64,000 bases of DNA from Lunularia cruciata (taxonomy: Eukaryota; Streptophyta; Marchantiopsida; Lunulariales; Lunulariaceae), in contig OX419762.1 of the NCBI GenBank assembly GCA_948567375.1, positions 41,397,034-41,461,033 on the forward strand. The letters are read 5' to 3'. The notes under the pieces are model-generated. The model made no database searches, had not been told where the DNA came from, and saw only the letters and a list, made by a program, of their open reading frames with translations. The translations under genes were made by a program, and so were the position numbers. Below, in pieces: positions 1 to 64,000 of the stretch (position 1 is the stretch's first letter; every line of letters starts with the position of its first letter).

Positions 1-3000
1 CTCTTGGTCCACTTGGGATCCAGCTAGAGGACGTGTGGAGCTTGCAGCCAAAGTGGATGGAGTTTTTCACACAAAGGTTGGGACCTCTAGTGGACGGGAG
101 CATGATACTATCGCTCCCAAGGGCCCAATGTAGCAGCTAGTTAGTACGTTTTCCACTTTTACTACAGTTACAAAGGATACTTGGGAGCCAGATCTTGGAC
201 CCAAGCTTACTAGAGAGGAAAGACGGAGGGTCTGGAGGTTCTTGAGGAGCCACACGAGTTGTTTTGCCTTCAGTATGAAGGATTTGGGTGCTCTAAAAGG
301 ACCTGGTATATGGATTGAGTTGACTAGCAATACACTAGTTTTCCAATGTCCTTATTGATATAGTGAGATGGAGAGGACATTGATTCAAAGCCGGAGTAGT
401 GATCTTTTTGAGGCTGGTTTGGTGGAGATTTCACAAGGAGAGTATGCATCAGCGACAGTGATGCCAGCCAAGAAGGATATGCATGGCAACTACACAAATA
501 GGCAGATGTGTGGAGATTACCATCCTATCAACCGATAGACCTGGGCTGATTGGTATGCCATGCCTACACCGGAGGAGATTTTTGATGCGATTGGGCATGC
601 AAAGGTCTTTAGTACTTTGGATCTTCAAGCGTGATATCATCAGTTGCCAATTAGGGAGGAGGATAAATCCAAGATAGCATTTTGGGCTATTGATCCTCAT
701 GGCAAGGATGTGTTATATCAGTGGAGGTTCCTACCATTTGGGCTGAAGAACGCTCTTGCTGAGTTCCAAAGGTCATGGATAGAATCCTAGCTAGATTAGA
801 TTTTTTTGGTACTATATTGATGACATTTTGGTCTATAGCACTACTGTGGAGGAGCATGAGAGACAATCATTGGAGGTGTTTGAGAGGTTGAGATCTCATG
901 GACTCAAATTACATCTTGGGAAGTGCAGGTTCTTCCACAAGCAAGTTGAGTATTTGGGTCACACTATCTACCCCGGAGGACTTGGTGTTTAGTAGACCAA
1001 GGTGGAGGCTATTGCACGTATTCCTTGGCCTAGGAATGTGAACAGAGTGCAAGCATTCCTTGGGTTGGCGAACTTCTATTGGCGCTATGTTAGAGGATTT
1101 AGTGCCATTGCCAAGGCCTTGACAAAGCTGACCAAGCTTACATAGGAGTGGTGTTGGGGAGATGAGCAGGAGAAAGCTTTTGTAGAGCTCAAGGAGAGGT
1201 TGACATCTGCTCCTATTTTGAGAAGACCGATTAGAGGATGACCATTTCAGGTTCATACTGATTGGAGTATGTTGGGGCTTGAAGCGGTGCTCACCCAACA
1301 TGATGATGAGGGGAAGGAGTTTGTGGTGGCCTATGCTAGTCGCTCCAACAATTCAGCGGAGGCGAAGTATAGTTCATATGAGGGAGAGTGCTTGGCAACA
1401 ATTTGGGTAGTAGCACATTTCTGATGTTACCTATTTGGTAACCTCTTCACTCTCATCACTAATCATCAGCCACTGAAGTGGTTGATGGAGTCCAACAAGC
1501 TTTCAGGGAAGCTTGCATGATGTGCTCTGATTTTATAGGAGTATGATTTCATGGTTGTTCACAGACCTGGAGTGGTGAACCGTGATGCAGATGGGTTGAG
1601 TAGGAACCTATGTCCCAGCCAGTAGGATCAGACCAGAGCACGTTGGCATGGTGAGACAGATGAGGAGATGGTGCCAGGTTGGCATGCATTGGCCATTTTG
1701 TGTATATTTTTAGAGGCTTTGGTGGTATCTCTCTCAGCGCATACAGGAAGAGTTATTGAGGTCACAGATCCAGAGAGTAAAGATATTGGTATAGTTCAGC
1801 GAGACATTCAAGATGATGTCTTAGTGATGGACTATCTTTGCACTGATGTTGTGGGTGGCACAATTGGAGCCAAGGAGAGAGACCGTGTTCTTCAGCAAGC
1901 CAAACGGTTTAGATTGGAGGGCAGACACCTTTTGCGTGTATGGGAGGATGGTAGAATGTGAGTAGTACCACTTCTAGCACAAAGACCACAGTTGGTCCGT
2001 CATGCCCATGAGGAGCTAGGACATTTTGGAGTAAAGCATACATATAGCTTGCTCCAGAGTCATTATTGGTGGCGCGGTATGCAAACTGAGGTACAGCAGT
2101 TTGCTACCAGATGTGTGGTTTGTGACCAAGTTAGAGCATCATTCGATGCTCCTATGCCACAATTACACCCATTACATATCATGGGATTGGGTTACTGTTG
2201 GAGTTTGGACTTTGCTAGACCTTTACCGCTGACTATGAGACATCATCAATATGTTTGGTGATGGTGGAGCACTTCTTGACAAGTCTAGAGAAGGGACAGC
2301 TTACTTGCTCCTGGATCGAGTTCTTTGTCATTTTGGTGCACTAGTTGAGGTTTTGACTGATCAAGGTACAAAGTTCTTGGGAGAGTTTTAGGTCTTGTGT
2401 GACAAGGCTTTGATTGATCATCGTACTACATCCCAAGATCACCCCGAGGCAGATGGCTTAGCAGAGAGAGTGGTTCAGACGGTGAAGAGAGGATTGCAAA
2501 AGTATGGTTTGCAGAGAGGCCACTTGGGAGAATTGGGATCTCCAATTACCTTGGTTGGCCATGGGCTATCGGTTCAGCCGGTAAGCCTCCTTAGCATCCT
2601 TCTCTCTGTACTTTCTACTCTATGGATGAGATCCAGATTTACCTACAGCCATTTGTCGAGATGCTACTATAGTTTTGGACTTGGATGACCCCAATGTATG
2701 GATGAGCACATGTTCTCAGCAGGGCAGAGATCTTTTGGAGAGTGATGCCGATGGCCTTTGAGAACTTGGCAATTGCTCAGCATAGAGATACTTTATGTTA
2801 TGCTACCATTTGAGGAGGAGGTTATAGACCCTTGATCCGTTGATTTCATCCATGTGACTATGTATATCTACAATAGACAGCACCAACGACACTTGATGTT
2901 TTGATAGGCCCCACTATCTTGAGAGTGCGTGAGGTTTTGCCATCTAGAGTCCTTGTGTTGGACGGACGTGATGTTGTTGTTTGGAAGGATCATGTGAGCA

Positions 3001-3260
3001 ATTGTGCGCCATGCCATCTCACAAACATTGATTGTACTATGGACCCAAGCTTGGCACTTGTACGTGCAGGCTTGAGATGTATGTTATGTGGCTCTTCTGG
3101 TGGAGTTGCTACTATGTTAGTGTGTGATAGTTGTTTGAGAGGATGGCATATGGCATGTATGACTCCTCCCCTCACGGTGGTTCCTCAGAGATAGTGGTTA
3201 TGTCCTAGATGTATTTGACCTATAGCTAGTTCATTCTTTATATGGTATAGATTGCAAACA
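1..3260 (+). pseudogene. Decayed Ty3/gypsy pol (RT, RNase H, integrase, PHD finger), family A
   Basis: Joining short open frames by eye gives a Ty3/gypsy pol in the usual order. RT fragments lie at about 270-960 (PFGLKNA, then YIDDILVYS reached through a frameshift near 780-815). The RT connection (FLGLANFYWRYVRGF) is near 1050-1100. RNase H lies at about 1220-1590 (HTDWS, TNHQPLKW, NRDADGLSR). The integrase zinc finger lies near 1990-2140 (HAHEELGHFG, then CVVCDQ). The core ends in DHPEADGLAERVVQT near 2436-2480, which keeps the catalytic glutamate. Many in-frame stops (near 356, 535, 633, 990, 1142, 1240, 1423, 1518, 2388) and frameshifts make it non-functional. Gag and protease would lie left of the window. 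A PHD finger follows integrase where a chromodomain would often sit. The domain calls are firm; clade assignment would need alignment. Confidence 0.88.
3078..3212 (+). other. PHD-type C4HC3 zinc finger at the C-terminus of family A pol
   Basis: The frame reads C-x2-C-x11-C-x2-C-x4-H-x2-C-x16-C-x2-C, starting at CMLC and ending at WLCPRC. The centre is LVCDSCLRGWHMAC followed by TPPL, which matches the PHD consensus closely. One in-frame TAG at about 3191 interrupts it just before the last Cys pair. PHD fingers of the CDxCxRGWH type bind the N-terminal tail of histone H3 in known proteins. A role in guiding integration is inference. Confidence 0.8.
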
Positions 3261-3376
3261 GGCGACTAACGATGGGGCTCCATAGTACCCGGCCTCCTGA
3301 TCTTTGCCCATTATAGGGTATACCATATACTTAGAGTAGATGGCTATTTGGAGTTAGAGGGACCTAACTGTCAGCT

Positions 3377-3387
3377 AGGGGGGCAAT
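3377..3387 (+). promoter_or_regulatory. Polypurine tract of family A
   Basis: A G-rich run (AGGGGGGCAAT) directly precedes the first TGTGGCAC repeat. This is the expected place and composition of the plus-strand primer of an LTR element. Confidence 0.6.
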
Positions 3388-3487
3388 TGTGGCACTTAAG
3401 AGTCTATGTATGACTTATGTGTGAGTTGTGCTTCTATAGTGTATGATGTTGACAATGATGTATGTTGTGTAGCGATGTATATATGCA
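3388..3487 (+). repeat. 100-bp terminal module, copy 1 (family A)
   Basis: It starts TGTGGCACTT and ends TATATATGCA, so it has the TG...CA ends of an LTR. I count 5 mismatches against the second copy at 3946-4045. It follows the polypurine tract, so it is either the whole short LTR or the first 100 bases of a longer one. Confidence 0.75.
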
Positions 3488-3945
3488 TGGCAATTGTCAC
3501 GTCATTTTTAGTGTCGCATCTAGATTGCTTGAACACAGGAGTTCCAATGATAGTAGTTAGAATTATTTCAGCAGTTTCTCAGAGACTACTTTCCAACGGT
3601 TAGATTTTGTGTTTGGAGTACTGACTTCATAGTGGGGCCCACCGTCACTTTGCACCGTTCACACCATTGAGTGTGACATCAGCAGGACCGTTAGGGTTCA
3701 GTCCTAGCTCAAGTCCAAGGGGTATACTTTTGAAGTGCAGCTCCAGAGAGCTCACTTCTCTGATGTTGAGCCTTTGAGTTCCGAGCTATGGTGGATAGAG
3801 GCCAACAAGCATCACTTGGATTCTCTACACATGAGTGGGTGTGGCTTGATTGTAATTAGTACCCAGTTGTTGGCAATTTATAGAGTGATAGATCAAGTAC
3901 TGATCTGAGTTGAGTTGAGTTGAGAGTGGTAAACAATCTGATTAT
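3488..3945 (+). repeat. 458-bp unit between the two 100-bp modules (LTR body or 5' leader of family A)
   Basis: The unit is found again, diverged, at about 5996-6420 (minus), 30957-31385 (minus) and 44535-44997 (plus). Shared landmarks include a GGGTATACTTTTGAAGTGCA stretch, GATGTTGAGCC and GGGTGTGGCTTGA. In the 6-kb and 45-kb copies it runs straight into the element leader. That makes it either the body of a long LTR or the start of the internal region of an element with a 100-bp LTR. Confidence 0.7.
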
Positions 3946-4045
3946 TGTGGCACTTTAGAGTCTATGTATGACTTATGTGTGAGTTGTGCTTCTATATTGT
4001 ATGATGTTGACAGCGATGTATGTTGTGTAGTGATGTATATATGCA
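3946..4045 (+). repeat. 100-bp terminal module, copy 2 (family A)
   Basis: A direct repeat of 3388-3487 with about 95% identity by hand count. It begins immediately after the 458-bp unit and stops at the same ATATATGCA end. A third copy lies inverted at about 30850-30956. Confidence 0.75.
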
Positions 4046-5139
4046 CAACAACCATCTCATGTGATTATATACCTTGTGTTTGCTCTCTCTAGCCTTCCAC
4101 TAGAACTCTTGCAAGCTTTTCAACTTGTCAATCTTCACTCTCTAGTATTTTTCACTCATATACTAGAAGAACTCCACCATGGGGTTAAACCTTGGTACTA
4201 CACCACCTCCTATACCGGTACTTCCACTCATAATAGTACCATCTCCAACTAGTGTATCTCCATTGAATACACTAGTGCTAGTAGAGCTATAACTCATGGG
4301 TATTGCTGATCTAACCCTAGATCTAACTTCTTGTCACCATGTGCACTCTCAACTAAATCAACTCTTGTGTCAAAATCCAAACCTAAATCAATCTCCTTCC
4401 TCACAAGGACTTGAGATACAAGCGAATATCAAGAGCCACTCCATGTAAATCCATTGCATACTATAGCAAAATCTTCTCTAGAATCCTTGAAGAACTTTGT
4501 CTTGACAATGTACTCCAAACTGCAATTGTAACCACCAAGTACCATTACCAAAAACCATCCCCACTAATGTAACTCTAATTATGTTAACTAAACTAAGGGA
4601 AAGGGTAACCTATAACCTACCATCATGACACACACTCTCATGGTTTGTAGCCATCACTTCCTACCTCATTACCAAGAGCACACTAATGCACCAACACCCT
4701 AAATATCAAGGCACTCATACAAATATGGTGCACAAATGGGAAATAGAGAATATAAGGGATTCAATCACAAGAAATTGAAACATAACACTCCATATCGCAA
4801 TCAAAACTAGACTTACTTTACCACCATGTAGCATTTGATATAATATGAGTGTCTATCTACTCTTATGCTACAAATATCACAAAGAATTGGATCAAATTAC
4901 CTCTCCTTGTCAAAGCTACATGAGTATATGAATTGGACCACTAGTCATTAGGACAATAAGTGAGAGTAGACCATGTGGCTAGGGTACTAGTCTATGAAGT
5001 AGAGATCTAGAGTTGAAACCTTGTTGCACATAATCCTAAAGGAAACTTGCTAGTCTTGCTCACCTTTCTAGGCCTTTGTAGCCTCTTTAGCTCATAGCCC
5101 TAAACATCAAAGCCTTTAAGCATTGAAATTCAACCAAAT

Positions 5140-5275
5140 GAGGCCTTTCTTCTTCACTAATTTGGCTAACCTCTGCCACCTTGACCTCTAACCCTGGCCT
5201 ACCTCCACCAGCACAAACCAAATGAAGCCTTTTTTCTTCACCAATCTAGCTAACCTTTGCCAAATCTAACATACC
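5140..5275. repeat. Short imperfect tandem duplication in the family A leader
   Basis: An AAATGAGGCCTTTCTTCTTC...GGCTAACCTCTGCC block near 5140-5180 is repeated about 85 bases later as AAATGAAGCC...AGCTAACCTTTGCC near 5221-5260. Confidence 0.6.
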
Positions 5276-5504
5276 TCTAAATCTAGCTGATCTTAGCCAA
5301 CTTGACCTCTAAACCTGGTACACCTGCACCAACTCAAACCTCTAATTTAAGAGATCTCTAAGTCTTTTAACAATCTAGAAAACTCCTAAATCCACAACCA
5401 AAATAGCCCAATTTCTCCAATATGAGAGATGAGGTTTTCCAAATCCTTAATTTGAGATGATGGGTTTCACAATCCACCTCCAATTTTTCTTTTCAAGTCT
5501 CCCA

Positions 5505-5945
5505 TTTCACCAACTTGCACTCAAATTGAATATCCACTAACTCAAAATTGACTCAATACTCATAAATTATGGAAGTGATTCTTCACACCATCTGCCCCAT
5601 TATCAAATCTATTTCAACTCACATGTAAGGTTTTTGCTCTTGATCCATACAACTAAAGGAGAATTTTGAGTAATGGTGATCATAGATACAAAAAATCCTA
5701 CCAAGCTTAGAAATACCACCAATGCATTTAGGTCTTGAATTTCACCAACTTGCACTCAAATTGAACATCCACTAACTCAATTCTTAGAAATTTGGGCAGC
5801 ATTTCCGCACACTATTTGCTCCATTGTCAAATTTTTAGCAACTCACATGCAAGGAATCCATACAACTGAAGGAGAATTTTGAGTAACCACAATCATAAAT
5901 ACTAATGATCCTACCAAGCTTGAAGATACCACCAATGCACTCAAT
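5505..5945. repeat. Imperfect tandem duplication, about 230-bp unit
   Basis: Two adjacent copies (about 5505-5730 and 5740-5945) share TTTCACCAACTTGCACTCAA, ATCCACTAACTCAA, GGAGAATTTTGAGTAA, CCTACCAAGCTT and ATACCACCAATGCA in the same order. The second copy is slightly shorter. It lies inside the inverted family A leader. Confidence 0.75.
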
Positions 5946-7053
5946 TTTTGCATCCAATTTCTCCTTGACTCTCACTTCTTTGATGTAACTAGTTCATACT
6001 CAACTCAAATAAAAAATCAATCCTCAACACAATGGATGGCTAACAATGTGCATTGATTATAGTCAAACCATACACACTCTAGCTAAGAGACTCCAAGTGA
6101 CACCTTCCAGCCTTTGTCCATCAATTAGCCAAGAACTCAATTGCTCAACATCAAAAAAATGAGCTCTTTGGAGTTATACTTTGAAGTTATATTTCTTACT
6201 CAACCTAGATCTCCTATCCAAATAGTGCCATTGACTACATATCTAACGTTGGGTCACACAATGTAGTTAATGGCTCTAATACAAAATTTTGCCATTGCTA
6301 AGAAGTCTTTGAGCAACTACTAATATAACTTTGGCCGCCAAGACTATCACTCTGGTGTCTAAGCAAACTAACTTTGGCTTTTCAAATATCATGACAAAGT
6401 TCTTTTAAATTTACAATTAATATTTATCAACTATTTAACTTGCCTTAATTAGACCCCAAAATAAAATATTCATATTTTTTTATTGTAAGTTAAATAATCC
6501 TTGAATTTTGAAGAAAAAATACTTATATCTTTTTAAGTGCATCTTATTGCTCAAATAATCATTTAGTTTTAGGTATTAACAATTGAAAAGAGTTTTTGAA
6601 CTTTAAAGTTTCAATGGGACCTTATTTTGTCATCATTTCAAGTGTAATTTCTCTCCAAACCAATAGTATTTTATTTGACAACATTGTACTTTACAAGATA
6701 GATATTTCACTCTAAAGTAAGTTTATTTTTTATGCTTCCATCAATCTTTCAAAGTTGAATAGCATAGAACTTTGTTTCTAATCATGTTTGTTTGCACCAT
6801 TGCACTCACATGGCTAAATGAGATGATTCTTATCTCATTATAACCAGCTTCTTGAGGTCCTTTCTTGAACACTTGGCTAGTAATGCTAAGATTTGTACAA
6901 CAAAAGCTATGCTTACTTGAAAATATTGAAGCTTTGGTCTTGGAAGTAAAACTTCTAGATTGATTTGAGAGATTAATGATTGGCACAATAGAAGATTCCA
7001 AGATGGTAGAAGACATTGTTGATATAGCCATAAAGCAATATTAATTAGCTAAA

Positions 7054-7800
7054 ATGTGTAGGAAAACCAATGACTTCCACAAGGAGCTTAGAAGCTTCTT
7101 TCCACCTATGTCTCAATGCATGAGTACTCTCATGGTTGACATTGAAATTGTAAAGGTTGAGATCACCACTATAAAAGAATCCTTGAATCTGGTCAACCAA
7201 GAGATTCAAGACCTCAAGAAGAGTACTATCTCATGGTTAACATCAACCAAGGGGATGGTTGATGCTACCAAAAAAAAATTTCTTTGGGAGCACAAGCCAC
7301 CAACATTGCTACACAAAGAGTAGGGCTCCAATAGATTGTGGACACATTAGAAATGAAGATGAAGTCATATCTTGAAGCTACTAAGGTAGCTCAAATCTTG
7401 TACTTGCAAGAGCATGAGGTGAGAAGGAGAACCAACTTGTTAGAATGAAGAACTTGAGGATTTCAAGTTTGCCAAAGATAGAGAAACAAGACACCAAGGC
7501 TATAGTGTGTGAGATTGCACCTTATAGATTTTGCAAGCACATAGATTGGGACTACAAGGTGCACAACTAAGAAGTATTTTTTGACATTTGGTGAGGTTTG
7601 GCTCAACAAATAGATGAATTCAATTATGGAAAACAAGGCTATACTCAAGGAGCAATGCATTGGTTTTGACTCTGATCTCACCCGTCTCCAATGGCAAGCA
7701 AGGAAGGAGAATTATCAAAATTGAAGGAGACTCAACAAGTAGGTTTTTTTGCATTCTTGAGAGATAATAGAGCTATGATCACCCAAAGGAAACAATCAGC
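7054..7800 (+). pseudogene. LINE ORF1-like remnant
   Basis: An 89-codon open stretch (7054-7323) has heptad-like spacing of hydrophobic residues (VDIEIVKVEITTIKESLNLV), as expected of a coiled coil. After stops, further coding-like pieces follow near 7340-7700 (VAQILYLQEHEVRRRTNLLE). ORF1 of L1-type LINEs encodes an RNA-binding coiled-coil protein. The assignment rests mainly on position directly upstream of the endonuclease; no RRM motif was identified with confidence. Confidence 0.5.
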
Positions 7801-7822
7801 TGCTGCATAACAATTCCAAACC

Positions 7823-8656
7823 CTTAGAGTGTTGTCTTGGAATGTTCATAGGTTCACAAACACCAATTAATGAAGTGCTAACCCTTTGTGAGATAATGTT
7901 GATCTGATCAATCTTGTGGAGACATGGGAACATGAGGGGAAAACCATTCAAGACATTGAAGGATTCACTTTTTTTGGTTCAACTTGGAACAATTAGAGGC
8001 AACATAGAGGAAGGGGCTTTGGAGGTATTGTTACTTACATCAAATTTGCCCTTGAAAATTCAGTCTCTTTGACATGCCAAGACTCAAGTGTGCAATACCA
8101 ATGGTTGAAGATTGGAGGAGTTGTTTCACCTTGCTTCCTTTCTGTTTATTAATTTCTCCATTGACATCACCAATTTACTCAAATGGAGCTCTCAACACCA
8201 TATATAGCCTTTCTACTCCTTGAAAAGGATGTGTTGGAGTTTCAAAGTAAGGGTGCAACACTTGTTCTTGGTGATCTTATTGCTAGGATCCAAGCTTCTT
8301 AAATTATTGAGTTTAATGACCTTGAGAATGATCCTTTTAATAGCTTGATAGACTCTTCTAGTGCTTGGTCCCTCTCTTCCCTAGATCTAATGTACAATCC
8401 CATGAGTGAGCACTTTTTGAGCTTTAGCTTGAAGATCCAAAATAGCCTTTCTCAATTTGTTGAAACTTGCAAGAGCACATGATTTTCTTTTGGTGGATCA
8501 AGCACCATAGATTACATGCTAGCTTTACCTAGTGATACATACCTTGTCCCAGATTTTGTTGTTTTAGATCCTCAATCTAAATCTAACCATGCACCTTTAT
8601 CCTTTGCAATCCTTCTTCCTTACTCCAATAAAACCACATTACGTATTGAGCATGCC
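7823..8656 (+). pseudogene. LINE endonuclease domain (APE type), decayed
   Basis: Recognisable endonuclease motifs in order are LSWNVHRF (about 7832), a VETWEHEGKT segment containing the catalytic-type glutamate (about 7917), GRGFGGIVTYIK (about 8010), GDL in place of the usual GDF (about 8272), STIDYMLALPSD (about 8502-8535) and SNHAPLSF in place of SDHxPL (about 8586). The domain nicks target DNA for target-primed reverse transcription in active LINEs. Stops at several points, and the D-to-N change in the last motif, make this copy inactive. It ends exactly where the solo LTR begins. Confidence 0.8.
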
Positions 8657-9089
8657 TATAAAAGACCAAGGAAAGAAATAGGAGAATGGAAGATTAGAAT
8701 TAAAGATCACATTAGGATTCTTGAATGAGTGAAACTCCAAATGTCTAGCATGATTTTGGGCTTTGGCATTTATAAGTAACATACAAGGCTCTTGAAGAGC
8801 TTCTCAAGAAGCTTCCTAAAAGCCACTTTCTTAGAGTGCAAACCAAGCTTCTCAAGAAGCTTCCTTCTAGAAGCCATCTACTTGGCATGCAAGCTAAGCT
8901 AGCCAGGAAGCTTCCCAAGAAGCTTCCTCCTATAAATCACCACTTGGTATGCACATTACCTAATACTTGGAAGGTACCAAGTAGCTTCCTAGATGCTTCC
9001 AAAATATTTTAATAATTCTTGGTCTAATTTGGCCAATTTGTTGCTTCATTAGTCCCAACTAACTGGTTGGTAAACTCCATATTGTTACA
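8657..9089 (-). mobile_element. Solo LTR of family B, inside the LINE
   Basis: It aligns along its length with the 16543-16965 LTR. It starts TATAAAAGACC, has the AAGCTTCTCAAGAAGCTTCC palindrome arrays, and ends CTCCATATTGTTACA. Flanking pentamers ATGCC (8652-8656) and ATTCC (9090-9094) differ at one base, consistent with an old target duplication. Most of the perfect heat-shock-type triplets have decayed here. Confidence 0.85.
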
Positions 9090-10480
9090 ATTCCTCTAAA
9101 AGGAAATTCCATCTAGATTTTCACAAGAGAGATCAGCACCAACAAGCTATCCAAGAGAGCTTGAGGTTTATGGAGTGGAGCTTTTATTTCCTACAGCAAA
9201 GTGATCAATTTATTGGATTTCTTTGATCTACATTAGTTGCATTATTTCCAAGAGCACCCAATAGCAAAGAAACTTGGTCTCCCATGAATTAGGTGTTATG
9301 ATGTAGATTGTAAAATGGCAAGGATCAAATCTATGGATATATCTCTTGATCAGGTTGCACATAAACTTGTTTTTGTCCATTATAGAAAGTTGGTGAAGCG
9401 CAAGAAGAGAGCATTTTTTAGACCAAAGAATGTTGAGTTGAGCATTAAACTAAGAAGGATTTTTAGAAGAATGTAATTAGTAGATCTCCATCTCCATTTT
9501 TGGACTTGAAAGAGCTTTGTAGCTATGTCAAGGATTTGTAATTCTTCCTTGATGCTCCAAGCTTGACAACTAGCCTTGGATCTCTTATCACCATCTTTGA
9601 AGTTGATGTCAAGTACCAGCTCAAGAAGTTTGGCAATGGTAAGGCCAAAGACCTTGATGGACTTTGTGTTGAACTTCTAAAATGGGGTAGCAATCATCTA
9701 TTTCCAAGAAGTTGGCCAATGGTAAGGCTAGAGACCTTGATGGACTTTGTGTTGAACTTCTAAAATGATTCATCAAGAGATTCACTATATTTGGTGTTTC
9801 ACTAGATTTGATTGGTTCTATCTTTTGACTATATGAGAAGGTGGTTGTAAGACTCTCATCTTTGAGCTCTCAAGATATTTGAGGCACAATGGGAGTAATT
9901 CAAAGCTGCTCGCTATCTCCAACTCTATTTGGAATCTTCATCAATGACATAGAAACAATACTCATTGAAGCTAGAGCTATAGGTGTGTAGGTGGGCTCTA
10001 TGATTATTCATGCACTCTTTTATGCAGATGATTTAGTGCTCCTCTCCACCAATCTATAGAGTTTATAGAATCTGTTGGATTCTCTTCTTGTGTTTTGCAA
10101 TCAAACAAAGATAGAGGTGAACATTGACAAATCCAAGGTAAATACACCTTCTTTCTTTGAGAGAAAGCTATTGGAGAAGGTTTCTTTTTACAAGTACTTG
10201 GGGATTGAGTTTTCTCATGATTATAGCTGGTCTACTTGTGTGAAGAATAGAATCAATGTAAGGTTTAGCACTTTGTGTTCACTCATGAATCGTTCTAGAC
10301 TTGCTCATCTTACCACATGGGAGTTGAAGGAAGGTGATATTTAGATCTCTTGTATAGCCAATGGGTCTCTATGGTGCTCAGATTTGGGGACCAAGTATAA
10401 GAAGACTTGGTAGCAAAATATTAAGAAAGTTTAAAAAGTGTTTTTGTGATGAACTTGATGTGAGGACTCAAACTCCCTTT
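9090..10480 (+). pseudogene. LINE reverse transcriptase, decayed
   Basis: After the solo LTR the LINE frame resumes (RKLVKRKKRAFFRPKN near 9395). The RT start is GNGKAKDLDGLCVELLKWG at about 9635-9690. A GVIQSCSLSPTLFGIFINDI block near 9890-9950 and the catalytic FYADDLVLLS near 10018-10047 follow. A conserved downstream segment KYLGIEFSHDYSWS lies near 10192. The first catalytic aspartate region between these is missing or scrambled. Stops and frameshifts are common. Confidence 0.82.
9629..9766 (+). repeat. Short duplication inside the LINE RT
   Basis: The stretch coding GNGKAKDLDG...VELLKW is present twice, at about 9629-9685 and 9709-9766, about 80 bases apart with a few differences (for example GGCCAAAGACC versus GGCTAGAGACC). 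It is a local duplication after the LINE inserted. Confidence 0.7.
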
Positions 10481-11770
10481 GTTTTGTTGCTTGCTTAAAT
10501 AGTGTTTTCTCCTCTTGAGACTGAAGATTTGTTCTTAGCTCTCACATATGCCACTAAGGTGAGGTCCTTGCAGCAAGAGAGACTTCCCTACCAAGTGTGC
10601 AACTCTATCTTTTGATCGGTATATAGATCTGATTGCATGAGCTACAAGGTGGAACATTTCTGAGTGACATTAGAGCCTATTGCATTATGAGAGGTGATCA
10701 AGCAGCAGTTCTTACATTGCCTATGGCATGAACCTAGTACCAATATGGTGTTCTATCATCAATTTGTAAGTCTTATGTTGTTGTATTATGAGCAAGACTA
10801 TCTCTTGGCTAAGATCTCTACTTCACTTAGACATATCATTGCTTAGTATAGAACTAGCTCTCATAGACTATAAGTAGAATAAGGATGGTGGCAGCATATA
10901 GAGCACTCCATGTGGCTTTGTATATTGTGTATTATGAGCAAAGTTGAGGATAAATACCATGGCTTTGTTGAGTGCACTTGCTACCAATACATTAGAGAAG
11001 ACACCATATTAACAGTAGTGATTCCTCAAGTCTCCTATAGATTGAGGTTCTAGTGCTAGGGAATTATATAATCAAGATTGGTCTACATCAGATCAGTTTG
11101 TTATAGATTGATCATATGCACTAGGTTCACATTTTATGTGATTTGTATTATGTTTTTAGCCTTTGACTCATTGAGTCTTCCAGGGTTTATATTTTATTGT
11201 TCATTGTTCATTAATACCTCAAGATCATATTTATTATATTGAGTCTTTTCATGTATATATTTATATGTACCATATTGTTTAAGTCTATAGTTCCAAATAT
11301 ATTATTAATCTTTTCTATAGTAAAATCTACTTATTAAATCAAATGACTTGAAAGATATTTAGTATATAAACTCTTTTGCAAAAATTCTTTTCTTTTCTTT
11401 TCATAAGTTTTAAGTATATCATGATCATTAAGCTTTACATGGTTTGAATAATATACTTAGAACCATAAAAAATGGTCTCCCTAAAACGATTGATAGCTTT
11501 ACAAGAAAGGCCAAAGATGAAGATAAAGAGTAACTATATTCAGATTGAGATAACACTTTTATAAAGCTTTCTGCAAGCTTAATAGAATTATCAAGTAAGG
11601 TATTGGATAGGCCAATCTTGAATAATATCATATAAGTTTTAATGTCCATAAGGATACTTTGAGTAAATAAGATATGTAAATAAATATATAAACATATGAA
11701 TTTATACTACTAAACCTTAATTTGCAAGGCTTGTGCATACTACATGTAAGCAAATATAAGCTTAGACTCT

Positions 11771-11865
11771 ATTGGGGCTTAGCTTCATTTTAGCTTTTTT
11801 GTCTCTTCCTTGTACGGCATGATGGGGTCTTCACATCCTTCATTTTTTTGATGAGTTCACCTTCT
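11771..11865 (+). repeat. Dispersed repeat, copy 1
   Basis: It shares TTTTTTGTCTCT, CTTGTACGGC, GGGGTCTTC and CCTTCATTTTT-type blocks in order with 36609-36705 and, inverted, with 13541-13630. It could be a SINE or an LTR fragment. Confidence 0.65.
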
Positions 11866-13540
11866 TTCTATATATAATCAAATTTGAAGATGAGAAAAAA
11901 TTACAAAAGAAAACATTAATTTACATTCAAATTGGATTTTACATACTCAATTCTATTATTAGTGATGGCTTAAGGCCTTGTTATTTGTACTTAAAACAAG
12001 CATCTCCCACTTTTTATTTCACATAAATACATATGAAGGTTCTACAATACTTTGTTGAGAAAATCCATGGATATTGTTTTATTCATGTTGCCTTTTTAGA
12101 AATAAACAAATATATTAAGGTTGAATCATATTTATTTTATACTCTAGATATTTTATGAACTTAAACAATGTAAAATGAACTCATCACTTTAAAATAAAAC
12201 TCATGGCAGAGTATTTATTCTGCCACATTGCAAATATTCCTTGTTATAGAGAATCTTACCAACTCTTATGTTCAAGAGCTTCTAAGATAATGAAAGAAGC
12301 ACACTTTTCTCAAAACTTATACTAGTTCATATTCTAAAACATAGAGAAAAACTCTCAATATTAACTTATAGAAAAGAAGTTAGTAGGTCATCTATTTTGG
12401 CTTTTGAGGTATTTTTCTTAGTTTTAATCCAAGTACAAAAATACCATATATTCCCTAAGAGGATACTCAAGTTCAAAATTGACTAGAAGTAACCTTTTAT
12501 TTAAATTCCTTTGGACTAAGCAAACTCACTTGGATTATAAAATATAAACAACAACTTTGGGTCACAAGTTAAATTGGGTCTAACCAACTTTAAAGTTTGT
12601 CATTCTAAATTACTGAGTTTATGACACACATAAGATAATTCAAAAGTATATGATATTATTAATATAATAATATTTAATATAAGAGTAATTCATATATAAA
12701 TGATATGATATAAAGTTAAAGTAAACTTGGAATACTCTATAATAAAATCAAGAAGCTTTCTAAAGGATGTCCACTTGCTATCATAGAGTTACACAAGAAG
12801 AAAAGAAATAATGAGTATTACTAGAAAAGGATTTTCACATTTGTATGCATTATTTTACAAGAAAAACATGTTAATAGTTAGTATGTTCTAAGAGTATTTT
12901 AACTAGCCATGAAATTAATCTTCTTACAAAAGAGAATTTGGTTTGATGTTCAAGATTCCTTGCTTGTGTCCAAAAACACACAAAAGACACCAAGTATTTA
13001 TTGAAATTTTGTTACAAGTCCCTTGGCCACATATAATCAATAAAGACAACCATTTCTTTCTTCAATTGAGGCACTAAACCCTATGCATGCAAATTTTCAC
13101 TCATAAAGAGACCAATCATGCATTACAAAAAGATTAGAAACTTATGAAATTCATATAAAACTCAAAAGAGAGAAAAATACAAGATAATACCTCCCCATTG
13201 AAAAGAAGAGATTACATGGTATCTTAATTGCTTCATTATATATCTCATTAAGGGTATAAGATTGCCTTCAAGTATTAAAGCTCCTTACATCTATTACAAC
13301 AATGTCTAATTAATTCAATCAATTTTCATGAGGAATTGGTCAAAGATGTGATTCTAGTATTCCAAAATTCCCTAAAGCTAGCTTTATTTTTCCCTCTCAA
13401 ATTTTCTCTATCTCATAATTGCATCTCTACTTAGAAAATTCCTTAGTTTTTTATTATAAACTTTGTAAAACAAGTTTCAATCTTAGCCAAGGATTGGATC
13501 TAAGATGATGCACATAATATATTAGAACTTTGGAAAAAGG

Positions 13541-13630
13541 CAACCACATAGAACACATGAAGGATGGGAAGACCCATCAAGCCAGACAAGTGAGAGACAA
13601 AAGAGGTGAAATGGGGCTAGACCCCAATAG
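13541..13630 (-). repeat. Dispersed repeat, copy 2 (inverted)
   Basis: The minus strand reads GGGGTCTAGCCCCATTTCAC, then CTTTTGTCTCTC, CTTGTCTGGCTTGA and GGTCTTCCCATCC, colinear with the copy at 36609. Confidence 0.65.
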
Positions 13631-13647
13631 TATCAATAAATAAATAA

Positions 13648-13663
13648 ATATATATATATATAT
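13648..13663. repeat. TA microsatellite
   Basis: About eight TA dinucleotides follow a short run of AAAT units. Confidence 0.8.
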
Positions 13664-14383
13664 GGATACATCTTCAAAAATCAAGAAATTGAAGCCAAGT
13701 ACCACAATGAAACACTTCAAAATTGAGTTTATGCTTTTAAGATTTAAAACTAACATTAATCAATTTGGAAGTATGAGATTCAAGGAATGGATAAATTTTC
13801 ACTTTTCATTTTGATGAAGTTCAAGAATATAAACTCAAAATCCATTTAAATTTTGTAAAAGTATGAAGAGGTATTTTTTAAGATAACAAGTTGAGTTTGA
13901 GCTACATATTTTATAATAAAATGAATGTAGTGTCTATAAAGGATAAGAGCATACATAGGATGTTGTATATATCCTAATTATCTATTCAAGAATACTAATT
14001 GGTTCTTAGAGTGGAGCTAGGGTTTGGTTCTTAAAATGATGTCTAAGTTTGATTAATTCGTTTGAAAAATTTGAGTAACATATGAGTTTAAGGTTTGAAA
14101 TCAAGAAGTCTCTTATTTAGTGCTTCAACCAAGAGTCATTCAAATTGTAGCACTCTTGGAGTTTTGGTAGCTTAATGTAATATAAAAAATTATATAGTGT
14201 GGATAGTGCTCAATAAAAATTGCTTGTAGAGTACTTAGTCATTGATGTAGCTTCCAAGATAAGAAATAAACCATGTAGATCCTTTGCATTTCTTTGTTGC
14301 GGGTGTTTCTTTCTTAGTTCTCTTGTGCATATCCTTATATAAGTTTAAAACTATTGATCTAGGTAATGCTTAGAGAATTGTAA

Positions 14384-14420
14384 CAACTCTCAATAACTCT
14401 CAATAACTCTCAATAACTCA
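14384..14420. repeat. Tandem decamer CAATAACTCT
   Basis: Three to four head-to-tail copies of a 10-base unit are followed by degenerate versions up to about 14440. Confidence 0.8.
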
Positions 14421-14999
14421 ACTCTCTCAATAACAACCAGATTGCAATATATCAATAACAGATCAGTCAATCCTATGAGGATATGGGTCAGAAATGGTTA
14501 GATACCTATACTATTACCTAGTTTTACCCTCTTGCATAGAAAGTAGTATTGGAAATAGATAATGGCACCAAGAAGGTACATTACAAGAAGGTACACAAGA
14601 AAAATCACAATCACACAAAAAGTAAATTCCAATTAAACTCTAAAAGTGATGGTTCAATCCAAAGGTGCTAATTCAACCCAAAGTTCACCCCAAGGATACA
14701 TGTTCTGCTGTTCCTCAAAGGCATGAGTTCTTCCAAAACTGAAGACTTCATACAAAGATGTCTCTCTACATATGTATAATCTTTGGTTTTCATAAACATT
14801 ACAGTCCTTGAAAGTTCCATCAAGTTCATTTTGTTAACCAAGGTGTCTCATAGTAAATAGTGCCTCTTATTATTAGAATGTTTAAAAATTTCTTGTAGTT
14901 AATTGTGTGCTTTTAGTTCATGATAAGATCTAGGGAAACTTGAGAATGACAAAGAAGCACAAATGTGAAATGAACGTCCAAAGTGAGGAGTGAATTACT

Positions 15000-16537
15000 A
15001 AAGTCACTCATCGCTTGATTTTCATATCCTTAGTAAGTTCAATGGTAACAAGACAATGGAATTTGATATCAAACCATGTGTCATAGGACTGAGATCTAGT
15101 GACAACCTCAAAGGAGAGTCCAACTATTGTACCTATGTGATTGACATTTACAAGCTACCAAGAAAAATCATTACAATAAAGGCAAGATAGGAGGCACTTG
15201 CCACTAAGAGTTCATTTTGTGCTTTTAGTTCACAATTTCACCTAGAGCCTCTTAGTACCAAATGAATTAGGTAATGAATAAGAACAAATATGAGTTGTTT
15301 GGAGGGTTGTTGAGTTGACCTATGAAACCATGGAGGCATAAAGAGTTGAGGCAGGTTTTTTGTGGTTATGTGGCAAGTCATTGGGTGGATTGGGATTGCT
15401 AGCACATGAGATGTGGAGACTCATTTAGGCACTATTACATGAAGGCCATTCACTTTGACTTTAGATGGCATCCGAGAGGCTTTTGCTTTACCAAGGTGTA
15501 GTTTGAGGAATAGGACAATTCTGTAGGATGCAAGATTGCTTTCCTATTAGAGACCACACCACAAGGAGATATCTTGCTTGGTAGTATATATACCCATCAT
15601 GGTGGCCATTCTTTTAAATGTTTAGTTCACTCCTTGTGCCCACCCGTAGACCCAAGGTAGTGCATAGCCATCTTGCTCTTCATGTGAAGAGCAAGGTTGA
15701 GCACTTCATAGAGGAATATGTTTGGGTAAAGTTGATGTTGTCAAGTGTTGAGACCAAGTTGACATTTTGGAGAAATGTCAATTTGGCCTCAATAATTGCC
15801 AACATCTAGACTTGAAACAATTCAAGAGGAATTTTGTTGGACAATTCTACTCCTCTTTTCTTGGAGAGTGGCATTATTGGAGAAGATGAGGTTACATATA
15901 GACTCACTTTTAGTGGGGAGGAGGTACCTCTCCATGGTACATATAAGGATGAGGATTAGCTTGAGGTAGAGCATGAGGATGAGTGAAAACAATGTAAGAA
16001 TGTAATATTGTGTAAAACCTCTTTGGAATGCATGTATTGATTTTCATGAGTAGTTCTTATGCTTTTGATATCTTTGAGTTTTAATATGTTTAAGATTTTT
16101 GAAATCATGCTTTCAATGTATCAAATCATTTTTTTTTTATTTTGTTTTAGGTTTCTTAGGGTTAGATTATTAGATTCACTTTAATACTTCAACTTTGTGA
16201 GTTGATATTTATGCGTGCATAAGTAACTCTCCTCATGTTGTAGATGGCACCTCCTTGTAGAATTAAGCTAAGGATGGTGTTTACCATGATCCATTGGTGG
16301 AAGATCCTAGCCTACCCGGTGGAGTTGTGAGACCCCATGATCCTACTTTTGGGGAGGACTTTATCTTAAAGGATGGATTTGCAAAAGGAGGTGAGGAGAT
16401 ATTGCAATTACCCATTGCCCATCCAAGGTATGAGGATAGTAACCCTTTAGTGGAGATTGAGGTTTGTGTGTGATTAAGCAAGATATGGCTATTATAGCTT
16501 AGAGATCTCATTCCTTGCATGATCTTGCATCTCCACC
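15000..16537 (+). other. Coding-like remnant of unknown identity, left of element B
   Basis: Several short stretches look like old coding sequence, for example a 63-codon frame at 15618-15809 and a piece near 16268-16467 reading GVVRPHDPTFGEDFILKDG. No protein family is recognised. The segment is the left flank of element B and probably continues to its right (22189 onward), so B seems to have landed inside an older repeat or pseudogene. Confidence 0.35.
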
Positions 16538-16542
16538 CTACT
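16538..16542. repeat. Target-site duplication of element B, left copy (CTACT)
   Basis: CTACT directly precedes the LTR start and recurs exactly at 22184-22188 after the other LTR. Confidence 0.92.
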
Positions 16543-16645
16543 TGTAAAAGACCGAAACCGAGGAGAGAAATAGGAGAATGGAATCTCACATTGGGACACT
16601 TGAATGAGCAAAAACTCCAAATGCCTAGCATGAGCTTCGACCTTG

Positions 16646-16656
16646 GTATTTATAGG
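16646..16656 (-). promoter_or_regulatory. Predicted TATA box of the B LTR
   Basis: The minus strand reads CTATAAATACC. The same sequence is kept at the matching place in the other LTR (about 21864-21874). Confidence 0.6.
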
Positions 16657-16673
16657 TAGCATACAAGACCCTT

Positions 16674-16895
16674 GAAGCTTCTCAAGAAGCTTCCTTGAGC
16701 CGCTTTCTTGGAGTGCAAGCCGAGTTAACTAGGAAGCTTCTCAAGAAGCTTCCTTCTAGAAGCCGCCTACTTGGCGTGCAAGCTAAGCTAGTTAGAAGCT
16801 TCTAGAAGCTTCCTTCTAGAAGCTACCTGCTTAGGGCGCAAGTTAACTAGTTGGGAAGCTTCCCAAGAAGCTTCTTAGATGCTTCTAGAATATTC
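16674..16895 (-). promoter_or_regulatory. Heat-shock-element-like array in the 3' LTR of B
   Basis: Alternating GAA/TTC blocks occur in four clusters. 16795-16812 is GAAGCTTCTAGAAGCTTC, four inverted nGAAn units with exact 2-base spacing. 16883-16895 is TTCTAGAATATTC, three units with exact spacing. 16674-16694, 16732-16764 and 16855-16876 are looser versions with 4-base gaps or extra units. The consensus for plant heat-shock factor binding is nGAAnnTTCnnGAAn. The array lies upstream of the TATA box for minus-strand transcription. Confidence 0.7.
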
Positions 16896-16965
16896 TAGGC
16901 TATTTTGTCTTATTATCTACTTCATAAGCTCGACTAACTTTGTCACTAAACTCCATATTGTTACA

Positions 16966-16979
16966 TATTCCCCCGCCGC
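16966..16979 (-). promoter_or_regulatory. Polypurine tract of element B
   Basis: The minus strand reads GCGGCGGGGGAATA directly before the 3' LTR. Confidence 0.75.
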
Positions 16980-16999
16980 TAGTTGGTGACGTCCTCGTC

Positions 17000-19900
17000 G
17001 CCAGTGAAGCTTCGAATTCCTTAATGGCCGTCTATGCATTTTGGAGGTGGGAAAGAGGTTCCCATGTGGCATCATGAAGGGGATACCCTTTCCAAAGGAC
17101 CTTGTACTCCGTATGTTGGCGACGGCCTTGTTGAATATGGCAACGCGTAAGGATATGATCAACTTCGTACTCCTCATGATCATTGATAGGGACAGGAAGA
17201 GGGGGAGGTTGGACTTGAGAGGAAAAGGAAGAAGGGTTAGGAACAAAGGGTTTCAACTTGGAAACATGAAAGACAGGATGGATACGCATGTGACAAGGCA
17301 AGGCAAGTTGATAAGCAACAGGAGAGACAATGTGGGTGATATCAAAGGGTCCTATCCAATTAAGGGCAAGTTTACAAACTTGGGTATCAAGTGGGAGAGG
17401 GAGGTTACTAGAGGATAGCATGACTTTATCACCAACTGCAAAGGTGAGATCACGACAATTGTGGTCTGCATAATTGTTTTTGGCGATTCTGAGCAACAAG
17501 GAGGTGAGACTTGGCTTGTTGGAGAGATTGGGATATAGTGGTCAAGAATGTGGAAGTATGAGGAACCTGAGAGGGAGGGGGAGCAAGAAGAGAATCTGGA
17601 ACAAGCGGATCTTGGCCAAAATTGAGAAAGAAGGGAGAAAATCCGGTGCTTGCCTGTTTGGAATTGTTGTAGGCAAATTCTGCAGCTGCAAGACATTCAT
17701 CCCAATTGGTATGGTGGACATTGACAAAGGCCCGCAACATATCCTCCAATGTATGATTTTCATGTTTGGTTTGTCCATCAGTTTGAGGATGATAGGCCGT
17801 GGACAAAGCAAGCTTGGTGCTGAGTATCTGGGAGAGTGCTTGCCAAAACTTCCCAGTAAATTGAGGATCACGGTCGGAGATGAGTACATGTGGCATCCCA
17901 TGATGCTTGAAGACATTGTCGAAGTAGATTTGCGCTAAGGTTGGAGCATCCACGGTATCATAGGTTGGTGCCAAGTGGATTTGCTTACTAAGCTTATCCA
18001 CAAACAACACGATTGCGGTGTGTCCTTGTTGTGTCTTTGGCAAGGATGTGATGAGATCCAAGCTCACATGCTCCCAGCAAGTGGATGGAATAGCGAGTGG
18101 TTGAAGGAGTCCACTCGGCTTCTGGTTGCTGGTCTTGTTACATTGGCAACTCTCACATGATTGGACAAAGTCTCAAACATCTCGTGTCATGTTGGGCTAC
18201 CACCATTGGCGTTGGAGGCTGCTCAAGGTCTTGTCCACTCCTATGTGACCAGCGATTGGTAAATCATGGGCTTCTTGAAGGCGCACAAGTCGAATATCAC
18301 CTTTGGCTGGAACATAGATCTGGTCTGCATGGAATAAAAGGCCTTCCTTGAAGGAGAAGGTGTTGTACTCCTTGTCGTATGCTGTTAGACGACCGTGTAC
18401 CATTTGGAAGAAGGGATCTCATTGTAGAGCTGATTGAAACTCATTATGAACCTTAGGGTCAATGGACACCGTTGTAATTGCCGCCGTGATGAGAGGAAGA
18501 GCCTTCAAATCAGGTCGTCGTGATAGAGCATCAAGGATGACATGGAACCGACCTAGTTTGTACTCAAGTTTGATGTTGAATAATTGGAGTTACTCTTCCC
18601 ATCGATGATGCCAACTCTTCATGTGCTCCAAGTGTAAGGTCTGCAAAAATGGCTTGTGATCAGTTTGCATGATCACTTGTTTCCCCAAGAGATAATGCCT
18701 CCATACCTTGGTGGCATATACCATTGCAAGTTGTTCCCAATCTCGAGCAGAGTAATTTCTTTCAGCTGTATTTAGTTGGCGAGACACAAAGGCAATAGGA
18801 TGTAGTCCATCTGGAAATTCCTGTTGCAACACAACTCCAATTGCAAAGTTAGAAGCATCAAAATCAACCACACAAGGTAGTTGAGGATCATATGGTTGAA
18901 GAATTGGTCTTGAAGACACCATATGCTTTAATTTCTAGAATGCTTCTTCATGCTTGGTGGTCCACTGGAAGCTCGAGTTCTTCCCAAGAGGTCAGTCAAT
19001 GGTGCAGCCACGTGAGCATAATAGTGGATGAACCGTCGGTAAAAACTGGCCAATCCATTGAATGCTCGTACTTCTGTAGCATCCTTCGGGGTAGGCCAAT
19101 CAGTAATGGCCTTGATGTTCTCTTCTTCCATCTTGATCCCCTCTGATGCAATCTTATGACCCAAGAAGGTAACCTCCTTCTACCAAAAAGCACACTTTGA
19201 CTTCTTGTAGTAAACTTTCCACTGTCTTAGTTGTCTTAGGACTTCTTGCACATGATTCATGTGTTCTGCTTCTGTCCTACTATAGATTAAGATATCATCT
19301 AAGAACACCACCACGGACCGATCCAATAGTCCTTCCAACACCCAATGCATCTGATCCATGAAGACTGCTGGAGCATTAGTGAGTCCGAAAGGTAGAACTC
19401 TCCACTCAAAATGTCCATACCTTGTGCGAAAAGCAGTCTTTTGCATGTCCTCGCCTTCAATAGGAATTTGCCAATAGCCGCAACAAAGATCTAGCTTGGA
19501 AAAGTAGCGTGCTCCACTTAGTTGATCAAGCAGGTCATCAATCCGAGGCAAGGGATATGCATTCTTCACGGTTTGCTTATTGAGTCCACGGTAATCAATA
19601 TAGAAACAAAGTCCTCCATCCTTCTTTGGAACAAATAGTACCGGTGCTCCCCAAGAAGAGGTACTATGTTGTATGAAATCCTTCTCCAACAACTCTGTAA
19701 GTGTTGTTCGCAACTCCTCCAACTCCTTTGGTGAGAGCCGATAGATTGGTCTACTCAGTGGAGTACTCCCTGGCAATAACTCGATCTTGAAGTGCATACC
19801 TTGATTGAAGGGTAATCCCTTTGGCAGATCATCCGGAAACACATCTGCAAACTCCTGAACTATCTGATCAACCATTACTTGATGCGGCACTTGGCCCTCC

Positions 19901-20580
19901 TCAGATTGTTCTTGTGCAATCGGCTTGATCCACACCACAAATATAGACTTATCTTCCTCCAAAGCTTGCTCTATGGCTGCTTCATTAACAAACTTCCCTT
20001 CTAGGGACTCATCTCTCTTCCAAGCTTGCTCCATGGTTGCCTTCCTAGCAAACTTCCCATCTTGGGACTCATCTCCCTTCCAGATTTGCTCTATGGTTAT
20101 CTTCTTGATAAACTTCCCATCTTGGGACTGACTATTCTTAGGTGTCTTACTCAGAGGTGCCAGACAACCTAATCGGAAATTCCTACCTTGGTGTTGTACT
20201 TGAATTTGGCGTCGGGTCCAATCAAATTGAACCTTATGATATTCAAGCCAAGGTAGACCCAGAATGATATCATAGTGTAGAGGTGCCACTACAAACCTCA
20301 TACACTCCAAATACTCCTTCCCAATCTTGAAGGTAACAGGATGCAAGGTGCGGAATGCAGAACCCTTTCTACCATCCACCATCATCAAACTACCTCCAAT
20401 CACTGGCTTGATAGGAATACCCAATTCCTCTACTACTTGCATAGACATGCAATTCTCTGAACTTCCAGAATCAACCAAAATTCTACAACCCCAATCAGAT
20501 ATCATACCTTGCAAGTGAAGTAGACTTGCATAGATCGAGCCTTCAATCCCATTGGAACTAATCAAGTTCCCAATAGGCGG
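17000..20580 (-). pseudogene. Element B pol: protease, RT, RNase H, integrase, chromodomain
   Basis: A 461-codon open segment (20565-19180) holds the protease ([12 protein letters not shown], then [10 protein letters not shown]) and RT ([32 protein letters not shown], catalytic [10 protein letters not shown]). It stops at a TAG near 19181. RNase H continues at 18922-18590 (DFDASNFAIG, MQTDHKPF). Integrase follows: a zinc-finger remnant with AGHIGVDKTL (18403-18197), then the core (18067-17450; ISDRDPQF). The catalytic glutamate after DGQT is lysine (codon 17765-17767). A chromodomain ends the protein (EYEVDHILTRC...EYKVLWKGYPLHDATWEP, about 17180-17035). Chromodomains bind histone-tail methyl-lysine and mark chromoviruses. 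Several stops and frameshifts make it non-functional. Confidence 0.92.
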
Positions 20581-20591
20581 TTCAAAATCTC

Positions 20592-21740
20592 CTACTGGGA
20601 TTCCTCGTTTCCCTGATCATTTCGCTCCACAACCTCCACTTGGGCAACTTGTCGAGGTCGTCCATTCTTGAGTGGACATTCAGCAATGCGATGCCCCAAT
20701 TGGCAACAATAAAAACAACCTCCATTTTGTTGTAATCTTTCTCTATCTGCTGTGCCAAGTGGTCTTTGTTGGATAGCATCAATCTCCATTGGTATTGGTT
20801 CTTCCACTCGTGGTACTGGTAGGCTTTGTGTAAGTCAAGGTCAAGACCAAGTTGTCACAACCAAGGAATCAAAACGCTCAGCCAATTGCATGGCTTCTTC
20901 TACATTTTGTGGCTCTCGTATGGTCACCTCCAATTTGGTTCGTGACTTCAATCCTTGCATAAATCAATCTAGAACTTCACCTTCTTGGATATCTAGAATT
21001 TGCATGATGATTCTGAAATTGTGTGATATAGCTTCTCACTAAGCCAATCTGCCTCAACTCCGCCAATTTATCTTGTGCGACTCGGGTGGCATTTATAGTT
21101 TGAAATCGACAAAGTATTGCATCCTTGAATTATGCCCATGTCGAAATCGGTGTAACAATTTGTCGTTTAGCTCTTTCTACTCGAAATCACCACCAAAGTT
21201 TTGCCACGCCATCTAATTGGCTAGAAGCCAAGAGAATTTGTTTCCGCTCGTCTTGAAGATTGGTGGCTTCAAAGTAACGTTTGCAGTCAAACACAAAATT
21301 CTCCACTGTGCCTGGAAGATTCTTGCCTTCAAACACCTTGGGTTTTGGAAATCAAATGCAATCTTCTCCATCTCGAACTGGCGCTCTGTCTATCTGTTCT
21401 CATCGTTGCTGGTCTCGTTCATCCAACAATCAAGTAAGATGCTCGATTTGTTGTTGCATTGCAAGGATAACATCTGGTATTGCCGCCATCGCTACTACTC
21501 TATTCCACTACTCTCAATTTATCTAATTGATTAACACATAGATACAACACGTCCACCGTTCTCCATAAGTTACAACTAGAAGTATCAAGGGTTCCTCTGA
21601 CACGGTGATCATATGTAGAAAATCCTACCCAAAGCGCGAGGTGATGAATTGTGTGAAACAATACTTTGGTAATATCTGGACATGAAAGTCCCAATGGTTT
21701 GGTGGAAGTGGATTTGGTGGTCCATAAATTCCATCCATCC
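20592..21740 (-). pseudogene. Element B gag, decayed
   Basis: The minus strand shows capsid-like sequence with stops (KLEVTIREPQNVEEAMQLAE near 20950-20890). Downstream is a zinc knuckle CFYCCQLGHRIAEC (about 20720-20675), C-x2-C-x4-H-x4-C. Gag packages element RNA. The frame is broken several times (for example near 20975 and 20860), and the knuckle part survives as a 71-codon open piece (20807-20592). Confidence 0.8.
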
Positions 21741-21747
21741 CATTCCT

Positions 21748-21759
21748 GCTCTAATACCA
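21748..21759 (-). promoter_or_regulatory. Primer-binding site of element B (tRNA-iMet type)
   Basis: The minus strand reads TGGTATTAGAGC one base inside the 5' LTR. The plant initiator-Met consensus is TGGTATCAGAGC, so there is one mismatch. Confidence 0.85.
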
Positions 21760-21760
21760 A

Positions 21761-22183
21761 TTTAAAAGACCAAAACCGATGAGAGAAATAGGAGAATGGA
21801 ACCTCACATTGGGACACTTGAATGAGGGAAAACTTTGAATGCCTAGCATGAGCTTTGGCCTTGGTATTTATAGGTAGTATACAAGACCCTTGAAGCTTCT
21901 CAAGAAGCTTCCTTGAGCCGCTTTCTTGGAGTGCAAGCCAAGTTAACTAGGAAGCTTCTCAAGAAGCTTCCTTCTAGAAGCCGCCTACTTGGCGTGCAAG
22001 CTAAGCTAGTTAGAAGCTTCTAGAAGCTTCCTTCTAGAAACTACGTGCTTAGAGCGCAAGTTAACTAGTTGGGAAGCTTCCCAAGAAGCTTCTTAGATGC
22101 TTCTAGAATATTCTAGGCTATTTTGTTTTATTATCTACTTCATAAGCTCGACTAACTTTGTCGCTAAACTCCATATTGTTACA
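21761..22183 (-). repeat. 5' LTR of element B
   Basis: Aligns end to end with 16543-16965 (about 18 differences). The perfect heat-shock-type motifs are retained at 22013-22030 and 22101-22113. Confidence 0.92.
21892..22113 (-). promoter_or_regulatory. Heat-shock-element-like array in the 5' LTR of B
   Basis: GAAGCTTCTAGAAGCTTC (22013-22030) and TTCTAGAATATTC (22101-22113) are identical to the other LTR although the LTRs differ elsewhere. This is the LTR that would drive the element's genomic transcript. Confidence 0.7.
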
Positions 22184-22188
22184 CTACT
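22184..22188. repeat. Target-site duplication of element B, right copy (CTACT)
   Basis: Exact repeat of 16538-16542. Confidence 0.92.
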
Positions 22189-23010
22189 TTTCACATCTAT
22201 GTAAGGAGATAGAGTGGCTTGAGGTGAGGAGTATGACACTAGAGAGCAAGATTTTGAGACATACCTAATTGCATAGACCATCACAAGAGCAACATAGTTC
22301 ATTCCTCACATAATGTATGCTCATGAGAGGAGAAGACTCTATTTTTGGATGTTTGTTGTCTTGTAGACATTTTGTGGTATACTAGTCCTATTTAAAACTA
22401 GTGGAGATCCTCCTTGGAGTGATTAGAGTGGTCACCTTTTCTAAGCAAGATTACATTTGCATATGTACCACGGCCTAAAGTTAAAAAGTTTGTGGAGTAT
22501 TGTTGTACATGGTTTGAGATTATTATTTGGACTAATAGCACGAGGGTAGAGAGTAAGGGTGGAGAGGATGATTACTTGGATGCTGTGAGAGGCTTCACAC
22601 ATAGATCATATAATGCATTTACCGCCCTAGATCTATCACTACGTGATATTTTGATAATTTATATTGTATCCCTTCCTTATTATAGGAACCATTCTCATCA
22701 TATTATCCATCCACCTCCATTTACTCCTTTCTTGATAGGCATAAGATACTCCTTTGCTTTAGTATGGGATCCCTTGAGAGCTCCATTAGATAGATTTAGA
22801 GTAGACACATGGTTAGCTATTGATTTCATGACGGAAGATTTGACTTTAGGTCATCTTTGAGTATAGTGCAGATCCATATGATAGTCATATGATATCCTTT
22901 ATAGACCCCCATATGTGCGAGTCTAAGTGGGAGTGGATGTGGATATATAGTCTGGTATTTTGCCATGCATGCCTCTATAAGTGGCTTGATGAGGCACTTA
23001 CACATAGTGG
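22189..23010 (+). other. Coding-like remnant of unknown identity, right of element B
   Basis: A 123-codon open frame (22492-22860) and shorter pieces before and after it (for example SYDILY... near 22880) look like worn coding sequence. No motif is recognised. The segment may be the continuation of the left flank at 15000-16537. Confidence 0.35.
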
Positions 23011-24550
23011 ATATTGGCTACATTAGAATACATGATAGCTTTTGATTCTATCACATCTAGTGTTGTAATCACTTGTACATATATACATTCCACTTGCAAT
23101 TTCTCATTATTTTTGCACACTTTTGCACACTATAAATTGTATATATTTTTTATATTTATATTATATAATGTTTACATAATTAAAATATGTTATAAATTAA
23201 GATGAATTGTGTATTATATATAAAGCACCCACTCTCATATTTTGAATTTATAAACTATACATCATATATCTCACAAAATATATAAACTATACATTGTACA
23301 TCTAAGTTACCTAGTAGAGTATATATATATATATATCATGGAGATCCTAAACAATAATCCTTGAAAGTTCATTTTACTCTTACATTTGTATATACCTAAA
23401 AGATCTCTTTGAAATTTTCAAATATAATTACTTTATATAGTATATATTGAGATCCTAAACAACCATCCTTGAATTTTCATGTTACTCTCATGTTTATTAC
23501 ACCTTGAAAGACCTCTTTGAAATTTACTAATATACTAATATACTTTGCTTCTAACATGTGACTCCATTCCCACAAATAATTTGAAATGTTTAATCCAATC
23601 AAGCTACTTTGAACATTTCTAATCCCATCAAACTATTTATAACAAAATCTAATCTCTTCAACTATTTATAACTTAATCTAGTCCCATCAAACTATTTATA
23701 ACATAATTCAACTTATTAATTAATCTTACATTTAACATTTACATATATTATATTATAAAATATAAAACATAATTGAGCCTCTTTGTTAATCTACATATAT
23801 TACATTTTAAATTTTACATATATTATATTCTACACGTGTCACAATTTTATTTTTAATATGTCAAATCATTTATATTAAAGAAAAATTATATTATCATTTA
23901 CCTATCTATTGCCTCCCAAACAAACCTCTATTCAACCAAACAAGTAGGGGTTTTGACCAGAATGTAGACCAACTTGAACAACCCCCAACCAAACCAACTA
24001 AACTTGACCCATACCACGGCCTAGGTCAGAACTCACCAACTCACAAAGTGACACACCTAGAAGCAGATAAATGCTTTTGGGTTTGGAAATCCTACCCAAC
24101 ACCCTAAGCATGAGAGTTGCTATATCTTGTGGTTGGACCCCAAAATATTGGTTGTACCATAACCACCAAGTGCTCCATTCTTCAACCACCCCACTAGATC
24201 CAATTGAACCCCCAAAATGTGCAATGTACCCTTATTCAAAACTTTTCTTAATTGGAGTATCTCAAAGGAGCCTAAGGGTTTATTTCAAACGGCAAGGTTG
24301 TAGGTGGTGTATTTTGTTCCATATTCCACATTCCACATTGCTAAACTAGTAATATATTTTAACACATATAAATATAAACATGTAATAGAGTTTAACACCT
24401 ATCAATAGTTGTAAATAACTAGCAAGATGATCACAATGGCATAAACGTAATAGATGTAAATAGCACGATGAAAAATTTGGTGTAAACAATATATTGAAAA
24501 AATATATGTTATTTGGATCATCAAAAGAGTAACTTACAATTTTTTTTCTT
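23011..24550. other. AT-rich stretch without a recognisable gene
   Basis: It contains a short TA microsatellite (about 23319-23336) and repeated ATTTATAAC...AATCTAATCCCATCAAACTA-type phrases near 23610-23710, an irregular local repeat. No protein motif was found. Confidence 0.55.
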
Positions 24551-24574
24551 GAAACTTGGTGCAATTAAGCATTC

Positions 24575-26640
24575 CTATTCAAGTCATAAACACAAAATTG
24601 TACATGTGTCTAGATTGTGAATCAAAAACCAGAAGGAAATTGGTATCATTTGATGCGGTGGAGTCATTTGGCATTGGAAATTTTGGGTCATTTTTGGAGC
24701 TTCCATACATCCTACTAGGAATGCCATCTAATACACCTAGAATATTCAAAAAAAAATTTATTTCATCAGCTGATTTCCCTACTTGGGCCAACTCCATTGT
24801 CATCAAATGAAATCACTTTGATTTGGAACTACTCTTCTTTATTCTTAACCTTTCATCTTTTGATCTCATCTTCTTTGAAATGACTTTCTTTTCAAGCTCT
24901 ACTTTCATTTGCATCTCCCTATCTTCCATACTTGCTCTTCCTCTATTTCATTTGCTTTCACTTGCATCCTCTTCATTTTCTGAACTTGCTATGCTTCTTT
25001 TGCTTGCTATGCTTCAACTTGGATTTTTTCTTAGCTTCAAGTGATTCACTCTAGAGCTTTGTCTAATTTGATATATCTTGGGAAAAACTCAATAGTGTGG
25101 GGTCTAATTTCCATATACAAACATTTTTCTCTTCCTTGATTCTCCTTCTTGCCCTTTCTCACCCGCTTCCTTTGCATCTCTTGCACCCAACTCCTCATTT
25201 TCAGTAGTAGCATGTACATGCACATTCTCCTCATTCAAAAATGATGGTGGAACATGATTACAATGAACATGAAAATAATTAGAATGCAATTGGGATAGGT
25301 TAGGATCAAGTGCTTGGGATTGTTGAGACAAATGCTCATATGGTGAGGGGTTAGTCACATGGGATCTACTCTCATCTCCCACAAAATCTCTTGTATTTTC
25401 ATCTTGCCAGAATGGTTGGGTGCATTGAATTACACAAGGAATGGTATATGATTATATACTAGTATCGGATGACAACGGAGTTCCCTATATGCAATACTCA
25501 TTGTCTATAAATAAGCTTCTCATTTCAAGCTCAAGGCCTGGTGCTGCACAAATATTCAAAAGGTTTTCCACTCGTACCTCCATGATTACAAGGACCAAGG
25601 AAGATGTAAAAGACCGAGATCGAGGAGAGAAATAGGAAAATGGAAACTCACATTGGGATACTTGAATGTGGGAAAAATCCAAATGCCTAGCATGAGCTTT
25701 GGCTCTTGTATTTATAAGGATCATACAAGGCTCTTAAGAAGCTTCTCAAGAAGCTTCCTTGAGCCACTTTCTTGGAGTGCAAGCCAAGTTAATTGGGAAG
25801 CTTTTCAAGAAGCTTCTTTTTAGGAGCTGCTTACTTGGCATGCAAGCTAAGTTAGTTGGAAGCTTTTGGAAGCTATCTACTTGGAGTGCAAGCTAAGCTA
25901 GCCAAGAAACTTCCCATGAAGCTTCCTAGATACTTCTAGAATATTCTAGGCTAATTTATCTTATTTGTTATTTCATTAGTCCTACTAACTTCATCGCTAA
26001 ACTCCATATTATTACAGAAGATATGTTGGCTCTCTCCTCAAACATACCTTCTATTCTCTCATAATGGGATCAAATATGATTCAATGTATCATTTATTGTT
26101 CTCTACCCTTGTTTCATCTCTTTCTCTATCAAAACTTCTCCTATACACTTATCCTTCCAAGCTTGAGCATTCTTGTATTAACTCATTTACCTTGCACATT
26201 TTTTGTATAACCTTTCTCTTGTCATCAACTTAGAAATTCCTTTCCTAAAATACACAAGATAAGTGGCCATATAGCTAAAGGCGGTGCTCTTTAGTACTTG
26301 CCTCTTACTATTATCTCTATGCGTCTGCTTGAAATGTTTAGGGTGATCTAAATAATCTAAGATTTTAGCATAATGAGTACAACTTATTCTTAATCAAACA
26401 TCACCTCCTATTCCTTTGGTTCCCTTATCTGCTTCTCCTCTTGCAACTATCTTAGGCATGGAGGAAACCATCTACAATAGATTTTAACAACTAATTTCTT
26501 TGATCCAAGACCAATACTGAGCCAAGGAGAACCCACTGGGGTCATGAAAAGTTGTTCTCCCTCAACCTCAATGTATGTATATGTTTCCTCCATACTCATG
26601 TTAATTCTAAATCACACCGATAGACATACAGTTGGGTGAT
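24575..26640 (-). pseudogene. Unidentified minus-strand coding remnant, interrupted by a solo LTR
   Basis: Read on the minus strand, coding-like pieces line up across the solo LTR at 25605-26016. Before it are a piece near 26600-26450 and a lysine-rich piece near 26200-26100. After it come a 79-codon piece (25724-25485, starting inside the LTR), a 92-codon piece (25382-25104, hydrophilic, ending in GESRKRKMFVYGN) and a 75-codon piece (24806-24579). The last looks like a protein C-terminus. I do not recognise the family. A transposase-associated DNA-binding protein is possible but unproven. Confidence 0.35.
25605..26016 (-). mobile_element. Solo LTR of family B with perfect target duplication
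   Basis: 412 bp, TGTAAAAGACC to CTCCATATTATTACA, alignable to the B LTRs. It is flanked by GAAGA at 25600-25604 and 26017-26021, a perfect 5-bp duplication. The heat-shock-type triplet TTCTAGAATATTC survives at 25934-25946, but the four-unit motif has decayed. It arose by recombination between two LTRs of a former full element. Confidence 0.93.
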
Positions 26641-26649
26641 CAATAGTTA

Positions 26650-28840
26650 GTTGGGTTTAGAGTTCTAAGAATTTCTTCATATCACAATTTTTTGCTCCAA
26701 AGGTGGCACACATAACTTCACTCTTTCTGCCTTTGCCCTTCTTTTGGATTTGAATTTCATGTTTGTCCAAGCATTTAGCAATATCAACCAAACCTTGTGC
26801 CATGAAAATGAAATTTAATGTTGTATAACTTTCAAGTTTATCAATACTTAGTGAATGCACTATTCAAATCCTTCTAATTAAAATTCAAACCATTCTTGAG
26901 GATTCTTTATGTGATACATATAAAATACACATAGCAAGTTTTCCTCTTTCTTGGTGTTTGACATGTACCCATCTAATTATTAGCCATGATGATTTTCAAT
27001 TAATCTTACCCGTGATAGTTGTTAATTTCACCCATAATCCATTTACAAAATGTGTGGAAGGGGATCTTGAAATGTCTTAAAAATCAGCATCCTACCATTA
27101 ACTTTTGTATAGATGTTTCATATGAAAGGACCTCAAACTTTACAAGTACAAAGAAAAACCTATATGGGTAATGCTATAATGTAATAACTTTCCCATAACT
27201 TTTGAATTTGAGCACCATAATCAATGTTAAAGTCAATTAGGGTATTTAAAATTCATAGAAAATAATATTTTTTCCATTCTATGCATAAAAAAGTACCATA
27301 TGTAATGAGATTGGTCTTACACTAATTGAATACTTAGTATTGTATGTAATACATTTGGTTCTATGGCAAATATATGATAGCAAATTGATTTGGAAATGAA
27401 TACATTATTTGTTGTATTTAATCCATTGGATTGCATGGCTTAATTATTATAACAAGCTGAATTTGAAACAACTACCTTCTATGAGAAATGTGCAACATGT
27501 TCCCTTAAATATGTTTATATACTTGTATGTATATCAATAATTTCTACAACCTTATGCTTGAAAAGAAGGATTGTGTGTAGAATCTTAAAGGAGATATGGT
27601 ATTATTCACTTTATTTTATGAGTACTCTCTTCAAGGGGAGATTAAATCTAATATTACATATGACTTATGTTTGTGTGTCTCGATCATTTGATCATCCAAG
27701 GATAGTAAATGATATTAATTTACCTACCAATAAAGGTTGCATAATTGGCACTTGGTGTACTAGAAAATGAGCTTGAATGGACATAATACTTGGAGGAGAC
27801 ATATATAATTTAATTTGAATATCCATTCAAAGCATTATTTAGCATCTCTCATTCAGTATGCAATACCATTAGATAGACAAATTAACTACAAGTTAAAATT
27901 GGCTTGGTAATATCTTTAAAGGTATTATAAATGTTGGTCTAAGTAGATCATATAAAGGAGTCACCAAAAGAGGACTTACACTAATAGGATAGAAGTAAAA
28001 AATTCACCAAAAACTTTAGAGGCAATTTTGGAGGCCTGAACAAAAGAATTAGGCCTTGAAAGATGGACTTATTTTTTGCCTCCATGTTTGTGTTGTTCAG
28101 ATCTTTCCTACAATACCTCACCTGTATTGTTATGAGCTTCCTACACAAAGATTCTCAAAGATTCTCAAGTGTCAAACTTATTTGAAAAACCCAATAAGAC
28201 AAGGATCAACATGTCACCAATCCATGCAGCTAATCTAAGGGTGTGCCTCCCTTTGAAGTGATATTCTTTGTTATATAATAATGGCAAGATGCTCCTTAGG
28301 GCATCAAATTTGTCTAAGAGTTCTAATCTTGTGCATTTCTTGAGCTATTACAATGTATGGTTGTACACCAATAAAGTTCATGGAATACCTTATATATCCA
28401 TATTTTTATGATTGGTATCATCAATTACAATTAACTTCATGAACAATGATTAACAAGTAATAATAAAATATTGTATTTAATAAATTTTATTATACATATA
28501 TTTATTTTTTTATATGGAAGCATTATCTTACAGTAAAGTTTTTTACATAATAAAAATGCGTAAATTAATAAATTAAATGCATAAATTAATATAATTTTTT
28601 TATTAAAATTTATATTTCAATTGGAAATCATTATTATTATAGGTTTGAGATTGTAGAATTTATTTAATAGAGAAGAAAATATAATACTCATACATTTCAT
28701 CTATAATTTCCACTTATGCTTTTAGTAATATGCAATAAAAGAAATAAATTTGGAATAGTTGAGTAATATATATCAAAATTTATCATAATTGCAAGGCTTT
28801 GACAAGAGCTACATATGAGCTTATGAAATTATTTTTACCT
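26650..28840. other. AT-rich stretch without a recognisable gene
   Basis: Open frames are short and low in complexity. A minus-strand piece near 28250-28190 reads HTLRLAAWIGDM, faintly ankyrin-like, but stands alone. No other feature is seen. Confidence 0.5.
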
Positions 28841-28848
28841 TTAAAAAG

Positions 28849-29292
28849 AGGAATTTTCACAAATGGGTCATTTAAAAATTTTATTTGCAAAAATAGTCTA
28901 ATTCTTGAGAATGTGCAATTTCACTCAACGCCACAACTTCACCTTTCAATGCACTCTACTGTCTATGTCTCTCCTATACAACTTAGAACCTCAATGTCTT
29001 TAAATGCATTTGCCGCTTCTAAAACGTCAAACACAATGAATGAATTGTGCTTCTAGCTTAGCTTCTAAAACGCCCAACATGATGAATAAATTGTATGTTC
29101 AACACCATGGACAAATTGTGCTTCCGGCTTAGCCAAATATGCAGTGCACAACAGCTTCCCTTTATGTAGAGTTTAGCAAACCGGTTGCTTTCCCTCTTCC
29201 AAGGTTACAATGAACTGGATGAATTTTTTAATTGTGATCCACCTATTTTTACAAATAATTTATAAATGAGCCCATCTATGAAAAATTCCCCT
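28849..29292. mobile_element. Probable MITE with about 50-bp terminal inverted repeats
   Basis: The left end (AGGAATTTTCACAAATGGGT and on to GCAAAAATAGTC) is matched, inverted, by the right end, which reads AGGGGAATTTTTCATAGATG and on to GTAAAAATAGGT on the minus strand. The flanks TTTAAAAAG (28840-28848) and TCAAAAAAG (29293-29301) match at 8 of 9 positions. A 9-bp duplication would suit a Mutator-like origin. The interior has a short direct repeat (GCTTCTAAAACG twice, near 29012 and 29060) and no coding capacity. Confidence 0.6.
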
Positions 29293-29473
29293 TCAAAAAA
29301 GAGCATTTAAAGATATTTCTTGATTTTTTATAAAAAGAAGAGGATTGTAACTCTTATTGAATGGAATTGCTAAACTAAAAAGAAATTTAGCAATAATACG
29401 TTGACTTTGTAATTTAGAAGAAAAAGACAAATTTTACATTCTTAGATATATTAGCTTCTTCAAGGAGTACAAC

Positions 29474-29758
29474 TTAATTATTCATGGGCAGTTGAATTAT
29501 GCATTTCACTTTCTTTTCCTCCTTGCTGTAAGTGATGTGATCAGGAGCTTCATCTACTTCAATCAAATGATTCTTTTTTGGTAAGTTACTATAGTATATC
29601 GGTAGTAAAATAGGCATTGAGATTCCCATGCAAAACAAACATATTATCGAAGCTGTTGAGAGATGATTCTTGTACAAGATATATCTTGCATCTGAGAGTA
29701 ATTTTGGTGGTATTATAAGAATGTATAGAGGTGATATGTGCACTATACTAAAGATCAA
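29474..29758 (-). CDS. Hypothetical membrane-segment ORF (94 aa), doubtful
   Basis: The minus-strand frame has two hydrophobic stretches (near residues 1-17 and 35-56, for example ASIICLFCMGISMPILLPIY) followed by an acidic/basic tail ending VKCIIQLPMNN. It could be an old exon of a membrane protein, because the hydrophobic/hydrophilic pattern is unlike the surrounding AT-rich noise. No family is recognised, no splice partner can be shown, and chance is possible. Confidence 0.2.
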   Translation of the reverse strand: MIFSIVHISPLYILIIPPKLLSDARYILYKNHLSTASIICLFCMGISMPILLPIYYSNLPKKNHLIEVDEAPDHITYSKEEKKVKCIIQLPMNN

Positions 29759-29759
29759 G

Positions 29760-30845
29760 GAAGGCTCTCAAACTCTAGCAATAAAGGCTTCTTTCATAAT
29801 ACATCTATTATAAAAAGACATCTAAGTATTGACACTTGAAGAATACATGCATGATTTGTCTATTAATGGGATCTCTTGAGTATGTTACTAAATTTAGAAG
29901 GAGCACTAGATGAAGAAATTATCTTCTAGGCGACATAATAAATATTATAATTTATTTATTTATTACATTTATTATAGCCTATCTTTATTATCTTTGTAGT
30001 ATGTATTGGTGGTAATGACATTTTTACTATAACTCTTATAGGAAATATTAAAGTAAAAGAAACTATTATTGATCATGCCCATTGTTAACTAAAAGAGATA
30101 TCTATACTAATACCTATTTTAAAGAGAAGTCATATATTTCCTTCTAATGAAACGTTAGTGCAAAGAAATCAACATATGAAGAATATCACAAAGAAATCAA
30201 CATATGAAGAATAATGTGACACCTCCACATTATGAAGATTTCATAATCACAAAGAAATCAACATATGAAGAATAATGAGACACCTCTTGCTATGTAGATT
30301 TTCATGAAAGCAACATTTAGTTAATTATTTTATTTTTGGTAATTAATGATAAAAATGTATCAATATTTTAAATACATGATATATCTAATATTATTTATTT
30401 ATTAATTTCAAATATTACTATTAATATTAATATTTTTCTATAAGCAACTGAATCAAGTACATATTCTAGAAGAAAGATGAAATCTATGAAGTTGAAGTAA
30501 GTAAAATACTTATTTTATTGAGTTTTCAATTTCTCTTACTCTTGGTAAGTTTACACCTCCTAACCCTTATTTAGATGATAGATGCCTAAATATATGTTGG
30601 AGGAATATAAATCTTAAGATTGAATACATAATATATTCTATGTTTGTATACTTTTGTTGTAGAGATCATGTTATTCAGGCAAAATTGTTATACGTAGAAC
30701 ATAAAGATAAACTCTTATCATCCTATAAGGACTTGAATCCATCTTTATCAAAAATTCCATTAAAATTACACAAGAAGACAACTTCTAATAATGATTTGCT
30801 ATAATCATCAAGAAATCTAATGAGCAAACATCAAGAATATAAGAA
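29760..30845. other. AT-rich stretch without a recognisable gene
   Basis: Contains only a short tandem repeat (30150-30300). Nothing coding is seen. Confidence 0.6.
30150..30300. repeat. Irregular tandem repeat AAAGAAATCAACATATGAAG
   Basis: The 20-base phrase occurs three times (near 30160, 30190 and 30250). The last two are followed by AATAATG.GACACCTC, giving a unit of about 60 bases. Confidence 0.8.
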
Positions 30846-30849
30846 TAAT

Positions 30850-31385
30850 GGTGAGTATATATACATCACTACACAATATACATTAGTTTCAACATCATAC
30901 ACTATAGAAGCACAACTCATATAGAAAGTCACACATGAGCTCTAAAGTGCAAGAATAATAAGTTGATCACAACTCAAATAAGATCTCAAATCTGAACATT
31001 CAGTATACATTGCTAACAAGTCTCAATCACATTGTCAAGCCACAACCAGTCTAGTTAAGAGAATTAAGGCATGCATCTACTTATAGCAAAGAGTTGGAAG
31101 GGCTCATTATCAAGCAATTAGCTCTTTTGAGCTACATTTGAGGTATACTTTTGGAGTGGCCATGAACACAACTCTAATGGTGTATCTAGTGACTCATCCA
31201 ACAATGTAAATGGTGTAATCATAATTGGATAATTGCAATGGAGTGATCATAGACCTAATACCTTTTTTAGCCACCATTAAATAGTCACCAAACAACTATC
31301 AATAAACCTATGACTACCAAGACTAACACTCTAACGTCACAATAAACTAACTTTGGTGCTACAACTATTGTGACAATGAATTTTA
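30850..31385 (-). mobile_element. Inverted family A end (458-type unit plus 100-bp module)
   Basis: On the minus strand, 31385-30957 follows the order of the 3488-3945 unit (TTGTCAC..., ATGAGCC, GGTTGTGGCTTGACAATGTG, TTTGAGTTG). It runs directly into a copy of the 100-bp module at 30956-30850 (TGCACTTTAGAG... GAGTTGTGCTTCTATAGTG ... GATGTATATAT). The unit-to-module junction is the same as at 3945/3946. Confidence 0.7.
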
Positions 31386-31389
31386 AATC

Positions 31390-32154
31390 TTGACAGCAGA
31401 TTTTTACTTCAACTTATTATATCTTAAAATTTTATTTTATTTTAATCTAATTTTATACATCAATTTATACTCAATATTACATAACACTTTGAAGATTTAT
31501 TCATCCTCCAGAGTTAAAGTAGTATATACATCTAAGCATAAGAAAAGTGAAACTACTATTATTTTTTATTTGTTTCCTTGTAAATGTAAAAACTTAATAT
31601 TTCATAATATGTAGCTTATATTTTTAGTCTACAAAATTTTGATTCAATATATCATGCTGATTGAATTCATGACTTCTATCACCACATATATCATCTATAC
31701 ATGTATCTATACATGGATAGTGTGGTAGAAGTCTCAAATTCAACAAAAAACCATATTTGTTTGGTTTTCATCTTAAATCCAAGTAAGTCTTTTACTTTTT
31801 GGAATGTCTTTCATTATGATATATTGCATTATAAAAGAGATATTTAGAAACTCATGTAACCATTGAAGAAGAAGGAAAATATTATCAAATTTGTAGAGAC
31901 TTGTACAATTGACATAATACATACATACTTTAGAGTGATAAATGACACTTTTTCCGGTATAATTATAAAATCCCAAAGGCATATACAATGCAACATAGTA
32001 GATTGCCTAATAATAGGTTTATTGAAATAAAAATTCATTACATTTGTTAATAATATATTTTCAAATACTATATAATTTTCTCATTATTATGGTTTTTATA
32101 AATATTAATTACTAGGTAGTCTAACCTCAAAGAAATGCTTAAAGGTAAAATCTC

Positions 32155-32187
<33 letters not shown>

Positions 32188-32500
32188 TCTCTTATTGTAT
32201 TTATCTTGAAAATAGGTCTTTCACTTAGAATTAGAATTCCTTAAAAGTTTAGAAGTTTCTGACTAACATCTTATTTTTGTAATTTCCTAGTGACTTTTCA
32301 GATCATTGCAATCCATGATTATAAGAAAAAAAAAGAAATTCAGCAAAAATGACATCCCTTGAGATAAAATATAAAACAAATTAATTTATAATTAATTAAT
32401 TAATATTTTAATTTTGTCCCAATTACACCCCTGAAGCTTTTCAAGTATGAAGAAAACAGGAGTTGAAGTGCAAAATCAATTTCGGAAAACTTCTAACTAC
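31390..32500. other. AT-rich stretch without a recognisable gene, upstream of YLMG1
   Basis: It includes a TA microsatellite at about 32160-32187. No coding motif is seen. Confidence 0.6.
32160..32187. repeat. TA microsatellite
   Basis: About fourteen TA dinucleotides. Confidence 0.9.
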
Positions 32501-32524
32501 ATTAAAAACCTCTAACTACAAACC

Positions 32525-32531
32525 CTATAAA
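32525..32531 (+). promoter_or_regulatory. Possible TATA box for the YLMG1-like gene
   Basis: CTATAAA lies about 545 bases before the start codon, at the border of the AT-rich upstream region and the GC-richer gene island. The long implied 5' leader makes this tentative. Confidence 0.25.
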
Positions 32532-32959
32532 CAAACGAAGCTAACATAAATTACTAGTTTTGTTTGGGTTAATAATTTGCAACTCTATTAGTCTTGAAAG
32601 AAGAGCGATTCTGCTATTTACACCAAACGAGCAAGAAGAACGACAAAGGGTGACAGAATGATTTAAATTGGGCATCAACCACGTGGACGGGCACCGTGGA
32701 ACCTTGGTGGAACACGGTAGGGAGGTACAGTAGACGGAATGGCGATGAGTGACGTTAGAGAAGTACGGGAGCAGTGACGGGATTACTCCGGCGGTAACTG
32801 AATTAGCCTGTTTTACGTGCTCCTCGTTTTCCCATGGGGACTTCCGAAGTTACTAGAAAAACTAAAGAGCAATGTCCAAGTGTCGTTCGGCGATAACGAA
32901 ACCTATCCACTTACACTTACGGCGTTGAGTTTCTGGTGACCTCCCTTCGATTTCACTCC

Positions 32960-32992
32960 ATGTTTGTAGACCGGTGCTGCTTCTGCTGCTGA
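32960..32992 (+). promoter_or_regulatory. Upstream ORF (10 codons plus stop) in the YLMG1 leader
   Basis: ATG at 32960 opens a Cys-rich decapeptide ending at TGA 32990-32992, 80 bases before the main start. If transcribed it could reduce main-frame translation. The Cys run reflects a CTG/CTT repeat and may be incidental. Confidence 0.35.
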
Positions 32993-33072
32993 AGAGGGAG
33001 AGAGATAGTCACAGAGAAGAACATCACGTCGTGAAACGATTTGGCTTTTGTTTTAACGATTTGTTGCTGATC

Positions 33073-33750
33073 ATGGCTGTGGCGATGTCGATGGCGTCGT
33101 CCGTGTGTCTCGTACAGCCATCATCATCATCGCTGACGAATTCGAGAACAACTAAGGGAGTGAATCCGAAGAGGTTTGGCGGGGTTTTGGGTTCAGCGTC
33201 GATTCGCAGCACGAGGGTAGTAGGGAGAAAATGCTTGAGAGTTGTGGCATGTTTGGCGGATCAGCAGCAACCGAGTTTCTCCAGAGGTTTTTTCCTGGTG
33301 TTGGAGTCACTAGGGAGGAGCTTGAGCCAGATGGGCGAGAAAGTAGGGAATGTGATGCCGAAGTTTAAGCCACAGACTGAAGAAGAGATGCAACTGCTGA
33401 CTGCCTTGAAAGGAAGGATGGTTTTTGCGGCTGCACCACTATTTTTTGCTGCAATTTCTCAGTCTGCGCCTGTGAATACTCCTCTGACTGTTGTGGCCAG
33501 TGGAATGGCGAAGTGGTTGGAACTTTACAGTGGGGTTCTCATGGTACGAGTGCTTCTCAGTTGGTTTCCCAACATTCCCTGGGAAAGGCAACCCCTTCAA
33601 GCCATGAGGGACATGTGTGATCCTTACCTGAATTTGTTCAGGAATATCATTCCTCCCCTTTTCAACGCTCTTGACTTGAGCCCTATGTTGGCTTTCTTGG
33701 TTTTGGGAGTGCTGACCTCCATCTTGAATACCACAGTCCAGGCAGGCTAA
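33073..33750 (+). CDS. YLMG1: YlmG/YGGT family protein, chloroplast-targeted (YLMG1-like)
   Basis: A 225-residue protein. The start at 33073 (MAVAMSMASS) is the first in-frame ATG; the frame is open upstream to 32974, but without an ATG. Residues 1-60 are rich in Ser, Arg and Val with almost no acids and end RVVAC, as in a plastid transit peptide. Residues 116-130 are hydrophobic. The YGGT domain covers about 145-222, with MVRVLLSWFPNIPWERQPL (157-175), a CDPYLNLFRNIIPP core (182-195) and a second membrane segment (203-217). In plants YlmG proteins are thylakoid/envelope membrane proteins linked to nucleoid distribution; bacterial ylmG sits by the division gene cluster. No intron interrupts the frame. 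Length and motif order match the family. Which YLMG paralogue it is cannot be fixed here. Confidence 0.93.
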   Translation: MAVAMSMASSVCLVQPSSSSLTNSRTTKGVNPKRFGGVLGSASIRSTRVVGRKCLRVVACLADQQQPSFSRGFFLVLESLGRSLSQMGEKVGNVMPKFKPQTEEEMQLLTALKGRMVFAAAPLFFAAISQSAPVNTPLTVVASGMAKWLELYSGVLMVRVLLSWFPNIPWERQPLQAMRDMCDPYLNLFRNIIPPLFNALDLSPMLAFLVLGVLTSILNTTVQAG

Positions 33751-36600
33751 GGGTTTCCTAAAGACTGAAATGCCCCATTTAGGCGGGGGTTTATACTTAT
33801 GTCTATGGTGTAGATTGCCGGACTCAGAATTGAACTTCCCTACGAGACCGATACCTGCTAAAGGCTTCAGTTCACAAAGTTTGACTTTGATATATGTCTC
33901 CAATCAGTACCCAAACGGTTCTACCCATAGATTCCTAGTACATTAGCGAGCCAATGATGTCGAGGAGGGTTTTTAAGACTTTGGTGATCAACTTGACCTA
34001 GGTGAGGCTTTATAAGCTGCAAAGTCTGGTTTGGCTGGTGCTATCAACGAAATTGTTGTAACATTACAGAGGTGTAGGGTAGAGACACAGTAAGATTTTC
34101 TTCCAACATGTGTCCAATTCTGAGACTCAATTTGCTCTAAGTAAAGAGCAGCAGTTCATTTTCTTTTATTTTTCCTTGACGTTGGCTTGACACCACCGTC
34201 AAGCGAATAGTAGACGCTCTGTATGATTTCATTGGAACGTGTGGTGAGGTGAGTTGTAAGTTGTTGTTTGTTGCCTTCACTTTTTTACGGTAACTAGGAG
34301 CAGCGTGGATTTTCAGACCTTGTTGACCGTGTCCCTTGTGTCAGTTGTAATGCCTCAACAAGTTCCGGTATGGAAATATACTGCTAGTTTATCTCTTTCC
34401 GTTCTTGTGTAATTATCTGAGCATTAATACGGAGCCGATTGCAGTAATGTTCATGCACTCGCTGTTAGTTTTTGTCTGAAGGCAAGTTCTTTCCGCTGTC
34501 CATCGGTGGTTGTTGTATTATGTACTTGGTTGACAGGGAGATTTATATCTTGGCCGAGGGATCGTTCGTGAGGACGGTACCTCTTGTGTTTTGGATTACA
34601 ATACGCGTTGAGTCTTGAATGGTGCCTCTATCTACCCACAGAGTTGAAGTCTCCAGTCGACAACCAGTTTTGTCCTCCTTTCATGGATTACGGCTCACCA
34701 GAGTTTTTCCTTTTGTTCAACTTACATATCTTGCTTATAAAGAAATAATCAGCCGTACATTTTTATCGATTTGGGTGATGAAAGAGCAGCATCAACTATT
34801 TGTTTTAGCATGAACAAATCCGGAGTCGATGTTTGATTTACGTTCTTGGATTTGAGATTGTTATTCATGGTGATAAATTGTTTCCTTCCTTCAAGACGTT
34901 TTGTATCCCTGCCTGGTGGGTCAACGCATTAAACATCTCGATTCACTTGACTCCAACTCTCATTTCTCTCTGTAAAGAAGTGAGAGTTGGAGCTCAAAAT
35001 AAATTGATTCAGGAATCACAACGTTTTGCCTTGATTCCAGGTTCTTGGTGTAGATGTGTGCTTTTGCGTGAGTAGGGAGAATACCGATGAGGTAATGTTT
35101 CCGCAGTTTGTAGATGATTTTGATTTTTCTCTTCCCACTAATAGGTTTAAACGTGTACTTCATAATGGCAGCTATTGTGCTGGCCTAGCTGAAAGGGGTA
35201 AGGTTGGAGGTGATGATCACATCCATACGTGGCTCTGGCCAGGCTATTTTGCAGGATAGGTTTATTATGGATACTCTTACCTTTGGAAGCCAGCCTTACA
35301 ACCAGGACGTGCGACACGCTCCGCTTGTATGCGCAGGTCGTGGTTGTAATATCGTTGTAAGTCACATCTGTAGGAGAGTTTCATGGCTTTGTTTGAAGGC
35401 TTAACCCGACTTGAGTTTTACAGATTAGGACTTTTCTTAACTGGAGATTAACACTCGCCCACAGATCGAATTTGGCTGCGTGTTTGGAATCTGGGGAGGC
35501 GGTCGGTTTTTTAGGAGTTATCCAGGGAGGCGTGGAAGTAGAGTTCCTGGTCTCAGAGCAGGTTAGTTTTGGCCTTAAAACTCGAAGGTTGCTAACCTTT
35601 AGGAGCATCGTTTATTTTGGGCTACTGTAGAGCACTGCTGGAAAGAAGGCAGTACCCATGACGATCAGCCTGCCTGCTGCAGACTTAAAGGTAGCATCAA
35701 GCAAGCACTGTCTAGATATTGTGCAATAGTTAGAGTTCAGTGCAAGCTTATGCATGACTTCCAACCTTCTGTGAGCTAGTTTTTTAACCGGTTGTGTTGA
35801 TCATTTGTATCAGCAAGTCACTTGGGAGTGCACAGATCACAATCTCACACAATCTACCACGTAAGTTGTCCTCTAGATGTCTAAACCAGTGCGTCGAATT
35901 TGTGCAGTAATCTGATAGTAAAATCAAGAGCAATGGTACACATGAAACTCAACTGTTATAAGCTATTATGCCAATCATTTTGGAAGCACCCGTTTAAAAA
36001 CCATCCAACATGAACGTGTAGAGGAGATCGGTTTAGTGACCCTCGTGATGGTTACGTTATCACCAGTCAAGAACATATCTCAGAAGCTTACTGTTGCCCA
36101 TTCCCAGAGTTTTCTGAAGGAAAAAATTAGGTGAGGTCACCACTCAAGAGTGTCTCACTCTGCATCGGAGATCTTGCACTTCAAGATCATCACTTTCGAC
36201 TTTAACGGGTCTCTTCTTTCAAAAACCTATAAGCGAGACGAATAAAGATGCAATGGAGTCTATTTCTCAAGAACTTGATCTCTATGCGTCACTACCAGAC
36301 CTCTTGAGCAAAAGGCATTGTTAAGGAGGTCCTTTCTCAGACAGATTCCCTGGTCCAGACTTAATCATTTTGCTCCTCCCGTTATTGTTCTCAGGCTAGT
36401 AAGCTACATAATCTATTTCATCTATTTGTTTAACGAAACGTGGTTGCTCAATTGGCCTGAATGGAGGATTAAGAGAAATGTAACGTACGTGTCAATTTAC
36501 CAAGTGAGCATACTATGTTGCAGCACGAGGATGGATATGAAGAAATTAGAGCAGACTAAGATGTAAGACTTTAGACACAGCTCAGAAGTATGGGTTGTCT
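33751..36600 (+). other. GC-richer region after YLMG1; no second gene recognised
   Basis: Base composition differs from the AT-rich flanks and fits a 3' untranslated region or non-repeat genic DNA. The open frames (34619-34813, 34833-35075, 35056-35259 and others) lack recognisable motifs or support on one strand. A possible poly-A signal (AATAAA) is at about 36240, but many AT-rich alternatives exist. Confidence 0.5.
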
Positions 36601-36608
36601 GAATCTTC

Positions 36609-36705
36609 GTGGGGCTTAGCCCCATGTTACCTTTTTTGTCTCTCCCTTGTACGGCTTGACGGGGTCTTCCCATTCTTCGTTTTTCCTACGCGGTCGCCTC
36701 TTTCA
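36609..36705 (+). repeat. Dispersed repeat, copy 3
   Basis: Contains the hairpin-forming GGGGCTTAGCCCC, then TTTTTTGTCTCTCCCTTGTA, CGGCTTGACGGGGTCTTCCC and CGCGGTCGCCTC. It is the best preserved of the three copies. Confidence 0.7.
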
Positions 36706-36719
36706 TTATCTTCGTTGAT

Positions 36720-39700
36720 ATAGATCATTCAATGTGACAAATGACTTTGTCCTCTCTATCGCTATCGCTGTTGCATATTAAGAAATATAATACTCTCTTT
36801 AAGATAAGAGAGTAAGCTAACTTGCAATTTTGAGATACTTCCAATGATAATCTCATTCCAAGTGAAGGAACTCTTTTACTCGATTAATACTTTCATGCCT
36901 CGTTTATACAAATTATTAAGGTTTAGGATTATAAGAATTGGAATGAGGAAGGTTATATATATATATATGAGGAAGGTTGATTATATTGTCTAAAAATATA
37001 CAAATTTTTTTACAAAATAGTTCTCACATAACATATCTATTGTTTTCCAAAATCTATTAACTTTGATCAAAAATATTGTAAAACTTTTTGGTAAGTGGTC
37101 TTAGCGAGTACAACTACGACCATTTTGAAACCACAAAGAATACTAATCAATCCTCGAAGTATACTTGTGACTTAATCATACAGTTTGAACTACTTTGAAT
37201 GAAATTATGTTTTGAAAGAGCTAGAATAAAGCTGAATTTTTTTGGTGTAATAAATGTCACTATAAGCTTATAATATTTTAAAATACTTTAAAGATGCATT
37301 CATTTTAAAAAACTATCTTTACATGTTTATAAAACATCAAAAAATCATTTTTTAAAATAAATATAAAATTTATATAAAAGCTAATTACAATTGATCACTC
37401 AGTAGAATCATACACTAAAGTCTATTAGCGTTATTATGTATAATAATATACTTAAATATGATCATTAAAGTAAAGCGAGACCCCTATAATAATGAGAAAA
37501 AATAAATCCAACTGAACTAAAAATATCAACTTAGGAAGAATAACTCCTTGATTGACGTTTTAGCTGGTTAAATGTGAATACATTTTAATGAAAATAATTT
37601 CTATTTTCTTTTCATATTTATCTCCAAATATATCTTTGATACAAGATTACGATTCCTTATATTATCTTCTTGTTTAATATGATATGGTTAATCATGATCG
37701 AACAATAATGTCAAATAAAATATTTAGATAAAATATCTTCAAGCCAAATATGATATAAAATATGATGATATAAACTTGTGCCTTTGTACTGAAGTGCTAA
37801 TATATTAGCTTATTTATTTTAATAATTTATTGGATGGACTAATGCAGTAGCAATAATAATGATAATGATAATAATAATAATTAAATAATTAAATTTTAGG
37901 TTATAAAAGGATTCCATTATAGAAGAACATCTTGGATAGTTTTCATTATGATAAATTATTTATATTTAAATGATAAATATAATAATATTTTTATTAGATA
38001 AGATTTATTTAAATAGATAAATATAATTTATATCCAATTACTGGTTACATGAATCAATTTAGAAATATTTCCATATTAATACATAGGAAATCAAGTAACC
38101 AGATAAATTTACTAGATATTACTGTGACTTCATGTAAATAGCCAATGTATTTATCAAACACCGAGGGATTAAAACCTAAGTCCCGGAAGACCCAAGGGCC
38201 AAGTTTAGGTCAAATCTGGGACTTACAGCGCAGATTAGCAGAACATTGGAGGATTAAGAAGACCGGTCATAGGAGGACTTAAGATTGATCTCGGTGACTT
38301 CGGTTGAATGTGGACCCAGGATGTTTGATCCGTGTTATGGATCATCTGTAACAAGAAGAAGCAAACCCAAAATTAAGTAAAAGTAATAGCTTGATAAAAA
38401 TATGAAAAAGATATGCAAAGTATGTGTAGTAATAAGCATCTCACTTGCTTAAGTATGGTCTATTTTCTCATATTGCGGATTTTGAGTAATTCATTCTCAG
38501 TGACAATTATATAACTGTCCAAGTGCATACAAACTCTATTTTGACAAGATAGACTTTTTAGTTTTGTGGTAACTAGATATTATCTAAAATGGGTGTTATA
38601 TGTGATTGAAAAAGAAGCTACAAAATAATGTGAAATATTTTGAGGTTTTTTAAAAGTGTCCATATGGTGAATTATAATCACTTATTATTCAATATTTCAA
38701 TTGAATGACAATTAAATATAGTTAAAAAAGTTAAAACTTAAAAAATATATTAGTAATCTTTTCTAATAGGCTATTTGATATTTTAAATAACCTTTTGTTC
38801 AAGTGTTTTATTCATACTAAATTATTCATTTCCTCATTTCTTTCTTTGTTCCTAGGTATTTCTTGTCACCAATTCCCTGCCTCTCTTTTGTTGTTTTTGA
38901 ACAAAGTAGATTTCTGCTTGTGTTTGTATCTTTGATTGAAGAAATATCGATAAAAGTCTAACTTTGATCTTGATCAGAGGGCACTTGGAATTATTAAATG
39001 TTAAGTTCCATTGAATTTTATCTCAAAGTTCTTTGGGAATACGCTAATTCTTTACTAAAATATGGGTAGATATGGGTAGTTTATCCTAAGAAAAATTCAT
39101 ATTAACGTATAGTACGTAAAGATAACATTTGGAGAAAATATCTAAGGATGAAAAATGTAATATTGGTAAATAACCACAAATTTTCTAAACTAAACTAAAA
39201 GACCATATTCATATATTTCATTTTAAGGATAAGCGTATTCCTGATATGTTTCTTTTCTGACTATGCATGATTACATAGAAAAGTTTAACATGGAAAAATA
39301 TTAAATTATGTTATAATTTAATATTCTTTTGTACTGATTATTTTTCCTATGCAAATCTTTTTATCCCATTGGAAACACATAATTGAAAATTTCCAATTCA
39401 ACTATATTCTGCTTAGAATATTAATCTCTTTTAGATGACAAATTACTGAAAACAGTAAAATTTCTACAGTAATCCCCATTACTTAGATGTTTAAAATAAT
39501 CCGTATTATATCCAGAATTTAATGACTTGATTAGCTTTGCCATTCAGAAGACATTGTAGAATATAAGATATTTTTCTATCAGAATAATGGACTAAACAGA
39601 TGGACGAAGAGATCTAGGTCCTTAATTATATTATATAAACCTTATGATTGAAATTTAAAACCTACCTACTAATTTAGATATACCCAAATATCTCGAATAC

Positions 39701-42700
39701 ATGAGTAAAAGGTTACAAGATAGTGAAAATCTACTTTCCGAAAAGCCTAAAATCCTCAAAAACAGATATGTAATTTAACATTATCCATAACTTTAGCACT
39801 ATCCTCATAAATTATAGGAGTGAAAATGATTTCCTGTCCGATATAACTCCTTAAAATTTTGATTTTATGGTTGTCATCGAGGTTTTTTTGAAGTACAGTT
39901 ATAATAGGCTTCTACCTATTATAAGTGCATTTTAAAATCATTTTAGAGTACAAACTGCCCAAGAGGAGCATTTAGGAGTAGTGTAATAGTGTTTTTCTAT
40001 TTTTTATGACTTGAGTGTCTTGCCATGTGACGGTCTTCCTATTTTGTGGGTTGTCTACTAAATTCTTTTGCAATAGTTCAATGTCATATACACACACAAC
40101 AGTTATCGCGTCTTGTTGATAGTGTCTCATTTAGTGACTAAAATTCTTAAAATGCGTAGAGACCGGCTTTCACAGTACCTCTTTTAATTCAGAATATCTT
40201 TTGTACTTTTCTGGTTTTATATTGACGTATTTTTCAATTCTGATAAAGTCTTTTTAGTACGAAGCTTTTGTGACACTATCTGCTAAGCTTTTGGCGAAAC
40301 TATTTCCTTCTTGTTATCCTTACGGTCGGTCGCCGTACTTCTGACACTAATTGCTAAGCATAATAATAAAGGAATGATAAGGTAAGAAACCTTTCCTGAC
40401 ATACTCTAGATCTTAGATTACTTATTGTGTCGTGTCATATTGGCTCAATATAAAAAATCTTTAGAATTATTAAAAGCAGAGAAAATATGAAAGTAGATGG
40501 TAAGGATAAAGTAATTTCTTTATGACTCTAAAAATATCTCAAGAATGTAATTTTAGATAATTTGGAAATTCTCTTGATATCATCTACAGAAAATTGTACC
40601 AACAAATAAATTTTATATGACATACGATACAATAAGGAGTATGATCAATTTTTTTTAATATTTTATGTAAAATGGACCAATAAAAGAAAGTGTCTATAGC
40701 AAAAATTATACACTATTCTTGCAAATATCACTCAAGCTAAAATCTTATTAAAAATTATCTAAATAGGTGTATGATGGGTAGAGGTCCCAAGTAGCATTAA
40801 CACAATCAAGATGTAAATCAAAAAGAGTTAAGTCTATCACAAAAACTATAAACAAAAATTGACGGATTGCTGATTTATTTAACAATATATAGTAAACCAT
40901 TCCTGTATTGTTTCTTTTTCTCCTTGCAGAAAATATATAAACATGATTGTAAATCAAGTTAGATAAGCATTTAATCGCTCAAAATTCTTTTATTGATTGA
41001 TTATTGATTTGATAATCAACTTTTATTGATTATTGATTTGATAATATAATGTAAATTGTTTATAAATTTTTTTAATTTTCTCACTCTTTTGAAAAAATAC
41101 ATGCATTGTGAATCTGGTAGACCAGATAATTAATTTGACAAGTTATAGTAAATTATTTTCATACTTTTTCCTTGTTTTTCATTCCTTAACACACAATACA
41201 TCCATTGGATCTTGTAGACCAGATTAGGGAGACCTTTGACCACTTGACTACCAAGTTTTATCTTATAGCCTTAAGAATCAATGTATCAAAATATCAAGCA
41301 TGGTTCTATTTAGGTAATTTTTATGACCTGTAGTTTCTAAAGAGGTGTATTACATATAAGACAACTTTCACATTCTTGGAGTGCTAATAAGGTTTAAGGA
41401 CTTTGTCTTGTACTACTTAAACGTCTACATGCATAGTCTACATGTGGATGCCTTTTTTTTAATTTGGAGATCCACAAGTGGCATTAGTTATACTCTAGTA
41501 TTGATAATCTAATAACCTATATACTTTACTTTCATCTACTTGAATATCTGCAAGTGACATTAGTTGTACACTAGTATTACTTATTAAACAAACTCTATAC
41601 TTTACATGTTCCTCTTTTTCTTGCCTTCTTATCACAATTGAGAGCCTTAAAGAGGATCATAAGTATCTTTGGTAATGTCATAAGAATAGAAAATTTTGCA
41701 ATGTGTGATATAGATTCAATACATGCACATATATATTTCCCAATCTCTAGTAAAGAAGTAGAGATGCTATATATGGAGGAAATTTTTTGTAGTATTTTTA
41801 TTGAATTATGCACTCTCAATGCCTTTATTTTCCTCCCAATTTATGGTTAATAGTAGGTTTATTCTTTAAATTTAAACACTGGAGGTGGAGGAAAGCTCCT
41901 TTCCTCTCTAAATATTATTATGATAAAGGAGAGATGGTTTAATTCAAGAATATGGTGATTTTCCATCTTTTACCTCTTTGCCAATAATTTCAACAAGATA
42001 CACGTTCTCTTTTAGTTGACCCATGTATTTGTGGTGGTACTAAACTATATCTTTACATTTGCTCAAACAAGATTGCAAGCTCTTTCTTCCTATCTCAACC
42101 ATATATGATGGAATTCTGACTCACACTTACATATAGGGAATTTTCCATAGATCTTATGTCCTCATTAAATAGATTCAAGTGCAAAAAATGGTTTGGACCT
42201 ATTTTTTAATATTTAGCTTTAAGATATTAGATTATATACTAGCACATGCTTGACACCAACAAGCCAAATATAGGTGCAAACCATTCTCTCCATGTAAATT
42301 AATACTTTGTGAATATGCCTCAATAACCAAACACATGGTTTCATAAAGCATAAATGGTGTAAACCTAGTGTGCAGAAGAAGTTTAAGCGTTTGGTAACCT
42401 AGGTTGGGGGTGCATATTTTTGAGTGTTGAGTATGATTAAAGTCTTAGTTCATGATCCTCTTATAAGCTTTGTAGATGTGGTTTGGAGGCAAGGCTCCCA
42501 TACCACATCTGGAGGCTCGTTGGGTGTCTTGGTAAGAGCTCATATGAGCACAATCGCACTTCATATCTTGTGTGATATAAAGTACCCTAATGAAATCAGT
42601 GCAGGTGTTGACGTAAGCAGAGTCTTGACTGAACCACATAAAATCTTGGTGTATGTTTCCTCCTGTTGTATAGTGATTGAGCTTGTTTCCTAGATTGCAG

Positions 42701-43900
42701 ATTTGTGTTCCTTTCACATACACAACCCAATAATTACAATACTAGACAAGATATTCTAACATTTTGATGAGTTTCTCTAAGTATAAGCTATCACAATTCT
42801 TATGTGCATATGCTTTGGCATTGGGTTTGTGGAGCTTGTACACCTGAATATATATAGAAAAAATGCTTTAGAGGACATTTGTAACAGATTTGTTCTTATT
42901 TATTTGGGCAAGAAATAATGGTCTTATCAGTCAATTTTATCTCCATGAAGTTAGAGGGCCTATAGTCCTTACCTATCCAATTAGAGTGTAATAAGACCAT
43001 ACAACATAAACTCTTGTTTGTATAGAGGATTACCTCTTAGCTTACTCTAGCTATAGTCTTTGAATGGGTATTTTCTACTTCCCTACTAATCATTGGAAGG
43101 ATTTTTAGTATATAATGAAGTTTACTTTCTACTTCCTTATTGATTATCCAAAGGATTTCTAATATATTGTGAAGTTTAAGGTGAGGTGTGGCTTTAGCAA
43201 CCCACCTTTAGTAAGGTTGAGCTAAAAAAAGAAGAAGTGAAAAACCACATATTGAATTTCTCCATAAAGGTCTAGAAAAATAAATTGATTATAAAATGGA
43301 GGCTACACTCTAATATTTGGTGTGAATTATGGAAGACTGTACTTCTTATATATAAGAAAAGTAAAGAGCTAAAAAATGCACTCATGTAGGTTAGAATTGG
43401 GTCAACTACCTTTATAGCAATGAATTTCTACTTAGGTTTGGTTCATTCTTTTATTTATCTCATTACTCACTTGAAAATGTAGCACTACTTTAGATATAAT
43501 AAGGATATATACAACTCATGTTCTTTCAAATTGAAATTGAAACAGAAACTGAAATAGGAACAGAAACAGAAACAAAATTGAAGTCACTTCTTTATTCCTT
43601 AAGAATGATACGAAATTAGAAACATAAAGTTTACATGTTTGTATGTGAGTGATTTTGTAAAAGCTTACAATACTAAGAAACAAACAAGGATTCCAAGTAT
43701 ATAATGAGGTTACTTCTCTATTCCCCTACCTTATAATTATCTTGAATTATAAATATCTAGTTTTATATGGTATAGTTATAAAAGATTTTATAGAAACTTA
43801 CCATTCTAAGTAACAAGAAGTATCACTTGATTTTTAGCTAACATGTCATTGTTGCTCTTCAGATGAACAAATTTACTATCTCTTGTCTTGCTAGTGCGGC
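36720..43900. other. Long AT-rich stretch without a recognisable gene
   Basis: Both strands are dense in stops. Small local repeats include an AAT/GAT run near 37850-37890, a doubled TTATTGATTATTGATTTGATAA near 40990-41045, and a doubled TTCTACTTCC...GGATTT phrase near 43075-43165. A less AT-rich patch at about 38150-38350 stands out but shows no motif. The open frames (for example 42424-42693) have no known features. Confidence 0.55.
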
Positions 43901-43951
43901 TGCCTCTCACTCTTAAGATAATTGGCTTCTGATTTTAGGGTACTACTTAGC

Positions 43952-43957
43952 TATAAA
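43952..43957 (+). promoter_or_regulatory. Possible TATA box of the copia LTR
   Basis: TATAAA about 80 bases upstream of the copia primer site, the usual spacing for a short R-U5. Confidence 0.35.
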
Positions 43958-44035
43958 GCATGTAATTCTCCAATTAAAATCAACCCATCAGATTGCCTCA
44001 TCCATGTTCATCTCCATTCAACTTTCTTACTAATA

Positions 44036-44560
44036 TGGTACCAGAGACAACATCAAAGGTCCAAGGCAACCTCACATAGAAGAGCTAGAGTCCTTTGATA
44101 GTCATACAAAAGAGCCCAAGTGAGCTATGGAGAATATCCAAACACAATAGAGCCAAAATTTCAAAGAAGATCCACACATTGCTGCATGAAGAGTAAAGCA
44201 TAGAAGAACTAGAGCTAGCCACAAAGAAGATCCATGCATAGAAGGGTCAAAGCTGCACAAAATGGCAACATTATGGATTGGTCAATCCCGTTATAACCAT
44301 GATCTGCCTAAATTCATTGGTCAATTCTTCTATGCATGGAAAAATAAAATAAAATAGATCTTCAAAATGGAGAAACTTACCAATTTGATCATTAATGTTG
44401 AAGAACAACCAATGACTCCACCTCCAAGTCTAGGCAGAACCATGCACCTTCTTCTTATGTTAGGCCTAGGCAACAAAGTTGCAGTGGATGATAAAAATGA
44501 CCATGCACTTACCATTCTAAACAACTTGATTGAAGATGTCATGCCATTTATAGTTTTGCA
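44036..44560 (+). mobile_element. Ty1/copia 5' fragment (primer site and gag start), truncated
   Basis: TGGTACCAGAGAC (44036-44048) fits a tRNA-iMet primer site with one mismatch in the core, so LTR sequence should lie to the left. From ATG 44262 the frame reads HDLPKFIGQFFYAWKNKIK, a stop, then KMEKLTNLIINVEEQPMTPP, and after a gap KNDHALTILNNLIEDVMPFI. This resembles the N-terminal gag (UBN2/DUF4219-type) of plant copia elements. The fragment ends where the family A unit begins, about 44535-44565. The left LTR border could not be placed. Confidence 0.55.
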
Positions 44561-46334
44561 TCTAGATTGATTGGACATTGGAGTTGCATTGATAGTTAGA
44601 TAGACTGTTAGTGGTATTTTAGCAGTTACTCATAGACTACTTTTTGACAATCATATTTTGTGTTTGGGGTACTTACATCATGGTAGGGCCCACTATCACT
44701 TTGCACCGTTGACACCATTGGGTGTGCCATCAGTAGGACCGTTAGGGTTTGAGACCTAGCTTGAGTCCAAAGGGTATACTTTTGAAGTGCAACTCTACAG
44801 AGCTCACTTCTATGATGTTGAGCCTTTGAGTTCCTGGCTATGGTGGATAGAGGCCGACGAGCATCACTTGGATTATCTTAGCTAGAGTGGGTGTGGCTTG
44901 ACTATAATCAATGCCCAATTGTTTGCAAATTATAGAATGAATAATCAAGTACTGATTTGAGTTGAGTTGATTCGAGTGGTATAAACAAACTGATTACATT
45001 AGAGAAGTGAGGTCAGGGGGAAATTGGGTGCAAGAATTATGAGTGTTGGTGGTATCTCCAAGCTTGGTGGATCATTGGTAGCTCAATCAAAGTTCAGGTC
45101 TTCCCTATTGTGCAGAAGCTTGTTGGTTGATGAAGATTTGGTAATGAGGTAGACAATGTGCGGAAGGGCTGGCCAAATTTTGAGCAAAGAGAAGCAATTT
45201 TTGAGTAGTGGTTGTGATTTTGAGCTCAAGAGGTGAAAGTATGACCAATTTGTTGCGAGTTGGACTCAAAAAGTGAAATTGAAGGTGGAGTTTGGAACCT
45301 GTCCTCGTGAAATTGTGATTTGGAAAACCCTATCATTTCAGTTTGGCCTGAGTGGAGAGTTAGCAGAGGATGTGGTGGTCAGCCAAATTTAGGGTTTATG
45401 TCAGATTTTGGCCAGATTTGGAGGAGTTTCACCATAATTTAGATAGGGTTAAAAGTGGCAAGAAGAAAGGTCTCATTTGGGCATTTAGAGGCTTCAAGAC
45501 ATAGGGTTGTGGGCTATGAGAGGCTACAAAGACCTAGAAGAGCAAGCTGGAGGCTAGCTAGTTTAGAGTAGATCTTGGTCATTGTTTGGCAAAATCTGCC
45601 AATCTTGCTAGATTGTGCGCAACTGGGTTTGACTCTTAGATCTTTGGTTCCTAGATTGGTGTCCTAGTCAATTGGTCCACCCTCACTTATTGTCCTAGTG
45701 ACTGTTCCACTATTATCTATACACTTGTAGCTTTGGCTAGGAAAGGAAGTTTGATCCCATTCTTGGTGATTGTAGTAGCTTAGGACGTTGATAGGAACTC
45801 CTATTATGTCAAATGCCAAATGGTGGCAAAGTCAATCCAATGTTGTTTTATGAGATGGGGTGTTTTTGTTTAGATTTCTTGTAATTAGACCCTATCCATT
45901 CTCTGCTTCCTATTTTTGCACCACATTTGTGTGAGGTGCCTTGAATTTTGAGCATTGGTGCTTTGGTGTGGTCTTGATAGTGAGGCTGGAATGATGACCA
46001 ATTAGACTACCTATGTTTCTCTCCGGTGAGGCAAGAAGTGATGACCTGCAGACCATGAGAGTACGTGTTGTGATGGCAGGTTACATGTTGCTCTTTCTCC
46101 TAGTGTAGTTGTCATAGTTAGAGCTACATTAATCGGTGATGTTTACTTGGAGGTGTTGGTACTTGGTGGTGTTGGCACTTGGTGAGGTACTTGCGGAGGT
46201 TACAATTACAGGTTGCAGTTGTTGGTTACTTTGTCACAACAAAGTTCTTTGGGGATTTCGGAGGAGATAACTTTGAAGTACGCAGTGGGTTTACTCAAAG
46301 TGGCGCTCAATATTAGCCTCTATCTTAGATCCCA

Positions 46335-48080
46335 ATGAGGGAGGAGATTGACTCAGAGTTGGAGTTTGACACAAGAGTTGACCCAATTGAAAGTGCACTT
46401 GGTGTGTCTGCATCATTGTTGTGGGACATGGATGAGATCTATGGGGCATCCAAAGGCCCCAAGCGTTATTCTAGTATAGTGGGTACCATTGAGTTGGATG
46501 ACTTCATCTAGGAGTTTGATAGTTGGTGTGATCTGCAGTAGATGCAGAACCCAAATTTGTTCACACCCTTCATGGCGTGGAAGGGCTTGTTTCAACATTT
46601 AAAAGGTCCACCAATGGACATCTACCATGAGTTCAAGAGAGCTCACTTGGAGGAGATTGAGCTATGGAGACAATATTGGTCTCCAAACTATGTCTCCATT
46701 ACCTCAAGCTTAGTTTCTAGGGGTAGATCGGTTGTACCCATGAGTTTTAGCTCTATTAGCATTGGTAGATCTCTTGGAGATGGTGCTACGAGTAAAGGTA
46801 CTTCTACAAGAGGTGGTGTAGTATTGGGGTTTAACTCCATGGTGGAGTTCTTTTAGTGTTTAAGGCATAACTACCAAGGAGTGTGGACTGGCAAGTTGAG
46901 GAGCTTGCAAGAGTTCTAGCAAAAGGCTAGAGGAGCCTACACAAGGCATACACTTGCATGAGACGATTGATCAGTCTCACTTAGGAAGTTACTAAAGCCC
47001 AAGCAATCCAATTTTGGTATGGGATATTGGACGAGGAGTTGCAATGTAGAGTTTATGATGCTACGTTGTTACAAGCTACTTCACCCACTTTGGCAATGGT
47101 CTTTGGTTTGACTGAGCGTATTGAGCTCAACATGGTAGAGGAGAGAGTGGTGACATTTGGATTTGGTAAGGAGACCTCATCCACAATTGTGACTTCTTCT
47201 AGAGTGCAAGAGAGTGCACCATGCCTAGTTGGTTTTTGAGGACAAGGTGGACAGCCTAGGTCCTATGGAGCAAGTGGAAGGCCTATTGTAATTAGACCCT
47301 TACCTTCATTTTCAGGTCAACAACAACTAGTGAGTAGTGGTGTTGCTTGCTGGACTTATGATGGACCTCACCAAGAGAGAGTGCACTCAGGGCAGCGGAC
47401 CTGATACCTCTGGTGTATCATAGCCAACACAAAGCCAATGTAATCATTGCCACTGATTTGGTCACACTAGTGATTGGTGCTTTGACCTACACCCAAAGTT
47501 ACTGAGTGGTAGGGCTACTATGGCAGGTGGTAGAGGAGCTCCAGGTCATGGAGGACTAGGTGCTAAAGGTGGTAGTAGAGGACCCTCACCTAGTAGAGGT
47601 GCAGTACTTGCCCTTACTTCTGATACAACCATGGCTACTTGCATTGAGCAGTTGGAGTAGAGATTGGCTAGCATGGCCATAGCTTAGAGGAGATCAGATT
47701 TGGGTGTTGAGGCTTCCACCTCATATGTTGGTGATAAAGATGCCTTGGATTTCATGTGTGGAGCATCATAGGTAGATGCCTCTGCCACAATGACTAGGAG
47801 TGCAGTATGTGCTCTAGAGCCTAGAGTAGCATCAATGGAGTTGGACCCATAAAGAGGAGAGGTTGGGAGATAAGTCAGACTTCCTCAGTCTTTCATGCTC
47901 TTTAAGGCCCTATAGACATCATCCATGGCTCCTAGACATCCTAGTGCAGGTGTGGTAGGTAGTGATGGGGTGCATGATGGACTACCTAGTAGTCAACCAC
48001 CTGTTACTACACATATTGAGTCTAGTATGATGTTGAGTGCGGCTCAACTGATTATGTGTTATCCTTTATTTTTAGCTAGT
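46335..48080 (+). pseudogene. Family A gag remnant with zinc knuckle
   Basis: A capsid-like segment (PNLFTPFMAWKGLFQHLKGP near 46548-46607, WRQYWSP near 46660) is followed by a coding piece in another frame (47027-47239). The first frame then resumes, with a CNHCH-x-FGHTSDWC knuckle at 47439-47480 that contains a TGA at 47454. A Gly/Ser-rich region follows. The knuckle is C-x2-C-x4-H-x4-C if the stop is read as a residue. Confidence 0.7.
47439..47480 (+). other. CCHC zinc knuckle of family A gag (with in-frame TGA)
   Basis: Spacing is exact for a retroelement nucleocapsid knuckle. The TGA at 47454-47456 most simply derives from CGA by C-to-T change. Confidence 0.7.
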
Positions 48081-48083
48081 GAC

Positions 48084-48803
48084 TGTAATACTCCGAGGAC
48101 AAGAGAAGAGAGAAAACACAGATTGCACACTCAAACATTCGATGCCCCAAGGGAGCACCTTCTCTTTATTATATAGACAAAGAGGATCTCCTCCAAGAAG
48201 CTCCACCATAGGATTAGGGACACACATAGGTGACATGTCAGCAAGCTCCACCCTTGGATTACTTACTTGGATGGGTGACCTGTCTGGTTGGTCAAACAAG
48301 CTTTGACCGGAGGGAATCCTTTAGGGAATCTTCTTGTAGGAATCTCAGAATCACGTGAGTAAGGTACCATTGGAAAGCTCTCAACGAGACAAATCAGGGA
48401 GGAGGGAAGGCCAACCTTTCTTCCATAGGGGGGGATCTGCACATTTTTGAGGCCTAATTCATCCATTTAGGCCTCCGAAATTGCCTTCAAAGATTTCAGG
48501 CATATTTTGGTTCCTACTCTATGAGTAGAAGTCCCCTTTTGTTGATAACTCTTTCTGATCTATTTAGTCCATCATGTGTAACATCCTTCCAGATGTTACC
48601 AAACCAATTCTCACCTTTAAATCATATGTCTAGCTATTGGTTCTAAGGTTCTCAAGTCTATTTCGGTTTCTGCCCTATTTGTAGAAGTACTCTTTTGGTG
48701 ATACTTCTATCTGATCTATTTTGACCATCATGTATAACATCATTCTAGAAGTTACCAAACTGAATTTCACATCTAGATCATATGGCTAACCCTTGGTATT
48801 ATA
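48084..48803 (-). repeat. 3' LTR of element C
   Basis: It is bounded by TGTAATAC at 48084 and GTATTATA at 48803, short inverted ends typical of LTRs with one end mutated. On the minus strand it follows the pol stop and a purine tract (AAAAGGAGGGAGGTC, about 48804-48818). A CTATATAATAAAG TATA-like stretch is near 48165-48180. No matching 5' LTR is found in the window. Confidence 0.75.
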
Positions 48804-48816
48804 GACCTCCCTCCTT

Positions 48817-49840
48817 TTAAGACACAATGTCCTCGTTGCGCAATTGTTGCTCAAATGCTTGTACCAACACCGGTGCATGTGCCAAATTGGCAGCGGGTTC
48901 CCAGGTTGCTTCATAGAGGGGGTAACCTTTCCATTGTACTAGATATTCCACCCGCAGATGGTGAGTACCACATATGCATTTTTGGAGAATCCGCTCCACT
49001 TCATATTCCTCCGTGCCATCAATGAGTGTCGGACAAGGTTGAATGTCATGTGTGGAAGGACCTTGGCCTGATCGGGAAGCATATCTGCGTTGTAGGGAGA
49101 CATGGAACACTGGATGGATCTTCATGTGTGGTGGTAGCTCAAGGTGATAGGCCACAGTGCCGATGCGACAAAGAATCGAGAAAGGCCCAATAAAACAAGG
49201 TCTGAGCTTACGAGATCCAACTAATGTGAGGTTGGTTGTCAATAGCCAAACTTGATCCTCAACATTGAACTCCATGTGCCTACGGTGTGCATCAGCATAC
49301 TACTTTTGTCAATTTTGCGCAATCTATAACCTATGCTTGGCGCTCTCCACACCTTGTTGGATTCTAGAAACAAATGTGTTGACTGCATCAACCTTGGTAG
49401 TCACTGGACGGATCTTCATCAAGCTAGAAGGTGTGAAGGGATGCTCACCATACATGAGGAAGAACGGAGTGACCTGGGTTGAGGCATTCACTGAATTGTT
49501 GTAAGCAAATTCCACCAACGGTAGTAGGGTGTCCCACCTCTCTTGCTCTTCTAAGGTGAAGCCGCGTAACATGTCTTCAATCGTGCGATTAGCCCACTTT
49601 GTTTGGCCATCTATTTGTGGGTGGTAAGCTATAGACATGGCCAAATTGGTTTTGAAGAAACCAAAGAGTGTTCGCCAAAACAAACTGGTGAATTGGGTGC
49701 CTCTATCGGTGATGAGTCCTCTAGACAAGCCATGGTGAGCAAAGACTGTATCTAAGTATAGTTGAGCTAGTTGTGGAGCGGTCACCTCCTTGGTAGTAGG
49801 GCGTACATGAATCATTTTGCTGAGACGGTCCACAAGGACC
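48817..49840 (-). pseudogene. Element C integrase core and chromodomain (distal part)
   Basis: On the minus strand the integrase core (VDRLSKMIHVRP, ITDRGTQFTS, AYHPQIDGQT, EFAYNNSVNAS) runs 49840-49324. After stops, the C-terminal part follows (49275-48817) with PPHMKIHPVFHVS and a chromodomain (EYEVERILQKC, VEYLVQWKGYPLYEATWEP). The residue after DGQT is lysine (codon 49597-49599) instead of the catalytic glutamate. The upstream part of the same protein lies beyond the inserted element D at 57649. Confidence 0.9.
49837..49840. repeat. Target-site duplication of element D, left copy (GACC)
   Basis: GACC precedes the D 5' LTR and recurs at 57645-57648. Four bases match. With one copy removed, the element C integrase reading frame is continuous across the junction. 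Confidence 0.8.
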
Positions 49841-50519
49841 TGTAACACCCATTTGTGCATGTGTGTGGTATTGTGATATTTAGCTTGGTATTACAAGTAC
49901 TTAAGAGATATTATTTATATAGAGATAAAGGATGGTTCTATATTAGTCATGGTTAGCTAAAGTTAGTCATAGCTAAGATAGATGGGACCTTACTTTAGAG
50001 GAAGTAGAAAAGATGAGCACCACTATTTTGGATTTTAGTGTGTTGACTTGGTATTATTCCTAGGTGTTTGGCTTTGGGGAAAGAGTTGAGAACTCTTGGG
50101 CCCGCAAGCCTTTTTGTTTTGGATTCTTATTTAGTCCAAGGATAGCCCATGTGAAGGAATCCTTGCTTTAGTGGTTGGGTCAAGATAAGGGGAATATGCC
50201 CATGTGAATGGATATTCCTTTCTACTTTTTGACTTTACTTGACTTTTAGTCTAGTAACTTGAGTTACTACGGTAATTAGTAACTTTGGTACGTAACTATT
50301 TCACAAGTATATAAACAAGGAGTGAGGAGGTACTCAACATCATTTCATTTGCAACTATCTCTCTCTCATTGAGTTCTCTAGTGAGCAATGTCTTGAGTCT
50401 TGGAGTGTTAGCCTTGGAGGAGTATGATGGAGTTGGGGTTCCTTGCCTTCTTAGTCCATGGTGCGCTACCATAATAGCCATCAGAGGTTCATCCTGAGTG
50501 AGAGACAGGCCGGCTCACA
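49841..50519 (+). repeat. 5' LTR of element D
   Basis: TGTAACACCC to GGCCGGCTCACA, 679 bp, with a TATATAAA box at 50308-50315. The transcript start is expected about 25-35 bases further on. Confidence 0.95.
50308..50315 (+). promoter_or_regulatory. TATA box of the D 5' LTR
   Basis: TATATAAA, followed by a pyrimidine-rich CTATCTCTCTCTC stretch near 50353-50367. Confidence 0.65.
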
Positions 50520-50523
50520 TTTT

Positions 50524-50540
50524 TGGTTCCGTTGCCGGGA
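50524..50540 (+). promoter_or_regulatory. Primer-binding site of element D (tRNA-Asp type)
   Basis: TGGTTCCGTTGCCGGGA begins four bases after the LTR. The plant tRNA-Asp complement is TGGCGCCGTTGCCGGGG, so there are mismatches at only a few positions. Confidence 0.75.
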
Positions 50541-51379
50541 CCTCTCTAGAAGGCAAGATAATGTTCCGCGTCCAATTCTACATTAGGCAGAAGGAGGCTA
50601 TGAGAGCTCACTTGGAGAGAACATTAGGAGAGGAGAGGGCTTAACTTATGTTAGAGAACCAAGATCCATTTGTATACCCTGTAGTTCATTATGATGTCTT
50701 TGAGGTGATTTTGTACATCTTGTACACATGAGAGGAATTGGAGAGATTGTGTGAGGTGGATTGCAGATTTTGGGGATTAAGGTGATTTTGGGCAAAATCT
50801 CAAGTTTGAGATCTGGACTTGAGATTTCTACACATGATAGCTTGGGTTATCTTTCAGTTAGCACACTTGAAAGTATTGAGAGAGCTTCTATGCGCACTGG
50901 GCTAGAATTTTTGAAAGTTGATAGGGTAAAGTGCTCCCGTAACTGCATGCTCTCTGGAAAATTGTACAGAGTCTGCCATTTCTTCAATAATTAGTGAATT
51001 GTCCTGAAAATTTCCAAGAAAATTCAGTGCATTGTATCCTACCTGGTGACACAAAAATTAGAGAGAGATCATTTTTGCGCAGTGCGTTATGAGTTTTTGA
51101 AGTGAGGGGGGTGGTTTTCAGACCAAATCTGAAATATGGGTGCTGAATAGAAAGGTGTCTAGGCCAAATGGCTCGATGAAAAGATCTAAAATTTTGCAGG
51201 GAGGGACGCCCTAGAGTTTTGATCAAGTGTGGAAAATTTCAGAGGACTGTGACATATTAGTTGGGAGATTTGAGTGACATTGTGAGGAAGGGTCAATTCT
51301 GCAGAGTGGAGATCTCATGCATGAGAAGTTTGAGATCAACAAAAAGCATGTTTGAGTGTTTAGATTCATCTTGGGGAAC
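50541..51379 (+). other. Leader of element D, no clear protein
   Basis: Between the primer site and the first zinc-knuckle ORF. A 24-codon ORF begins at ATG 50561, and a 77-codon frame at 50761-50994 has no recognisable motif and begins without an ATG. The region may hold packaging signals. Confidence 0.5.
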
Positions 51380-51697
51380 ATGGAGAGTCATCAAGAGTGG
51401 AAATTGAGATTATGCAAGGTTCCCCAAGGGTTTGAGGTGATTGTAGGGGTGGATTTGAGGAAAAGAGAGTTTACAATAGAATTTGAAGAGAGTGTTGAGA
51501 GGATCCAAAAACCTACACCACTTGGAGGAAAGAGTGAGTCTAAGTGCTTTCTATGTGGAGAGAAGGGACATAAGGCAAGTTCATGTCCATTGACCTTTGA
51601 GAGCAAGAGATTGAGGGAAAGGAGAGGCTTACTTGACTTGGGTTTGCATGTTGGACCTTCTTCACCAAGATTGGGAGGGAGAAGATCTAAGACCTAA
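51380..51697 (+). CDS. Accessory leader ORF of element D with a CCHC zinc knuckle (105 aa)
   Basis: First ATG at 51380 (MESHQEWKLRLCKVPQGFEV); the frame is open slightly further upstream. Residues 1-50 are mixed beta-like sequence. A knuckle CFLCGEKGHKASSC (C-x2-C-x4-H-x4-C, about residues 57-70) follows, then a basic tail. The ORF is in the same frame as gag-pol but separated from it by stops. The region around the knuckle resembles the nucleic-acid-binding part of plant gag-like proteins. A separate zinc-knuckle ORF before gag is not usual in Ty3/gypsy elements. Function unknown; an RNA-binding or silencing-related role is only a guess. Confidence 0.5.
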   Translation: MESHQEWKLRLCKVPQGFEVIVGVDLRKREFTIEFEESVERIQKPTPLGGKSESKCFLCGEKGHKASSCPLTFESKRLRERRGLLDLGLHVGPSSPRLGGRRSKT

Positions 51698-51854
51698 GGA
51701 GTTGTGTGAGGTTTGTGGAGTTGAAGGACTTCCAAAAGGACATGAGTGTAGTGGAGTAAAAGCACTTTTGGAAACTTTGGTGAAGGATCTTGGAGAGAGT
51801 CTTAGTACAGCTATAGAAATACTACCACCTTCATCAGCTAGTTCTCAAGATTAG
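51633..51854 (+). CDS. Second accessory leader ORF of element D (about 73 aa), Cys/His motif
   Basis: It overlaps the end of the previous ORF in the +1 frame. The motif CEVCGVEGLPKGHEC (C-x2-C-x8-H-x-C) precedes an amphipathic segment (VKALLETLVKDLGESLSTAI). The overlap at 51633-51697 would allow a +1 shift to join the two, giving one protein with two Cys/His motifs. This is a reading of the sequence; expression is not shown. Confidence 0.4.
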   Translation: MTWVCMLDLLHQDWEGEDLRPKELCEVCGVEGLPKGHECSGVKALLETLVKDLGESLSTAIEILPPSSASSQD

Positions 51855-52090
51855 TGATGGAGATAATCTTTCATCTTATGGATAAACTATCCATGAGAGT
51901 TAGATTAATATGCACTCTAGGATTTGATGTTGCTATAGAAATCTTGGAGCAACCTGAACCTTTTGTGTTCCCTAGAGTGGATTATTCTCAGATGGTGTTA
52001 GTCATGTATATACTCTATTAGTAATAGAGTGAGAGAAAAGAAAAGAGGAAAAAAAAAATTGAGAGAAAAGAAAGATAGTGAGGGGTTAAG

Positions 52091-55000
52091 ATGGGGAAAC
52101 TTCCGGTTTTCTTTGGCAAGGATGGAGAAGATATGGAGGCCTTTGTGAGAGACTTCAAGAGAGCTTGCATAGGAAACAATGAGAGGAGGAAGAATGAGTG
52201 GGCCTCATTATTACCAGATTTCTTTGAGGATGCAGCACTTACATGGTATGAGTCAGAATACCAAAAGAGAGAGAGGAGAGAGGGGGAAGAGGAGTCTTGG
52301 GAGACTTTGACTTCAGCACTCATTGAGAACTTTCTTCCTGATGAGAGTTATGAGAGATTGATGAGTGAGGTTACATTTCTCAAGCAAGGAGATGGAGAGA
52401 AAGTGAGGGTCTATGTGGAAAGAGTGGAAAAGTTGGAGTCCAGATTTCACATAGTGTTGAGGAAGGGTGGGGATGATGTGGAGACTACAATGATTGGCAT
52501 AGGGGCCATGCTCACCAAGAATTTTGTGGGAGGATTGAGACCACAAATTAGAAGCAAGGTGAGATATGAGAAACCTTCTTCCAAGGTTGAAGCTATCAAG
52601 ATCGCAATTCGTATGGAGGAGAGTTTGGAAGGGGATGAGAGTGATTTGGTGGTGAAGGAGGTTGTGCATCCTCCTCAAGGCTACAAGTATGGTGGAACTT
52701 CTGATACTTTGGTGACAAGGGTTGCACCACAAGTAGTAGTTGCTCCAATTCTTACACCTCCACCAAAAGATCCACTCCAAACCATCACAGAACAACTTGC
52801 GGATCTCAAGATCAATGTGGTGCAACTATGGGAGAAGAGAGAGGTGGATCAGAATGTAGGGAGAGGACCTAGGAGTTATGGAAACTATCCATATAGAGGA
52901 GGCCAACCAGCCAACAATTTCAATGATAGAAATTGTTTTGGTTGTGGAGGAAGAGGCCATATCCAAAGGAATTGCCCAAATTCCACTTACCATGGAGGAA
53001 GGGGTTATGAGGGAGCCAATAGAGGGAAAGAGGGAGGTAGTGAAACCCAAGTGGCTCCTAATCCCAACAAAGGTAAGGGGATAGCATCCATAGATGTGGT
53101 TGAGAGCAAGTATGAGAAGAGAGAGTGCTCAAACTCCAAGGGTCTTAATTTGGAGCTTTTGGCACAAGAGAAGAAGAGAGCTCGTTTTGCAGAGGATGTT
53201 CACTCTTCTCAAGGATTTACTTCAAGCAAGGATACTCCTATGTCTACTAGGAGCACTCGCACCTCAACACCATCAACAACAAAGACTCCAAGGAAGAAGT
53301 TGGGGATGGAGGACTTCTTGATCTCAAAGCAACAATGGAACTACAATGTGTTGGAGGATGTTGGTAGTCACAAGGCTAACATCACAGTGGGCCAATTAAT
53401 TGCTTTGAACCCTACCTTGAGAAAGGAGCTTAGAGGTGGTTTGAGTTCTACAAGGAGCAAAAAGAAGAAGAAGGCAAAAGTTCCAGTATCAATGGGGGTG
53501 GTGGATGCCAAGCCAGCACCATGGGAGGCTTGTGAATATGCCTCCAAGATTGATGTGAGAGTGAATGGTCACAACATCAAGGATGCATTGGTTGATGGAG
53601 GATCAACAGTGAATGCCATGTCAGAAAGGTTGATGAAGAAGTTGGGTATGATACCCTCAAGACCTTCAACATTTGTGGTGAGCATGGCAAACAAGCAACA
53701 AGTTCGACCAGTAGGGGTGATGGATAAGGTGGTAGTTTCAGTTATGGGAGTTCAAAATCTCATGACTTTCCAAGTCTTGAAGGATTCAAGCTATGACTTA
53801 CTTCTTGGGAGGCCATGGTTGAGAGCAGCACGCACAACTGATCGATGGCACAAAGGGTACTTGAGGATTGGGCCATCAAACCATAGAGTCACTGTTCCTG
53901 TGACTAACACCACCAACACTTCACATTCAGATACCCCATCTTCTAATTATTGGGAATCAGATTCTGAAGAAGGAGCTTCAGGTGTGGACACAAGCATGGA
54001 AGAGGAGACTTCCACGGAGGAGGATGAATCTGAATCTGATTCAGATGTGTATCCCTTGTGTGCTATGGATTTTGCACCTAAGCCAGAGGTTTTGAAGGAC
54101 CCAGATAAATCACCATTGACACTTGAGGAGGTAGAGAGAAGGTTATCTACCCTCAAGTATGGCCCAAATGTTACCAAGGAGGAGAAGGTGAGATTTGAGG
54201 AGATTTTCCGCAAGTTCATCCATGTGTTTGCTTTTAGTTACAAGGATTTGAAGGAAGTCACCTTGGAGGAGCACAAGATAGAGGTGGAGTCACATGCAAG
54301 ACCAATCCGCCAAAAGCAATGTCGCATTAGCCCACCAATATCTTTGGTTGTGAAGGAGGAGATTGATAAGCTCAAGGAGGTTGGATTTATCTTTGAGGTG
54401 GAGAATTCAGAATGGGTGTCTCCAATTGTCATTGTGAAGAAAAAGAATGGCAAGCTTCGGGTATGTGTGGATTACAAGAAGCTTAATGCTGTTACCAAGA
54501 AGGACTACTACCCATTGCCATTCATTGATGAGATCTTGGAGGAGGTTGCAGGTCATGAGAGGTACAGTTTTGGAGATGGTTATAGTGGATATAACCAAAT
54601 AAAGATTGCACCAGAGCATCAACAACTCACCACATTCACCACACCTTGGGGAACTTATGCTTTCAAGGTCATGCCTTTTGGGCTTTGCAATGCTCCAGCC
54701 ACATTCCAACGGTTCATGAACAAGGTATTTGAACCTTTCATTGGGAAATTTGTGAGAGATTTCATTGATGACTTTTGTGTCTATGGGAGCAAGGAGGAGC
54801 ACTTTGAGCACCTAATCAAAGTCTTGCAACGCTTGGATGCGGCAAATGCATCACTCAACCCAGAGAAGTGCATTTTTGGATGTGAAGAAGGTCTACTTTT
54901 GGGGCACATCATCTCCAAGGATGGAATAGCAGTTGATCCTGAGAAGGTGAGGAAAATCTCAGACCTTCCATTCCCTTCAAGCTTGACAAAGTTACGCCAA

Positions 55001-56917
55001 TTCTTGGGAATGGTTGGGTACTATAGGAGGTTCATCTTCTCATTTTCCAACAAGGCTTATGCATTGACCATCTACATGAAGAAGGGTGTAGATTACATGG
55101 TGATTTTGGAAGACAAGGAGGCTCTCAAAGCTTTTGAGGAGCTCAAGCAATCCCTTGTTGTAGCTCCAATTCTTGCTAAACCTGATTGGAGTAAGCCTTT
55201 CATCCTCTACACTGATGCTTCTAATGTAGCTATAGGATGCACTCTTAGTCAATTAGACCAAGATGGGCATGATCATCCAATAGCTTATGCTAGTAGGCAG
55301 ATGGTTTCAGCAGAGAAGAACTACTCTGTCACAGAGAGAGAAGGGTTGGCAGTGATCTTTGGTCTCAAGAAGTTTAGACACTACTTGATTGGAGGGAAAG
55401 CCACAATTGTCACGGATCACAAGGCTTTGAAGTACATCTTCAACAAGCCTAATGTTGAAGGGAGACTAGCAAGGTGGATGATACTCTTGTCTGAGTATGA
55501 CTACACAATTGAGGATAGGCCAGGAAAGAAACATGCAAATGCTGATTTGTTATCTAGAGCCTATGATCATGATGGAGATGAGCCAGTAGATGATTCCTTC
55601 CCGGATGAGGAGCTCATGACAATCTCAGTCACTCAAGAGATTCCAATGGAGTACAAGGAGATTGTGGATTTTGTGACAAGAGGTAACTATCCAGAAGGGA
55701 TGCATGCTAGGGAGAGGAAGGCCCTTGCAGCAAGATCTAGACCTTACACAATGGTGGAGGATATTCTTTTTCACCAAGGAGCAGATGGTCTACTTCGAAG
55801 AGCAGTGGGTAAGGAAGAGTCTATCTTACTCATAAAGGAGTTTCATGAAGGTTTAGTATGTGGAGGACACTTTGCAGGAAAGGTGACTGCTTTCAAGATT
55901 CTAGATGCAGGTTACCATTGGAGAGGGATTTTCAAGGATTGTCTTGATTATTGCAAAACTTGTCATGTTTGTCAAGCTTTTGCTAGAAAGTCTACATCCA
56001 CTCCACCACTTAGATCAATTCCATTGCTAGGACCTTTTGAGAAGTGGGGAATTGATTTTGTAGGACCTCTCAATAGAACCCCAAGGAACAATCGGTACAT
56101 TGTGGTAGTTACTGATTACCTTACCAAGTGGGTTGAGGCTAGACCATTGAGGGACAAGAATGAAGATGAAGTGGGTAGATTTCTTTATGAACGCATTATC
56201 ACTAGGTTTGGATGCCCTTTGGAGTTGGTTTCTGATAGAGGAGGAGAGTTTACAGGAAGCATTACTACAGCCATGCTACGACATTTCTCTATCACACATA
56301 GAGTAACTACATCCTATAAGCCAAATTCCAATGGCTTGGCAGAGAGAACCAATCAGACCTTGTGCATGATGTTGGCCAAAGATGCAGAAATGGAGGGGGC
56401 TAAACATCATTGGGACAAGAGGATTCATGCAGTTTTGTGGGAGTATAGGACAACCATGAAGACTTCCACTGGATATTCTCCATTCCAATTGGTGTATGGT
56501 ATTGAGTCTACCTTACCTATTCACTTTGATCTTCCTACCTTCCAAAGCATTCATAGGAGATTGAAGAAAGCACAAGGAAGTGATGCAGGGAAGTCAAGGA
56601 AGGATCAACTCATGGAGTTGGAAGAGGCAAGAGCAGTTGCTATGGTTCGAGTGGAGCAAGCCCAAAGGAAACAAAAGGAGAGCTATGACAAGAGGCAAGG
56701 CAAGAAGAAGGTGGAGCCTTTCAAAGAAGGTGATTGGGTAATGTTGTTTGATTCCATTCGATTCAAGAGAGTGCAAAAGAAGTTTTTGCCTAAGTACTTT
56801 GGACCTTTCATAGTAGAGAAGGTGTGGGGCAATTACACCTATGATCTCAAGGAGTTGGGAGGAAGACACTTTGATAGGATTAACCATGATAAGTTGAAGA
56901 TGTACCATAGAAGGTAG
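52091..56917 (+). CDS. Gag-pol polyprotein of element D (1608 aa, uninterrupted)
   Basis: ATG at 52091 follows a purine-rich leader. Residues 1-180 are capsid-type gag (LTWYESEYQKR). A knuckle CFGCGGRGHIQRNC lies at 282-295. The protease has ALVDGGSTVNAMS, with D502-G-G where most relatives have D-S/T-G. RT has VCVDYKKLN (791-799), MPFGLCNAPATF and FIDDF with D893 and D894. RNase H begins YTDAS (D1042) and includes VTDHKALKYIF. The integrase zinc finger runs from H1252 to the CKTCHVC cysteines (C1288 onward). The core has D1322, D1382 and E1418, exact D,D-35-E spacing. It ends in a GPFIVEKVW-type tail with no chromodomain. Gag and pol share one frame. Nothing in the sequence rules out activity. 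Confidence 0.95.
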   Translation: MGKLPVFFGKDGEDMEAFVRDFKRACIGNNERRKNEWASLLPDFFEDAALTWYESEYQKRERREGEEESWETLTSALIENFLPDESYERLMSEVTFLKQGDGEKVRVYVERVEKLESRFHIVLRKGGDDVETTMIGIGAMLTKNFVGGLRPQIRSKVRYEKPSSKVEAIKIAIRMEESLEGDESDLVVKEVVHPPQGYKYGGTSDTLVTRVAPQVVVAPILTPPPKDPLQTITEQLADLKINVVQLWEKREVDQNVGRGPRSYGNYPYRGGQPANNFNDRNCFGCGGRGHIQRNCPNSTYHGGRGYEGANRGKEGGSETQVAPNPNKGKGIASIDVVESKYEKRECSNSKGLNLELLAQEKKRARFAEDVHSSQGFTSSKDTPMSTRSTRTSTPSTTKTPRKKLGMEDFLISKQQWNYNVLEDVGSHKANITVGQLIALNPTLRKELRGGLSSTRSKKKKKAKVPVSMGVVDAKPAPWEACEYASKIDVRVNGHNIKDALVDGGSTVNAMSERLMKKLGMIPSRPSTFVVSMANKQQVRPVGVMDKVVVSVMGVQNLMTFQVLKDSSYDLLLGRPWLRAARTTDRWHKGYLRIGPSNHRVTVPVTNTTNTSHSDTPSSNYWESDSEEGASGVDTSMEEETSTEEDESESDSDVYPLCAMDFAPKPEVLKDPDKSPLTLEEVERRLSTLKYGPNVTKEEKVRFEEIFRKFIHVFAFSYKDLKEVTLEEHKIEVESHARPIRQKQCRISPPISLVVKEEIDKLKEVGFIFEVENSEWVSPIVIVKKKNGKLRVCVDYKKLNAVTKKDYYPLPFIDEILEEVAGHERYSFGDGYSGYNQIKIAPEHQQLTTFTTPWGTYAFKVMPFGLCNAPATFQRFMNKVFEPFIGKFVRDFIDDFCVYGSKEEHFEHLIKVLQRLDAANASLNPEKCIFGCEEGLLLGHIISKDGIAVDPEKVRKISDLPFPSSLTKLRQFLGMVGYYRRFIFSFSNKAYALTIYMKKGVDYMVILEDKEALKAFEELKQSLVVAPILAKPDWSKPFILYTDASNVAIGCTLSQLDQDGHDHPIAYASRQMVSAEKNYSVTEREGLAVIFGLKKFRHYLIGGKATIVTDHKALKYIFNKPNVEGRLARWMILLSEYDYTIEDRPGKKHANADLLSRAYDHDGDEPVDDSFPDEELMTISVTQEIPMEYKEIVDFVTRGNYPEGMHARERKALAARSRPYTMVEDILFHQGADGLLRRAVGKEESILLIKEFHEGLVCGGHFAGKVTAFKILDAGYHWRGIFKDCLDYCKTCHVCQAFARKSTSTPPLRSIPLLGPFEKWGIDFVGPLNRTPRNNRYIVVVTDYLTKWVEARPLRDKNEDEVGRFLYERIITRFGCPLELVSDRGGEFTGSITTAMLRHFSITHRVTTSYKPNSNGLAERTNQTLCMMLAKDAEMEGAKHHWDKRIHAVLWEYRTTMKTSTGYSPFQLVYGIESTLPIHFDLPTFQSIHRRLKKAQGSDAGKSRKDQLMELEEARAVAMVRVEQAQRKQKESYDKRQGKKKVEPFKEGDWVMLFDSIRFKRVQKKFLPKYFGPFIVEKVWGNYTYDLKELGGRHFDRINHDKLKMYHRR

Positions 56918-56950
56918 AGAGACCTTCACTTTGAGGACAAAGTGAAAACT

Positions 56951-56965
56951 TAGTCCGGGGGTAAA
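56951..56965 (+). promoter_or_regulatory. Polypurine tract region of element D
   Basis: CCGGGGGTAAA lies directly before the 3' LTR. Confidence 0.7.
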
Positions 56966-57644
56966 TGTAACACCCATTTGTGCATGTGTGTGGTATTGTG
57001 ATATTTAGCTTGGTATTACAAGTACTTAAGAGATATTATTTATATAGAGATAAAGGATGGTTCTATATTAGTCATGGTTAGCTAAAGTTAGTCATAGCTA
57101 AGATAGATGGGACCTTACTTTAGAGGAAGTAGAAAAGATGAGCACCACTATTTTGGATTTTAGTGTGTTGACTTGGTATTATTCCTAGGTGTTTGGCTTT
57201 GGGGAAAGAGTTGAGAACTCTTGGGCCCGCAAGCCTTTTTGTTTTGGATTCTTATTTAGTCCAAGGATAGCCCATGTGAAGGAATCCTTGCTTTAGTGGT
57301 TGGGTCAAGATAAGGGGAATATGCCCATGTGAATGGATATTCCTTTCTACTTTTTGACTTTACTTGACTTTTAGTCTAGTAACTTGAGTTACTACGGTAA
57401 TTAGTAACTTTGGTACGTAACTATTTCACAAGTATATAAACAAGGAGTGAGGAGGTACTCAACATCATTTCATTTGCAACTATCTCTCTCTCATTGAGTT
57501 CTCTAGTGAGCAATGTCTTGAGTCTTGGAGTGTTAGCCTTGGAGGAGTATGATGGAGTTGGGGTTCCTTGCCTTCTTAGTCCATGGTGCGCTACCATAAT
57601 AGCCATCAGAGGTTCATCCTGAGTGAGAGACAGGCCGGCTCACA
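56966..57644 (+). repeat. 3' LTR of element D
   Basis: 679 bp, with no difference found from the 5' LTR. Confidence 0.95.
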
Positions 57645-57648
57645 GACC
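57645..57648. repeat. Target-site duplication of element D, right copy (GACC)
   Basis: Matches 49837-49840. Confidence 0.8.
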
Positions 57649-59812
57649 ACAATGGAGTCAAACCCTGAGGTGGTCTTGGGTAATTTGCAGACAAGATCCA
57701 TACTCACTTGTTCCCAACGTTGGGTAGGAGTGGAGAGAGGTTGAAGGAGCCCTACAGGAGCTTGATTAGAGGCTTTGTTCTATTGACAAAGTAGGCAGCT
57801 ACGCACATAGTCCATCACGTCGTTGCTCATCTTGGGCCAATAGTAATGGCGCTTGACTGCATCCAAGGTCTTGTCTACTCCGACATGAGCTGCAATGGCC
57901 GAATCATGACATTCCGCTAGAATGATGGTGCGTAAGTCTGGGACATTTGGGATCCATAATCTGCCATCCCAAAAGGTGAGTCCTTGGGTGCTGGTGACAC
58001 CTTTGGACAATTGCGCTTCTACAATCTGTGGATCAGTTTTTGTAGCAGCTAGAATCTCTTGCCAGAATTCAGGGTTAATCTTAACCTCTGCCACCAAGTT
58101 GTTGGCCATTGGCATACGGGTGAATGCATCTGCCAGTTGTTTCTTACCTTCCACATAGGTGATTGTCATGTTGAAGCATTGTCACCACTCTGCCCACCGA
58201 ATTTGGCGACGAGATAGATCCTTCTGCATCTCAAGGTAGACTAGAGGTTTGTGGTCTGTCTCTACTACAAATGCCTTCTCGCCCAGGTAGTGCTTCTAAT
58301 GCTTGGTTGCTAGAACAATGGCCAACTCTTCTCGTTCTGTGGTGTGGTAGTTGCGCTCTGCCAATAACAACTTTTGAGAGAAATACACAATTGGATGCCA
58401 TCCGTCATGCCACTCTTGTTGTAGGATTGCTCCTATTGCTACGCTTGATGCATTTGTAGCCAACTTGATTGGACGTTTTGGGTCATACCACTTCAAGATT
58501 GGTGCATGTAGCAAGGCGACCTTCAATTCTTGGAAGGCCAACTCTTGTGCGGTTCCCCATGTCCACTTCTTCCCCTTGCCAAGTAGTGTTGTTAAAGGTT
58601 GTGCAACCTTGGAGAAGTCCTTGACAAATCTACGATAGAATCCCGTCAACCCCAAGAAGCTCTTAAGTTGAGTCTGATCTTCTGGGGCACTCCATTTTTT
58701 AATGACCTCTATTTTATCTATCAATACTTGAATGCCCTCTGCACTTACTCTATGCCCTAAGTAGTCTACTTCAGACTTGCCAAACTCACACTTTGAGATT
58801 TTGGCGTACAACTGATTCTGTCTTAGAATCTGGAAGACCTCTCGTAGATGTTGTTTGTGTTCTATCATCGTGCTACTATATACTAAGATATCATCCAAGA
58901 AGATGATAATAGACTTATCCAAGTATGGACAAAATATGTCATTCATTAGGCTCATGAAAGTGGCAGGCGCATTGGTGAGGCCAAAAGGCATCACAAGATA
59001 CTCAAAGTGGCCATACTTGGTTCAAAAGGTAGTTTTGTACACATCCTCCTCTGCAATTTGGATTTGATTATAACCGCTCTGCAAGTCCAGTTTGGTGAAG
59101 TATCTTGCTCCATGGATTTGATCAAACAGGTCATCCATGCAAGGTAAGGGGTATTTGTTCTTCACTGTTTGCTGATTGAGACCTTGATAGTCAATGCACA
59201 TGTGCATTGTACCATCCTTCTTCTTCACAAACAAGACAAGGGCCCCATATGGTGATACGCTAGGTTGGATGAACCCTTTCTATAGCATCTCCTCAATTTG
59301 AGTCTTACACTCCTCCAACTCATGAGGTGATAGGCGATATGGGGCCTTACAAGGAGGTGTCTTCCCCGGGAGTGTCTCTATTTTGTGATCTACTCGCCTT
59401 TTAGGTGGTAATCCTGAGGGTAGATCATCGGGAAAGACATCTTGAAACTCATCCACCACATCCTTCAATTTCTCAGGAATTTGTCCAACGAGTTGTGCAC
59501 TCTGGACTTCTCTTATTAGACCCATAAAACATCTATCGGTCTTACAGACAGTTGTCGTCCCTACGACATATAGAGGCAGTTTCTGCCTGTGTGATTTTTC
59601 TTTAACCCCAATGATTGACCATTGGTGGGTTCTCACTACTTTCTTCCTCCAATCCACCATTGGGTTGTACTGCTCCATCCATGGCATGCCTAAAATTGCA
59701 TCATAACAGGCTAACTATATCACTCGCAACTCAATTGCTTCCTGATATTCTCCTACAGAGAGGGTTACACGTTGTCGTTGGGAAAATAGCCCACGTGTAC
59801 CCTTGAGGCTTT
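57649..59812 (-). pseudogene. Element C protease remnant, RT, RNase H and integrase zinc finger
   Basis: From right to left on the minus strand: the end of protease (AILGMPWMEQYNP near 59700), RT (59234-58780; [42 protein letters not shown], catalytic [12 protein letters not shown]), RT connection ([16 protein letters not shown]), RNase H (about 58460-58100; ETDHKPLVYL, and TNASS in place of TDASS), and the integrase zinc finger (HDSAIAAHVGVDKT...SCLLCQ). Six in-frame stops lie near 59715, 59280, 59022, 58296, 58184 and 57780. The 5' part, including the protease active site, gag and 5' LTR, is missing at about 59812, where unrelated sequence begins. Confidence 0.92.
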
Positions 59813-60435
59813 TGGTGTGATAAATTTTCTTTTCTCTTTTATTTGTTGTAAGGAACAGGGATTTATGATAATATGTCTCGGGTGTGGTTTTGCTACCTGG
59901 TTTTGGGAGAATGTGAAAGGAGTCTTGAAGGCTGAAGGTTTTGGAGATGCATGAGGGCTGTGTTTTGGACCAGGACAGAAATTTCAAAATGTGAAGGGAG
60001 TTTTGAAGGGCTGAAAGCTTTTGGAGATGCCTTAGGACTGTGTTTTGGACCAGGATAGGAATTTTCGAAATGTGAAAGGAGTCTTGAAGGGCTGAAGGCT
60101 TTTGGAGATGCCTTAGGACTGTGTTTTGGACCAGGATAGGAATCTTCGAAATGTGAAATGAGTCTTGGAAGCAGATTTGTGTTATGAATTGTGACTAGAG
60201 TTGAGGAAACTCCATTCTAGGATCTCTTAGTCTGGTCCAGGTGAAAAGCATAATTAAATGATCTGAGTGCCGGATTTATGTTCAGTTAGATCACTCAGTT
60301 GTTGTTTATTTTATTTTATCAAAGGGCCACCGGACCTAGGTCTATGAACTGCCAGATCCCAAACCATAGCTTGAACCTGACGAGAAAATAGGATATGAGA
60401 CCAAGCAGAAGTAGAAACCATAACACCAGCCTCAC
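59813..60435 (+). other. Sequence between element C and the gag-ESF1 ORF
   Basis: It holds an 80-bp tandem repeat (59913-60175) and then non-repetitive leader-like sequence. It may be LTR or 5' leader of the element that carries the next ORF. No second LTR copy is inside the window to prove this. Confidence 0.45.
59913..60175 (+). repeat. Tandem repeat, about 80-bp unit, 3.3 copies
   Basis: Copies at 59913-59990 (78 bp), 59991-60071 (81 bp), 60072-60152 (81 bp) and a partial fourth to about 60175. Each has GTGAAAGGAGTCTTGAAGG, CTTTTGGAGATGC, GTGTTTTGGACCAGGA and TTCGAAAT-like blocks. Copies 2 and 3 are the most alike. Confidence 0.9.
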
Positions 60436-63400
60436 ATGACAAGATTGGTTTTACGAAAGTCAAGGATAAAACAAAACCTTCAGGGTGAGTCAACCTCAGG
60501 AAAACTAAGCACAAGCAGCCATGTGCTCGGCGCACTCTCAAGACCGAATGTTCCCCACGACATAAGTGGCAACCATGCTGGGGAATCTCGAGGCTTGTGC
60601 TTAGACATTACGACTAGTTGGAGTTGGGGAAGGGAACAAAGGACAGATTGGACTGATCTAAGTGGAGAGGAGGTGAGCTGTGCTGAGGTAGAGATGGGCC
60701 CAGAGGCTTCATCTGCAGCTATGACAAGGGAACAGGAGATCTCACTGATTGTCATGGCAACCATGAGAGCCATGAAGGATCAGGATGAGGAAAGAGACAG
60801 GGTGAAGGTGCAGTCTTTGCAAGTCACAAAATGTTTGCGTGCTGTGGTGGACCAGCGGGGGGAATTTGATGGTAAGGACGTGACTAAGTACCTGAAGGTC
60901 TACTGGAGAGAGGTTAAGCTTCATGGTCTTGATGAGAAGGTTGCCATTGCAAGGTTCCCTAAGCTGGTGGAGCTTGAAATCAAGAAGATGGTTGAGGGCT
61001 TGGTGAGAGGGGCAAAGACATGGGAGGAGTTCTCCCAGATGATGAAGGAGGAATTCTTGCTGCAGGATGCAGATCGGGTCACCCAGGCCATGTTCTTGGA
61101 TTGGGTGAATGATAGGAGTAAAAACTTGGGGCCTCAAGATCTCCTAAGAGAGTTTAACAAGAGACTGGGGCATCTGTCAGCTTGTGAAGCTGAGGCCATT
61201 AGACTACAGAGGTCTAACTACTTTCTGCTAGCTGCAGATAGTCGTTTGCGGGATGAGTTGGAGTATGCACTTGATTTGCTCCAACCTGATCGGTTGGGAA
61301 CGGTAGAGTGGGGAAAGATTGAGGAGGCGGTTGTCTGGGTAAGCCGCAAGCGGAGGCAGAGAGAGCTGGATGAAGAAGCAATAGCCAAAGCGCCTATTTG
61401 GAGTAGCATGGTTGGGTCCGGGAGAGAGAAGATGGAACAGCGAGTGAGCGAGGTGGCTAAGGGAGGAGCTGTTGACAAGATATCACGACTAATGGAGGGG
61501 CTGAAAGCTCTGACCACCAAGGTCGACCAGCTGCAGAGTGGGAGTAGTACTGCGAGAACAATCGGAGAGAAGAGACAGCTCTATGGGTGCATGTGGTGTG
61601 ATAGTAAAAGTCATGCCAAGAGAGATTGCCATGAGCTATCAGAAGCGTTGCATGAGCAGCTGGTGAAATTTGTGGGAGAGCCCGGAATGAAGAAGGTTGC
61701 CTTCTTTGACACTGGGGAGCCAATACCGCTGAACTGGAACAGAGGAGGCATGAAGGCACTGCTGGAGAGACACTTGGGCACACGTGAAGTAGGTATGGCA
61801 ATTGCTACTTTTGGGCCTAGTGTGTATAGTGCAGTGGGTGAGATGAAACAAAGTACAGATTTATATGAGATGGAAAAGAAGAAGAACAAATATCAAGGAG
61901 GAGAAACAAAGAGGCAAGGACAAGATGGACCTCTAGTGAGAGATGCTCAAGTTTCTCAAGTTCACCATGACCCGCAATTTCAAAGATTGCCCAAGAACGA
62001 AAGCAAGGTTGGTATAAATTCTTGGAATGCTCATAAGTTTCATGATACAGGGTTTGCTGTAAAGGAGTCGGGGGTAGAATGGCCACCAAAAGCAAAGGTA
62101 GGGAAAGCTCTTACCATTGACAAGAAGAGTGTGCAACATTTTATTGGAGGAATAGAGGCAGATAAATTTGAGAAGAGATTGAAGAAGAAAACTGAAGAAC
62201 ATGGTGCTGATTTTATCTTGCACGACGGTCTAAGGGGAGAATGGAGGTTTCAAGGGAATCACTTCAGCAGAAACAGGTTGGATGACTCTGACAAGGAAGA
62301 AACTCCTCAACAAGGGTCTAGCAAGGAGCTAGTTCTTTTAGGAAAAGATGTGATGGAAGGTGTGGAGGAGAATTCTGAAAATCTCTCACCAAAAGGTCCT
62401 GACATTGGTAAGGAAGCTGTGGAAGTTGACAAAGATGAGGAAAGGTATGACCAGATTCATAGTGTTGCTTCTCAAGCAGCATTGCTTCACTTGTTACCTT
62501 CTGAATTGAGACAAGATCCACTTAAAATGCATCAAATGAGGGCTTTGTTTTTCCCTTTGGGTGAAGAAGAAGAAGGATCAGGACTTTATGAAGATGCAGA
62601 GGAGGAAGAAGAGTCATGCTCGTTGTCATCATCTTCAGATAGTGAGAGTGATGCCGAAAAGGTGCGAAATGAAGAGGAGAAGGTTCCTACCACAAATCAG
62701 GGAACTAAAAGGCTTGCACTCACAAACATGGATTGGGGCCACACCACAGCATTAGACTTGCCTCTAGGGCTGTGCTCTTTCCAACTGAAAGGAGGGGAAG
62801 TCAAGTCTTTGACAATATATTCATCTGAATTTGGGGTGGAGCAGATAGCAAAGGAAGCAATGCAGGGACCTCAAGGTACTTACAGCCACAACGACAACAA
62901 AATTGATGATGAAGTTGATCCTAAGAAGCTGCAAGAGTATGAGAAAGCTTTGAGGCAGAAGTTCAATCTTGACCAACTGAATGAACAAGACTTCAAAGGC
63001 TATGTGGCATCAAGTTCTGACTCTGAGCAAGAAGGCGGTAGAGTCAAAGAGGATGGGAATAGCAATATTGAGAAGGTTATTGGTAAGGAGAAAGATAAGT
63101 TGCAAGCAAAGTATCTATTCTTGTTGTCTAAGACAGGAGGATTGGATGAGGAAAAGGTGGTGGGCAAGAAATCAGAGAAAGGAAACATTGAGATAAAGTT
63201 TCACACAGGACTAGGTGAGCTTAGTGAGGAACTTATGGAGAAGATGAGGAAGACCAAGAGTGGTGAAATGGTATTGGAAGCCTACCTGCGCAAGAGAAGA
63301 AGAAGAAGAAGGAAGAGGCAGCCTTCCAAAAGAAGGAAGAGAAGAAGAGGAAGGCAGAGCTTGAGTTGCTGCTCATGGATGCCGATATGGTGCGAAATGG

Positions 63401-63951
63401 CCAGACCAAATCAAAGCCACAAAAGGACTTGTCAAAGAAGGAAGAACATAAGAAAAGGCAAATTGGTTGATGTACAAGAAGATGTTTTGGGGGAAAAGGA
63501 AATGTTGGCTGAAGGGACAAGTACATTCAAGCTATTGGATCAGAAGAGAGTACAACTTGCCAACGAAAGGAAGGAGTTTTTGTCAACAATTAGTCTACTC
63601 ATGAAGGATATCAACACTCTCAAAGGGTCAAATCAGGAGCTAGTAATACTTGCTGAAGAGAAGATGCAGCTTTTGGATAAAACCACTGCTTTGACCGATA
63701 TCGGTGCACTGAAGCGATTGAGTGAAGGGCACGCACAGTTGTACAAATTGCAGAAAGAAGAGTTGGGGCTAGAAATGGAACAAAGAATGGTGAGCATTGA
63801 ACTTCAGCTCCAGGAGTCCAAGAACAAATATTGTGCTTTGGGGACCAGTTCAAAGGCAGCTGCCAAGATTTTGCAAGAGAAGCAGGGGTCCTTCAAGAAC
63901 TGCCTGCAAAGTTTTCTCAAGAAGCTAAAGAATCTCCAAGTTGCATCATGA
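60436..63951 (+). CDS. Chimeric ORF: Ty3/gypsy-type gag fused to an ESF1-like sequence (1171 aa)
   Basis: One intronless frame. Residues 1-86 look like translated leader; ATG 60694 (residue 87) is an alternative start. About 110-450 is gag: GKDVTKYLKVYW, EEFSQMMKEEFLLQDADRV, a knuckle CMWCDSKSHAKRDC (385-398), then an RGGMKALLERHL segment typical of plant gypsy gag. From about 505 the sequence follows ESF1, a nucleolar pre-rRNA processing protein: DPQFQRLPKNESKV (512-525), an acidic region, RLALTNMDWGHTTALDL (about 757-773), then LQEYEKALRQKFNLDQL, which joins two ESF1 parts and drops the roughly 100 residues usually between them, and EIKFHTGLGELSEELMEK before AYLRKR (949-954). After that the frame is shifted (basic run), followed by a coiled-coil-like tail of unknown origin. 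It could be a retroelement carrying a captured gene or a fused host gene. Confidence 0.75.
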   Translation: MTRLVLRKSRIKQNLQGESTSGKLSTSSHVLGALSRPNVPHDISGNHAGESRGLCLDITTSWSWGREQRTDWTDLSGEEVSCAEVEMGPEASSAAMTREQEISLIVMATMRAMKDQDEERDRVKVQSLQVTKCLRAVVDQRGEFDGKDVTKYLKVYWREVKLHGLDEKVAIARFPKLVELEIKKMVEGLVRGAKTWEEFSQMMKEEFLLQDADRVTQAMFLDWVNDRSKNLGPQDLLREFNKRLGHLSACEAEAIRLQRSNYFLLAADSRLRDELEYALDLLQPDRLGTVEWGKIEEAVVWVSRKRRQRELDEEAIAKAPIWSSMVGSGREKMEQRVSEVAKGGAVDKISRLMEGLKALTTKVDQLQSGSSTARTIGEKRQLYGCMWCDSKSHAKRDCHELSEALHEQLVKFVGEPGMKKVAFFDTGEPIPLNWNRGGMKALLERHLGTREVGMAIATFGPSVYSAVGEMKQSTDLYEMEKKKNKYQGGETKRQGQDGPLVRDAQVSQVHHDPQFQRLPKNESKVGINSWNAHKFHDTGFAVKESGVEWPPKAKVGKALTIDKKSVQHFIGGIEADKFEKRLKKKTEEHGADFILHDGLRGEWRFQGNHFSRNRLDDSDKEETPQQGSSKELVLLGKDVMEGVEENSENLSPKGPDIGKEAVEVDKDEERYDQIHSVASQAALLHLLPSELRQDPLKMHQMRALFFPLGEEEEGSGLYEDAEEEEESCSLSSSSDSESDAEKVRNEEEKVPTTNQGTKRLALTNMDWGHTTALDLPLGLCSFQLKGGEVKSLTIYSSEFGVEQIAKEAMQGPQGTYSHNDNKIDDEVDPKKLQEYEKALRQKFNLDQLNEQDFKGYVASSSDSEQEGGRVKEDGNSNIEKVIGKEKDKLQAKYLFLLSKTGGLDEEKVVGKKSEKGNIEIKFHTGLGELSEELMEKMRKTKSGEMVLEAYLRKRRRRRRKRQPSKRRKRRRGRQSLSCCSWMPIWCEMARPNQSHKRTCQRRKNIRKGKLVDVQEDVLGEKEMLAEGTSTFKLLDQKRVQLANERKEFLSTISLLMKDINTLKGSNQELVILAEEKMQLLDKTTALTDIGALKRLSEGHAQLYKLQKEELGLEMEQRMVSIELQLQESKNKYCALGTSSKAAAKILQEKQGSFKNCLQSFLKKLKNLQVAS
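61588..61629 (+). other. CCHC zinc knuckle in the gag part of the chimera
   Basis: Residues 385-398 read C-x2-C-x4-H-x4-C, the nucleocapsid-type spacing that supports a gag origin. Confidence 0.8.
63292..63470 (+). pseudogene. Out-of-frame ESF1-like tail segment
   Basis: In the frame reached by skipping two bases in the purine run at about 63292-63317, the sequence reads EEAAFQKKEEKKRKAELELL followed by MDADMVRNG. That matches the conserved AELELLL block near the ESF1 C-terminus, and it ends at a stop near 63468. The main ORF instead reads Arg/Lys-rich and then Cys/Trp-containing sequence here. An indel in the AGA/GAA run explains the switch. Confidence 0.65.
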
Positions 63952-64000
63952 AATAGTAGACTTCTGGTTGTGGGGTTCCATAATGCATGGCATGACTCTG
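63952..64000. other. Window end after the chimeric ORF
   Basis: Only 49 bases remain. No LTR or polypurine tract can be recognised here. Confidence 0.5.

Follow-up and report, generated by a model that had tools for sequence, protein, structure and literature searches.

Why pieces of the host gene ESF1 should stand in one open frame behind a retroelement gag, and whether such a unit is a host gene or a mobile element, is the question raised by a locus near the end of a 64,000-nt stretch of the Lunularia cruciata genome (hereafter the window). The frame (60436..63951, + strand) opens with an ATG and encodes 1171 aa in the ORF listing of the window, bearing out the 1171-codon intronless ORF of the first-pass annotation, which took it for ESF1 captured by an LTR element or, alternatively, for a host gene that arose when gag and ESF1 fused. 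A simple gag-ESF1 fusion is the wrong description of this ORF; a Nup98-96 insert, a third host piece, a half-deleted RRM and an out-of-frame ESF1 end had all been missed. The locus very probably belongs to a non-autonomous family of liverwort LTR retrotransposons in which the protease-pol part has been replaced by reverse-transcribed pieces of ESF1, Nup98-96 and coiled-coil repeat protein mRNAs, set in one frame behind gag.

Structure of the element

The element is an LTR retrotransposon of 5,297 bp without pol, most of which is held by the window (all features placed within the window are on the + strand). Its 5' LTR (59773..60562, 790 bp, TGTCGTTGGG...CCCCACGACA) contains ~81-nt tandem repeats at about 59910-60171 and is 98.99% identical to a 3' LTR that does indeed lie beyond position 64000 and outside the window, at 64280-65069 on the same scale. 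Both LTRs have TG...CA ends. Directly after the 5' LTR is a predicted primer-binding-site (PBS) region (60563..60587), a 4-nt spacer followed by TGG..., and of the 20 copies fetched, 18 carry the PBS pattern with at most four mismatches; a polypurine tract (PPT) stands ahead of the 3' LTR. The internal region is 3,716-3,717 nt in all six copies measured, and gag start to stop is exactly 3,255 nt in six copies. Exact 4-bp target-site duplications flank L024, L028 and L035 (both sides are readable in four of the 20 copies), and that of the window copy is imperfect (ACGT/CCGT, three of four bases agreeing). The element thus has the LTR ends, PBS, PPT and target-site duplication by which an LTR retrotransposon is recognized. 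The duplications made on integration are 4 bp long and of the form NCGN; a search of the literature on CpG integration found no report matching NCGN targeting. Judged by its gag, pol being absent from the element, it may be a member of Ty3/gypsy.

The ORF starts inside the 5' LTR and its frame crosses the PBS before homology to gag begins at residue 87 (nt 60694). The gag earlier assigned to about the first 450 residues therefore holds from that point on, residues 1-86 not being gag. It comprises a capsid and zinc knuckle over about 392 codons (60694..61869), has 15 homologues (best E=2.6e-167), and is truncated, the linker/protease half of those homologues being absent. The CCHC knuckle reported before was recovered as C-X2-C-X4-H-X4-C at 61588..61629, with its four ligands invariant in a 16-row alignment. 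Gag had no match in Pfam, and its best match by sequence among solved structures was Arc2 (E 0.94). A model of gag (pLDDT 76, pTM 0.42) retrieved dArc capsids as its best Foldseek matches (lowest E=0.037, none reaching 0.001), suggesting a fold that weakly resembles Arc capsids.

Host genes carried behind gag

The identity of the ESF1 portion, previously read from motifs, was borne out by Pfam RRM_ESF1 (E=2.2e-17; 63.8 bits, cut-off 27; positions 1-96 of 151) and by ESF1 proteins of liverworts and mosses (best E=4.7e-79). The blocks described from residue about 505 are thus ESF1 and in ESF1 order, but they are split by the Nup98-96 fragment, half of the RRM is lost and the last piece is out of frame. 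Two N-terminal blocks (61878..62131; donor DNA L041 95-297 and 514-588) meet at the repeat GAGTCGG, the sequence between them having been deleted. The acidic region and N-terminal RRM half (62562..62948, 87% nt identity, L041 611-997) are followed by the region behind the RRM (62940..63312, 86% nt identity, L041 1776-2149) and by a C-terminal piece in a shifted frame (63291..63462, 88% nt identity, L041 2386-2557). The deletion from 997 to 1776 holds the second half of the RRM as well as the intron, and the C-terminus of ESF1 is also lost from the cargo. Marchantia ESF1 has both RRM_ESF1 and NUC153; in the ORF the former is incomplete and Pfam finds no NUC153.

Nested inside ESF1, at ORF residues 561-715 (62116..62580), is a Nup98-96 fragment corresponding to residues 945-1098 of P0006 (61% identity, E=7e-45). 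It runs from the end of the autopeptidase domain, HFS included, into the start of the Nup96 side. The Pfam autopeptidase match is partial, covering positions 108-145 of 148 at a sub-threshold E=0.0017, and the ORF lacks a complete Nup98 autopeptidase domain although HFS is kept. The last ~160 residues of the ORF are a further host-derived piece, X (63466..63951), from a coiled-coil repeat protein. X had no match at E<=1 among 585 candidates from the protein database, and none in Pfam or among solved structures. Donor-type loci for all three cargo pieces are present in the same genome: an ESF1 gene that does have an intron, a single one (G000:C1:17360500-17363400), a Nup98-96 gene (G000:C6:53742291-53749348), and for X a 1071-aa open frame with four X-like rows at 63, 68, 39 and 40% (G000:C1:58688718-58689986).

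With its RRM halved, NUC153 absent, the autopeptidase truncated and one ESF1 piece out of frame, the ORF was rejected as a working ESF1 or Nup98 protein, and the carried ESF1 cannot be a working ESF1.

Loss of the ESF1 intron from the window copy is no proof of an RNA intermediate by itself, because a larger deletion there spans the intron. In an older copy of the cargo type (C2:12867306-12868496), with X rows directly beside it, ESF1 residues 337-738 take up 1,191 nt, too few to accommodate the ~0.5-kb donor intron as well, which points to an RNA intermediate. Host mRNAs may have been packaged with element RNA, with reverse transcriptase switching templates at short repeats, such as those seen at the ESF1-internal joints; such switches would have joined ESF1 to gag, the other pieces arriving later or simultaneously. 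The ESF1-Nup98-ESF1 nesting could also have arisen when two cargo elements recombined, one with ESF1 and X and the other with ESF1-N and Nup98, and not through two jumps in one round of reverse transcription, though we think this somewhat unlikely. Older copies (C6:15122180-15123562 and C2:12866674-12868496, for example) do run from ESF1 directly into X, with less deletion and no Nup98 row there, and another copy (C12:26051731) has a longer Nup98 piece (943-1121) and ESF1-N with no later ESF1 row; however, these copies may be truncated, and ESF1 resumes only ~23 nt past its break (L041 588 to 611), for which one double jump is equally simple.

Copies, recent movement and exchange of gag

Further gag-ESF1 copies, whose existence had been suspected, are abundant. 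A search of the genome with the cargo gave at least 80 rows (66 of 122 candidates scored), including at least 22 loci with most of the cargo in one row (90% identity or more over at least 502 of the 671 residues), and at least seven loci have 1,124 or more open codons and no stop. The LTR pair of L028 is 100% identical over 1,778 bp and that of L027 over 1,761 bp, the 5' LTR of the latter being cut by the fetched stretch. The family has spread to dozens of loci, and some of the moves are very recent.

These copies bear on two other accounts of the locus. A domesticated host gene formed by gag-ESF1 fusion would suit the long intronless open frame, but is highly improbable given the LTRs, target-site duplications, at least 22 loci and neutral cargo (see below), and the sequence unit is a mobile family. 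The other first-pass reading, capture of ESF1 by an LTR element, is backed by the LTRs, PBS, PPT and target-site duplications together with dozens of dispersed copies. An assembly or gene-model artefact, which had been named as grounds for discarding the observation, was rejected and has next to no probability: nothing was found in its favour, dozens of loci spread over many contigs share the same joints, and six copies have the exact 3,255-nt length.

Nine of 63 rows are uninterrupted ORFs of 790-791 aa that encode gag and protease and belong to the gag family of this element, and these relatives are presumed to be autonomous. A 301-nt gag patch (2830-3130) in the cargo copy L030 is within about one base of five such ORFs, which match it at 539 bits where its match to itself scores 544. 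This near-identity indicates that the cargo family and the gag-protease family recombine, and the two very likely share particles. Retention of LTRs, PBS, PPT and gag would leave the element RNA packageable and copyable, and protease, reverse transcriptase and integrase may be supplied in trans by intact relatives that share its gag family.

Selection and the open frame

Spectrum-corrected omega over 16 rows (without L030 and L035; the truncated L034 and L036 were excluded from the counts) was 1.13 for cargo (160 sites, z 0.75) and 0.81 for gag (85 sites, z -0.93). Variants common to at least two copies gave 0.47 for gag (20 sites) and 1.48 for cargo (47 sites), neither significant, and 11 young copies gave 1.09 and 1.00, respectively. 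A purifying gag (omega 0.37) set against a neutral cargo (1.13), obtained with 18 rows, was withdrawn: the low value came from L030 and L035, whose gags are mosaics with imported divergent patches. At residues common to donor and Marchantia, 53 amino-acid changes are cargo-only and three donor-only. Uncorrected Nei-Gojobori ratios for cargo are 0.61 (six intact copies), 0.67 (18 rows) and, against the donor over both branches, 0.40; as these are below one, weak constraint on the cargo may exist. At the ESF1 substitution density 12.5 stops are expected over 692 cargo codons and none is seen, and for the ESF1 blocks alone 2.7-4.5 are expected (P(0) 0.01-0.07). The cargo residues evolve nearly freely (omega ~1.1), while the frame has stayed open.

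An open frame over this length and uncorrected ratios of 0.61-0.67 might be taken as signs of a function under selection in the chimeric protein, the cargo tail directing Gag, for example, to the nucleus or nucleolus, with the advantage having spread the family. We regard this as improbable, since corrected omega is close to 1 in all cargo sets tried, changes at shared residues stand at 53 to three, and the cargo domains are damaged as described above. Our tentative suggestion, perhaps less likely than not, is that the cargo is open-frame filler whose residues hardly matter but from which selection excludes stops, since early termination downstream of gag may subject the genomic RNA to nonsense-mediated decay or damage the tail of Gag. 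On this view the element would be a modular chassis living on its intact partner, trading gag patches by template switching and carrying a neutral tail that has long been kept open.

Relation to known elements

TR-GAG elements are terminal-repeat retrotransposons with LTRs and gag but no pol, mobilised in trans. The liverwort element likewise has LTRs and gag and lacks protease, reverse transcriptase and integrase, none of which had a Pfam match in the ORF. However, host cargo is no part of the TR-GAG definition, whereas two thirds of the coding region here is host-derived.

In maize Bs1 the hybrid ORF includes gag, and reverse transcriptase is missing. Bs1, rightly chosen for comparison in the first-pass annotation, is the closest known system: both are LTR elements with gag and several host gene pieces, spliced and incomplete, in one hybrid ORF between LTRs. 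Three transductions are described in Bs1, from a proton ATPase, a xylan endohydrolase and a beta-1,3-glucanase (PMC13317346), whereas here the pieces come from ESF1, Nup98-96 and a coiled-coil protein, with one lying inside another. Transduced ORFs occur in one or few copies (PMC7264820), and the liverwort element differs from Bs1 in copy number (at least 22 loci), as well as in recent activity, exchange of gag with intact relatives and the NCGN target. Host genes captured inside LTR retrotransposons are also described from rice and sorghum (PMC13317346); such surveys list genes per element, whereas the liverwort chimera has been amplified as a family. A literature search for ESF1 with retrotransposon gag found no related report.

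When LTR elements capture genes, the outcome is usually viewed as a dead end that leaves one or a few copies; here the product of capture is a thriving family. With donors, older versions and an intact partner in one assembly, the capture, short-repeat deletions, nesting, amplification and gag exchange become datable. The family also offers a natural test of whether selection can act on the openness of a frame independently of the protein sequence, and of the way in which an element without pol parasitises its partner.

Structure of the element and its gag

The open reading frame annotated in the first pass at 60436-63951 (plus strand, 1171 aa) is present as described, in a window that occupies C12:41397034-41461033 of the 565.8 Mb, 74-contig assembly. 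Flanking LTRs were to be sought beyond 64000, and the second lies there, outside the window, at 64280-65069; it is a 790-bp direct repeat 98.99% identical to the 5' LTR at 59773-60562 (window copy against its own downstream flank, L021). The LTR starts with TG and ends with CA, a primer-binding-site region directly follows its 5' copy, GGTGGGGGTGAA precedes its 3' copy, and the full element measures 5,297 bp. In six copies measured, the internal region spans only 3,716-3,717 nt, leaving no space for pol after a gag-cargo frame of 3,255 nt. Among the fetched stretches L021-L040, 3' LTR length varies between 790 bp, in the window copy, and ~2.9 kb, via expansion of ~45-90-nt tandem repeats.

The start codon at 60436 lies inside the LTR, and gag homology begins at residue 87 (nt 60694); the earlier placement of gag in the first 450 residues holds from there on, the match running to about residue 483-509; residues 1-86 fall outside the homology. 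Fifteen gag homologues were detected at E<=0.001 (7,999 candidates scored), about 660-860 aa in size and several ending in an aspartic-protease-like part; the window-copy gag lacks the remainder of these homologues past residue ~483-509. All four ligands of the CCHC knuckle are invariant in a 16-row alignment. The AlphaFold model of gag (mean pLDDT 76, pTM 0.42) has no match among solved structures at E<=0.001; its best neighbours, short of that cut-off, are capsids of Drosophila Arc, the top one at E 0.037 and a probability of 0.99. Arc N-lobes and the capsids of Copia and HIV come further down the list. These neighbours support a predicted capsid identity, and do not prove the Ty3/gypsy branch.

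Origin of the cargo

A donor ESF1 gene was located in the same genome (L041), its two exons separated by an intron of about 0.5 kb, and the cargo joints were mapped against it; the best ESF1 relatives of the frame are liverwort proteins (Marchantia, Riccia, Calypogeia), which makes a liverwort host very probable. The reading of ESF1 blocks in ESF1 order stands insofar as the pieces between 95 and 2557 of L041 are collinear, but a Nup98-96 piece interrupts them and the last is out of frame. The first block (95-297) is joined to the second (514-588) across a deletion at the repeat GAGTCGG; the second ends at the Nup98-96 piece, after which ESF1 resumes at 611. The third (611-997) is followed by a deletion to 1776, at GAGAAAGC/GTGAAGGC, that takes out the C-terminal half of the RRM together with the intron, and the fourth (1776-2149) by a frame-shifting deletion to 2386 inside an AAG-rich run; the fifth (2386-2557), read out of frame, adjoins piece X.

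The Nup98-96 piece aligns with P0006, a Riccia protein, over residues 945-1098 at 61% identity, and a search that scored 25 of 101 candidates (25 rows) places the host gene at C6:53742291-53749348. For piece X, neither the protein database yielded a relative nor Pfam a match above cut-off; a donor-type gene at C1:58688718-58689986, whose open frame of 1,071 aa contains at least four internal repeats, holds four X-like matches at 63, 68, 39 and 40% (77 rows).

Because the missing intron of the window copy falls inside a larger ESF1 deletion, its absence alone is no proof of an RNA source. A cargo-type copy at C2:12867306-12868496, directly adjoined by X rows, encodes ESF1 residues 337-738 within 1,191 nt. 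This stretch spans the site of the intron, near residue 380, which favours spliced mRNA as the source of the captured ESF1. An old copy at C12:26051563-26052270 combines ESF1-N with a Nup98 piece that extends further, to residue 1121, and has no later ESF1 row; it is possibly an intermediate of nested capture. The element is an amplified Bs1-like chimera, resembling maize Bs1 as a chimeric LTR element; the comparison draws on PMC13317346 and PMC7264820.

Copy number, constraint and age

Further gag-ESF1 copies, which the first-pass annotation proposed to seek, are abundant: searching with residues 501-1171 (80 rows; 66 of 122 candidates scored, hence a lower bound) yielded at least 22 loci where a single row, 90-100% identical, covers 502 or more of the 671 residues, as well as many older, broken cargo copies with identity down to about 53-80%. 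At least seven loci retain 1,124 or more open codons with no stop, and the LTR pairs of L028 (1,778 bp) and L027 (1,761 bp compared) are 100% identical.

Spectrum-corrected omega (16 copies, without L030, L035, L034 and L036) is 0.81 for gag (85 sites) and 1.13 for cargo (160 sites), neither differing from 1; uncorrected Nei-Gojobori values are 0.46 and 0.61 for six intact copies, and 0.28 and 0.67 for 18 rows. Between cargo and donor ESF1, dS is 0.30 and dN 0.12 (308 codons; ratio 0.40, both branches combined), and with Marchantia as outgroup there are 53 cargo-only changes against three donor-only (178 residues common to all three). Together these values indicate that the cargo is much relaxed, though possibly not wholly free. 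At the observed spectrum and density 12.5 stops are predicted in 692 cargo codons, on the assumption that Nup98 and X diverged to the same extent as ESF1. None occurs in the open lineage, which counts as one lineage rather than many trials since the intact copies share ancestry. For the ESF1 blocks alone the prediction is 2.7-4.5 (P(0)=0.01-0.07). The cargo withstood at least one frameshift, into a frame that was itself open. At the plant rate of 7e-9 substitutions per site and year, a value not specific to liverworts, the dS of 0.30 would mean that cargo and ESF1 gene split ~20 million years ago, and the LTR divergence of the window copy would represent less than 1 million years.

Recombination with a gag-protease relative

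Searching the genome with P0013, the query behind the gag-protease relatives, returned 63 rows (57 of 3,913 candidates scored), among them at least nine uninterrupted gag-protease ORFs of 790-791 aa. Two cargo copies carry mosaic gags. L030 differs from the window copy by 9-13% at gag nt 0-300 and by 15-18% at about 675-1000, against 1-3% between these patches and over most of its cargo. In L035 the difference is 15-18% at about 225-525. Omega in these divergent comparisons is 0.13-0.20, so the patches derive from a constrained lineage. With L030:2830-3130 as query (40 rows), the self-match scored 544 bits and five others 539 bits, all five within uninterrupted gag-protease ORFs of the P0013 search (C16, C11, C10, C7 and C1:59758069); identity is 95-99% for the remaining 34. 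Judged by position, no non-self match (39 in all) coincides with a cargo copy from the search with residues 501-1171, the match at C8:49916959 lying ~2 kb or less from an old cargo row on the opposite strand. This is direct evidence that the cargo element recombined recently with an intact gag-protease relative. Recombination between LTR elements normally involves co-packaging and template switching; RNAs of the cargo element and its relative would thus have been packaged together, reverse transcription switching between them, and the gag-protease family is the presumed partner.

Insertion sites

The window copy sits in the protease of an older minus-strand Gypsy element (49138-49872 and 57645-59772, resuming at 65070), whose protease frame is continuous across the empty site. 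A complete Gypsy element at 49841-57644 (679-bp LTRs 100% identical; gag-pol ORF of 1608 aa at 52091-56917; GACC on both sides) lies in the integrase of the same older element and is a very recent insertion. Elsewhere in the window, a minus-strand Gypsy-like element at 16545-22183 has a protease-RT ORF (19180-20565) and 421-bp direct repeats 96% identical, with related repeats at 8707 and 25604, and a 258-aa ORF at 32974-33750 with a YGGT family domain (E=1.5e-18) is likely an ordinary host gene.

Twenty copies were fetched with flanks, and in all 14 with a readable right end (L021-L029, L033-L035, L039, L040) the flank opens with NCGN. The genome is poor in CG, which makes up 1.0% of dinucleotides in the window, giving a probability of 1.4e-28 if sites are independent. 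Exact duplications on both sides occur in L024 (CCGG), L028 (ACGG) and L035 (CCGG), and that of the window copy reads ACGT/CCGT. One literature search found no matching report of integration at CG. This element family inserts at CG, a preference that may point to methylated CG, or to the chromatin there, as the guide for integration.
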